Below, in pieces: positions 1-64,000 of a DNA stretch of 64,000 bases. Source of the stretch: Gordius sp. MW1. Its lineage: Eukaryota; Nematomorpha; Gordioida; Gordea; Gordiidae. A model generated the notes under the pieces. The model was given only the letters and a program-made list of their open reading frames with translations, made no database searches and was not told the DNA's origin. The translations under genes and the position numbers were made by a program. Location: positions 496,001 to 560,000 of the forward strand of contig OZ038527.1 of the NCBI GenBank assembly GCA_964036665.1, written 5' to 3'. Position 1 is the first letter of the stretch; every line of letters begins with the position of its first letter.

Positions 1-116
1 GTTGTTGGAATCTAATAATAATAAATCAAATTATCCCATTATTTATATAATTGTTTAACACGAATTATTAAGAACCTCTTAAACTAGTACCCTTAATGAT
101 ATTATTATCTTTCCAG

Positions 117-241
117 ATATAAAACTATTAAATATTGGATTTAAAACCATAATGATTGAGGGGAGGATGATCTCGTGCTGTTTGACTATTATGCCAGGCG
201 ATGTCGATTGCGAAGTTATTTTTAAAAATATTCAAAAATAA
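117..241 (+). CDS. 3'-terminal exon of an unidentified gene entering from the left edge
   Basis: After a good acceptor (pyrimidine-rich, ending CTTTCCAG at 116) one frame stays open to a TAA at 239-241. It codes for about 40 residues containing KLLNIGFKTIMIEGRMI and ending in VIFKNIQK. The segment is clearly less AT-rich than its surroundings, and the other frames stop early. The upstream part of the gene lies outside the window, so neither start nor domain can be assigned. I do not recognise the family. That this is the last exon of a real gene is inferred from the splice site, base composition and open frame only. Confidence 0.45.
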
Positions 242-516
242 TTATTTGAATTTATTGCTGGAAATCGATTGTCCTTAATATATGAAAGATACGATTTTAT
301 CTTTTCTTTAAATATTATTAAGCACAAAGTTTAAAATTATATAATTGAATTAGAACAATAGAAATTAAAATTTTAAAATATTATTTATAAAGTCTATGAA
401 ACTACTAACGAGTGAACGTTTACTACTAGGACCCAATGCCACTGGTACTATTCATTTGGCCTATATTAATTTTGTAATATATGATTTATATATAACTATT
501 ATATTGATATTTACAG

Positions 517-1201
517 CTCTTTTCTCGAATTTCTATGTAGAGAGTGGATGTCCAAAACGACTACGAATGAATTCATTAATTTAATAGGATGTAACAGACT
601 ATGCAGACTTTTGAAGGTTACATAACCCTAGGATTGAGAAAGGCGATGAAAGAATCTTCAAATTTAATTTTACTGCATATAAGGATGTTTTTTTTAATAA
701 TACTTCCCTTCACAAACTAACTACCCGATTACTATTGTAATATTAAGTCTCAAATCTTATAACCTCTCAAAATAGATAATCATTTTAGCAATAGTCGTTT
801 CAAATTTTTTGATAAATTATTGATTTAGATACATTCTATACATTACTAACTTGCTATGCTCAACTTTACCAATAAATTCATTCTTCGCAAACGAAATAAC
901 ATACGGAGAAAAGAGCTTATGACATATTAAGATTTTAATTAATTTTACAAAATCTTTTCTATTGCCATAGTACGTGATTGATCGAAAGGGCAAATGCGTA
1001 CTAGAGATTGTTCATTCTATAACATATAGCATGAAGCATACGATGCGTTTTGATACAAAAAATTCGAAAATGACACATTTGGCATCTAACATAGACGACG
1101 ATTTGGATGAGATGGATGCAAAAGAGAGCAAAAATTCTTGGATCAGCGAAATATATCAGTACTTTTTTGGTGGAGGTTATTCTTTTATCAAATCGCTATA
1201 A
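517..1201 (+). CDS. 3' part (two exons) of an unidentified plus-strand gene
   Basis: Two exon-like blocks join in frame. Exon 517-616 begins after TATTTACAG, is entered in phase 2 and ends at AAG|GTTACA. It encodes about 33 residues including EFLCREWMSKTTTNEF. Exon 971-1201 begins after TTGCCATAG in phase 0, encodes 76 residues starting YVIDRKGKCVLEIVH, and ends in an acidic stretch (DDDLDEMDAKE) and an aromatic tail (EIYQYFFGGGYSF) before TAA. The intron is 354 bp. A possible upstream ATG exon at 396-480 does not join in phase, so the 5' end is unresolved. The VIDRKG start loosely recalls a peroxiredoxin-type edge strand, but nothing else supports that, and I assign no function. 242-516 holds no other support. 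Confidence 0.4.
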
Positions 1202-1317
1202 TTTTACAAATCTTCTTTGAATCCCGTTTAAAATAAGTGATAAAACATGAAAATAGAATATTTGCTATTTTCTAAATGAAATTTATTTTTCGGGCCTTAG
1301 TATAAATCCATCAATAC

Positions 1318-1399
1318 CTTCTCATTCAAGGCCCATCGACGTTGTAACTGAGTTATGGCAGAAATCAACTTGAGGCTGTTATGTGCTTGTAGCGCCCCT
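1318..1399 (-). CDS. possible isolated minus-strand exon
   Basis: On the minus strand an 82-bp block starts after TTTTCAAAG and ends at GAGAAG|GTATTG. One frame is open and encodes about 27 residues including LKLISAITQLQRRWALNEK. It is the only non-AT-rich stretch between 1202 and 1616. No partner exon was found, so this could be an orphan exon of an unrecognised minus gene or chance. The rest of 1202-1616 shows nothing. Confidence 0.2.
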
Positions 1400-1616
1400 C
1401 TTTGAAAACTTAACTATTTAGCTTCTTTTCCTTTCGATTTGAATATATATTTTGATGATTTTGATCGATCTTAACCCCGATTTACTATGCATAATTAACC
1501 TTTTTATTTAACGCACACACTTCGATGTATTCATTATTATGATCACACTTCTACACTTGTCTAAATTTACATCGTAAACTACAGCCAGCTCTCTTACACT
1601 ATATATTTATCAACAG

Positions 1617-4333
1617 AGGCTGACCGTAAAACGGGATGTGAATCTGTTGATTTGGACCGATTGCATAATTGCATCCCGGTAGATTGTTCGGTAAAGTATG
1701 TCGGTCATAGAAATCATTTCAACGCGCACGCTAAAATGTGTGAAAAAGTTCCTATTTGTTCCAATCAAGGAGGACCTGGAAAACAGCACATAGTAACATA
1801 ATGCTTTGATCACATTCATATGTTTTAAGATCACTGGAGTAGCAGCGATTTGGAATAGAGGGGGGAGGGGGAACGATGTTTTATTGGGATTTGACTAGAA
1901 TTTACTAAAAATTAAAATAAAACTTGAAGTAGTGCGTCTCCTGCCTCCCCTTTACAAAGCCTTTGTGGTGTCCATATGCATTTCAAGATCCAAAAGTCAA
2001 AACAGGCGTCTTTTATTTTAGTATAGTTTACCCCAGAAGTGTAAGTTCTTATGTTAAGTGACAATTAAAAACTTATGTTGGAAGTTTTTTGAAATTATTT
2101 GTTAGGAGAGAAGACATGTGCCTGAATTTTAAATTCCGCATCTTATAAAAACCGTTTGTTTTGAAATTAAAAAATAATAATTATAACAAAAAAAATTGAA
2201 TCCAATTATTAATTATTGTTATATTATTATTAACATATATAGCTATCAATGCTAGCTATGACTATTGACTATGATACCGTATCATAGTCAATAGTCATCT
2301 ATTTAAAACCCTTAATTTATAAAAACATTTGAGTGTCAATGTAAGGCATGTTCTAACTAATTTAAAATAGTAATTAGGCTAGCAATAGACAATTTCATTT
2401 AGCCACATACGTGTAAACACATCGAGAGTAAATTGACTAAAATTAATGTATTAGAAATTAGAACATACAACAAAAAGGTTCACAACTACTGCACCTTTTT
2501 TTAAAAAGAAATGTATTTAAACCGAAAACTTTTGATCTTATTGCATGTTATAAAACTTATATAAATTGGTAATTATTCATGTAAATGGTTAGAGCTTATG
2601 TTTAATTAAAAATTTGCTTTAATTAGTATTATGATGCCAGCTGTAACTGCTGCAAAGAATTGTCACAGTCGTTGGACGAGATGGAAATGATGACCCTTGT
2701 TAAAACTATTCAAGATTCGGCCCATCAGATACATGAGATGAGCGATTGGCAGTCTAATTATCCCAGAGTGGTAATAAATTGCCATGATACTACCACTAAT
2801 GTTAATTAATTGTTAATGATATAATATTATTATTATTATTTAACCTAGTTTTTTCATCAATAAATTTTTATGGGTTTAGCGTTAAGTTTCGATATTGATT
2901 CTCGGGTGAAATAAACTTTTTGAAAATTTAAATCATGTAATTCAACAGAAACTTGTAAAGTGCATACATGGAATCGAAATTTTTGGTGGCCTAAGCTGCG
3001 ATTGTGATGATAAGTGGACAACTTACCCAATTGATTCAAGAAATATAATTCCTGGGAGAGATGTCATAAACATGTGTGACATTCCTGTAAGCAATTACAC
3101 AACTACCCTGGCACCTCCACTTTTCCATACTATGTCAGGACTTCAACCTAAAGGTAATTTGGATGCGGTGGGAATGATGGATAAAGTAAATAGCATCGTA
3201 TTTGAGCCCTTAACAACCCCATGGCGTCAGAATTCGACATTTAAAACGACTTATAAACCTCTTACCAGTACAATCCCCGTCTCAGCCTGTCCCTGTGGGC
3301 CTGGTAGTAAGATCCCGAAAGAAATATGCTCATGTCCAGCTGGTTTCGCGGCGATGATTCCCAAACAGTTGATTCCCGAAATTATGCAAATGTATGGGGA
3401 AAGTGGTCAAAATTCAAATTCAAAAGTTAGCGCTAAAATCAAAACCATCATTGCCAGCATAAAGGGTTCCAAGTCTCACCCAATCAACGGCCTAACTACA
3501 ATCTCTGGCATAACAGTTTCCAGCAAAGATGCTTCTACAGAGAAAAATAAAATTCACATAGCCTTAGCTATAGTTAATATTATACAACTATATGAAATAT
3601 ACTTTTATTTACGCAAAGCTGTTGATCAAATATTTTTATAAATATCATAAGGTATTTGTCATACTGCTTATAGTTACGGCCGTTTTGGCTTACTTCAATT
3701 GGGCCAAGTATTTTGGGACACCGGCTGAAAAGGAAATGTTGCTAGGTAAGATGCATTATTTCAATTTCCAGAAAAAAACAATTTTGCTTAATTTTTAATT
3801 TTCTGTATTTCTATAATCTTAAAGCTAAGAAAACTATTTCACGCCAATATGGAATTGTCAAACAAGATTGTGCTGCCCTGCAAGATGACCACCTAGAATT
3901 AAAAAATGGAGATTTAATTGTGGAATTAGGAAACGTAGAAAAGGCAGGCTACATGACGGTACAATATAACTAATATAAATTACTTACAACTAATTCATTT
4001 TTTATTAAACTGTTTCTCGTTTATTTTCTAATCCAGACAAAAACTTTAAGAAAAGTTAACAATTCGATTTCTGTATAATAATTACTTGTGCAGGGAATAT
4101 CATTGCGGTTGAATCGGAAAGGCATATTCCCTAGCAAGATCGTAGAAATCAAAAGTGACACAAATGCTACAGTGGAGGCCTATTATAAAAATCCCCCAGC
4201 CCCTGCTCCTATACAAGTTGCACCCATTTCAGCAGAGATTAAAGGAACGAATGAAACTAAAATTGAACCCGTTATTAAGGCGCCGGAACAGCCTGTCCCC
4301 CCGTTAATTGATTTGGGACCAATCGCGAAATAA
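1617..4333 (+). CDS. single-pass membrane protein with Cys-rich ectodomain and cytoplasmic SH3-like domain (5' end not found)
   Basis: Six exons join in phase: 1617-1792, 2627-2770, 2949-3572, 3652-3745, 3825-3958 and 4094-4333 (TAA). They give about 470 residues without the N-terminus. The first three exons encode a Cys-rich, probably extracellular region (C-I-P-V-D-C and S-C-N-C-C clusters, then ACPCGPG and CSCPAGF) with Thr/Pro-rich stretches. A 22-residue hydrophobic segment (IHIALAIVFVILLIVTAVLA) is created exactly by the 3572/3652 splice. Next comes an SH3-like fold: CAALQD stands for ALYDY, LELKNGDLI for the acidic RT/GD strand, and KGIFPSKIVEI for G-L-F-P-S-N-Y-V. The last about 40 residues are Pro-rich (PPAPAPIQVAP, APEQPVPPL). 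Type I topology and a signalling or adaptor role are inferred. A signal-peptide exon must lie upstream of 1617 but was not identified. I do not recognise a named orthologue. Confidence 0.7.
2258..2298. repeat. perfect 19-bp inverted repeat, 3-nt loop
   Basis: ATGACTATTGACTATGATA, then CCG, then its exact reverse complement, in the 834-bp intron between exons 1617-1792 and 2627-2770 of the SH3-like gene. Such a near-perfect hairpin is unlikely by chance and may be a fold-back footprint or a structured RNA element. No function is evident. Confidence 0.9.
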
Positions 4334-4439
4334 TTTTAATGATTGCCTATTTATAAAACATAAATACGATTATAAAGAGGGGAAAGTCAATAAAGTTGCA
4401 TTTTAAATGTGGCGTCTCATTTTATAGGATTCTCGCACA

Positions 4440-4640
4440 GGGATTTAATAAAGTTATGAGATTACTAGGATTGAATTCAGAGGGGGGGGGAAATAACAAG
4501 GGAGGGGCAAAATTATAATTTTTTTTTTAAATTTTATGAATAATTATATAAAAATTTAAAGATATTGTAGATTTAGAGGGGGCAGCCGCCCCTCCCTGCC
4601 ACCCCCTGGCTAAGCCCATGCAATGATCTGCGTAGTGGTT
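4440..4640. repeat. short dispersed element with G-rich and C-rich ends
   Basis: The stretch 4334-5038 between the SH3-like gene and the M13 gene holds no exon. Its centre starts with a run of nine G near 4480 (AATTCAGAGGGGGGGGG), has an AT-rich core, and ends in a C-rich arm (CCGCCCCTCCCTGCCACCCC, then CTGGCTAAGC). The ends are roughly complementary, and the layout matches the copy at 13094-13233. This suggests a small inverted-repeat DNA element. Boundaries and target duplication are not resolved. Confidence 0.4.
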
Positions 4641-5038
4641 GAGCTGAAATAATTCGTTATTATATCTCTATATTATAACAATAATTAAAATTTAAATATA
4701 CTAAAAAGACAACAAAAATAAAATGTGGTCGATTAGAGTTAGTTTATTTAATAAGACCGAGCCGGAAGGATTCAAGGTCGATCTCATTAAATTGAAATTC
4801 CATTGGTAACAACAAGGTGAAGCCAATAATGTTGTAATGATCACAAAACCTTGCGGTTTGATAGAGGCAGGTATGTGTGTATTAGGATGACCAGACCATC
4901 AAATTAACTTCCTGGATCCATTAAATTTTTATTTTACGACCTTATAGTAAAATCCCCCAAAAATAACTATCTCGTCTCTCCCCGTTAATTCGACAAAATT
5001 TTTAGTTTCAAAATCCAAACAACACAAAAAAAATCTCC

Positions 5039-10319
<5,281 letters not shown>

Positions 10320-10946
10320 CCTTTAAACGATTTATAAATTATTTTATTCCAATATCGCGTTTTACATTTGTATAAATTAAAAAAATAATACAAACATTAT
10401 TTGTAAATAATTCATGAAAATACACAATTAGCATGAGCGATGGTAATAATAAAAGGTATTGTCTTGATTTCTAAGGAACCTTAGTTTCTGGAAGATTTGA
10501 ACAAAATTTACTCGGGTAATTATTATCATCACAATTGTATTGGTGGTCTTTTAATTTTTTAAATCAACAGCAGGTGATCTCTTACGTGTTATAAAATTTG
10601 CGGTTCGACGCAAACGCTATAATAAAAAAATAATTTTAAACAATTCAAATACGAAGTAAATAAAAAATAAATAAAGTATTGTTTAAGATACCCTATTTCG
10701 TCCGTGTTTTTTATGTGACGGTCGCGGATTAACATTCCCGCCCTTTAAAATTCTCTGAGAATTTCCGTAATCTGCCGATCAATAAATAAAAAATTTCATA
10801 TATAGGGGCAAAATTTGAATACCATATCAAAATCTAATAAAATTATATACATATTTTTAAAGGAATAAAAATTATTTTCCAAATTCTTGGTGATTACACT
10901 CAACAAAAATTTTTTTTCATAAATAATTTAAAAACACATAAAAAAG
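10320..10946. other. convergent intergenic spacer, no gene seen
   Basis: This is the gap between the M13 gene (+) and the La-related gene (-), whose 3' ends face each other. It holds AT-rich sequence with several AATAAA-type signals in both directions (for example near 10448 and 10620) and a somewhat GC-richer patch at 10700-10780 with no sustained open frame. Confidence 0.5.
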
Positions 10947-13900
10947 TTAATAAAAACTTTTTATGGGATTTGATTCGATGGGCCTGAAAGAAAAGTCGAA
11001 CCAATGCAGTTTTAATATATTGTCACGTTCCAATGAACTAGGCGTCGTGACAAACGCCAAAGGTTGACGCTGAGAGGTTCGAGCGTTGGCTGGTTCAATC
11101 CCGGGAACTGACTTAATTTCAAAATCTTTAATTCCCAAAGCATTTAATTGTTCCTAAAAATTTCATAAAGCAAAATTCCACAACACTTTTTTAATTATAA
11201 TTTGTAAATATGGTTAAATACCAATATGGGACGGAATGTTTTCCAAATATATATAATACCTAACTTTTTTTTTATATATTTCATACATCTCCACAAAATA
11301 TGTATTTTTAATTATAATTAACGTTCAAATTATAAAAAAAAGTATAAATAAATTGCAAAATAATTGAATTTTGGAAATAAATAATATAAGGAAAATTATG
11401 ACTAACACTTAAATTGTTTACTTTTAGCTCTTGTTCGCAAACTAATCTTCGACCCATGGAATTATAAATAGCTAAGGTATGATAATTGGGAGCAAAATTG
11501 TGATCTAAAAACTGGGATTTAGAAATGGGTGGAATGGCTGCACTTCTTCCTTTATCCACATCTCTTTGCTTCATAACATCTTTAACCCTCTTTATAAGGC
11601 TGCCAAGCGAAGAAGTTTTCGAATGATGATTGCTTTCTAACCAAGCCGACCTTAAAAGATAATAATTTGTTGTATATAAATAATGAGAAATATTTGTGAA
11701 ATTAATTCACAACATCAACAAAAATCAAATTTAGATTTTCAACTAGTGAGAAGAAGGGGGCATATGATCCTCCCTGTCTCTTCCTCTAATAGAGCTAATT
11801 TAGATTCCGAATAAATCGCACTTAAAAACTGTGCATGTTTATCAAACATTTTTCCTAAATTTTTTCAAAACATTTACTTGGTCATCAATGTGGCTGAACG
11901 CAAGATTCGAATAGCCGTAGCCATAGATTTCCCAGTTCTTTTATGGTGCCGATTCCTTTTGTGCAAATCCATTTTGTTATCCCCTTCAATTTCTTTAAAA
12001 ATTTTTAAACAATTTTCGCAGTTTAACGAATAATAAATTAAATTATAAAAAAAACGTTTATAAAATTGAATCGAAATGACAATGTTTTTCGGCTTTAAAG
12101 TCAAAATAAGCTATTTCATTAAATTTAATAAAGTACCGTTCTTATGAAAATCAATTTAAATTTCTATTAAGTTATTAATTTACACAAATGTGGCATATAT
12201 TTGTTTAAAATAATAATTGTCCATTTAAAAATAACTACATACCACTAGAAAGATCAATAGTATTGACAACTTTTGTTTCAGAGCAGCAAAATTTCTTTCC
12301 TAGGTTTTCGCAATCCTTCTCTTCATTAATTTTTACATCAAGATTTCTGACAAATAAAAAATATAAAATTATTGCAAATTAAAAATAAAATAAACAATAA
12401 ATTTATGTATTAATAAGCTTCATAAATAAAAACTTGAGTAAGTGAGCTTTTAGGTCATCAGGGTTTTTCTCAATATGGCAACTATTTTCAAGGGTTTTTG
12501 CACAAAATTTAAATTTTTCTAGATTTTTGTATCCGTTTAAACAAACCCTTTTCTCGGGGTGCGAGATGAAATGTCGCGCTTGAGGTGTAGCAGCGTCGAG
12601 CGTTAAACGTTTTTTAATTGAGGCGTCTTCGTTATTTGACAATAAAGGTTTCAAGCTGCTGCTTATTTCTGACGCATGAGCGTCAAGCGTTAAACGCTTG
12701 GGATCATTTTTTGTAAACTCTTCGTCACGAGAGCGTTTTTTAGAAGCTTCTGAGCGGGCAAGCGTCAAAGATTCAACACAATTGCTGCTTATTTTAGACG
12801 CATGGGCGTAAGCGTTATCTATGGAAGTTCCTTTGTGACGAAAGCGCTTATTAAAAGTTGCTAAAGGCGCTAGCGTCAAACGTTCTTCGCTACTTAATCC
12901 GGCATCGTGGGGTGTGAGTGAGCGTTTATTTTGCGCTCTTGAGCAGGGCGTCACTTCTGGCTGAGAGCTTGAATCGGAGTTATTTGAAGAGCGTCTCTTT
13001 TGTCGCTCGTGCAGATAACGCTTAAGTCCGAGCCCAGAAGCTATAAACTAAAGTGCAGTAAAAATAAATTATGTTCATAAATGATACCCTGAACGTAGCC
13101 AATGGGAGGGGGCCCCCTCTCAATCCAAAAATTTGTTGAAATTTATTAACATTACGGCTAAAATTAAAAAAAATGTTCTGCTTGCCCCTCCCTAAATCAT
13201 TATTGCCCCCCTCTAATTCCAATTCTGGCTACGCAAATAAATGATATTATTATTATAGGTATGTTGAAGGGTTTAACCTATTAGTTACAGAAATGTAATT
13301 CAAAATAAACCATAGTGAGATTTCAAAAATCTGCCTTTACTAATAAATTATCCAGTTAACTAATCGACTATTTAATCCATTTGCGATTAATTAATTTTAA
13401 ATCTGAAAATTGTCAACTCCAAAAGTATACCACAAAAGGCGTAACTAAAATTAAGGAACTCGTTTATGACATATACATACGAGCTTTACGATGATTTCTT
13501 ATTTCATCTTTAAATTGTAATTCCAGTAAAACACTTAGATCTTATTGAATATAAAATAATCTCCTGAAACTGCTATTAATTGATAAATTCTATAAAATCT
13601 CGCAAAAATATTTAAAAAGTAGCCCTCCCACGGATTATGCCAGAAAATGATGGGCGGAAAAATCCAAAATGGCGGTGTTGCTTACCGCAAAAACCTCCGC
13701 GATGGGCTCGGGGCGATGGAAAACGACAAAAGCCGATTGGACTATAGGCGCAGCATCACGTGATCCTGAGGGGTCACGTGATCTCGATGAAAGTCCTTTT
13801 ATTTTAGCGGCGTATGCCACGTGACCAAAGTAGGTGAAACACGTGATTAGGACGTCAACTTCGAGAGTAGAACCGGAAGGCTCCTGCTCGGGCCGGAAGT

Positions 13901-15242
13901 TGGTCTAGGCGAAGACGGGGGGAGCAGACGATAATTCGGTGTAAAATTATTTAAAAATTGATGTCAAAAGATAAATTGACATTTTTAAGGTGTATGCCTG
14001 TGCATTAGATCAGACGGGTAGGGGCAAATTTTAGAAACATCTTAAATTTAAGGGGCTTTGTCCCTTTCTGCCTTACTTTTGCTACACTTATGGCTATAAC
14101 TTCACAAAATTTCTTGATTTAAAATAAAATCCTAATATTTAGGTACAATCTAAAACAAATTCATAAAGAAAATTATAAAGAGCTCATTGTATGTGATTAA
14201 AATGTAGACAAGGGTTGGATAGATTTAGTAGACTAAAAGACATATTATGAGATTAATTATTATTTCAAAAAACATTGTATTTAATTGATATTTAAAAGTC
14301 TCTTTCTCTTTCAAACGTGTTTTGATAAGCTTATTAAAAAACAATCATTAATATATTTGAATAGATTCAAACTATTAATTTAGGTAATAATCATAATAGA
14401 TTATATAGAATAATTTATTTTAGTCCTTTTTGCAATATAAGAGCACAATTAAGTTTAAATTATTTTTCCTTTGATATATTACCTATTACCAATCATATAA
14501 AATATATGAATTTTTACCATCCTACACAACTAAAGGATTTTTAAACTAATTGAATTAAATTTAATTAAAGATGTTAAAGCATATTCCTATAATTAAGCCA
14601 TATTAAAAACACTCACCACATATAGAGTACATTTGTCTTGAAATTCGTGCAATCTTTTTATTTCATCATCTGATAAGCATAGATTTTTATTTATATATTC
14701 AGGTGTCAAGGTAAAACCAGTTTTTCCTTCATTTAACTATTAATTCATATAAACCTTTTCAAGAACTAAATATACTTTGAATATTTGGGTTTCCTCCAAA
14801 GCTGAAAATACATCATTTTTATTGGAAGTGAGTGCTTTGATTTTGTTAAATTTTAAAAGTGCTTCAATTTCCACACCTTATATCATCATCAATAATGTAT
14901 AGAATCAATTATATTTAGCTTACAAAAAAGTATAATAAAGAATAATATTTACATAGTGAAATTAAAAAATTTATGGTCTTTTGCAAAATCATATAGTAAA
15001 ACAAATAGTTTATAGATTTATTCATCTCACAAACATGCATAAAAATCAATTAAACAATCATTTTAAAATAAAATTATAATAATATAAATACTTCTATCAA
15101 AGTTTGGTCCTATCAAATGCTTCAGATATGCATCATATCTTAAATTTATAGGTGAAAAATAAAATTTAAGCTAAGATAAATAGATATAAATGCATAATAT
15201 AGGTACTAATTTTTTTATCTCCTCAATCGTTGCTGTCATCAT
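10947..15242 (-). CDS. La-related RNA-binding protein (La motif + RRM; LARP7/LARP6-like)
   Basis: Eleven exons on the minus strand: 15242-15207, 15170-15092, 14876-14755, 14736-14617, 13904-13686, 13047-12434, 12346-12243, 11992-11878, 11820-11744, 11636-11422, 11153-10947. They total 1908 nt (635 aa), every junction in phase, with tandem ATGATG at the start. Residues about 13-79 carry the La motif (FYFSPINLRYDAYLKHL, then LLKFNKIKALTSNKNDVF), a winged helix that binds RNA 3' ends. Residues about 115-200 look like an RRM: KCTLYV as RNP2, FGHVAYAAKI, then QSAFVVFHRPEPIAEVFAF in the RNP1 region, with a long Ser/Arg loop. The middle (about 200-400) is low-complexity with four R/SLTL(A/D) units. 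The C-terminal about 230 residues do not resemble the xRRM of LARP7 or the SUZ-C of LARP6, and I do not recognise them. A nuclear RNA-binding role is inferred from the family. The later splice choices (exons 7-10) are less certain than the La/RRM exons. Confidence 0.72.
13094..13233. repeat. small inverted-repeat element inside intron 5 of the La-related gene
   Basis: It begins CGTAGCCAATGGGAGGGGGC and ends CCCCCCTCTAATTCC...GGCTACG. Its ends are imperfect inverted repeats (CGTAGCCA on both). The G/C-rich arms resemble the element at 4440-4640. It is probably a MITE. No target duplication was resolved. Confidence 0.5.
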
Positions 15243-15310
15243 CAAGTAGATTTAAATTTTGTAAATTGAAAAACATATGGTTTTAAATGAATGTATAAAT
15301 CGCTTCTGTT

Positions 15311-15536
15311 CACAATGCCAATCGTCCATAATGCCAATGCTTTAGACCGCCAATGGCTTAACCAATCAAAATTAAGGGGTAGGGTTAGGGTTAGTGTTAG
15401 GGCTAGGGTTAGGGAATATTATAAGTACAATTAGTACACATGGATATAATATAATCATTATAATAGAATTAACTGTATAATGAGCTATTACTTAAAAATA
15501 ATACAGTCATTGGCATTGTGGATGATTGGCATTATG
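15311..15536. mobile_element. 226-bp MITE-like element carrying TTAGGG-like repeats, upstream of the La-related gene
   Basis: The left arm CACAATGCCAATCGTCCATA (15311 on) and the right arm ending at 15536 match as 29-bp inverted repeats with about three mismatches. Between them lies a short imperfect telomere-type tract (GGGTAGGGTTAGGGTTAG at about 15377). It sits about 70 bp upstream of the La-related start codon and so may overlap that promoter. No transposase is encoded. Confidence 0.55.
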
Positions 15537-15604
15537 AATGGGATTCGTATAAATTTGGGGTGACTATGGTAACAACATAAACTAATAAAACTATAGACTG
15601 CCAA

Positions 15605-15996
15605 GATTCAGTTGCATTTGACAAAAAAGCAAAAAACAAATAAATGTCTACGAAAATGCATTTGTCGATTGAAATGTGTGCATTTAACCCTAACCCTAAC
15701 CTAACTAAAACCACGACCTAAAACACTAACCCTAACCCTAACCCTCCTGACCAATCTTGATCTGACTAATTTTTGTTTTGTAGTTGAGAAACCTAAGCAT
15801 TATCAATAGATCCATAATTTGGATAATCTATTATGAAGATAAGATATAATAATTATAAACATTACTTGTATGGGGAATGTGGTCATAATTTCTTGTTATA
15901 ATACAGTTTTCGTCTCTGTAAACCCCTCTCGAGGAGCATTTTCGTTAAATATTCATAGACATTTCATAGACATTCATAGACTTTTGTCAGTTGATT
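15605..15996 (+). repeat. left terminal inverted repeat of the MULE, with TTAGGG-type tracts
   Basis: Matches 23320-23101 in reverse complement. It contains CCCTAACCCTAACC blocks at about 15688-15745. An extra block of about 160 bp (about 15745-15905) is absent from the right copy. Confidence 0.75.
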
Positions 15997-17525
15997 TTTT
16001 GTCGAATAATTATATACGGACGATTCCAGTCGAAAAGACAAAGCTGTAAAAGGCAAAGTAAATGTACGTATCACACTATATATTAAAAATATCATATGAT
16101 TTTATTAAGTATGAACAATAAAACTATTAAAAAGGTATACATTTATATTTTATTGTTATATTAGTTAAAATAAATATAATAAATTTGCTATGTGTACTAT
16201 TGTATATAATTATTTAAGTTAACATTATAGATTATTGTTAAAATCGCAAAAACACGTTCATAATATTACGATATTCTATCATGCTATAGTTTATGAAGTA
16301 ATAGTAGGTTATCTTGTTCCATTCCTTAGTTAAAAAAGGTAAGAGGAGCCTTTTAATGTAAAGCACAATGCCATGGAAAAAGTGGTGGAAGCCAACTTTT
16401 TTCACTAAGCATTGATTAATAGATTGCTCACTAGACTGCTCTGCCTTATAAAAGCACGTCTGCTATTTATAAAACAAATAAATTTTAACATTTTTATTAT
16501 TTTAAGACTAAATATACATAATATAATTTAAAAGCATTATTTAATTAGAAATTGTTAGAAGCTAATCGCACAATCTTAGGAAATAGTTTTAAAAAACATT
16601 ACTTGAATAAAACAATTGATAAACCTTCACTAGCAAATCCTTTTTTTACATTCATAATTTTTTTTATTGTGAAATAGAGGTTTATTTCCTAATAATATAT
16701 AAATTTAGAAAAAAAATTTGAATGAATAATATTGTTAATTGAAATAACAAATTAGCATAAATAAAATGTTATTGATTTAAAATAAGATATCTTTAGTTAA
16801 TTTATGCAAATACATTTTAAAGTTTTATTTGAAACATTAAAATTCAAGGTATTTGACTATAACATTGGATTTATATACAAGAATCACACCTGTTTAACAT
16901 ATCTAATGGTCAATTGTCCACCCCTACCTTCTATATTAACTCATTCCAATCAGCTAAACTTAGATCTTCCCTCTTTCTCACTTACTCTTTAAGTTAGCTA
17001 ATATACTCCTTTAAATGAATTGCATATTTTAAATAACAATGACATTATGTTCAAAACAACTACCTTAAGGCTATAAAATTATTAATGGCACATTAAATTT
17101 ATACATGGTTTTTAACAGTATTAAATAGAAAAGGTTAATTAACAATAAAATATAAAAAATGGGCAAAATCATTATTCATGTTAATTTGCCATCTTTTTTT
17201 TCTGACTGACGAGCCAAGTATAGGTTTAAACGACAATACTGATTTTGATTAAAAACAATAAACATTTGGTCAAAAATTTATTATATTAATTTTCACAAGG
17301 CTCTTTATTAATGAATCAAATAAGTTATGCTAAAATTAATCATTTCATATTTTCTGTTCCTGTAACAGACTTATTTTTCTTGATTAATATGTACCATATT
17401 AATATTCATCATTTTTTGTAGGGCTCATAGTTGCTAATAAAACAATGAGTATTTACAAAATATAAAATAAGTTACAATGGTCTGTTCCTTGTACGCTGTG
17501 GCAAGCATCTAACATAAGTTGTGCA

Positions 17526-18272
17526 TCATTTAGAGAACTTTAAAGATGTTTTTAAACATTCAAAAAAATAACTTTGGGGCATATGCATACTGGCTGGCAC
17601 AGATATATTAGAGGCCCAAACCTCGCCTCACACAATCAATATAAATCTAATATAAAGTTACATAAGGGAGTATATATCTGGGATTGCACAGGTATATTAG
17701 AGGTAAAAACATCACCTAATACAGCAATCAATATAATTATGACATAAAGTTACTTGACAACATTCTACTATTTTTGAGCATTGATCTAAAATTATCAATA
17801 GGACTACAAAGATTTATAATGTGATTAATTGACAAAAAATTACTTTGAATATTTGACCAATTTGCATAATATTTACTTGGAATGGATGAGATATATGAGG
17901 TGAAATGGGATGCCAAGATTGAACTATTAGCATCTTCACTTGTTTGATGTGGTATTTGTATTTACAACTATAAAATTTAAACCAATGTGCATAATATTTA
18001 CTTGAAATGGATGAGATATATGAGGTGGAATGGGATGCCAAGATTGAACTATTAGCATATTAACGAATATTAGAGATGTCATTCAATATACTTTGATGTG
18101 GTATATTGAGATGCTCTTTGGTCACCAAAAATGAATTTGCATATTTTATAGCCCTCCCAGGACATTTTTTATTTCTACAACGCAGGTAAATTTGAGAATT
18201 TTTTCCTGTTTTATATTTGGTGTAATGATAATTATTAAAACTATAAATAGGTTGATTTTTTTGAGTTAACAT
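17526..18272 (-). CDS. small FLYWCH zinc-finger protein encoded in the MULE element
   Basis: Proposed exons 18272-18092, 18048-18002, 17933-17877, 17715-17662, 17626-17591, 17537-17526 total 387 nt (128 aa). The first exon is a FLYWCH domain: YSFNNYHYTKYKTGKN, then YLRCRNKKCPGRAI, with the closing H-x-H replaced by EHLNIPH. This mirrors the first exon of the neighbouring transposase gene, including the donor position after PH-(K/Q). The following short exons are near-identical duplicated units (SWHPIPPHISHPF and SWHPISPHISHPF; PLIYLCNP and PLIYLCQP). No DDE catalytic domain follows. It may be a DNA-binding accessory or repressor, or a 5'-half duplicate of the transposase. The short 3' exons are open in more than one frame and are the weak part. 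Confidence 0.45.
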
Positions 18273-18334
18273 GTTATTCGGAATTTAAAAATTTGAAGTT
18301 GGCGCTAAATATCGACAAATTTGGTGATCTTCTT

Positions 18335-18352
18335 GGTGATCTTAAGATCACC
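18335..18352. promoter_or_regulatory. 18-bp perfect palindrome 63 bp upstream of the small FLYWCH gene
   Basis: GGTGATCTTAAGATCACC, preceded by another direct copy of GGTGATCTT at about 18323-18331. Placement just upstream of the minus-strand start at 18272 suggests an operator-like or dimer-binding site. This is inference only. Confidence 0.4.
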
Positions 18353-18589
18353 ATTTGCCTTTAAAAACTTTGCCTTTACAAACGAAACGATACGGACTGC
18401 CGAACATCTGATTTTTGCATTGAAACTTAGATTCGGGTACATCCAGTCTAATTTTTGTATGCATGAATCAAAAATTCGGATCATATGAAATATTTAATTT
18501 GTACATATAAACATATGGATATTATAACATATTTTAATTATATAGTATCAAATAAATTAGATTTAATTGTTAATAATAATTAGTTAATA

Positions 18590-19220
18590 ATTAATAAACA
18601 TGTGTTACTATCAATTGGTTTAATGTGTATATATAGCATAATTATAATTAGAGTAAGGCTATAAAAAGTTATACATTTTAAATCTGTTGTAATATGTATC
18701 TTATATAACTAACATATAACAATAGTTAATGATATATATAAAATGAATAGATATTATCACTTGTGCATATTCTATCTGTTGTAATATCTATGGGATTTAA
18801 CATATAATAATAGTTATTCTATATATAAAATAAATAAATATTATCACTAATGTGTTTAATGAACAATATAGTATAAGTAAAATAACCTTAATACAATAAA
18901 ACATACTATTGTTACATTTAAAAATAAATAGTGTGTAAAATAATGTATGAAAGTAGTTAAAAAATTATGGTTACACTAACCTTTCTTATTTGAATATATC
19001 TACTTGGAATTATATCGTTACCTAGGAAAGAATTTAACCTTCTAGGTAATTTGAATAAAGCAACTCGCTCATCAGTTACCTAGGCAAAAACGTAACCTTT
19101 ATTATTTGAATATATAAACTCGATCATTGGTTACCTATTCATACAACTTAACCTTTATTATTCGAGCATTCACAAACCTCACTATTCATATATCTTAACC
19201 TTATTATTTGACCACTAATT
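18590..19220. repeat. imperfect tandem repeats in the spacer between the two FLYWCH genes
   Basis: Within the 18273-19962 spacer, 18590-18870 has repeated ACATATAATAATAGTTA / AAATAAATAAATATTATCAC units. 18970-19220 has three to four imperfect units of about 60 bp built on GGTTACCTAGGCAAAAACGT and CCTTTATTATTTGAATAT. No convincing gene was found in this spacer. Confidence 0.5.
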
Positions 19221-19962
19221 ATAATTTAAATAACCCCGATAGTTGTGTATATAAACAAGACGTTTTAAATAAATTCATTCACTTGAATCATTTGTAGAGA
19301 ACATATTTCTCTACAAAAGTTAGGATAAATTTTTAATAGTTCTTGTTAGGTTATGTTAGAATTAGCAAGAATCAACTTAGACAATTTATTTGTATAAAGT
19401 TAGCTGATATAGGATTTAATTATTGATAATAAACATAATTATGTCCTAGTAAACTTTTATTGCCATATTTATCTTTAGTATCGGGAAACTTAAATGAGTA
19501 TCGCTGATCTGTTAAGTATTTAAAGGTAATTAAAATTCCCTTGCGTTACTTTTATAGAGCTTTCTTATATTTAAAACGTGAATATTATATATGCCATTTT
19601 TTAATATATGCCCAGTAGTATTAAAAGATTATTTAAAGCCGTTCCAAACATATTATATGTTGGAACTTATAATAGCAGCAAAAGTAATTCAAATTATCAT
19701 TTTGACAAAAGACATATGGGCAAAAGATTTTTTAGAGCGTGAAATTGAAACGTTTAATAATAAAGATCATTTACTATTGGCATGTAACCAATATAGTAAA
19801 GACTTGCCAAAATAGTTGGTGCGATGATATAATTTTCCTTAAATATACAATTAAGTCTAATAAATAATATAAGATGGTCTTTGAGTAAATATAAAACACA
19901 TGCAGCGCGAAATATTAACATATTTTCAAGCTTGTATTTAAAAATTAAACAAATTTTATTTA

Positions 19963-22510
19963 TTATTGTAAATCAATTTCATCATATAACGGGGCATCGT
20001 GATTTTGTAAGTGCATATAATTAGAGATGGCATCAACATATGGAAATAGGGGCATAGGGTTAGATACATTTGTATATTGAGCTATTAGGCGATTTATATT
20101 ATAATTTATAGAAGCGTATTTTTTATTTGTTTCATACACTCTCTTGCCCTGAGAGATGTGTAGCAAATCAACATTCGTTTTTTCTTGCAGGTCTTGCAGG
20201 AAATCAACAAACACGTATATAGTAGGGTGGGTTTGTTTAAGCCCACTTCTAAGGGCATTATGAAACCCTTCCAGGTGGTTGTTGGTACGGGGCCCCTCTG
20301 CATCGAGCCTTTGCCACATATCATAGGGGAACAAGGGGTCCCTCCCAAGCCCAATCCAGGTATTGTGGATGTACAAAAAAAAATTCTCAATTTCTCTATC
20401 GCCGCGCACATTGGGCTGGACCATGCAAAGGGTCATGACATCACGAATGTGCCCCCTCTTCACAAATGGCAAAGCTAGAAGACGACGCACGCTGCGCCTG
20501 AAATCAGCATTTGATGAATAAAGATTCTTCAGTTTGCCAGACCCAGCGTGTCGATAGATCGCCTGGCCAAAATGAAACATGCAACCTAAAAATTATATAA
20601 ACAAAACATTAAATTTTACCCTTTATAATAATATTAGGGAAACAGGCTTCCAAGGCCCCTATGCTTGCCCGTTCAAAATCCACTTGAGCATAGTTCGGGG
20701 CGAAAACTAGCTGCAAGCTGTTACAAATCTGAATGAGTTTCTTAAACACTTTTTTATAGGTCTCTTCTGTTTTATCTGGCAGAAGAGTGTAAACTACAGG
20801 AATCATATGATCCCGGTAGTACGAGTGAATTGTAAAAATCTAAAAACAACGTTACGGATATATTATAAAAATGTAAATACTTGAGTAAAATGTTGAGGGC
20901 AAGTTTTAAACGTACCATCACAATAAAAATTATGAGATTCACACATAATATTTAGGAGGTCAACTGTCCCAATAAACATTCTATTATCCTCGTTCGATAG
21001 CAAGAAGTTTTCGCCACCATGAGTATTGAAATGATGCGGCTTAAGGATAATGTCGTCATTATCTCCAGGCGTGTCGTACCTCAATGGATCCATTTTTTTA
21101 AGTTTTTTTTTCACCGACCTTAAAAGTGGGGTGGATTCGGGATGGTCCCTGAGGTCGGGATTTTCTCTAAGCCTCTCCGCTATTACTTTGTAATATAACT
21201 TGCTTATCCTTTCTTTAGGGTCATTCAGAACCGCATTTTTTAATGAAATGTTTGTGATTATTTTTTCGAATTCCCCAATAGGGGGCGCGTGATTATGGGG
21301 ACGCATTTGAGAAATAATTCCTAAAACCTCTTTTGCTCTGCCAGAACATGAAAGTTTACGGCATCGGTAGTAAACGGTACCATTCTTTTCCATATTTTTA
21401 CGGTAAAGATAGTTTTCAAAATAAAGCAATGTTCCATTGTTTGACGGCAAAAACTCGGGAGCATTGACTAAAAACTGTGATATAATTTACATTAAAAGAA
21501 TATTACTTTGGTTATTTGTCTGGATTATTTGGAAAGCATCCAATAATATTTGAGCATCTTCAAGAGAACCTTACATTTATACATTAAATCCTTTAAATGA
21601 TTAACTTTACTTGATGTAGGACTAACGTTATCAAGTGTTGATTCAGTCAGTATGTTTATTGGCCCTTTATTAAAAATTAAATATATTTGATATATTTTTA
21701 CTTGAAAAAGACATAATATTATTTGAGATATTATTATCAATTGTCATGAAAGGTAGAGAGGCTTGTCCTATAAAAATATATAATTCACAATATATTTAAA
21801 TTTAAGGAGCATATAAGCTTGAAGTACCTCTAATAGTTTGAGGATTTATTGCACTTTGTGTAATAGATGTATTACCTATTAAAAAAAATTAAATTTCAGA
21901 TAATATTTTAATAAATACTAGGTGAGGGTGTATATAAGCTTGAAGTACCTCTAATAGTTTGAGGATTTATTGCACTTTGTGTAAAAGATGTATTACCTAT
22001 TAAAAAATTAAATTTCAGATAATATTTTAATAAAGATTACTAGGTGAAGGTGTATATAAGCTTGAAGTACCTTTAATAGTTTGAGGATTTATTGAATTTG
22101 CTCGTACACGATTTATAAAACCTAAAATAGTTCATCTAACGACTAAACTATTTACTTACAGGAAATATTTTCCATGTTAAGTGTTTCCAGTGGTGACCTA
22201 GAAACTACTAGTGATGTAGGTGCTTCAATTGGATTGATTTGTATACAAGTCTCATTTGTATTTATTTTGGGATAGGCTAAATACACCATAAGAAAAAAAT
22301 TATTATAAATATACTTTTGTGAGGAATATCTGAGTGTTCTTGGGTTATATGGAAATCATGGTTTTGGTATATGCCTCGTCCTTGGCATTTCTTTGTTCGG
22401 CACTTAAAATAAAGTTGGAATTTTTTCCCAACTTTAGCTTGGGTATATTCATATTCCCCTAAGACTAAAATTGGGTTTTTATTTTGAGTTAATTTGAATT
22501 CGATGGGCAT
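19963..22510 (-). CDS. intact-looking FLYWCH-MULE transposase (11 exons, 690 aa)
   Basis: Exons: 22510-22315, 22276-22160, 22121-22071, 21996-21949, 21875-21828, 21767-21702, 21664-21611, 21569-21507, 21467-20881, 20839-20620, 20585-19963. They sum to 2073 nt with one terminal stop. Exon 1 is a FLYWCH finger (YFKCRTKKCQGRGIY, then HITQEH). Exons 2-8 form a linker of short exons joined in phase 1. Exon 9 has a second FLYWCH (YYRCRKLSCSGRAKE, MRPHNH) and the first catalytic Asp (FYCDGTFKTCP). Exon 10 has IPVVYTLLPDKTEETYKK and the second Asp (AQVDFERA). Exon 11 has CMFHFGQAIYR and the Glu helix (NNHLEGFHNAL). DDE residues as in MULE transposases are therefore all present. Cut-and-paste transposition of the surrounding element is the inferred role. 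Further 5' exons upstream of the ATG cannot be excluded, since the frame is open back to an acceptor-like CCACAG at about 22550. Confidence 0.82.
21828..22121 (-). repeat. three tandem units of about 120 bp, each carrying one symmetric mini-exon
   Basis: Units share TATAAGCTTGAAGTACCT and AGTTTGAGGATTTATT. Each contains a phase 1-1 mini-exon of the transposase: 22121-22071 (51 nt), 21996-21949 (48 nt), 21875-21828 (48 nt). The last two encode NTSITQSAINPQTIR or a near copy. The first ends in SINPQTIK. Being multiples of three, copies can be added or skipped without a frameshift. Confidence 0.8.
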
Positions 22511-22570
22511 ATCGAATATAACAGTGGGAATTAGAGCTGTGGTTTGTGCTATATATATAAAAATATATTA

Positions 22571-22987
22571 AATATTAATAAGACATAATTGTATTGTGTT
22601 TAAAAGGCATACTTTTAATGTAGTTAAAAATATTGTAAGTAATTTTGCCCTAAACACATTTAAAAAGAAATATTTTGATATGATAACTGAGAAATTTTGA
22701 CAGATAAACTTACAGCAGTTCAATTTGAAATCTTAAATGTATAGTAATCATAAATCAATATCCCAGAGTTTTTAAATTTGTATCATAAGCAACACAAAAA
22801 TATAATAAATAAAATTAAATATTAATTAGACATAAATGTAAAATAATTAAAATGCATACTTTTAATGTAGTTAAAAATATTGTAAATAATTTTGCCCTAA
22901 ACACATTTAAAAAGAGATATTTTGATTTTGATATAATAACTGAGAAATTTTTACAGATAAACTTACAGCAGTTCAATTTGAAATTTG
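22571..22987. repeat. tandem duplication, two units, upstream of the transposase start
   Basis: 22571-22738 and 22817-22987 are near-identical, sharing ACTTTTAATGTAGTTAAAAA and AAACTTACAGCAGTTCAATT. They lie between the transposase ATG and the right terminal repeat. They may be 5' leader or upstream exons, but no convincing open frame was found. Confidence 0.7.
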
Positions 22988-23012
22988 TCGCTTCGAAAAA
23001 GTCTCACGAAAA

Positions 23013-23032
23013 AGTCTCACGATCGTGAGACT
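23013..23032. promoter_or_regulatory. 20-bp perfect palindrome near the right end of the MULE
   Basis: AGTCTCACGATCGTGAGACT, with a further direct copy of GTCTCACGA at 23001-23009. It is about 500 bp upstream of the transposase ATG, just inside the right inverted repeat. Possible transposase-binding or promoter site (inference). Confidence 0.4.
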
Positions 23033-23100
23033 TTGACCCGAAGGGCATTATACCGGTTGCCCCAAAAGGGAAACTTACGTATCGGTGCATTCGACCAAAG

Positions 23101-23320
23101 TTTAACTGACCAAATATCTATTAATGTCTACGAATGTCTATGAATATTTAACAAAAATGCTCCTTGAGAGGGGTTTACAGAGACGAAAACGTTAAGGTTA
23201 GTGTTTTACGGGGTTTTAGGTTAGGGTTGGGTTAGGATTAGATGCACACATTTTAATCGACAAATGCATTTTCGTAGACATTTATTTGTTATTTGCTCTT
23301 TGGTCAATTGCAACTGAATC
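23101..23320 (-). repeat. right terminal inverted repeat of the MULE
   Basis: Reverse complement of the left end (15605-15996). It contains GGTTAGGGTTGGGTTAGGAT at about 23219-23238 in the same position as the CCCTAA blocks of the left copy. It lacks the left copy's extra block of about 160 bp. Confidence 0.75.
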
Positions 23321-23366
23321 GAAATTTATTTAACAATCCAGGCCGTCATTACTTAAAACCATCAAT

Positions 23367-23437
23367 ATGCTCACTTGTGCAATAAAAAATTGCACAAGTA
23401 TTTATAAGAATAAAAATGGAGAGACATCATTCCATGT
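23367..23437 (+). CDS. possible first exon of a THAP-like zinc-finger gene
   Basis: An ATG opens a 71-nt exon ending at CATGT|GTAAGT. The first residues MLTCAIKNCTSIYKNKNG, followed by ETSFHV, fit the start of a THAP domain (C-x4-C, then S-F-H near the FP motif). The next open stretch after TTTTTCTAG (from 23607) does not continue a recognisable THAP domain, so this is either a decayed copy or coincidence. The first codons overlap a 10-bp palindrome with a 5-nt A loop (CTTGTGCAAT / ATTGCACAAG). Confidence 0.25.
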
Positions 23438-26082
23438 GTAAGTTATATTTAAATTTTTTTTATTTAGTCTATGTATTTTTTATAGCCTAAAAAAACCTAA
23501 AATTCAAAAAAAAATAAATCATCCTTATATATTTTGTTTTTAATAAATACTTTGTTTTACATAATTTAAATCAACTATATTACATATATTTGTTAATTTT
23601 TTTCTAGCCTAATCAAAATGTGCCCTCACATCAGGTTTAATGATTATGTTATTTTCTACACAAGATCATGTGCAATATTCAAAGCGGGAACCGGTCAAAG
23701 GAGCACAGAAATAGGAGCGAAACTCGTCATGATTGCTCAGATTTGCTCAGGGTTTTTTGATATGGTGAATTTGTAACAAGTAATATATATATACATAAAT
23801 TTTTAGAGAATTTATTGGAACTTATCTCATATTATCCATCAACATATTGTCTTAGCACAAAATATTTTATATTAACATGTCCCAGTGAAATGAAAGTAAA
23901 TATATGAATATATAAAGATTGTATTGGAACATTTCTCATCATGTATATCAGAATTTAACATATTGTTTTAGCAAATACCTTATCCTGATGTTATACTTAT
24001 AATAAAAGTTATTTATGTATGGAAAGATTTTATTGTATAATTTAGCACTTATATTTTTTAAATACCAACTATGGATTTTTATATAATTACATATTTTATT
24101 TATCCTGATGTTTTTTCTTACTTATAATAAAAGTCAATCATGTATGAAAAGATTTTATAGTATCATTTTGTTTATACATGTGATATAATTGCATGATGTA
24201 AATTGACATTTTATGAGATGATATGTTTTTTAAAAAAAATGAGGGACTGATTTCTTGATTTGGGTTAGGGTTATTTTAAAATTAATACACCCTTCTTTGT
24301 GCAAATTCTTCTTAGAATTAGGTTTGATAGTTTTGCCTTGATTTATTTTCAATAAACAAAGTGTGCTCCTTTTTTTCCTGATGAGCTCCTTTGACCCCCA
24401 CTCATTCAAAGCTAGTATCCCTGTATATGCCTGGAAAGGAGAAACAGACAAGGAATATATGTGATGTATTGAGCAGGTATATATTGTTTTGATTTAATTA
24501 TTATTTATATATTTAATCTAATTTAATTTGTTAGTTAGCACATTTCTATTTGGATGGGTTTTACAATCTTTATCAATCAAAAGTTTAATTATCTGTAATT
24601 TTAAAATGGTAACTAGTTTAAACCTTAAGTTTTTATTTATATTATTTCATATGCTTTTTACTTGACAAGATTGCTATAAGGCCTCATCTTGATTGATGTT
24701 TTGAATTATATTAATTAATTCTTATTTATATAATACTTTAAAGGTGTGTCAATGTGGGCAAAGGGATTGTATATAAACTGCTGCCAGGGATCTGCCAAGG
24801 CATGTTGTGATTTGTAAAGCCAGTCAATTAAAAAACCTGTGTATGTATATTTTTATATTATATACATGAACTGTATTGTAATTTATATTTATTTTTATAC
24901 TTATAAAATAAACTTCTAAAAAATAGACCTTTTTTTATTGAAATAAAAGTTGTTGATATATTTTTCTTTGTACATCATAGATCTGGAATGGAGATCATTA
25001 AATCTTTTACAAATTTTAATTACATAAATCATAAATTATTACACAAAAAAATTTTGCTTTATAATTTTTTTAATAATTTGAACCAACAATTTAAAACTTA
25101 CATTAGGCAAAAATAAAATTAAACTTAATTTTTAAGGTTCAATAATTTTTTTAGATGGCAGATTAATATTTTACGCTCAAATTTATATGTAGTTAAATTT
25201 CATATATAGAAAACCTATAATGTTAAAACTAATACTAATGATTTATAGCGTGTAGAAAATGTAGTATAGATGGCGCTAATATAACTTTTAATGATATTAT
25301 ATTATTTCCTTATAAATGTAGATGTTATACACAAGTTTAATTGTTTTCAATGTTGGGTAATTTATTCTTATAAAAACATAAGTTTTACTTTTTGCCTGGG
25401 CTTTTGTAAGCTTATATTAGCCTGATATAAATTTATAAAATAAATATTCCTTAGATAGTTTATGACACGAAAGTAATGGCGGCCTACACCCTTACTTAAA
25501 AATTATCTGCTGTTCGGCAGTCTATAGGTTTATTAATCTATAGGTAACAATAAGTAAGGCCGCATTTACTAAAAATACTCATAGAAAACTTATAAATAGT
25601 AATTTCCAGACAAAGATTTATATACTTGACTATAATTGGTAAAGGGTTTATGGCAAAATGAAAATTTATTTTCAAGTTTTTAACAATTTTGATATTTACT
25701 GAATAAGCCGACTATTATATTTTCCTATAATATTTTAGTAATTTATATTATTGAGATCTAAATTTAAAAAAAAAGATTATTACGGCAGCAAAATCTCTCT
25801 CTTTTTTACATTATTTTGGCACTAAAGAATATTATACTGTGAAATTGAATACAATAAAAGGAGTAGAATAATAAACTCCAGTTTTTTTTACTAAAATACA
25901 AAGGGAAAATGATTAATTTATTACATTTACTTATAAACACAAGAACAAGCCAAATAATTTTAGAATTTGCCCATTAAACATTTGTATGTATTATTAACTT
26001 AAGCAGTATTTTGTTTTTATATTTCTTCTTTTTTTTTGGGGGGGGGGGGGATTAAGTTTTGATATACTATTAAATTTCAAAT
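23438..26082. other. AT-rich spacer with no supported gene
   Basis: Contains a 24230-24451 minus-strand open frame without recognisable domain, and a small inverted repeat at about 25478-25566 (GCGGCCTACACCCTTACTTA against TAAGTAAGGCCGC). A run of G follows a run of T at about 26030-26050. Nothing else could be supported. Confidence 0.4.
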
Positions 26083-26307
26083 CTAAAAGACAGTGGCCTA
26101 GCTAGGGGGGGGCGGGCTCCCCCAAGAGCAAAAACCGGGCCCCATGAGCCACCCCCTCACCCAGGAAAAAATCTTGGGTCCCTGGGCCCCGTAAGCCATT
26201 TTTTTATTTTATCTTAATAAGAAATATGAAGTTATAATTATTTATTTTTGAATATAACTTTTAATATAATATAAAGCCCAAAGATTTGTTTAAATAAAAT
26301 TTCAACG

Positions 26308-26984
26308 GTTAATAGCCTAATATTAACTTTAAATGATATTAGAAATGAGGATCACTATCAATATCTTTACAATAATGCAAAAGATTTAGCTTCAATTTTT
26401 GATTTAGTAACTTCTAAACGTATTAAAAAACCAAAAACGTATGACCCTTTTTACTCTTTTGAATCCATCAATTCATTAATTTTCAAAATAGATTTATATT
26501 ATCCTATCATCGATGGAATAATAGCAGAATTAAACATAAGATTTTCGGGAATAAATTGTAATTAGGTTTAAACCCTTCATCCCCTTTTTTGCGATAATTC
26601 TCTTTTTTTCAGAAGTAATTAACCATCATGTAAAACTGCAAGATGCCCAAATAATAATGGCAAAAAATTATATATTACTTCGAATAAAATAAAATGCAAT
26701 GATATTTTTTCACTTATTAAAATTTTGCCAATAGTGTTTCCAAATTTTATTATTATGATTAAAATAATTTTAACTATCCTAATAACTTCATGTTCGTGAA
26801 AAGGATCGTTCTCATTGCTAAAATGGATTAAAACTATCTTCGTTCCACATTTGGACAAGATAGGTTATCTTCCTTAGCTTTATAAAGCTTAGAACATGAC
26901 TTTATAAATGTTATTCCCCCGGATGATATTATAAATTCGTTTGCATCTAGTAAAAGGCGTAATGAACTACTATTAAAAGACTAA
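26308..26984 (+). pseudogene. C-terminal part of a hAT (ZMYM1-like) transposase, broken
   Basis: Plus-strand open block to about 26565 reads as the middle or late part of a ZMYM1-like hAT transposase (LASIFDLVTSKRIKKPK, then DLYYPIIDGIIAELNIRF). A separate block at 26859-26984 reads as the dimerisation end (FINVIPPDDIINSFASSKRR) with an in-frame stop inside it. Stops and gaps between the blocks make it non-functional. Confidence 0.6.
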
Positions 26985-27219
26985 TTTTAATATTTAATGA
27001 AAAATTATCTGGGTTTTTAAACTTTTTAACACTTTCAAAATATATTAAAATATTATTAAATTTACGAAAGTCATCCTGGATCCAATTTAATTGTCCATCT
27101 TACATGCCCATTGTTTAACATATCTTGCAATTTTTATATACCACATGCACATATAAAGCCAATGATTTTCCAGAAAATAGTTTGTACACTTTTTTTCCCC
27201 CTATATTAGTGATATCCCA

Positions 27220-27459
27220 TCAAAAGTTTGATAAATTAATATTAATAACAATTTCCTGAATTTTATATACAATTGTTAACGCATCAAAACTTTCAAGGGA
27301 TAAAAATCCCCAAAATTTATTTTTGGGTGTGCCATTGGATTCAATAAAATGTACACAAACGCTAAGTTGTTCTGTGCATCTCATATCTCTAATTTCATCT
27401 AAGCTTATTAAGTAAAGTTTTGATTCATTTAATTTTGACAGAATACTTTTAAGGTTCAT
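27220..27459 (-). pseudogene. N-terminal part of a hAT (ZMYM1-like) transposase, in opposite orientation
   Basis: The minus-strand frame includes YLISLDEIRDMRCTEQLSVC and HFIESNGTPKNKFWGFLSLE. This matches the conserved region of DUF4371/ZMYM1-type hAT transposases around the first catalytic Asp (D-E-T-x-D-x-x-x-x-E-Q-L-S; here the usual T-x-D-x-S wording is degraded). It faces the C-terminal part of the same element, implying an internal inversion or two merged copies. Confidence 0.6.
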
Positions 27460-28734
27460 TTAGCCGTTAAATTTATTAGTTCATTTTAATTTTTATGTGG
27501 TGTAAGGGGGGGGGGGGGGGGTTGTGCAATTATATCTATAATATCATCAAGGACAATAACTTCTAAATACTCTTCTCGAACGAATTTTAATTTCATAATT
27601 TTTTTTTATTTTATGTTATAATTACGCCTTTTGAAAATCTAGCCTTAAAAAGGCTTTTAAATGTTCTCATTGTTTTCCTGCTATAAATATTGCCAGAAAA
27701 TGCTGCCAATATTGCATATGTAAAATTAAAATTTGTTATTATGTGGCCAAGATTTTTTGGGGTTGTGGCAATAAAATATTTTTATAAAAACTTTGTTGTA
27801 TAGTTTTTTTACTATTTGTATTATTTTTTAAAATGTCAACGATTTCTTGTCAATATCCCCGTTCTACTTTGTGCCCTTACAATTCATTTATACAACTTAT
27901 AATACCAAGTGAAATTTTCTATATTGTTTCAACTACATTACTTTGTTTTATTTATGAATAAATTTTATTTATTTTATGCCCTAGAAACATGAGGGTCTGA
28001 GACATACCATACCAGTATGATTTTATTATATTAGAAAAAATATACAAAGTAGTAGCGGAATTTTAAGTTTGTCCAACGTTTACGAGGGAAAAAAATTTCA
28101 TTTGCGTTTGACCCATGGTCGTATCCAGGTTTTGGATTAGGGGGGGGGGGGAACATATTTTTTTTTGATTTTTAAGGATTTTTGTAGTTACATTTTTTTT
28201 GTCCCCCCCCCCCATGGCTTGACCTGCTCAGCCTCCCAAGGCAAAAATGCTAGCGACGCCACTGCTAAAAGAATATCAGAAGTTTTATAAAAGATTTCTA
28301 TTCATATGTAACATCGTTGAGTTTAAAAAGCGAAATCAGGTAGTTTTCATTCGTTTGACGATAGTGCAACAGGGAAATGAACAGAAGAGAATCCAAAAGC
28401 AAAACTAATTCAGTAAAAACATGAAATCCATTATTTTCCAAAGATGAAATATTTACACAGCTTGTGGGTGTCGTACATCTGTTCTAGAAAATTTAATAGC
28501 ACTTTCAATAAACTTAACTTTTTTCTATATAATTATTCTTAGTTGTTAAACCTCTTAAACTGGACAGAGTTTACTGTTTGCGATAAGATATGTAAACATT
28601 TTATAAATTGGTGCTTTTCATTTTAGAATACCTACTTAAGCAAATATAGAGCCTTGCAAATTGCTTTTCTTTAAGACGAGCTCATTTCTAAACTGATAAT
28701 TTTATTTTTTGTTTTGTCCCTAAATAATAATGGT

Positions 28735-29073
28735 TATTAAAGCCCGATACGAGCTATATTTAGAGCCCTAAAAAATGGAACTTTGACCCGAGCCCAAAAT
28801 TTTTATTCTTTAGCCCAAGCCGACCCGAGCCGGATTTTTTGAAATGTAAATTTATAAAAAAATATATTCAGAACAAAAATTTGTCTCATCTAAATAGCCT
28901 ACCCAACAAAATAATTAGTAAAAATTTTTAAAATCTTTTAGCTATATTTTACCTCGGGCCGGGTTCGGGTCGGATTGACCATCAAGCTCAACCGGAACCC
29001 GAAGTCCGATTAAATTTTAATTTTTAGCCTGAGGGCTTCGGACGGCCCGTGTAGAGTCTTATCCCGGCCCTAC
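28735..29073. repeat. element rich in GCCCGA/CGGGCC motifs, probable hAT-type MITE
   Basis: GAGCCCAAAATTTTTATTC, CCGACCCGAGCC, then CGGGCCGGGTTCGGGTCGG and GGACGGCCCGTGTAGAGTC, ending CCCGGCCCTA at about 29071. The motif-bearing arms face each other across an AT core. Remaining sequence at 28273-28734 and 29074-29680 shows no gene. Confidence 0.45.
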
Positions 29074-29688
29074 TTTTTTTAAATAATATAAATTTTGTTT
29101 TAAAGAGTTTGTTGACTGACTATTGGTTGGGGGTAGCATGGTTGGCGCGAATTTAGGTTAAATTTTTCGAGCTTTGGTCGCGTCTCAAAATAAATACAAA
29201 ATCATTTTTATTTAATTCTTACCTTATAGTGCAACAGTCATTATATTAACAATAATTTTTCGGACATTTTAGTTCTCTGACACCTTTTTAATATTGAATT
29301 TAAAAGATTTTTAAAGCAATATTATCACCTTCAAAACATTTATTCCTTGCTTGTTTGAATAAAAAGATATAAGCATTCAATCTTAACGAATAACTTATCA
29401 TTCTAAAATTTTTAATTCGCCAATTGTATAAAAAGTGCATAGTTATACAGACTATAAAATAGAGAAGAAATTAATTTTAGAACAATTAGTTTTTTCGGGG
29501 ACACTTTAGAGTTACACCAAAACGACCTGGGGAAGACTAAATAAGCAAAAAGAAGATTGTCTTTTATTGATAGTAATCTATTTTAAAGCGCTTACAAATT
29601 TAGCATTTAAAAGCTAGGATCTTAAAAAAGGTGTTTATTTTCGGGAAAATATAGACTGCTGTCTATGAGAAGCTTGGACTGTAATCCG

Positions 29689-29890
29689 TAGAGTTGTTAA
29701 ATTGCTAACTTGCTTCAACTCCAGCTACCATTTGCTCGAGTTTCTGCTCGGCCCTCGAGCATTTTTATATGCTACTGTTCTGCCTAGTGCACCGAACAGC
29801 GAGCACATATTGTGCTAACGACCATATGAAGCAACTTAGTGTGCGTGCTCGCGTCTGGAGTTGAAGCAAGTTAGCAATTTAACAACTCTA
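29689..29890. mobile_element. 202-bp hAT-type MITE with perfect 8-bp target duplication
   Basis: The left end TAGAGTTGTTAAATTGCTAA and its following bases are repeated in reverse complement at the right end (to AACAACTCTA at 29890). GTAATCCG flanks both sides (29681-29688, 29891-29898). The inner part carries CTCGAGCA-type motifs shared with the fold-back element at 44166-46463. It is non-coding. Confidence 0.92.
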
Positions 29891-29899
29891 GTAATCCGT

Positions 29900-31100
29900 C
29901 TATCACACATTTGAAATTTCTTATTTTCTCTAGGTGTGGCTTTTTTATCGCCTGTTTGAAATATTCAATTTGTTTCACGAATAATTTAAAATTAATATCA
30001 TGAATTTTATCGTTTTATGACCAAGGTGTATTTACCATATTTTAAATAAATTATACTTCTAATTTCAATTTAACATTTATTGTTTGTTGGTAACATAGGC
30101 GCAGGCAGGATTTTATTCAGAGAACAAGGAATATGAGACAGAACCATTTATTTTAGCAATTTTACACAAAAATGGCAATAGATACTTTGCGATTCAAATT
30201 TATATAAAAAGTTAATTTTCTTACTTGATATATATATATATATAATAAGTCTAAATTTTGGCTGGAAAAGAAGCGGATTCCTGGTGATTATTTTGTTATA
30301 TGAAGTCATAACATGTTCAAAACGGTTCCAGGTAAATAAATACGTCATACGTGCACAGTAATTGGCAAAACGATGCCAATATAAAAAAGTGTAGTAACTT
30401 CCATTATTGGCTTCATTATCAATTTAAGGTGGTTAAAACATTTATTGCATTTTTAGACTAAAGATGGCGATAACTTAAGTTCCAATTTTAAAGTTAGTTC
30501 GATGCCCTTCTAGTTGTTTAACCAAAAGTTTGAGAGGTAGGATATTTCATATTAATTTCATATAACTAATGATATGGTGGGGTAATAATAGTAAAGTAAT
30601 TTGAAACTTCTCTTTTACAATAGCAAAAATCAATTTACTAAAAAAACATTTATATTTTGTTTTGTGTGTTTTCATATACTTTGTCTTTGTGTCACTCGCT
30701 GTTTCTCCATATTCGATATTGAATTGTTGTGCTTTGATTACAACTTTTTTCAAATTCTCCTGAAAGTTTTATTGACGTTACTATTTAATTGAACTTAACC
30801 ATTATATTTTAAACTTGTTGACTTATTTATAGTTAAAGTCCTTCTGCAGCCATTGTCATAAAGTGTTGTTGCAACCAAATAATTTCGCAAAACTCACGAG
30901 CTATCTTTTCCAATTCTTGTTAGTGCTAAAATACCCACTGTTATCACTTATTATTAATAATTTACACTCTATTGCTTGAGGGCCTTGTTTAATAGCTGAT
31001 GCTTAACGTGCTCACTTGCGTCAGATTCTAAATTAGAGCATGACAAAAATTTAAAAAACAGTTAGCTACGCCTTAGACCTAAAATTAAACGAAATGAAAA
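29900..31100. other. AT-rich stretch with no supported gene
   Basis: The open frames at 30148-30348, 30547-30753 and 30601-30792 are AT-rich, overlapping and without recognisable motifs. A short GGCGCAGGCAGGATTTTATT at about 30101 resembles the end of a dispersed element. Nothing else is seen. Confidence 0.4.
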
Positions 31101-31104
31101 TTAG

Positions 31105-31260
31105 TTGCCCTCGAGCACTTGGGACTTCACCACGGTCAACATATTTGCCCCATCCAACTCTTCTCCCGACCTTATGGTCAGGGCAGAGAATAGGAAGACA
31201 ACCAAATATTCGTCCCTCGAGGACACAATATTCATTCCCGTAATGGAAACCACTATTGGA
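31105..31260 (+). pseudogene. 3' fragment of a non-LTR retrotransposon ORF
   Basis: The plus-strand frame gives VRAENRKTTKYSSLEDTIFI and then PVMETTIG. This is the signature seen at the C-terminus of many invertebrate LINE reverse-transcriptase ORFs (E-x-x-K-x-x-K-Y...F-x-P-V-x-x-E-T-x-G). It is short, starts without a Met, and is cut by the GATCCG-rich element that follows. Confidence 0.5.
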
Positions 31261-31261
31261 A

Positions 31262-32022
31262 ATTTAGGCACTGAAACTTTTGATCCGATCCGATCCGAGG
31301 GGTTTTTGAAAATTTTATATCCATCCGATCCGATCCGAGTTTTTTAAAATCTAAATACGATCCGATCCGAAATTTTTAAATTAAAATTTTACGAACAGAA
31401 CTTTTTATTGATGATTAAATTCAAAATACATAAAAATAAGGTATAGCAATTTTAATAGACCTAAAATAAATATAAAATTTTATTTGACTAATTCCATATT
31501 ATCATATAAAAATAATAAAGAATCTAAATTTTCTGGTTTAATTCGGGGAAAGGAGCTACGCGTCTGCTTTAAGGAAAGGGGAGATTTGATAATTTTCGGA
31601 GTTGAGTTGAGATAGAAAGGGATGCGTGTGCTAAAAATGAAACGGGAGATGCTGATTTATCATTGACACTAGCTCCTTTCTCGCCAAACAAGAAAGTCTA
31701 GCTAGGGAAAAACGCTAGGGAAATACTGATAAATATATTAGGGTAAGTTAGGTGAGAGGTGGTAATGGGCATCAAAAATGGTAAATTAAAAAAAGAATGC
31801 AAAGATAATTATGAAAAGGTACACTAAAATTTTTTATTTAATTAATTAGAACTTATTATTGTTTATTTTAAATTTGAAAATCCGATCCGATCCGATCCGA
31901 CTAAAATAAAATGTTCATCCGATCCGATCCGATCCGACTTCCGAAATTAAAATGTTGATCCGATCCGATCCGAGTTCGGACGGATCGGATGTCGGATCGG
32001 ATTGATCCGTGCCCACCTCTAG
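31262..32022. mobile_element. hAT-like non-autonomous element with GATCCGATCC subterminal repeats
   Basis: The right end, read outward, is TAGAGGTGGGCACGGATCAA, a typical hAT-type terminus. Arrays of GATCCGATCCGA lie at about 31280-31370 and, mostly in the other orientation, at about 31880-32010. The AT-rich core has no open frame. The left terminus and the target duplication are not clear. 32023-32232 shows nothing. Confidence 0.5.
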
Positions 32023-32232
32023 TTTGAATAAGACCTGATATATACGAAGAATAGGTTAATCAGCTTATAAAATCGTGAATAAATTAATATCATTTAAACA
32101 AAACATGTAAATATTTAATTTGTCTTTGTAATTACTAACAATTCCAGTATCTATACAAGATTATTATTCGTGAGTTACTAAAATTAAAAGTAAACTATAA
32201 GAAAGCATTCTTTTGTTCTACAAGGTAAAGGC

Positions 32233-33159
32233 TTAAACATCTCTAACAACTTGATTGTTTGTAACTTTTTTAGACAAGTTATCTACTTTATTACTCGTTT
32301 CGTCCTGATAGAACCTTCCATTGTCATCTTCATCCTCTTCACCTAGGGCAGGATTCATGGTGTTATCTTGCGAATCATTTTTATTCAGAATTGCTCCACT
32401 CGACGGACCTTCAAACTTAGCACATTCTCTTCGCAACTGGAAATTTTCAAAATTCAATTCTTCCAATTCCACCTTTAATTTTTCCATAGTTTCTTGAGCT
32501 TTCCCAATGTTGCCATACAAAATTTTAGCTCTATTATAAGCTTGCTCCAAATCTCTAGCCACAGCCTTGATTTGAGCAGGCTTAATGTTTCCGCCTCCTT
32601 CAGATGAAACAACTGATATGAAATCGGTTATAGCGATTGATTGATCGGTAAGTAAACCCGATTTTTTTAAAATAGCACCAATATCATCTTTAGCCTTCTG
32701 CCAAATTCCACCGTTATTAATGGGTGACACGACGTTGGAATTTTTATTACTAGTTGTACATTCTGCCTTACTCTCACCCGACGCTAGCACACCTTTACTG
32801 TATACGGCAGATCCTCCTGTCTTTTTTATTTTTTGAAGCTTTTGCGTAACCGATTGTATTTCCCCTTTCAATTTCCCAATTTTCTCAATGTATAGTTCGT
32901 GCTCTTGTTTGAGAAATTGTTTATCCTTCCGCACCTCGTCCGCATAAGTGACTAGTGCTAAAAGATTTTTATTGTAACGACCAATTACTTTTGATCCATG
33001 AATTCCAGGTTCCATTTCATACCTAATCTCACTTCCACTCTGAAGAAATAAAAATGACGGGCCTGGCCAGTTGCTTCCACCCTCGGCATTGGGCGAGATC
33101 GGAGCTGCGCTTATTATATAACTTGAAGGATCTCTTTTATATGAATTTGCTTGACTCAT
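32233..33159 (-). CDS. intronless 308-aa coiled-coil protein, unknown function
   Basis: An uninterrupted ATG-to-stop frame (start ATGAGTCAAGCAAAT) in DNA clearly GC-richer than its flanks. Residues about 60-115 form a heptad-rich charged segment (VRKDKQFLKQEHELYIEKIG, then KLKGEIQSVTQKLQK). A second lies at about 205-245 (AQETMEKLKVELEELNFENF). The start is Ser/Pro/Gly-rich and the C-terminus is acidic (GEEDEDDNGRF). No signal peptide, membrane segment or known catalytic motif is seen. It could be a scaffold or vesicle-associated protein, but I do not recognise the family. Being intronless beside multi-exon genes, it may be a retrocopy or a genuinely single-exon gene. Confidence 0.7.
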   Translation of the reverse strand: MSQANSYKRDPSSYIISAAPISPNAEGGSNWPGPSFLFLQSGSEIRYEMEPGIHGSKVIGRYNKNLLALVTYADEVRKDKQFLKQEHELYIEKIGKLKGEIQSVTQKLQKIKKTGGSAVYSKGVLASGESKAECTTSNKNSNVVSPINNGGIWQKAKDDIGAILKKSGLLTDQSIAITDFISVVSSEGGGNIKPAQIKAVARDLEQAYNRAKILYGNIGKAQETMEKLKVELEELNFENFQLRRECAKFEGPSSGAILNKNDSQDNTMNPALGEEDEDDNGRFYQDETSNKVDNLSKKVTNNQVVRDV

Positions 33160-36100
33160 CGAACTCGTTAGGATCTTATAATTACTATGTAAACTTCATC
33201 TTGTCATTATAATATAAGATTGTTGTTAAATGTCATGGTTAAAACAAATGCGCACATACTTGTTAAAATTGTAATTTATTGATTATTGAGCTCAAACAAT
33301 TATCCACACACCTACGAGTTAATGTAATCTTACCAACATCTGGCTTATATAATTTTGGAAAAATGACAAATACGTAGGCCCCAAGTTTATTCACTAATTT
33401 TAGCAAATTTGCTTAAATCGCCAAAATAAAAAACACCTACCAGAGATCCTCTTGTAAATATTAAAATTAACTGTAAAAAGCGACAATATAATAACTTACT
33501 CAACGTATAGTTAAACTAAAGATTAGCCCAGGCTTTAAGCTTATCTAAGTAAGATTGAAAAATCCAAACTATTTTACAATGTTAAAATTTGATTTTTTTT
33601 AAACTAAAACCCAATATTAAGTATAATAACGATTTTAGGCCAGACCTGATCCATCCACTCTTCCTAGTGTTATAAGATTAAATAGTTTTCAACCAATGGC
33701 TAATACATCAAGGGATTTTGTTTATAACTAATTTATTATTATTATATTTATTTAAAATCCGTCATTATGCAATTGAAATCCTTAACATTTTGTTTGAATT
33801 TAAAACTTACCACAACTTAGTATATTAATAATTCCAAAAATCCGTTTTGAGAACTAAACAATGTGTGTTAAGTCCTATTTGATTCGCTCTTACTAATGGT
33901 ATCATTAAAAAATTTAATGAGTAAAGGATTAGTTAAAACTTAGTTAAAGATTGCACCCATGCTTTCTAAAATCAATTATTTTAGAGCCTCTTTATTAATG
34001 GAAGTGCACTTTTTAATTTTTTTATCGATTAATATCATATTTTATCAACTGCAATTCAATAATGTTTTTTTAGATTTTATAATCAAGGATTATATTTTGT
34101 AAGTTTATATTATTTTATATTTTTTATATAGAATTTATATGAACAGTAAATTACTTTTTTTTTAATAATTTCTAAAAATATATTTTTATAATAATTCAAA
34201 TATGTTTTTTCACATTTTATAATCAAGGATTATATATTGTAAGTATATATTATTCTTTATATATAATTTATTTTCTAAATAGTTAATTACATTTTTTAAT
34301 AATTACAAAAATATATGCCTAAAATAACAAAATAGCACACTAATGTAATACACCTTAAATGTCTTTATCAAAATTAAAGTGAGTAATTATTTAGACAACA
34401 TTAATAATTATAAATTTGGCTTATAACCCAAATTTAGTATTTTTAAGAGCTTTATCAAAAACAAAATTTTAAAAAGAAACCATTAGAATTAAACAGATTT
34501 CTTAACGAAACCGCTTTAACTTTTATATGAAGTTTATAAAATACATGTCAAATAATCAATTTTATAATCAAATATTAATTATTGGAGAGTTTGATTATTT
34601 GATTGTTATATTCCCTAGCGGAATGTTCACCGATATTTAAAATTTTTAACTTGATTCTTTCATATTCACAAAATATGTATTTTTAAAAAATAATAAGTTA
34701 TTATATAAATTAATCGATGTATATTATTAATTTTTTTATCTTAACTGAATTCAAGTCTACTTCTCATTCAATAAACAAGATGGCTGTATTTTAATATATA
34801 TATTAGAAAAGATCACTAGACATAAAAATCAAAACTATTAAATTTTATTGTTCATAAAGACTATCAAATGTCTAATATAAGATAAACAAATGTTTTGTTT
34901 TATAATCTCGTAAATAATTAAAACTATTGTTAAGCCAACACTTAAATGTAATTTATGATGATGGTGGTTTTGATGAGATTTTTAGGGCTTATATATATAT
35001 CTTTTTCTATTAGATCCTAATTTTAACATCTAAGTTGTGAGTGCATATAAATTACTTGCCTTTACAAAAGTACTTGTAATAATGATGAGCATTAATTTAC
35101 AGCTACATAATAGTAAGATTTGGAAAGTAAAAAAGACGTATAGAAATCTCTTAAATTACTATAAAAGATTTAAGAGAAACTCTAAAAGCGTGCATCCTGT
35201 TTTATATGATTGGAATGCAATATTTCGTTAAAAGTAAGAAATTAATAGTCACGCGTAACATTTTAATTAAGTAAAAATTTGACGGCTATTTCATAGCACA
35301 AAAGATATTGACTTAATTAAGAACCAAGCCTCAGAAGACAATAAAATCTTTCCGTTCTAAATTTAAACCATACACCCATATAGTGCTGATGGTGCTTTTA
35401 ATAAATTATGTTTTTCTTCTCTCAAACCTTTAAATGATTATGTTTTTTCCTAATATCACTCGTAAAAGGATTTGCCTCTACTCCTCTTTTAATTAAATTT
35501 TTATAATTAAGATAGATCAATATATAACTGAGTTTCCTTAATATAGAAGACATGTATTTGGTGTAAGAATACTTGCAAGAAATCATTATGCATAAATGCA
35601 CGTTATCGCTAATATATAGATTTAATTATTTTATTAAATCCAATGCAATATAAGTTTTTTTATCACAAACTTACATAAAGTTTAAACCTATGATTTTGGC
35701 GAGTTAAATAAGGGACAATTGGTTCTGATAATTTAAACTCCACAACCAAAAGGCCAACGACTGCATAAATTGTTGGTCTACAGGATAAATGTTTATAATT
35801 GCATTGAAATGTTCGCTACATTTTAAAGATATAACAAATTGAGAACTTTAAGCTTCAGTGAACATATTAACATTTTAGATGGCATCCTTGATATAATATA
35901 ATCCGTTGAACATGGCCAGGTTTAGATATCTGTGCTTCAAGAAATGATTACTAACTTTTTCTATCTCTCTTAAACGCAAGCAAATTGTTATCTTAGAGTT
36001 AAGCTAATAGATCGGATTTGATTTGTGGCATATAGCGCTAAAATTATAAAAAAACAATGTCACTTCTAAGACAAGTAGTCCCTTTAAGATAATCAAATAG

Positions 36101-38050
36101 TCATTGCAATTCAAAAGATTGATAAACATAAAATTGCAAATACGACAATATCGAGTTAAAAGGAATCGAGAAAATAGAGACTTTTTATGTGTATTTTGTA
36201 ATCGTTGTAAGAAATGTAAATAAAAATTATTGGCAAAACAGCATAATATTATTGGAGTCTTATAATCTTCTACGAAGTCTAAAGTATCTACGGAAGGTTA
36301 ACATTAACACTAATTACTCTTACTTAAAAGCATAGCGCGATGGCAATTAATTCATTAATAAGTGGCCATTTTGAAAAGGGTACATTATTTGCACCCTCAT
36401 TAAATATTAATAAAACAAAACATTTTGAAACAAACCGAAGAGCAAGGTGTTAAATAACGTTTAATTTTATGATTCATTTATGTTAACCGAAAGAGAAGGG
36501 AAAGGGGGTTGAAATGAAATCAATATCATTTTGTGTTTTGTCCAAATATGGTCGCCCCTACCTAGCAATCGTATATATTATAATCAATTATTTTACCGTT
36601 CTTTTAAAATTATAGACTAAACACGTAGATCCTAATTATCAATGATCCTTATAAAATTATTTCAAAATTTCGTAAAATGTTGCATTATCATTATTTATTC
36701 TCCTGAAAATAATCATTTACCTCCCCCTAATTTTATGCGATCCATATAGGATATATTCTACGGTTATACAAATCATGAATTTAAATACTAAAACATATTA
36801 GTTATGCTTACAAATTGAAGCTCCTTATTCTTTATCCTAAAACCTAGCAAAGTTAGATTAAAGAGTATATACACTTGACGTTGCTAATTTTAGATTACTT
36901 CTTTTAAAATCAATTGTACTTTTGTTTAACATTTCGTCCAATTAAAATGACTTATAACAATCTCTAAAATTATCAATTTATTGAGTTTGTTGGGAGTGTG
37001 GAATTAAATGAAAGGGTGCAAATTGCATAAAAATCTACGATTTTTACGAGAAATAGTTATGGAATAAATTTTTTGTCATGTTGAAGAGCTTAATTATTTT
37101 ATTAAATGAGAGATGAGTGTAAAGTAATAGACTAATTGCAATAGTTTTATGATTGATTGGATCTACGGCAACTTACGCAACAACATGAAAAGTGTCACCT
37201 ATTAATTATTACTTGTAATCAAAAATGTCGTGTTAAATTGTGTTTTAAAATTTAGTATATAATACATAACGACCATTCAATAAAAATGTAATCTCTAACA
37301 ATTTAATTTAAGCTTAAAGTTTCTGAAGGCATACTAGACATATAGGGTAAAAGGGGGTTTTATAAAAAATTAACACATTTTTAACGTATGATTATTAATC
37401 CAAAAACTTGTTTAATGATCATTTCTTTTATGATTTATGTCCTTACAGCATATTGCTAGGGAATATATGGCATGCGTGAAACATTAACAACTCGAATGGT
37501 GTATGAGTTAATGATATTATATAGAGCAAACCTCATACAACAAAATGTAAAATTATCGCAACATCTATCTGATGGCTCCCTAAGGAAAATCTGAGACAAG
37601 AATTGTCATCATAGGTGTGTATTTTATATGTGAATCGTAGTCTGAATTAAATATTAATCATCCTTCCAAATCTATGGTCAAGGAATGAACCGGACATGTC
37701 ACATTTCCGAAATGGTTAGGTAAGCACGCAAGGGAGACAAATTAATACCTAATTAACTCCTGTGATAACACATAGGGTGTTCCCATTAATACAAAAGCGT
37801 TAGCTCCTTAATATTTATTAAGTTTCGTAGACGCTTTCTCGTAATACACATTATTACATGATCCACTAGAACCTGGTTTGAACATCGACTATGAATGGAT
37901 ACTTTAAACTTCATGACTTATATTTAGCAATTCAAGCTACCGTAACAATAGGTCCTTATTAATATAAAGTAGTCACTTGCTTCAGCTTCGTTATTTAAAG
38001 CATAGAGAACAAGGGAAGATTGATTATTCCAACTACGCATTGTAGTTATA
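33160..38050. other. 4.9 kb AT-rich intergenic region upstream of GPCR 1
   Basis: No exon could be supported. The open frame at 35037-35231 starts with GTG, is Lys/Asn-rich and has no splice or homology support. A two-copy repeat (TTTTATAATCAAGGATTATA) occurs at about 34076 and 34216. A TATA-like TTATTTAAAG at about 37990 lies 60 bp before the GPCR start codon and could be its core promoter. Nothing else stands out. Confidence 0.4.
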
Positions 38051-39592
38051 ATGAATCCAAGCTCTTCGACATCGACTCAGACCTTAGACGACGATATGGG
38101 ACTAGAATTAAAAAATGCGGATTTACACCGCTTTGAAAATATCATGTCTATCACCGTTCCTACTATATTTGCCTTTATCGTGCTCATAGGAATTGTTGGG
38201 AACATTATGGTAATATTAGTGGTTAGAGGCAATACAAAATTAAAACGAAATCCTACTCATATTCTCATCATTAATTTGGCTTGCACGGATATTTTATTCT
38301 TGCTAATTTGTGTGACGGTTACCGGTGTAGGCTATAGGATGGGCGATTGGCCATTCGGAAATAACATGTGCAAGGTCGTGCAGTACCTAATTTACGTCAC
38401 GGCCTATGCCAGCATCTTTACCCTAGTCCTTATGTCGTTAGACCGATATCTAGCAGTAGCCCACCCCATTTTTAGCGTGGCTGTTCGGACTAAGACACAT
38501 ACCTACGGTGCGTTGAGCGTTTGCTGGATTCTGGTTTTGGCTATAAATGTCCCCATTTTGTTCGTTTATGAATTGCAGGCGAAAGAAATGTCGTCACTAT
38601 ACGACATCATATTTCAAATAAACGCGAATCCTAGCAACCAAATTGACACACAAATTGAGGAGTCTTTCAAAGAACCTCTTTTCAATATCACATTTTTTTC
38701 GCCTTACGAGCAAACTAACAAACATCCCTGGGCTTTAGGAAACTCACTTGATGAAAGCAATGCAGCATTAGCGGCCCCATTATATTTCAAACTCAATTTA
38801 TCGCACTCGGGCCCTACGTATCCTTACCCTTCTGATGCCTTAACGCAGCACAAAATTCGTATATGTTTGATCATCGATAAGCACGTGGAAAAAGTTATTT
38901 TTATAACGTTTTTTGCCTTTGCGTTCGTCCTACCCTTGATCCTAATATCTCTTCTCTATGTGGCCATGTTGCGTAGCTTATGGACAAAATCTTTGGCTAT
39001 GAAAGGGGCGCGAAAGAATCCTCCCTCAAATTTAGATGTCAACCTGAGGGGTAGATACCGTACCGAGGGCGTAACTTCTCGCAGGCGCATAACTAAGTTG
39101 GTTATTACCATAGTGAGTGCCTTTGCACTCTGTTGGCTTCCTATCCACATGGTGCTCCTCCTAATTCACGTGGCTGGATTTCACGATAAAATGATTCTTA
39201 TTGTTCAAGTGGCTTGTCAATGCTTGGCCTACACTAATTCTTGCATAAATCCCATCTTGTATTCCTTCCTTTCGGACAATTTTAGAGACGGTTTTTTCAA
39301 GCTCGTCATGTGTTCCAGGCGTGGCTTCGCTCATCAAAGAAGGAACCAAAAGGATTACATAGACAATCCACAATTAGTGAAAAATGCCAAAAAAGTACAG
39401 CCTAAGAGTGCTACGGATCAGGAAAATTGGGGATATGAGCTGTTGACTAAACCCACAACTGAGACCACCAATAGTAACAAACGCATAATAACATTCTTGG
39501 AAGGCAACGGGCCAGATCATTTTTACACCGTGCATGTGAATGTAGAATGTGATGAACCGGCAATCGTAATTGAAAATCATGGGTCCCAGTAA
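38051..39592 (+). CDS. rhodopsin-class peptide GPCR, allatostatin-A/galanin receptor type, with very long second extracellular loop
   Basis: Single-exon 513-aa seven-helix receptor. Landmarks: GN in helix 1 (N51), LACTD in helix 2 (D80), WPFG loop, Cys107, the helix-3 DRY at 131-133 (SLDRYLAVAHP), CWLP in helix 6 (361-364), NPILY in helix 7 (400-404), FLSDNFRDGF after helix 7. The wording around WPFG...YLIYVTAYASIFTLVLMSLD is that of allatostatin-A/galanin receptors, which couple neuropeptide binding to G proteins at the plasma membrane. Oddity: extracellular loop 2 runs from about residue 175 to 281 (about 105 residues, with an N-I-T and an N-L-S glycosylation site) before the conserved Cys at 272, several times the usual length. 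The loop reads through in frame with no splice signals of an intron that would remove it cleanly. The ligand is inferred, not shown. Confidence 0.88.
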   Translation: MNPSSSTSTQTLDDDMGLELKNADLHRFENIMSITVPTIFAFIVLIGIVGNIMVILVVRGNTKLKRNPTHILIINLACTDILFLLICVTVTGVGYRMGDWPFGNNMCKVVQYLIYVTAYASIFTLVLMSLDRYLAVAHPIFSVAVRTKTHTYGALSVCWILVLAINVPILFVYELQAKEMSSLYDIIFQINANPSNQIDTQIEESFKEPLFNITFFSPYEQTNKHPWALGNSLDESNAALAAPLYFKLNLSHSGPTYPYPSDALTQHKIRICLIIDKHVEKVIFITFFAFAFVLPLILISLLYVAMLRSLWTKSLAMKGARKNPPSNLDVNLRGRYRTEGVTSRRRITKLVITIVSAFALCWLPIHMVLLLIHVAGFHDKMILIVQVACQCLAYTNSCINPILYSFLSDNFRDGFFKLVMCSRRGFAHQRRNQKDYIDNPQLVKNAKKVQPKSATDQENWGYELLTKPTTETTNSNKRIITFLEGNGPDHFYTVHVNVECDEPAIVIENHGSQ

Positions 39593-42500
39593 ATAACACT
39601 TTGATAATAGATGATATAATATTATTGATGTATCAGAAATTGTTTGTTAGATCTAAAATTGCATGAATGAAAACCTAACTTGACTAATTAAAATATTGTT
39701 TTGTAATAGTTATAGTAACATTTTATTGTTTAACATACATGTGAGCATGTGCTCTTAATAATAAATCGAATGATTTTACCAAACAATAATTGATGCATAC
39801 TGTTAGGAAAAACATTTATTATAAATTAAATACATTTCACGTTTGTAGTGGCTTAAATTTCACACTAGACACTGAGCAAAATATTTATAAATTTCACTAT
39901 AAGTTTCTAAATTAAAATAGCTTTTCAAATAATAACATTCAAATGCTTCTTATGATTTAAATAATAGAAATCTAAAACATTCTAATTAAACATTATATTT
40001 TAAACCATCCGAACGATTTTATTTTTATAAAGTTATTGATTTAAATGCCTGCACACGTACAAAATATTATTATCATATAGCTTATAGAAATTTAAGTATC
40101 TTAGTATATTTCCTAATATAAGAAATGGCAGAATAAAATCCCTCTTAATGAGTTTTGAAATATGTAACTAAAGTTGGCATTATAATTGTCAAATACAATT
40201 TCAAATCCCTGGCCGCTGGCTAGGCACTTCTTGAGAATGATACCTGTGATGCCTTCGAGCTCTAAATTTTATATACCGTGTCTATCTTTATAATGTCAAA
40301 AATTATAAATAAAATCTCTTAAAATTTATTAACAAGGATATATAACATTAAAGGTATATAATAAATAAAATATATTATATGTATAAAATCTCAACTATCG
40401 TGCACATAAAGGGGTAAATTTTTGGCGAGCTTATGATGTAACTTAGCAATTAGGTTTTATTTTTTTGTTTACTGGTGTCGAATCTCTAACAAAGTAGTTT
40501 ATAGGCTTACGGCGACAATTTTATTCAGATTATTTATTTATGCTTGTATATAATAATAATTTTTGTCGAACCTATGCTTTAATGCACATTCGTTGAAAGG
40601 TGCCCATATTTAATTCAATCAATTGAATACTAAGAACTAAACCTAATTTAAACTGTGAAAAAGGAAAGTCAATCAATTATTATTAATCATGAATTCTTAT
40701 CTAATGAGCCAAAGCCATACCATAAGACTAATTGTTTATATCTTTAAAAGTTAGTTGTAATTAAACATTACACTTTAGACTTAAAAATACACAAAAAAGC
40801 TATCCCAATAATAGCTACCTTAGTGGACCCACAACGTTTTCTTCGTAAAACATGTAAGTTCCGTTGTATACATTAGGGTTATTCGATTTCATTAATATTC
40901 TATGAAATGATGAATCTCATTCGTAGTTGAGCTAGCTCGATTGATTTAAGAAAGACCCTTGGTAACTTGGAATCCGATAGCCAATTCTCTTAGAAAATTA
41001 TTATAATTTATCACCACAGTCACAGAAATTTTTTACATTAAGCAGAAAATTACTAAAAAAATTGTAAAATCCCGCACAATCTCTATCCAAGACTTAATAC
41101 CTGCCCCTTATCTTTTAGCATGTTTTTATTAATGATTCGGATTTTTCTAAAAAAAAATAATATAGTTCATAAATGTTACTGGTGGCCGAGTATTATAAAA
41201 GTTTTTAACACTTGCTCGTGTAAACATTAACCAAGAGTCATATGGAGGTTCCCAGGATGGGATTAGGGAAAAGGAAAACTTTTACAATTTATCAAGAGTA
41301 GAGAAGGAATAAAATGACTAAATTTTCCTCGTTTGATCACCTATCCGCGTCCTGAATCTATTTTTAAATTGAATAAAGTTGTGAAGTTAGTTATTCAATA
41401 ACTCAACGTCCAATGGCTATAGTTAAAACCCGCAGAAAGGTTATATCAAGCGGTCACTTAACAAAATTATTATGTTGTACACAAATTTATAATTGTCTAA
41501 ATGCTAAAAACATGGATTTCTTAAGAGCTCCTTGTAACATAAACCTTGTAATATAATTTTGAAGCTTTTTTATTTGATCTGGAGGTATTGATGATAAACA
41601 TTACGAATTTATCGTTTTTGAAGGGGGAAAATTGTAATATTTGTAAGGTGATCAAACGCGCTTATTTTGATGGCTATAGTTAGCAATAGTTAAAAGACTA
41701 ATTTAAAATAAATTAAAACTAACTTTTTCTGAATTAATTTGTTGCCCCGCATTTTATAACGTTTAGTTAATCAAATTAATTCTTTAAGTAATGTTTCCCT
41801 AACTTTAATGTTTTTTTATTCCCGAGATCCGTTAATGCTTACTACCGCAGCGCTTCATTTTTAATCAAATTAAGAATGCGTTTCTTCATTTGTTTCTCTA
41901 GCCAACATGTTGGGGAGCGGGTTCAAGTCAAAAGACTCCCCTTTGTAAACGCTTATATAGTAGAGAAAGCCTTTAAAAAGTTGACCTTTTGAATACAAAT
42001 TTTAGCGTATACTTTAGGACCAAATTAGGGAAACTATCTTATAAACTTTATAAAGCCGTATGTATTCTAACATAATTTTCTACAAAGTATATGTCAAGAT
42101 GCAAAGCGCTTTTTATTTTGGGCAACAAAATGTTTACCTTATCTACGACTAGTCAAAATGTTAACTGATGTGTATAAATGATAAACAATTAATAATGAGA
42201 AAACACATATTCAATCCTATCAATGCATCTCTGCCCTATTAAATGGCAATTAATACAAAAAAGCAGAAAAAGATAAGCTGCGATGACAATTAATTAAATG
42301 TAGGGAATAATTTGTCAATCGGTTACACTGCATTATTTACTAATAATATATTATAACCTTTCATTAAATATGTGTCAAAATGAGAGTGTAATCATTTATG
42401 AGACGACATATTTATTGTATAATATATTTATTTAGAGATTACTTTTGTCCAAAATTAATAATACTTCCTTAAAGATAATGAAATACATACCACATATTTA

Positions 42501-44157
42501 ATAAGCCAGAGCGAGTGATTGTCAGAGTTAATTAATCTTCTACAACAAGTGTGATTCTCTAGATTGTGATTTCATAAACTCGTGCTGCACCTATTTAATG
42601 TGTACATCTTAACAAGACATTAGGCCCGATGTTGCTTATCATTGAATCGTGCTTTTGCATAATCAAAGAAATGTTGCAAACCACATTGGAATAACAATTG
42701 ACATGTTAAAAACTGCTTATAAGTGCTTCACGTTTTATAGGAGTCATTTTATGATAAGGACGTTTAACATTTCTAAATATATTCTTGAAGTGTGTTTTTG
42801 ATTATTTTAGCTAGTAGTTGCTAAAAGTATTTTTAGTTACCTTAAATTATATATTGTGTGCTACATTCGTTTACCACTAAACAACAATCCTTTGTTAAAT
42901 GCAATACAGTTAATTGATAAGAAGATTGCAAAACGTAAAAGTCAGATTATGTCCATGACTCTATTTTGAACTTCTAAATTGCTTTGGATGACTCTAGCAG
43001 AGTGCTGTCTGGCTGACCAGTTGAATAATTTTACCTTTTGAAGATAAGATAGATTGATTTATATTAAAAAAGGTAAATATTTTTGTATAATTTTGAGAAG
43101 GCAAGTGTAAGAAATGTTAATAGCTCATGTATTATATGGACTTGCTCAGCAAATTTTTACGTTGACATGCTAAAAATCCATTGAGAATCGCTTTAAAAAT
43201 TACATGGATGTGGGAAAATCCAAGATTGCATAAGTAGCTAAGAGTTCTAGGAATATAGTTGATTCACTTTGAGTAATAAATCGTCCCTTGAGAATCCTCT
43301 ATGAGCTTAAATTTTTAGATTCTCAGTCGAAGGGTAATTCAAGTCTAAGGCGTTAAAAGAGATTGCCCCTTTCCCTTCCCTGCCGCTGTGAAAACCTGCT
43401 TATCAAAATCAAATTCAGTTTAGTAATGAATTAATAATAATATAAAATTTCTGCTGCGATAAATTAATATAAATAGTTGGTATTTAATGTCATATTTAAG
43501 ATTAGCTTTAAGAACATTTATTGTACACCGCAAATAGCTTTTTTGTATAAAATCATGGTAATTATACTAATTGATTCACAATTCCACATAACATTATCTT
43601 AGTAAAAAATAGATAAACACTCAGGTGTCATGGGCTCAGCTAGTGTTCTAATCAAGCTTGGCCATGATTTAGAGTGGGGCAAAACAATTATTTTTTGTTT
43701 TTCTACTCCGATTTTATTATAGTAAGATTTGTGTTTGATCATTTTTGGAAAAATAAAATAATTACTAGTGATTTTTTTGTTACAACACTATTTTCCGGCC
43801 TCTTAACTGACAATGTAAAATTTTTCTTCTATCGCTTTTTTACACTAACGGGTTATCAAAACAATATTTACATTTTAATTAAACAAAAGGGTTTGTTATT
43901 ATACTTTAGAATTTTATGACACATTACAATGACTTAGAGTGGAAGTCGCGACTCAAAAAATGTTGCCTTTTTTAAAATATTGCTTTGGCAAAGTTTAAAC
44001 AGCTATTCACTGAAATTTTCACCTCGGGTCTTTAAGCTAAAGACTATCAACTTTTCCACGTTTTTTATTTTGTTTTCAAGTATAATTAAGTGTGTCACGA
44101 TTTATAATTCCTTAAATTATAAATAGGTGGAATATTGGCGATCAACAATTTATGCTA
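39593..44157. other. 4.6 kb AT-rich region between GPCR 1 and the fold-back element
   Basis: No gene supported. A GC-richer patch on the minus strand (40264-40198) could be an orphan exon: after AAAATTTAG it reads LEGITGIILKKCLASGQGFE. The frame 43674-43919 (+) is Phe/Ile-rich and lies between two copies of a TTAGAGTGG motif (about 43669, 43932), with no homology. Polyadenylation-type AATAAA signals follow the GPCR stop within about 200 bp. Confidence 0.4.
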
Positions 44158-44165
44158 CATATTAG

Positions 44166-46463
44166 TAGTGTTGTTAAATTGCTAACTTTAGCAATGCTAA
44201 CTATGTGCTACGCTCGAGCACAAACACTAGCTGGGTAATATGCTAACACAATGAGTGCTAAGCTAACTATTCGGTGCAATAGTTTTAACAGTAGCACGTA
44301 AAAATGCTCGAGAGGTTAGTCGATAGCAGCCAAATCTGTCAAAAAATTTAGCAGGAGCTCGAGCAGTAAATTCGAGCAGATAGTAGATTGAATTGCTTTT
44401 GTTAAACTATTTTAGTTACTTACAATATTTGCTCATGGTATATTATAAAGTTATTATATTATAGTTTTATAAGAAATTAAGCATGTTGAGCATAAATGAT
44501 GGATTGCACGGTAATAAGATGAGATTGTATATTTGATTTTTACTTGACATGTTATTATATACATTTTGAGTTTTTAGGTATAAATATTTTGTACAGGTGG
44601 TTAAATAAATATATATGGGGTAAATGTCATAATCTATGTTTATGATGCGATTTAAATTTTTTTTCAAATTGTGACTCACTAAGAACTTAAAAAATGTTTT
44701 TCACATTTGAAATTAAGATTTTTAAAAGTTTAGCGGTCGCCCAGGTAACAAATGTCATAATCTATGTTTGTGATGCGATTTAAATTTTTTTTTCAAATTG
44801 TGACTCACTAACCGCTTAAAAAATGTTTTTCACCTTTGAAATTAAGATTTTTAAAAGTTTAGCGGTTGCTCAGGTGACAAATGTCATAATCTATGTTTAT
44901 TATGGGATTTAATTTTTTTTTTCAAATTGTGACTCACTAAGAGCTTAAAAAATGTTTTTCACCTTTGAAATTAAGATTTTTGAAAGTTTAGCGGTCGCCC
45001 AGGTGACAAATGTCATAATCTACATTTATGATGCCATTTAAATTTTTTTTCCAAATTGTGACTCACTAAGAGCTTAAAAATGTTTTTCACCTTTGAAATT
45101 AAGATTTTTGAAAGTTTAGCGGTCGTAGATTATGACAAATGTCATAATCTACATTTATGATGCGATTTAAATTTTTTTTTCAAATTGTGACTCACTAAGA
45201 GCTTATAAAATGTTTTTCAACTTTGTAATTAAGATTTTTGAAAGTTTAGCGGTCGCCCAGGTGACAAATGTCATAATCTACATTTATGATGCGATTTAAA
45301 TTTTTTTTTAAATTATGACTCACTAAGAGCTTAAAAAATGTTTTTCACCTTTGAAATTAAGATTTTTGAAAGTTTAGCGGTCGCCCAGGTGACAAATGTC
45401 ATAATCTATGTTTATGATGCGATTTAAATTTTTTTTTCAAATTGTGACTCACTAAGAACTTAAAAAATGTCTTTCACCTTTGAAATTAAGATTTTTAAAA
45501 GTTTAGCGGTCGCCCAGGTGACAAATGTCATAATCTTCATTTATGATGCGATCAAATTGTGACTCACTGAGAGCTCAAAAATGTTTTTCACCTTTAAAAT
45601 TAAGATTTTAACAGTTTGCCGCAGGGGTTTGTCCCAACCCCTAAACCCGCCGGGTAAAACTCGATGTTTTACGGAACCCGAACCCATTATAAAAATACCC
45701 TTAAAACCCGAACCCGATGAATACAAAATTTTCGCCATCTATAAGTAAAAATTTTTAATCGCACCTGAGCCACCGCTAAACTTTCAAAAATCTTAATTTC
45801 AAAGGTGAAAAACATTTTTTAAGCTCCTAGTGAGTCACAATTTGAAAAAAAATTTAAATCCCATTATAAACATAGATTATGACATTTGTCACCTGAGCAA
45901 CCGCTAAACTTTCAAAAATCTTAATTTCAAAGTTGAAAAACATTTTTTAAACTCTTAGTGTGTCAAAATTTGAAAAAAAAATTTAAATCGCATCATAAAC
46001 ATAGATTATGACATTTACCCCATATATATTTATTTAACCACCTGTACAAAATATTTATACCTAAAAACTCAAAATGTATATAATAACATGTCAAGTAAAA
46101 AATCAAATATACAATCTCATCTTATTACCGTGCAATCCATCATTTATGCTCAACATGCTTAATTTCTTATAAAACTATAATATAATAACTTTATAATATA
46201 CCATGAGCAAATATTGTAAGTAACTAAAATAGTTTAACAAAAGCAATTCAATCTACTATCTGCTCGAATTTACTGCTCGAGCTCCTGCTAAATTTTTTGA
46301 CAGATTTGGCTGCTATCGACTAACCTCTCGAGCATTTTTACGTGCTACTGTTAAAACTATTGCACCGAATAGTTAGCTTAGCACTCATTGTGTTAGCATA
46401 TTATCCAGCTAGTGTTCGTGCTCGAGTTTTTAGTTGAAGCTGCTTAGCAATTTAACAACTATA
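44166..46463. mobile_element. 2.3 kb fold-back hAT-type element with internal satellite
   Basis: The left end TAGTGTTGTTAAATTGCTAA and the right end (reverse complement) TATAGTTGTTAAATTGCTAA begin inverted arms of about 450-580 bp that match almost base for base (for example GTTGAGCATAAATGATGG on both). CATATTAG flanks both sides (44158-44165 and 46464-46471), a perfect 8-bp target duplication. The termini match the 202-bp MITE at 29689. The interior is a tandem array (separate entry) with a short insertion at about 45610-45740 containing ACCCGAACCC motifs. No transposase is encoded. Confidence 0.9.
44628..46015. repeat. tandem array of about 125-130-bp units, eight direct and two inverted
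   Basis: Each unit carries AAATGTCATAATCTA, TTTTTTTCAAATTGTGACTC, TGTTTTTCACCTTTGAAATT and GTTTAGCGGTCGCCCAGG. Direct units start near 44628, 44752, 44880, 45008, 45130, 45267, 45396 and 45525 (the last truncated). Two units in reverse orientation occupy about 45770-46015. Units are almost identical, implying recent amplification. Confidence 0.9.
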
Positions 46464-46475
46464 CATATTAGTGAT

Positions 46476-46660
46476 GTAAAAAGGGCTGGGTTTTCTTTGG
46501 TCGACCTTTTTAATCCACTATACATGAACGGATCAATGGTTTGACCAAAATCTTTGGTTCATTTATTCGACTAAGAAGTATATACCAAAAAACTTTTTGT
46601 CTGTTTATGTTTAGTCGACTAAAACTAAAGGTCGACCAAACAAAACCCAGCCCTTTTTAC
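46476..46660. mobile_element. 185-bp MITE with inverted repeats of about 35 bp
   Basis: Left GTAAAAAGGGCTGGGTTTTC and right (reverse complement) GTAAAAAGGGCTGGGTTTTG continue as TTTGGTCGACCTTT on both. It starts only 5 bp after the target duplication of the fold-back element. A single end of the same family occurs at 53087-53120. The frame 46541-46786 runs across the MITE and is not a gene. Confidence 0.8.
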
Positions 46661-49418
46661 AACAACACTGCTACATATGCATCATTTTTATCATCAGTTT
46701 ATCCAGGGGTGGCAAAAGGGGTCAGATGCCCGTTTCCAACCAAATTCAAAAAAGGTTATAATTATAAGTTAAAGCGATTGAGGTAAAACTTTTAAAAAAG
46801 TATGATCTGGCCTCTTTTTAGATGATGTATTGCAAAATCTGGTAGGGTTATAATTTAATTTATATAGTATAAATTAATTTTGGTGTTTGTGTAAATAACC
46901 ATAAAAAATTGTAGGATAAAAATAATTAATCTTTTTTACAATGAAGTAATCATTTATTATTTTTATAAAAAAATTACATATTTTGTCAAGGTGAGATAAA
47001 TAAAGTAGGGAGTTAAGAATTGTAAATATTCGGAAAACACCGCGATGGCTAATGAATTAAATATTTACAGATAGTTATGCCGATTTTCTGTCGTATAAAA
47101 ATAGATTCGCGATTATCATGGGATAGTAAAGAAATTTGTTTCCCTTTTTTTAAATAATATTTAAATTTTTCTCATTTTCTTTCATCTTCACAAATATCTA
47201 TTTTTAAAAATAATAAATGATTAGTAATACATAAATATTAAAAAATTCTTTCTTAACAAAATTTTTTATATTTATTTGATTATGCCAAATTTTGCGATAA
47301 TATAAGCCATACGATGGAAAATAATTGATTTTTTTATTATAGGTTACTTAAAAAAGTAAAAAGAATATATTTTTTGTGGATTCTCTTAGTTCTTAAGTCT
47401 ACGATATCAAAACTAATTAACTTTTTATGATTGGCTATTTGATATAATTAAAAAGTATCATAATTAGAAGTAGAAATAATGATTGTACACATGTCAATTG
47501 CAGAAAATTAATTTATTTGGTGCGTAAAAAATCAAATTCTATAAGTTTGTATATTTGTCCTTTCTTTGTGTGTCCGGTTTTTAATTAAGACTAAAACAAC
47601 CTACCACGTAAAACAGCAATATTGTTGATTTCTATAGGAAAATTAATCAATAATATATAGAGTCTAGATTTTTTGATGGTTATACTTTTTGTACATAATA
47701 GAGTTAGTAGGATTTGCAATATATATATAATGTGTATTTTCACAAAGGAAATTATTAACAGCACAAAAGTATTTCAATCGTCAATAACTTTTGCCTATTG
47801 AAACATTTATTTAAACACCGTATTTAATATGTCATTAGATAGATTAGTTTTAAAAATGTTAAAAAAATGTCACAAATCTAATCTGTTTGACAACGTTTAA
47901 ATTTAAAGCTCGCGGTGAGTTATTACTTTAAATTACAATATCGCGCAAATGGAAAGGTCACAATATTATTCTAAATAAGATTTAGCTATGAAATATTTTA
48001 AGGACGTTTCTTTATCTTAACTAGCAATCTACACTGTTCTCAATAACGATCTCTAAATTTGAAAAAAAAGAAGTCTTATCTTGTATATATTTAAATTTAC
48101 AATGAAGAAATGGGGGAAAAAGGTTCTGGACGTTATTGCCACCTAATTATTTATGGATTTATAAATACATAATGCCTGCTACTTGACTTTTCGGAGGCTA
48201 AAATAGTGTATATTTAATGAATCAGTAAAAATATTGTGTCATAATAAAAACACAATGTGTAATTAAACTAAGTATTATTACAGCAGGAGTAATATTATTT
48301 ATTTCGACATGATGAACGATCGCTGCCAAAGTGCGACACCGACTCTGTGACAAATTTATAAAAAACTCTTTTTTAATTAAGAACCTTTTGTCATTTCTGG
48401 TTACAAAATAATAAAAATTGGCTTGAACACTGTATTATGGTCCCAGTTTTATTTTTATATATTTCTTTTATTTTTAATCCAGAGTATTCTTACATGTCGC
48501 TTTCCAACTAAGAAACCTCTGTCACAATTAATCTTTATAAATTAGGTTCTTAATAATAGTAATCTCATAATTTTGAAAGACTAAATTATAGAAAAATATG
48601 CCATTACTACATAGCTGTTCAGAAATAAGAATATTTCCTAATTTATAAAAGAGTATGATATCATTAAGTGAATGATGTAAAAGTTTATGGGTGTTTATCA
48701 CTTTGACCTATTAATCGTAAATTCGATTATACAAAGCTAACCAGTTTTTTTAATTTAGATCAAGTCACACCCGTTACCAAATAAATGAACTAGAGAAGTA
48801 TAAACATTAGATTCTACATAGTATTTTATATCATATGTTTGTATTGTATAAGAAACTTGAATTACAATTAAAAATCAGTCACATTTCTTTAAGGCTTATG
48901 CTAAACTTTACCATAAATATTTAAGTAACATGTATGTTTTTTATTACATGTGATATAAAGAAGTGCTTTCGTGTAAATTATATTATTGGTAAACTTATTT
49001 AGGTTGCATACATAACTGCGTTATAAATATTTTATGTTTTTAGTCAATTATTCATAAAGACATCTGGTTAATTAAAAATCTTTATGCACAATTTTGACTA
49101 ATGTATACCTACCTTTCGTAATAAGAGCATATGGCTTTATTTGAAATGTATCAATTAGCCTAAAATTATTTGCCTAAAAAATAATAAGTAAGCATTGAGG
49201 CTTTTTATTGATATGTATGAGTTTATTTGACTGTAAAGTTGATACACATAAACAGAAAATCATATAATTGATTCATATATCAGTCAATAAAATGATAAAT
49301 AAATAAGAGAATTACACACAATACAGTGGAGCGTTTCAATAAAACTTACACGGGCATATTATGCAAAGGGGGAAAAAATATGTTTGAGCTTTCGTTTATA
49401 TTGTTAGTAGCTTTTAAT
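46661..49418. other. AT-rich spacer downstream of GPCR 2, no gene seen
   Basis: No exon-like block with splice support. AATAAA signals on the minus strand side (about 49290-49330 region) could serve the GPCR 2 transcript. Otherwise nothing is recognised. Confidence 0.4.
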
Positions 49419-51224
49419 CTAAACATCAAAAACTCGATCTTCGTCATCGTAAGTTATGGCGTTTAATTTTGGCCGTGGCGGAAGAATGACACATTTTTCA
49501 TCAGTTGATTCTGAGCTACTATCCTTAACCTTTAAGGGTTTGGTCGTCGCAGTTTTAGATGTTAAATCAGCTGATTGATGGGCAGTTGTTTCCTCACATT
49601 CAGCCGACGGGTTCACCACGTATTCGGAGGAATCTATCAAACTAAAATCCGCGATCTCTTCGTCGAGATGGTCTTGAAACCGGGTGGCCCTTTTGGGAGT
49701 CAGATAATTTATATCACGTGACTTTAAATAGTTTAATTTGAACTTTGAATTTGACCTGAATTGACTAGTATTTGATTGAGTTAACAGGAACGATTTTCTT
49801 TCAAGTGGTAATTCTTTAAGGTTAGATACGTTCCTTATGTTTTGAGCGCCTGGCCTTTGGTTGGTGCCGCCGTTTAGGTTACGCCCGAAAAGGGCCGTAT
49901 AGAGGGGAATCTTACCAAGGATGTTACAAAAGGCCTTCCTGTAATTGTCGGACAAAAAGGCGTACAAGATTGGGTTTATGCAGGAATTCATGTAAGCCAA
50001 ACATTGTGCCGATATTTGAATAACGATGAAGACTAAGCTTTCGGGATAGTATCCAAAATGAATGATGAGAAATATGATGTTGTTTGGGAGCCAACAAAGC
50101 GCAAAGGTAACTACTACTATGGTGACCATGCGGGTAACTTTGCGCTTAGACTTTATGCTTTCGGCCGAGCGCTTAGTCCGCACTTTGGTCGTCCTTCTAG
50201 TCGCAGGTTGTTTGTGAGTGATGGCTCGGTCTAGACCATTACTAGCTACTCCTAATTCACAAGAGGTGGGGGGAGGCTGGTCTTTAAATTCCTTACCGAC
50301 TCCTCCCGTTCTCCACAACCTCTTGAGCAAGCCCAAATATAGAACTACTATTAGTGTGAGCGGCAAAACGTAAGCGAGTACAAAGAAGAGGGCATATAAG
50401 ATACGTGCTCCCTTGGTATACTCCTGTCCATCGACCGCTATAGCGCAAACAAATTTTCCCGAGGCGTAAGCATATGGTATGGAATGATATAAGTAAAGAA
50501 TAGGACTGTTGATGCCAAGAACCACGACCCAAGTTATGAGTGCGGCGCGCCAAGTATTACGTGGAACTCGTATCGAAATCGATTCCACCGGGTACACTAC
50601 AGCTAAGTAGCGATCTAAGCTCATGAGTACGAGCGTGTAGACGCTGGCGTAGGCGCACACATTTATCATGAATTGGTAGAGCTTACAAGCGGCAGTTCCG
50701 AAAGGCCAACTGAACAGCGAGTAAACGATAGCGGTAAAGGGGACGCAGACTATGATGAAGCTTAGATCGGCAACGGCTAAGTTGAGGATTAGTATGTTGG
50801 TGACGCTTTGCATCTTAGCGTTAGACAAGATGATATAAATGATCAAACTGTTACCCACGACCCCGATGAATACTATGAGCCCGAAAGCGCAGGGTACTAT
50901 GATGGAGACCACAGTTTGAACGTAAGGTATCCCTGACGCTTCCTCATCAAGTGCAACCGTTGGCGTAACTGGAGATGCTTCTACTGATACTGATGATGCT
51001 AATGAAACTTGAGTTATGGTATTACCGTCTTTTAAAGCTCTCAAAACGGGTCCCGAGCTGGAGGAGAGCCATGATAAAGGCTGGAAAGATGTCGTAGAGT
51101 TAGTTTGATAGTTAGGAACGTCAAGCGTTAAAGCGGCACGACATACATATGGGATAAGGAGGAGCGTCCAAAACCGAAGCATAATTGGTGGCATGAGCGC
51201 GCTTGAGCTAGCAGTTAACTTCAA
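49419..51224 (-). CDS. rhodopsin-class peptide GPCR, allatostatin-A/galanin receptor type, with signal peptide and long tail
   Basis: Single-exon 601-aa receptor. Residues 1-30 look like a signal peptide (MLRFWTLLLIPYVCRAA). A Ser/Thr-rich ectodomain of about 75 residues with an N-x-S/T site follows. Seven helices begin near residue 105: N125 in helix 1, D153 in helix 2, SWPFG loop with Cys180, DRY at 204-206 (MSLDRYLAVVYP), Cys260 in loop 2, a basic loop 3 (about 303-365), CWLP at 377-380, NPILY at 417-421. The tail is about 180 residues, Ser/Thr-rich. Helices 2-3 (VPFTAIVYSLFSWPFG, YASVYTLVLMSLDR) are close to known allatostatin-A receptors. It converges with GPCR 1, 9.8 kb away, and the two are probably related paralogues. 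Ligand and coupling are inferred from the family. Confidence 0.9.
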   Translation of the reverse strand: MKLTASSSALMPPIMLRFWTLLLIPYVCRAALTLDVPNYQTNSTTSFQPLSWLSSSSGPVLRALKDGNTITQVSLASSVSVEASPVTPTVALDEEASGIPYVQTVVSIIVPCAFGLIVFIGVVGNSLIIYIILSNAKMQSVTNILILNLAVADLSFIIVCVPFTAIVYSLFSWPFGTAACKLYQFMINVCAYASVYTLVLMSLDRYLAVVYPVESISIRVPRNTWRAALITWVVVLGINSPILYLYHSIPYAYASGKFVCAIAVDGQEYTKGARILYALFFVLAYVLPLTLIVVLYLGLLKRLWRTGGVGKEFKDQPPPTSCELGVASNGLDRAITHKQPATRRTTKVRTKRSAESIKSKRKVTRMVTIVVVTFALCWLPNNIIFLIIHFGYYPESLVFIVIQISAQCLAYMNSCINPILYAFLSDNYRKAFCNILGKIPLYTALFGRNLNGGTNQRPGAQNIRNVSNLKELPLERKSFLLTQSNTSQFRSNSKFKLNYLKSRDINYLTPKRATRFQDHLDEEIADFSLIDSSEYVVNPSAECEETTAHQSADLTSKTATTKPLKVKDSSSESTDEKCVILPPRPKLNAITYDDEDRVFDV

Positions 51225-54200
51225 GGTGGAATCCGATAAAAGATATCACCAGCAAAAATGATTATTTCAACTCCCTAAAAATGCAATAAAGAATTCATTA
51301 ATTATTAATCAGTAAAAGCGGACTATTTGGGTCGCTAAATTGTCAATTCATCTTTTATATACACTACAACACTTTAATTAAAATTTTTACTTTTGATTTA
51401 CTTTCAATTTATTAAGAAATGTAATTATTTTTCTTTTACTTAATCATAGGGAATTAAAGTGATCAAGCAAGGGAGGCGTGCCATATATTAAATTCCTGCT
51501 AAATTTTATGTCATCGAGTCGCGCAATATTTAATAATAATGATTGGAATAAAAATATCAATTATAATAATAATAATCATTATCACCTCTCATCTTCTTCT
51601 TATCGACAAAATTTATATTTAATCTATAATATCTTTAATACCTATATCACTTAATTTTTAATCGATTTTTTATAAAGCAATCCCCCACCCTCCCGTTTAG
51701 AGATCAGGTAAGAGGAGGGGCTGGATAATCAATTTTAAGAAATATATATACGTGATTTTTCAAGAATATGAATATGTTTGTATATGGGACTTAATTTCAA
51801 TGAGAAATCATCAAATACTTATTCCTTACTTTTATAACGATTTAAATCTGAATTTTTTTAAAGAAATTATCAAAAAAATATTTCGGCACCTAAAAAATGT
51901 AGAAAATTAATCGATTTTTGTATTTGAATTTAATTAATTATATACATAAAAGGGGCAAACTATATCTGTGGCTTAATGATATTTTTAGGTGTCAGAAAAA
52001 TTCTAATTATAATGCAGGAAGTAATTAGACAGGATGATAAAAAAAATTTTTAAAAATTTATCTTTATATAAGTAAAAATGATATATATACCATAAAAATA
52101 AGGGAATTCTAGTTTGGGAGATAATATATAAATGTGTATGATTAATTTGGACATAATATTAAAATAACCATTTCATAACAAATTCATTGTATATTAACAA
52201 CATCACGCAACTTGATGTGTAACAATGTGTGCAATTATAATATATTATTATCATGTTGACAAATGTCAAAATTGACATATACATTAAGGACAATATACTA
52301 TTTGTCAATTTTAAATCACATTTTCTACTAATTTTTTTAGAAATATTTTAATATAATATTCAAAATATAGATTTACTTATTTTTTACCTTTACTTCTGTT
52401 AATATATAAAATAATAGTAAATGTTATTATATAGATTAAAATACATTTTTTATTATAAAAGTAAACATTAATAAAATTTTAATAATTTATAAAATTACCA
52501 GAGACAGAATTTTTAATTTATAAGTCCAGTTATTTATAAACAATCTAAGATGTTAAAAATATGAGGAGAGAAAATACATATAATTATTTAATTGATTGAA
52601 TGGATGATAATTAATAAATTTTTGGGGAAAAGGGTTAATTGGGTCGGTATTTGGCGCCAGTTTTAGCAATCAATTAACGAAAGCGCGCGAAAATGTGCAT
52701 TTAATCCCACCACTATAACTTCAATTAAGATTAAATACATATTATGTGGGACGAGCTTTTTATTTATATTTATTTATTCATTTATTATTTATTTGAATTA
52801 CATTAGTTTGAATTGTAAGAAAAGGTTATATTCTGTAAAATACAAAATATTTTTTAATTAGTAAATTATTGTTGGTCTATAATAAAAAAATAATTTGAAA
52901 ATATAAAAATAAATTGAAATTTTTTACATATACATATTATTGTTTCTTTTTTAAACATTGACCGCCTTTTGTTTCCTCTAGGGATTACTCTCGGTATTTT
53001 CTTTGTGATATTTAATTACTATTTTAACATACCATTCCATTGTCATAATTGAAAATACGACAAACTTTATGGAATTATAAAGTAATGTAGAAAGGGCTGG
53101 GTTTTGTTTGGTTGACCTTTGGTGTAGTTAAACTTATTTAATTTAAAAATGTTGTTAAATATCTAAAACAAAAAATTATTATAATTTAATATTTTTCAAT
53201 AAATCCGGTTTTTTATGTTTATTTTTATTATTAGATGTAGAGTTTGGATTTAAATCTATAAAAATTAAATTATGTTAATAATAGTTAAGATCCACTTGAA
53301 AATAAAATTACTAATATATGAGATGGACGATGCGTGCTTTAGCATAGAACTTTGTTATTAAATTATAATAACTCTGACTAACTTATGGACAAAAAAAATA
53401 TTTTTCCAAAATAGAATTCATAATTTAACGAAAAAAGACACAATTTTTTTTCGATTTTCAAAAACTGAATTTATAATAAAAAAAACGTAAATTATATTTG
53501 TGATATTAAGGGATTAAGGTGAGATAATAAGCTTAGAAAGCGGCAATAAAGCTTTTCATTAAATATCTATAAAAGTGGATTATAAAAAGGTAATTTTTAT
53601 AATCCAACGTTATGCTTACAAATATTATATACAGAGAAAAACAAAATTATTTTTTAATTTAAATTAACAAAAAAAACGTGACTTTTGTAATGTTACCATT
53701 GTGAGTCAATAAAATTTTAATGGTATGGCGCATTAAAAAATATAGCCTTTTTTACTACCTTTTCCACACTTAACTACCTTGATTTATGTGTTAATTTACA
53801 ATATTATAATAATAAAAAGTATAATTATAATAATAATAATCATAATAAAAATGAAAAAATTATATAAATGGGGACGAAGGGGGGGGGGGCAAAGTCACCC
53901 CCTGTTGACTAAGAAGGCTTTACCAAATGGGTATTATTGATTTTTAATTTGGGGAAATTTTCATACAGCTTCACACCCTTTTATTCTAATTTAAGATGAA
54001 CCTCGTATAATTTGCTATTTTATAAAAAATATTACCATATTATATAATACCTTCCAAAATTATACGTTTTCTATGATTGGAAAAAAATCATAAAAATTAT
54101 CCTTTTTTTAAATTAATTTTTATAATTAATATGAAAGAAGGTAAATTTAAAACCTATAAATTTTTTGCTTAAATCCATTATTTCATTAAGTTTTATTTAA

Positions 54201-57200
54201 AATTAGTTTTAAGTTGAGAAATTATGAGATATGAATCGTTGGATTTGTTAAATCATGAGATATTTTTTTAAATAAATTGATGACATTTTTAGCGACATCT
54301 ATCATCAGTTAAATTTATAGTATTCATCAAAAAATTTCAATCCCATAGGAAGATATCATTTAATGTTGAAGTGCGAATCAATTTTGACACCAAATCCTTC
54401 AAGATTTATGGGAAAAAATAGAAAATTCGTTTCAAAATTGTAGCATTATATTTGTAAAATTTTCATAGAACTAATGTTGTATGGTTAAATATTCTATATC
54501 AAACTTTTAAAGCTAAATTAACACATAAAAATAAGGAAATTGAATATATATATTAATAAAACAGTTTTCATAATTTTTTTTAGTTTTTGTATTTTAATAT
54601 GGGAAAATATTTTTTTTACGAAAAGGGGGTTAAAAGAACGTGCCAATTGTTACCTATAAATTATATAATGCGCGAAATAAGGGTTTAAACGCAAAAATTG
54701 TATCATATATTTTTATTTAAAATGTTTATCGGATTTTTTAGAATATAAAATCTTGAGCTTTTATATGATAATAATTCTAAGATTTTATAACTTCGAAATA
54801 TACATATTTTATTTATATTTCTCATAAAACATATTATTCAATTGAAGTATATGTTTATTTTTACTATAAATATAAAGCAAAAATAAATAATTAATATTAT
54901 ATTTTTAGATTAAAAAATTAGGTTTATAAAAATTGCAATTTTGCAAAAACTTAATTTTATTTACTTCGACAGAACTTGAGAAGAATATTGAATGTTGTGC
55001 ATTTACAGTAAAAACTAAGCTTAACTTCAAAGTGTTAAATGGATTTAATCTAAACAGCTTTAAAGGATTATCTTGAACCCAGAAAAAGAAATATTTCTGC
55101 AGAGTGTAACTTGGTATTCTAAAACTAGCGAAAAATTTATATGGGCCAATGTAATATCGTCAAAATTCCTAATTTATATAAAAATTAAAATTTATTGTAA
55201 ATTACTTGATGGATTTGATTAAGAATTTGAAAATTTTCATTTTGAAAATTATAAAACTGAAAACAAAACTAAATTTATTTATTTTATTTATTTATTTATC
55301 CCAAAAATTAAAATATGTGCGAACATTTCTGTAATCGATTTGCTAAAGGCATCGCGTAGGAGAAAAAAAATACAAATGTGGATAGGGGAGGTTAGATGGG
55401 AAGAACATGGGAAAATAATTAAAAGCGGAAATTGAATTTTTGTCGATTTTTTAAGAAAAAAATTGGGGCCAATTTAATTTTGTAATTTAGTTGGGGAAAA
55501 ATATTTCGGTATTAAATATTAATTATTTCCTACACTATTTATATACATCCTATAATTAATGATGAGGGCTAAAAAATCAATAAATTGTAGAAATCATAAG
55601 CCAAATAAAATTAATTTAATTTAAACTAAATATATATAAATATTTAATAATTGTTTTAAAAAGCTTCTATATCAAAAGTTCCTACTGTCTAATATTATAA
55701 TTAAATTAAATATCTCTCCTTTTCATCCTTTTAAAGCACTTTAAATATCTAAAACTATTATTATAATTTAATTTTTGAATTTTTTTTTATTAACAATTAA
55801 ATTTTGATAATATTTATTTCTTTTAATATTATTTTGAAAATCGGTCATAATTATTTTTGGATATTTTTAAAAGATCAAAAAGGATTTTATTTAAGATTAG
55901 GATTTTTTATAGTATTTTTCTAGGCTATTTACAAATCATCGCGGATTAATGTATCAATTTCGTTAAAATAGACTTTGATGAATAAATTAGTTTGAGTATC
56001 CGTTGTATTAAATACATTATTTTTACATTGCATTAATAATATATCAATCATTATATTTAGTCATTCTAATCTAATATCAATCTAATAGCTGGTGAACCGT
56101 AAAAAATTATATTTTTAGAATATTTTATTTATAATAATTTGGAAATATTTATTTTATAAATTCCACAAAATAAATATTATTTTCTTTTAAAGTAATTTTA
56201 AATAAGGTTTAGAAATCGCTTACTCTGTCAATATTTCTGTATAAAAAGTGTATATTAAAGACATTGTTTGTCAATTGAATATTTTTGAACACGTCTTTTT
56301 AAGGAAAATAAACTACATTATACCTAATATACGAGCAAAAGCTTTTAAGTTTAAAAGTTTCAAATTTTGTAAAAACTTTTTAACATTTAATTATATTACA
56401 TATTTTTCCCCAATTTATTTTTGAGATTTTCTTTGTTTTTAATGGCCCATTTTCAAGAATAAAATAATTTAATATAAGAAAAAATCAATTGATGTCACCC
56501 ACTCAAAACGATTTGGCATGCTATGACATCTGAATATTAAAAAGGTCGGATTTTTGTGTAGAAATTCTTTTTTTTTAAAAGTTAAAAACTATTTTAGATT
56601 TCGAAAATAACCCCGATAAATATAGTTGAGTATTGAAACTATTTTTACCAAATATCAATTAAAGTAATAAAGATTTCGAAAAGTTTTATCATTTTTTACG
56701 AATTGTTAGAAAAAAATTCTGGAAAAAGGCATTATTATTCAAGAAATGTCCAAATTTTAACGACATTACTCATTAATAAGGGTTATTTTTTTGTAGCAGA
56801 ATATATAAAAAAAAACACATTTTGAGGTTTCATAAAAACTCAAACTCAAAAGCAAATATAAAAAATTTTCAAAAAATTGTTATAAATTGCCATTTAATCC
56901 TTAAAAGTCTCAAAAATTAAACTTTTGATGTTTTCCCCCTTTTTAAACCGCGATAATTGAAAATTAATATTAAATTAATCTTGAAAAAATGGCCAAAAAA
57001 GTTGGCATTCATAGATCAAGCAAAATCCTTGGGGATTTGCTGGTGCAAAATTTTATTAATAAAGTGCAAAACATTGCTTATTTATAATGTTTAAACAAAT
57101 AAATAAGAAATTAGTAGAGAACAAGTTTTCAGAAAAAAACAAAATGTAACTATAAAATATGCTCAGTCAGATAAAAAATTGTTTAATAGATTTTACAAAA

Positions 57201-59090
57201 AAATCTTATTAATATTAAATACAATTTTAATTGATAAATAATTTTTTTCTAAAAGTAAATTAAAATTACAAAAATCAATAAATAAAAATTTTGAGTCCTT
57301 CCTAAAAGCATAATTATAAAGTAATTATAGTTAAAAGGAAAGTCTTTTTATTTGCTGTCGTCAAATATAATTTATGCAATGTAACATTATCATTTAAACA
57401 TATTATAAATGAAACTTTTATTAACTTATCGATTTATAAAATGTTATCCAAAATTAAGTTTTTTAAATTTTAAAAATGCAATTAACTAATAAATTTGTTG
57501 GGGGGAATTTTAAAATTAAATTAAAAATGATTAAAAATATGCATTAAAAATTATGGGGGGAAAGCTTTTTAAATTTCCCCTATATGTTTGGTGCCAAAAA
57601 ATTTAATGACTTTATAAATATTAAATTTACTTGCTTTTATTTACGTATGAAAAGTTAAATTATATTACTTATTTTTTAGCTTTTAAAAATTTTTTTTTTA
57701 AAATTATAATTAAATTTTTTATTTATATCTGTTGTCCCAAAAATAAAAACTTTTATAAAAACAAATATTTTGATTATTTAAAAATATACAGCAGTTTTGT
57801 AAAACATAATTTAAAACAATATTAATTTATAAAATAAAAACATTCAAAATAAATAATTCTATATTATCTTAGTCTGCGCATTCCTAAAAATAGTAACTTT
57901 AATCGAAATAAAATAAAACTCGTATATAATCTTAAAATATTTAACAAAACAAATTTATTGAATAAAGCAATTTTGCTTTCTAAGATATAAAGTAAATACG
58001 GGGTAAAATATACCCCAATATTCTATTGTTGTATTAAGATGTAAATTTTATGCTTATAAGTCTTTAAAATTTTCTTAAATTTTAAATGAAAAATTCTATA
58101 AAATATTAATTGTAGTTCTAAACTCATTAATTTAAAAAAAATATTTTGAAATTTAATTAAGTTATAAAAATAAATGCAAATAAATTTAGGTAACATTAAT
58201 CAGTTTTAGTTTTAATTAATTAAATAAATTAGTTAATTTTACCCAAATTTTGTACTTGTCAACCATGAGCGAAAAATTCTGACAATTATTTAATTAATCA
58301 AAAAAAAAATTTTAGTATTAACAACAACGCGAATAATTTTAATTATAGATAAAATTTTGAATTTTTATTATTTGTACCTATTTTAACGAATTTAGTCTTT
58401 AAAATACTTTTTGCGATGTCAAAAAGAAAAAATATTTCTAAATCCAAAATTAAATTTTAGCTGATTAATTGTATTAGGTGAAAGGAAGGGCACTGCTGGC
58501 ATACAAAAATCCATTGGCTGATCAAAAATAGCAATAAAAGAAACTATTAAATTTTATATACCAATTATTTTTTTAACCCGCACCACAAGATATTTTTTGT
58601 AAATCCTATGAATCTAAAGTAAATTATATAATCGAGAACCCCGTTAGTCTAAATGTTGATTTAGGATTTTAATAGTTTTTTTTTATTTTTTTAAATGAAA
58701 TCATTAATATTTTGTCGTTCCTATGTGAGTTTTATTACCTTAATAGCTCTAAACAGGTCTCCTTCTTTCAAAGGGCAATCAAAAGGAAATCAGGTCTGCA
58801 AAATATTTCTAGCTTCATCAGGCTAAAAAGAACCAAATAAACCTCACATGACCCTACCGATAAAACTTTATGTATATTATTTCTACTACAACTAGCCTTA
58901 ATTCAATAAATTGCGCGAATTTAAATGACGTGAGGAAACATTCTTTAATATTTTAATAAGCAACATAAACAACTTTTAATGATCAGTATGCAAAATTAAT
59001 AAGTCATACAAAAAACATTAGAGGACAAATGAATAAGTTTAATAATAAAATCTCGACCTTAAATTTAAAATAAAATAGTTTTAAAAAACT
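51225..59090. other. 7.9 kb extremely AT-rich, gene-poor region
   Basis: No coding block could be supported. The frame 57631-57825 is simple-sequence Phe/Lys/Tyr. A run of ten G occurs at about 53880 with a C-rich partner (CACCCCCTGTTGAC), resembling the G/C-ended elements elsewhere. A lone MITE end lies at 53087-53120. A patch at about 58740-58860 is less AT-rich but has no convincing frame. Confidence 0.45.
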
Positions 59091-59099
59091 TTAGAGTGT

Positions 59100-61103
59100 T
59101 TTTTAAAGGTTAACTCGAACACTACCTACGACGGTCCCAAGTCTGTGTGCAAAAAGTGGAAGGTTGGCGTCAGGTCGGAATAAAAACATACACAAAACCA
59201 TGATAGTTTCAAACAAAATTGTCCAAGAGAAAGCTAGGGCGTCCATCACAAACGACGCGCACTGCATAACCCGCCGTGCGAAGTGAGAATACACTAGGGT
59301 TGCTGCCCGACTCACAACGAAGGTGGTTAAGGAAGATAGTTGGGGAAAGAATGCGAATAACGTGTGTAATGTTATTGACGAAAAAGAGCACATCGAGGTC
59401 GCACAAATGCTAAAAAGAAGATAGGTACACATCGCCTGCCTACAAAAGACGAGGTGGAACGGAACCATAGGCTCGGGAGTTAGGAAAAGAATCAAACTAT
59501 TTAAGAGTGGGTCACCAAATCGTAGAAACGGGGTCGGTATCGTTCTAAGCGAATCGTTCAAGGACAAGGTGGTGGAAGTCAAGCGTTGTTCCAACAGGCT
59601 AATGTGGGTGAAGATTGCAGATCAAGGGGGCCTTCTAACTGTTATGTGCCCGTATGCTCCCCATATAGGGTGAATGGAATCAGAAAAAGACATATTCTTC
59701 AATTCATTGGAAAGAAAATATAAGGGATAGGACAGGAAGAAAGACTAATTATTGGGGCGAAATTCAACACTCACCAAGGGAAAGATCGCCTCGGGTATAA
59801 AATCGTGGAGGCTATGGGCATGGTCTGAAGAACAAAGAAGGTAAAAACCTCTCAAAGTATCCCAAGCCTATGACATGGCAATTGTTAACACCTATTTTCA
59901 AAAACGCGAAGATCATATTGTGACTTATGAAGTGGGCATTTTAGTCAAATTGACTATCTGCTCATACGGCGAATAACTCATGGAATATCATGCAAAGTAA
60001 TTCCGGGAGAAGAATTCGCCAGAAAACATCGTCCACTTGTGATGGATCTTGAAAAAGTATTTCTCGAAAGTGGAAGTGTCTATGAACCTCGAATTCGATA
60101 CGAAGTTATAATTGATACGTCGACGAAGGATAAATGTCATCAAAAAGCCTCCTCATTATTGGGTGCAAGAAAGTTGCAAAGGGATATAGACGACGATTGG
60201 GAGACGCTATCTAAGGACATAAAGGAAACAGCGATTCGTGTACTAGGATAGATCAAAAGAGGCAAAGCTATAAAAAGGGAACTTTGGTCGTGGGATCAAT
60301 CGGTTAGAGATTTAATCCGAAGAAAAAAATACTCTATAGACAGTGGCATAAATAAAAAAGTCGGAGGATCATCAAGAGTATAGGGAGGCAAAGAGAGCAG
60401 CGGAAAAGGCCGTTGCAATAGCCAAGAATGCCGCGTACACCAAGATAGCAAACAAACTGGACCATTAAGGGGGCGATAGGCATATGTACAAATTGTCCAA
60501 GACGAGGGAGAAGAGAAGTCACGACGTCGGAGTCTTTAAAATAGTCAAAAACGATAATCAAACTTTATCAAGCCAAAAGAAGTGATGGAAAGGTGCTAAG
60601 GATATTTTAAGGAACTTAAGAATATTGCAAATGACAAAGATTCCCTTCCTGATAACCCAAACCTGGTGGGACTCTTTCAGGAGGATGAAGTCAGGATACA
60701 AATGAACAAGATGCAAAAAGGAAAAGCTAATGGTCCATGGGAATATCTATAAAAGCATAGCTAGGATGCCGTAAAGAAGGAGTCACGACCATGACGAACC
60801 CTTTTTAAATGATATTTGTAGAAGGACGAGTTCTTAATCAATGGAGAACAAGCACGATTGTACCCTTATTTAACAACAAAGGAGACCCTCAGGATAGGGG
60901 CAATTACAGAGGTATCAAGCTAACTTGCCACTCATTAAAGCTTATGGAAGGGATCTTAATAGCAAGGCTAAAAAACGAGGTGGAAATATTGGCTAACCAA
61001 TTCGGATTTGTGCCCAATCTTCGCACTAAGATAAATGATGGATAAGCATGGTGAAAAGTGAAGAGACTTACATATATCTTATTCGCCTTTGAGAAAGCTT
61101 ATC
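59100..61103 (+). pseudogene. decayed RTE-type LINE, endonuclease and reverse-transcriptase part (left of hAT insertion)
   Basis: Plus-strand translation with many stops and frameshifts. Around 59437-59670 it reads as an AP-endonuclease end: CLQKTRWNGTIG (family CLQETRW, catalytic Glu changed to Lys), RRNGVGIVLSESFKDKVVEV, RCSNRLMWVKI, CPYAPHIG. From 60809 it reads as reverse transcriptase: QWRTSTIVPLFNNKGD, NYRGIKLTCHSLKLMEG, NQFGFVPNLRTK, then FAFEKAY at the insertion point. This order and wording fit RTE-clade elements. The minus-strand frames 59103-59594, 59209-59406 and 60334-60561 are shadows of it. Not functional. Confidence 0.75.
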
Positions 61104-62826
61104 TAGAGCTGTTAAAAACTAGTTCACTTTTTTATGAACTTGAACTGAACTAGTTACCTTTCCAAAAATTGAACTATGAACTTGAACTAGTTCGTTTTTT
61201 CAAATTTGAACTATGAACTTGAACTAGTTCCTTTTTTAATTTTCTGAACTTGAACTTTACACTATGAATGAACTAGTTAATCACAAAAATTATTATTTAA
61301 AATGATTTTATAAACCGAGTTTGATTGTTTTTAGAGTATCGATCTCGTCTCGATCTCGAAAGCAAAATCTCGTCTCGGATGCGATTATGAGAATCTCGCC
61401 TCGTCTCGTTCTAAAAATTTTCTGTCTCGTCTCGACGAGATTTTTCGACTTGTCTCGACATTTTAAAAAAATGTTATACTAAATAGAAATTTCTCTTAAT
61501 GTTAAAAAATTATTTAATAAGAGATAAAAAATAAATGGCAAACTTTTTTATTTTACAAAAATTTTAATACACATACTTGCTAAATATTTAGTGCGACATG
61601 TCATTGACAATATAAAGATCTGAACCAATTATTTAATTGACATAGAAAGTGCAATATGAAAAAAAGACTATAAATAAGCCTAAAGTATAGAATATAAATT
61701 TTTTTAGTTTTAGCGAATTATAACATTTATATCAAATTCACTGTGTCAAATATAAATACACATAGATATTTATAAGTTTACCTATATTTGACTTGGATAT
61801 AATTTGGGCTATTTGAGACACTTTTTTAACACTGGTAAAGCTCAAAGTAGACCCTTTAATTTAAGGCAAACGTTTTAGTCCATTGATATTACTATCATCA
61901 ATTATAGCCCATAGATGCTTGTTTATATAACGTTATAAACCACAAACAAGTGTATTTATAACAATAAAATTAGCATTGTGAGGGGAATAAGGACATAAGA
62001 TTTATTATTTTGTTATTGATTGCACATATTTTATTTTATAACAAAAATCATTATAATCAAAATTAAACTATGATATTAAAGTTTAAGGTCCCATTTTATG
62101 TTCCAAAAAATTGCCTCCCATTTCTAACTAACTTTGCCATTAAAAATTTATTTCCTAATACAGTATATATCGTATATTTAATTTGCAGAATTCCCATATA
62201 GAAATTTTTGTTGAATGCACCTGCCAACCCTATGTTATAAGTTCTTCTTTATTAAATGATAATTTTTAAAAAAATATTTTATTCAAGTCCAATTCCCATC
62301 TATTTCCCCCTAATTTCTATTATCACTTGTAATTATATATATTATAATGTTCGAAATGAAAAATAAAAGTTTTGCACATAGAATTATAGCTGATTTAGTT
62401 TTGTATAAAAAAGCTTGTGTTACATGATAAATGTTTATTAAATTAGATATTATAATGGACTATTTTTAATTTAAATTAAACAATAATAAGGTTAAATAAT
62501 TAACCTGAATCATCAATAAAAATTTGATTCATAGAATTTTAAAATTGCGGATTGGACTTAGATTTAAAAAACTGATTTTTAATCAGATAAAACGACCCCT
62601 CGGATCGGATGAAAATTCTATAATTTTTTACAAAAATGAACTGAACTATAAACTGAACTTGAACTAGTTCATTTTGTAAAATTTGAACTGAGAACTGAAC
62701 TAGTTCGTTTTATTCCAAAATACTTGAACTAGTTACTTTTGAAAAATATGAACTTGAACTAATTTTTTTTCAAACTGAACTATGAACGTGAACTAATTCT
62801 ATCTAAGATGAACTTTAACAGCTCTA
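61104..62826. mobile_element. 1.7 kb hAT-like element with GAACTAGTTC subterminal repeats, inserted in the LINE
   Basis: The ends TAGAGCTGTTAAAAACTAGT and (reverse complement of right) TAGAGCTGTTAAAGTTCATC are hAT-type inverted termini. Both subterminal regions are arrays of GAACTTGAACTAGTTC. CTTAT abuts both ends. A second motif array, CTCGTCTCG, occurs at about 61335-61450 and may be a nested element. No open frame is seen. Confidence 0.7.
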
Positions 62827-63110
62827 CTTATGACACGGTTTAAGAGAACAAAATATCCATAAAGCATATACTGCTTATGAAAATATTTATGAAGCCTCAA
62901 AATGGTGCGTTATGACGACATTTGGAGACCTCAAACTTTTCTGTGTTAAAATCAAATATCTACTCTAAGTCCCTTTTTATTTAATGTAATTATGGAGACG
63001 ATAAGGAGAGACTTTCAAAAGCCATCGTCAGGTTGTATGCTAAATGCCGATAGTACTATGTGAAGAGACAAACGAGAAAGTACTCAGAAAAGTTGTCAAA
63101 GCGCAATATG
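62827..63110 (+). pseudogene. continuation of the decayed RTE-type LINE (right of hAT insertion)
   Basis: The reading resumes exactly after the inserted element: TATGACACGGTT continues the reverse-transcriptase FEKAY-DTV motif. Further on come LSPFLFNVIMETIRRDFQ and, where the catalytic ADD motif belongs, MLNADST. The Asp-Asp pair is lost. Stops occur throughout. Confidence 0.65.
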
Positions 63111-63149
63111 TTTTAATTGCTATACAATTTATGGGCTCGCTTTTTGTTG

Positions 63150-63235
63150 TCCGTTGTCCGTCCGTCCGTCCAACGTTTTTAATTGCTGGCTCGATACCCG
63201 GAGAGGGCAAAAATTTTTTTTTAATTAAATTAATA
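63150..63235. repeat. SINE-like repeat copy 1 with B-box-like motif
   Basis: GGCTCGATACCCGGAGAGGG resembles an RNA polymerase III B box and matches copy 2 (AGAGAGGGC or GGAGAGGGC followed by an A/T-rich tail). It is preceded by GTCCGTCCGTCCGTCC. Confidence 0.4.
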
Positions 63236-63404
63236 TATTGATCTTGTTAATACCATTGATAATATGACTTTTTGACCGTGTCCTGGCTACTGACCAATAA
63301 AAAATGACCATTGGCTAAAGTATAAATCTAAACTTTTTTTTTCGTTTTTTGAATTGCTATATTAGGTTAACATTGATAATTACTTATCCCCCCTACAAGG
63401 GCCT

Positions 63405-63515
63405 ATGCCTCTATTGATATGGGTCCCTGTGCCCCCCCCCACAAAGGCTTACGCCACTACTGATGTGGGTTCGAATCCAGAGAGGGCAATTTTTTTATTT
63501 TTTTTAAATTTTTTT
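63405..63515. repeat. SINE-like repeat copy 2 with tRNA-type B box
   Basis: TGTGGGTTCGAATCCAGAGA contains the canonical GGTTCGAATCC B box of tRNA-derived SINEs, followed by GGGC and a T-rich tail. The upstream A box is not clear. It is not a complete tRNA. 63236-63404 holds nothing else. Confidence 0.5.
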
Positions 63516-63559
63516 TTAAACCACTTTTTATTAAATGAAAATATAGAAAACTATAAAAA

Positions 63560-64000
63560 TTATATGCGAGGTAAACATTCGGAAATTGCGATAGCGTTGA
63601 AATGACAAATAATGATTCCGATTTTCTGTTTAATGAAAAAAGTTTCCCTATTGTCAAGGGTATTGGCAGCTATACGGCGTCCCAATTCTTTCAGAAGGGC
63701 TTGGGTTTTAGGACCTATTGTTGTAAGAGTGGTGGTCACTATGGGGGAGAAAAGTAGAGAGGAATTAAGTTCTGCGTATTTAGCGGACTTTAATCTTTCA
63801 GAATCAACGAGGGAGTCTTTGTTATGGTTTGAGGGAGCAAAGGCATCCGGACAGGTATAGTCCCAAGCTAGGCATAGCCCTTTTGCCCATGGGATGAGGG
63901 TCTGTCCATCAGGTCTCTTCTTGTCGCTAAGGCAAAGACCATTTGGCTCCAATTGGGAGGGAAAGCCCGCCTTTTTGAATGTCTTCTGTAGAAGAGCATT
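63560..64000 (-). pseudogene. 3' end of a non-LTR retrotransposon ORF, running off the window
   Basis: The minus-strand frame is open from the right edge to a stop at 63560. It carries the widely repeated LINE C-terminal signature: KKRPDGQTLIPWAKGLCLAW, DYTCPDAFAPSN, ERLKSAKYAEL, FSPIVTTTLTTIGPKTQALL, ELGRRIAANTLDNRETFFIK. It ends AIAISECLPRI. This fragment is uninterrupted, so it is younger than the plus-strand LINE at 59.1-63.1 kb. Its catalytic part lies outside the window, so whether the whole element is intact is unknown. Confidence 0.7.

Follow-up and report, generated by a model that had tools for sequence, protein, structure and literature searches.

The window, by which we mean the whole stretch of 64,000 nucleotides from Gordius sp. 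MW1 analysed here, belongs to a 211.8 Mb assembly of 12 contigs, which was searched for copies. Between 15605 and 23320 it contains four insertions, every one of which has a target duplication (8-9 bp) of its own. From left to right, the order is GACTGCCAA, MITE 1, a 2.37 kb element between two ATACGGAC copies, 24 bp of target, GAAACTTA, a MULE, again GAAACTTA, MITE 2 and GAAATTTA. MITE 1 (15605-16018, minus strand) is an older, decayed and reversed copy of a short repeat, interrupted at 15737-15905 and flanked by the duplication GACTGCCAA (15596-15604) and GACTGCCGA (18395-18403). The 2.37 kb element (16022-18389) is a non-autonomous element, probably of the Mutator type, and its two ATACGGAC copies (16014-16021 and 18390-18397) straddle the right border of MITE 1. 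It is followed by a 35 bp remnant of the target repeat (18395-18429), which includes duplications of MITE 1 and the MULE. The Phantom-type MULE spans 4,640 bp on the minus strand (18430-23069) between perfect 8 bp copies of GAAACTTA (18422-18429 and 23070-23077). MITE 2 (23078-23320, plus strand) ends at GAAATTTA (23321-23328) and has the middle GAAACTTA (23070-23077) in common with the MULE; either of these two insertions may have come first. A search of the whole window with Rfam at gathering cut-offs and a tRNA scan found nothing.

Gene model of the MULE transposase

On the minus strand of the MULE, a gene extends from an ATG at 22510 to a stop at 19963. Its ten exons sum to 2,070 nt and form an in-phase frame of 690 codons (689 amino acids and one terminal stop), with GT-AG at 9/9 introns. 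Splice sites were picked by eye, and exons 2 to 7 rest on that choice. The earlier note had described an intact 11-exon transposase with a 690-codon in-phase frame; frame, phase and codon number hold, while the exons are ten in number. For comparison, ten further loci (L002-L007, L010, L012, L013 and L027, of which L013 and L027 are deletion derivatives) were read exon by exon. Their alignable exon borders are mostly AG/GT. Exceptions occur in L007 (donors of exons 1 and 8, both sites of exon 2) and in L005 (acceptor of exon 6).

Exon 1 (22315-22510) begins with the ATG and carries FLYWCH finger 1, and exon 2 (22160-22276) has splice sites that are retained in L006, L010 and L012 and lost in L007. 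Exons 3 (22041-22121), 4 (21919-21996; 78 nt, phase 1-1) and 5 (21828-21875) are the first, second and last mini-exons of a tandem array with a period of 121 (21804-22094), where the earlier donor site used by exon 5 is the least certain junction. They represent tandem exon-plus-intron units with phase 1 at start and end, and the unit number varies among copies: two in L006, three in L010, L007 and the window, and four in L012, with one L007 unit out of frame. Exons 6 (21702-21767) and 7 (21611-21664) of the model lead to exon 8 (20881-21467), which comprises FLYWCH finger 2 and the start of the catalytic domain with D397. The MULE domain with D463 lies in exon 9 (20620-20839), and the C-terminal part with E588 and the stop in exon 10 (19963-20585).

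On the product, Pfam identifies MULE (PF10551, E 4.9e-12) and two stretches of FLYWCH (E 9.1e-11), which is the outcome sought from an HMM search for these two domains. Taken alone, finger 1 reaches 22.3 bits, below the Pfam cut-off of 23.6, and finger 2 reaches 27.8. D397, D463 and E588 occupy columns that are invariant in 5/5 aligned sequences (the product and four relatives), and finger 2 has two invariant cysteines and two invariant histidines in the same alignment. This is in good agreement with the two FLYWCH fingers and three DDE residues reported before. The modelled product thus has the MULE domain with D-D-E of the Mutator superfamily as well as the Phantom layout, an N-terminal FLYWCH finger joined to a MULE domain; this layout is the basis on which we call the element Phantom-type.

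Against solved structures, the sole chain that exon 8 matches at E 0.1 is the FLYWCH1 structure 2rpr (E 0.00031). Exon 8 alone yielded 96 candidates in a protein database, none of them at E 0.001, and residues 220-640 matched seven proteins at E 0.001 among 6282 candidates. Five of the seven were scanned with Pfam, and FLYWCH was found in three (P0001, P0003 and P0004), in one stretch each. These three proteins are 457-474 aa long, and their single finger aligns with exon 8. They favour an alternative in which the autonomous MULE encodes the usual single-finger transposase of about 475 aa from exons 8-10, and the finger of exon 1 belongs to an alternative product or to a small protein of its own. 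The passages on Phantom in PMC6446971, which give one or two ORFs, and the weak constraint over exons 1-7 (see below) point in the same direction. On the other hand, no methionine precedes finger 2 in the open frame of exon 8 and an upstream exon is therefore needed, exon 1 to exon 8 joins in phase, and an upstream finger recurs in relatives. For 35 of 117 related MULE exons, the nearest FLYWCH exon is found 0.4-3.6 kb upstream on the same strand; it is downstream in one and on the opposite strand in five, and for 76 the list used has none within 5 kb. The 117 exons remained from 151 genome matches once short fragments, the weakest rows and the matches of the window itself had been dropped; the neighbours came from 148 of 150 FLYWCH matches, the window's two being dropped. 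This count supports an upstream finger as a regular component of such elements, but is no proof of a single protein. Altogether, we see the single-finger alternative as possible, although the less probable reading, and regard the gene as an apparently intact multi-exon transposase of the Phantom type.

Selection, intactness and movement

Over exons 8-10, dN/dS ranges from 0.15 to 0.38 in 10/10 comparisons. Over exons 1-7 it lies between 0.21 and 1.58 in eight comparisons with few sites; it is undefined in L002 and was not computed for L004. By these values, selection is clear for the catalytic part and not clear for the linker. Among the window and the ten loci, all ten exons are open only in the window. 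Exons 1-6 are absent from L002, where exons 7-10 are open. L003 has exons 6-10 open and an upstream finger that is diverged (about 30% identity); judged on exons 6-10, it may hold another intact gene, one of a sister subfamily. A host gene that was captured from a transposon and retained by selection for a host function would likewise show low dN/dS over exons 8-10 and a frame that stays open while close copies are broken. We consider such a capture very unlikely, given that the gene is enclosed by element ends, which are flanked by a perfect duplication of 8 bp, that its family has many copies and young derivatives, and that an active transposon lineage under selection would give equal dN/dS.

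Among the matches listed, at least 13 MULE copies share an internal deletion that links about 21049 with 22258, and in at least four copies about 20480 is joined to 22567. The derivatives L013-L016 are 99.8-100% identical over 18430-21049, with differing flanks and duplications. Near-identity at different sites thus indicates recent movement of non-autonomous members. Over the same interval, the window MULE is 96.3% identical to L013-L016 and 97.1-97.2% identical to L010 and L012. Its nearest copies reach just 97% there, which, like the chance-level pairing of its own ends (see below), speaks against the main explanation given below. The recent activity proposed earlier is supported at the level of the family, by L013-L016, which are deletion derivatives with the same ends.

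As a mechanism, we propose that the spliced product, consisting of finger 1, linker, finger 2 and DDE domain, would bind the element ends, cut, and reinsert the element with cuts 8 bp apart. The protein of the window copy, or that of a sister copy, would move the deletion derivatives that share its ends, and we infer that the window copy may drive the MULE family. A more speculative idea, which we hold to be doubtful, is that the genome harbours a large lineage of two-fingered Phantom transposases with a phase-1 mini-exon linker array of two to four units, in which length changes alter the linker without loss of frame, and from which finger-1-only derivatives could yield a DNA-binding repressor. 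The frame of exon 1 is broken in L013, of the youngest derivative group, and open in L027; with its broken exon 1, L013 gives no support to a repressor role for the retained finger 1.

Borders and families of the four insertions

Ten copies of the MULE family with both ends found (window included) have the same ends. Nine of them carry a duplication of 8-9 bp, within the 8-11 bp of the Mutator superfamily, and L010 one of 7 bp; L012 was left out of this count, as its examined stretch has no right end. L010 is the one other near-full copy among the matches listed, besides many shortened ones. Upstream of exon 1 lies a subterminal tandem repeat (22553-22984) with two units in the window and more in several derivatives. 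In all three families, i.e., the MULE, the 2.37 kb element and the MITE, one end begins with GATT and the other, read inward, with CGT (CCT in the window MULE). The two ends pair better than shuffles in the 2.37 kb element (p 0.0006), in the MITE (p 0.006) and in the commonest ends of the MULE family (p 0.004, over about 22 bp). The window MULE's own ends pair no better than chance (p 0.17) and may have decayed. A second aligner setting gave 0.002 and 0.003, and 0.45 for the window MULE. The shared end pattern and the pairing suggest that all three families are of the Mutator type.

The 2.37 kb element has at least nine near-full and at least three partial further copies at 95-99% among the matches listed. 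Perfect 8-9 bp duplications flank 6/8 copies with both ends (window included) and are missing in L020 and L023, and the L026 copy is without the right end. On its minus strand, the element contains an ORF of 74 aa (18060-18284; Pfam FLYWCH, 24.5 bits), a leftover first-finger exon. At the amino acid level it is 94.5% identical to the first-finger exon in L059, a locus with a FLYWCH+MULE exon downstream. The nearest relatives of the ORF outside its own family, C2:5431042 (97%) and C1:23761170 (92%), both have a FLYWCH+MULE exon just downstream. The alignment of L059, located around C2:5431042, to the 2.37 kb element falls into two main parts, at 85.8% and 79.3%. Between them lies 1837-3380 of L059, with nearly all of the FLYWCH+MULE exon (2918-3412), and this stretch is absent from the element. 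The latter thus derives by deletion from another MULE subfamily. The ORF had been taken for a separate FLYWCH gene of the transposon, possibly a regulator. It sits in the other insertion (16022-18389), which is found on its own elsewhere, and we rejected it as a regulator gene of the MULE on account of this different insertion, which lacks the middle of L059 with nearly all of its FLYWCH+MULE exon. Across eight copies of the element, the first-finger exon shows 0-4 changes relative to the window, and one copy has an extra stop; these are too few to gauge selection. The 2.37 kb element and the MITE, as other subfamilies, would be moved by their own transposases.

Inverted repeats are present at 15605-15710/23215-23320 (90%) and 15906-15963/23133-23190 (97%). 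MITE 1 and MITE 2 are 88.3% identical; compared with 30 solo copies, MITE 1 averages 89.0% identity and MITE 2 98.8% (gaps not counted). The short MITE (23078-23320) occurs alone elsewhere, with 42 matches listed including those of the window (40 scored of 765 candidates); the true copy number is probably higher. Eight or more identical flanking bases were found in 25/30 solo copies, a count that excludes the partial copy L022. With flanks re-paired at random, which keeps about one true pair each time, a mean of 1.02 copies had seven or more matching bases (maximum 4). What had been described as matching inverted ends of one element, the apparent long terminal inverted repeats, is on this comparison of copies a pair of opposed MITEs.

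When 15560-23360 was used as a DNA query, 130 matches were listed (37 of 1762 candidates were scored), in which the blocks recur independently; among these matches the whole 7.7 kb outline occurs in the window only, which is no proof of absence. An empty-site query of 142 nt was made by joining the outer flanks with 18395-18429. Among the 41 matches that it listed (40 of 334 candidates were scored), 38 cross all of the earlier points of insertion. Their identity is 76-91%, with 91% over 23-142 in the best, and one of the 38 stops at 76. The remaining three comprise two partial matches and the right flank in the window itself. Since the matches cross the joins, the flanks and 18395-18429 belong to one older dispersed repeat. 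We take this uninterrupted target repeat elsewhere as the strongest evidence against a single element.

It is highly probable that 15605-23320 of the window is best explained by a nest of four Mutator-type insertions, with one apparently intact autonomous Phantom-type MULE among them. The sequence itself shows that the insertions have separate borders with duplications, that each family has independent copies and that the target exists uninterrupted elsewhere. A dispersed host repeat would have taken four cut-and-paste insertions of Mutator-type DNA transposons, side by side or nested. A single foldback-like Phantom MULE of 7.7 kb, bounded by long terminal inverted repeats and encoding a transposase together with a second FLYWCH protein as regulator, has in its favour the 90-97% inverted repeats at both outer borders and the composite long inverted repeats described for Phantom-like Tm1 elements in passages of PMC3169594, but is hardly conceivable with an outline found in no other listed match, outer repeats that occur solo with their own duplications and do not bound a single unit with a single target duplication, and target sequence inside next to inner blocks that each have a duplication of their own. 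The 7.7 kb transposon at 15605-23320 is thus contradicted by its separate borders and duplications, by the 35 bp of target inside and by the uninterrupted target elsewhere, and the parts claimed for it sit in separate insertions. The alignment of copies, proposed for fixing termini and duplication, bounds the MULE at 18430-23069 with GAAACTTA and does not uphold outer termini at 15605 and 23320.

Comparison with known systems

The MULE in the window is a known kind of element, and the earlier note gave a good reading of the gene inside wrong borders. Opposed MITEs beside a transposon mimic long terminal inverted repeats, and ends therefore need checking against other copies. With its open frame and its young derivatives, the corrected element of 4.64 kb offers a usable MULE system from an animal. 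The two-finger gene with its mini-exon linker would, if it is transcribed in the modelled form, be a structural variant that is not described in the literature passages compared, and the product may be an undescribed variant. A product with "two FLYWCH" found no mention in the six papers searched for it, a weak result, as most subscription papers fell outside the search. With respect to the nest, PMC3903597 reports that more than a third of the candidate coding MULEs of maize and rice involve nested insertions.

The Phantom family is described in the passages of PMC6446971 (group 20) as animal elements with a FLYWCH finger and a MULE transposase, 8-10 bp duplications, and terminal inverted repeats of 18-613 bp or none. 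The terminal inverted repeats of the window MULE may likewise be short or missing, and it shares with these elements the tandem repeats inside some members. Its model has two FLYWCH fingers and a mini-exon linker; the table in PMC6446971 gives the finger type, not the number. According to the passages of PMC5225508, Muta1 of Aedes aegypti encodes a FLYWCH+DDE transposase, makes duplications of 8 or 9 bp and is active in a yeast assay. Unlike the modelled product, its protein has 504 aa and one FLYWCH domain at residues 24-92, and its activity was assayed, whereas that of the window element is predicted. Tm1-A of root-knot nematodes, in the passages of PMC3169594, has a Phantom-like FLYWCH+MULE protein, non-autonomous and MITE-like relatives, and mostly 9 bp duplications; it differs in its 496 aa, its one FLYWCH domain and its composite long inverted repeats, which the window MULE does not have. 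The protein LOC132550676 of Ylistrum balloti (P0003) differs likewise in its length of 474 aa and its one FLYWCH finger, but it shares the FLYWCH+MULE layout with the product of the window, is about 30% identical to it, and has the catalytic and zinc-ligand columns in common.

Linker repeats and a long-frame relative of the MULE

The region of the window MULE that carries the exon 6 acceptor (21738-21801) is present once in the window, whereas two other loci of the same genome with related copies, L003 and L005, hold several additional copies of it in tandem. Judged from sequence, these repeats constitute a predicted linker array which is distinct from the array of mini-exons 3-5. A genome search for related MULE exons also returned a FLYWCH-MULE match (G000:C6:18163647-18164240, 40% identity) inside an open frame of 893 aa, much longer than the frames of the other matches listed. 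This frame may belong to a copy that lacks introns, or it may be a gene of the host.

MITEs beside other elements and tandem repeats

Adjacency of MITEs to other elements is recurrent in the genome: L037 carries a tandem pair of MITEs with GCGCCATA common to both, a MULE derivative is adjoined by one MITE at L030, and at L034 a MITE directly follows a MULE-like end. Close to the outer side of MITE 1, the window has a short telomere-like AGGGTT run (15375-15414). Further tandem repeats are 67 units of TAAA (7748-8017), short GATCC-rich arrays (31282-31370 and 31880-31973) and a 129-bp unit (44622-45552; 7.2 copies, 92% matches).

Receptor genes

Two long open frames, 38024-39592 (+) and 49419-51245 (-), represent rhodopsin-type receptors (Pfam 7tm_1), a sign that the host is an animal. 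The nearest solved structures to the latter are galanin receptors.
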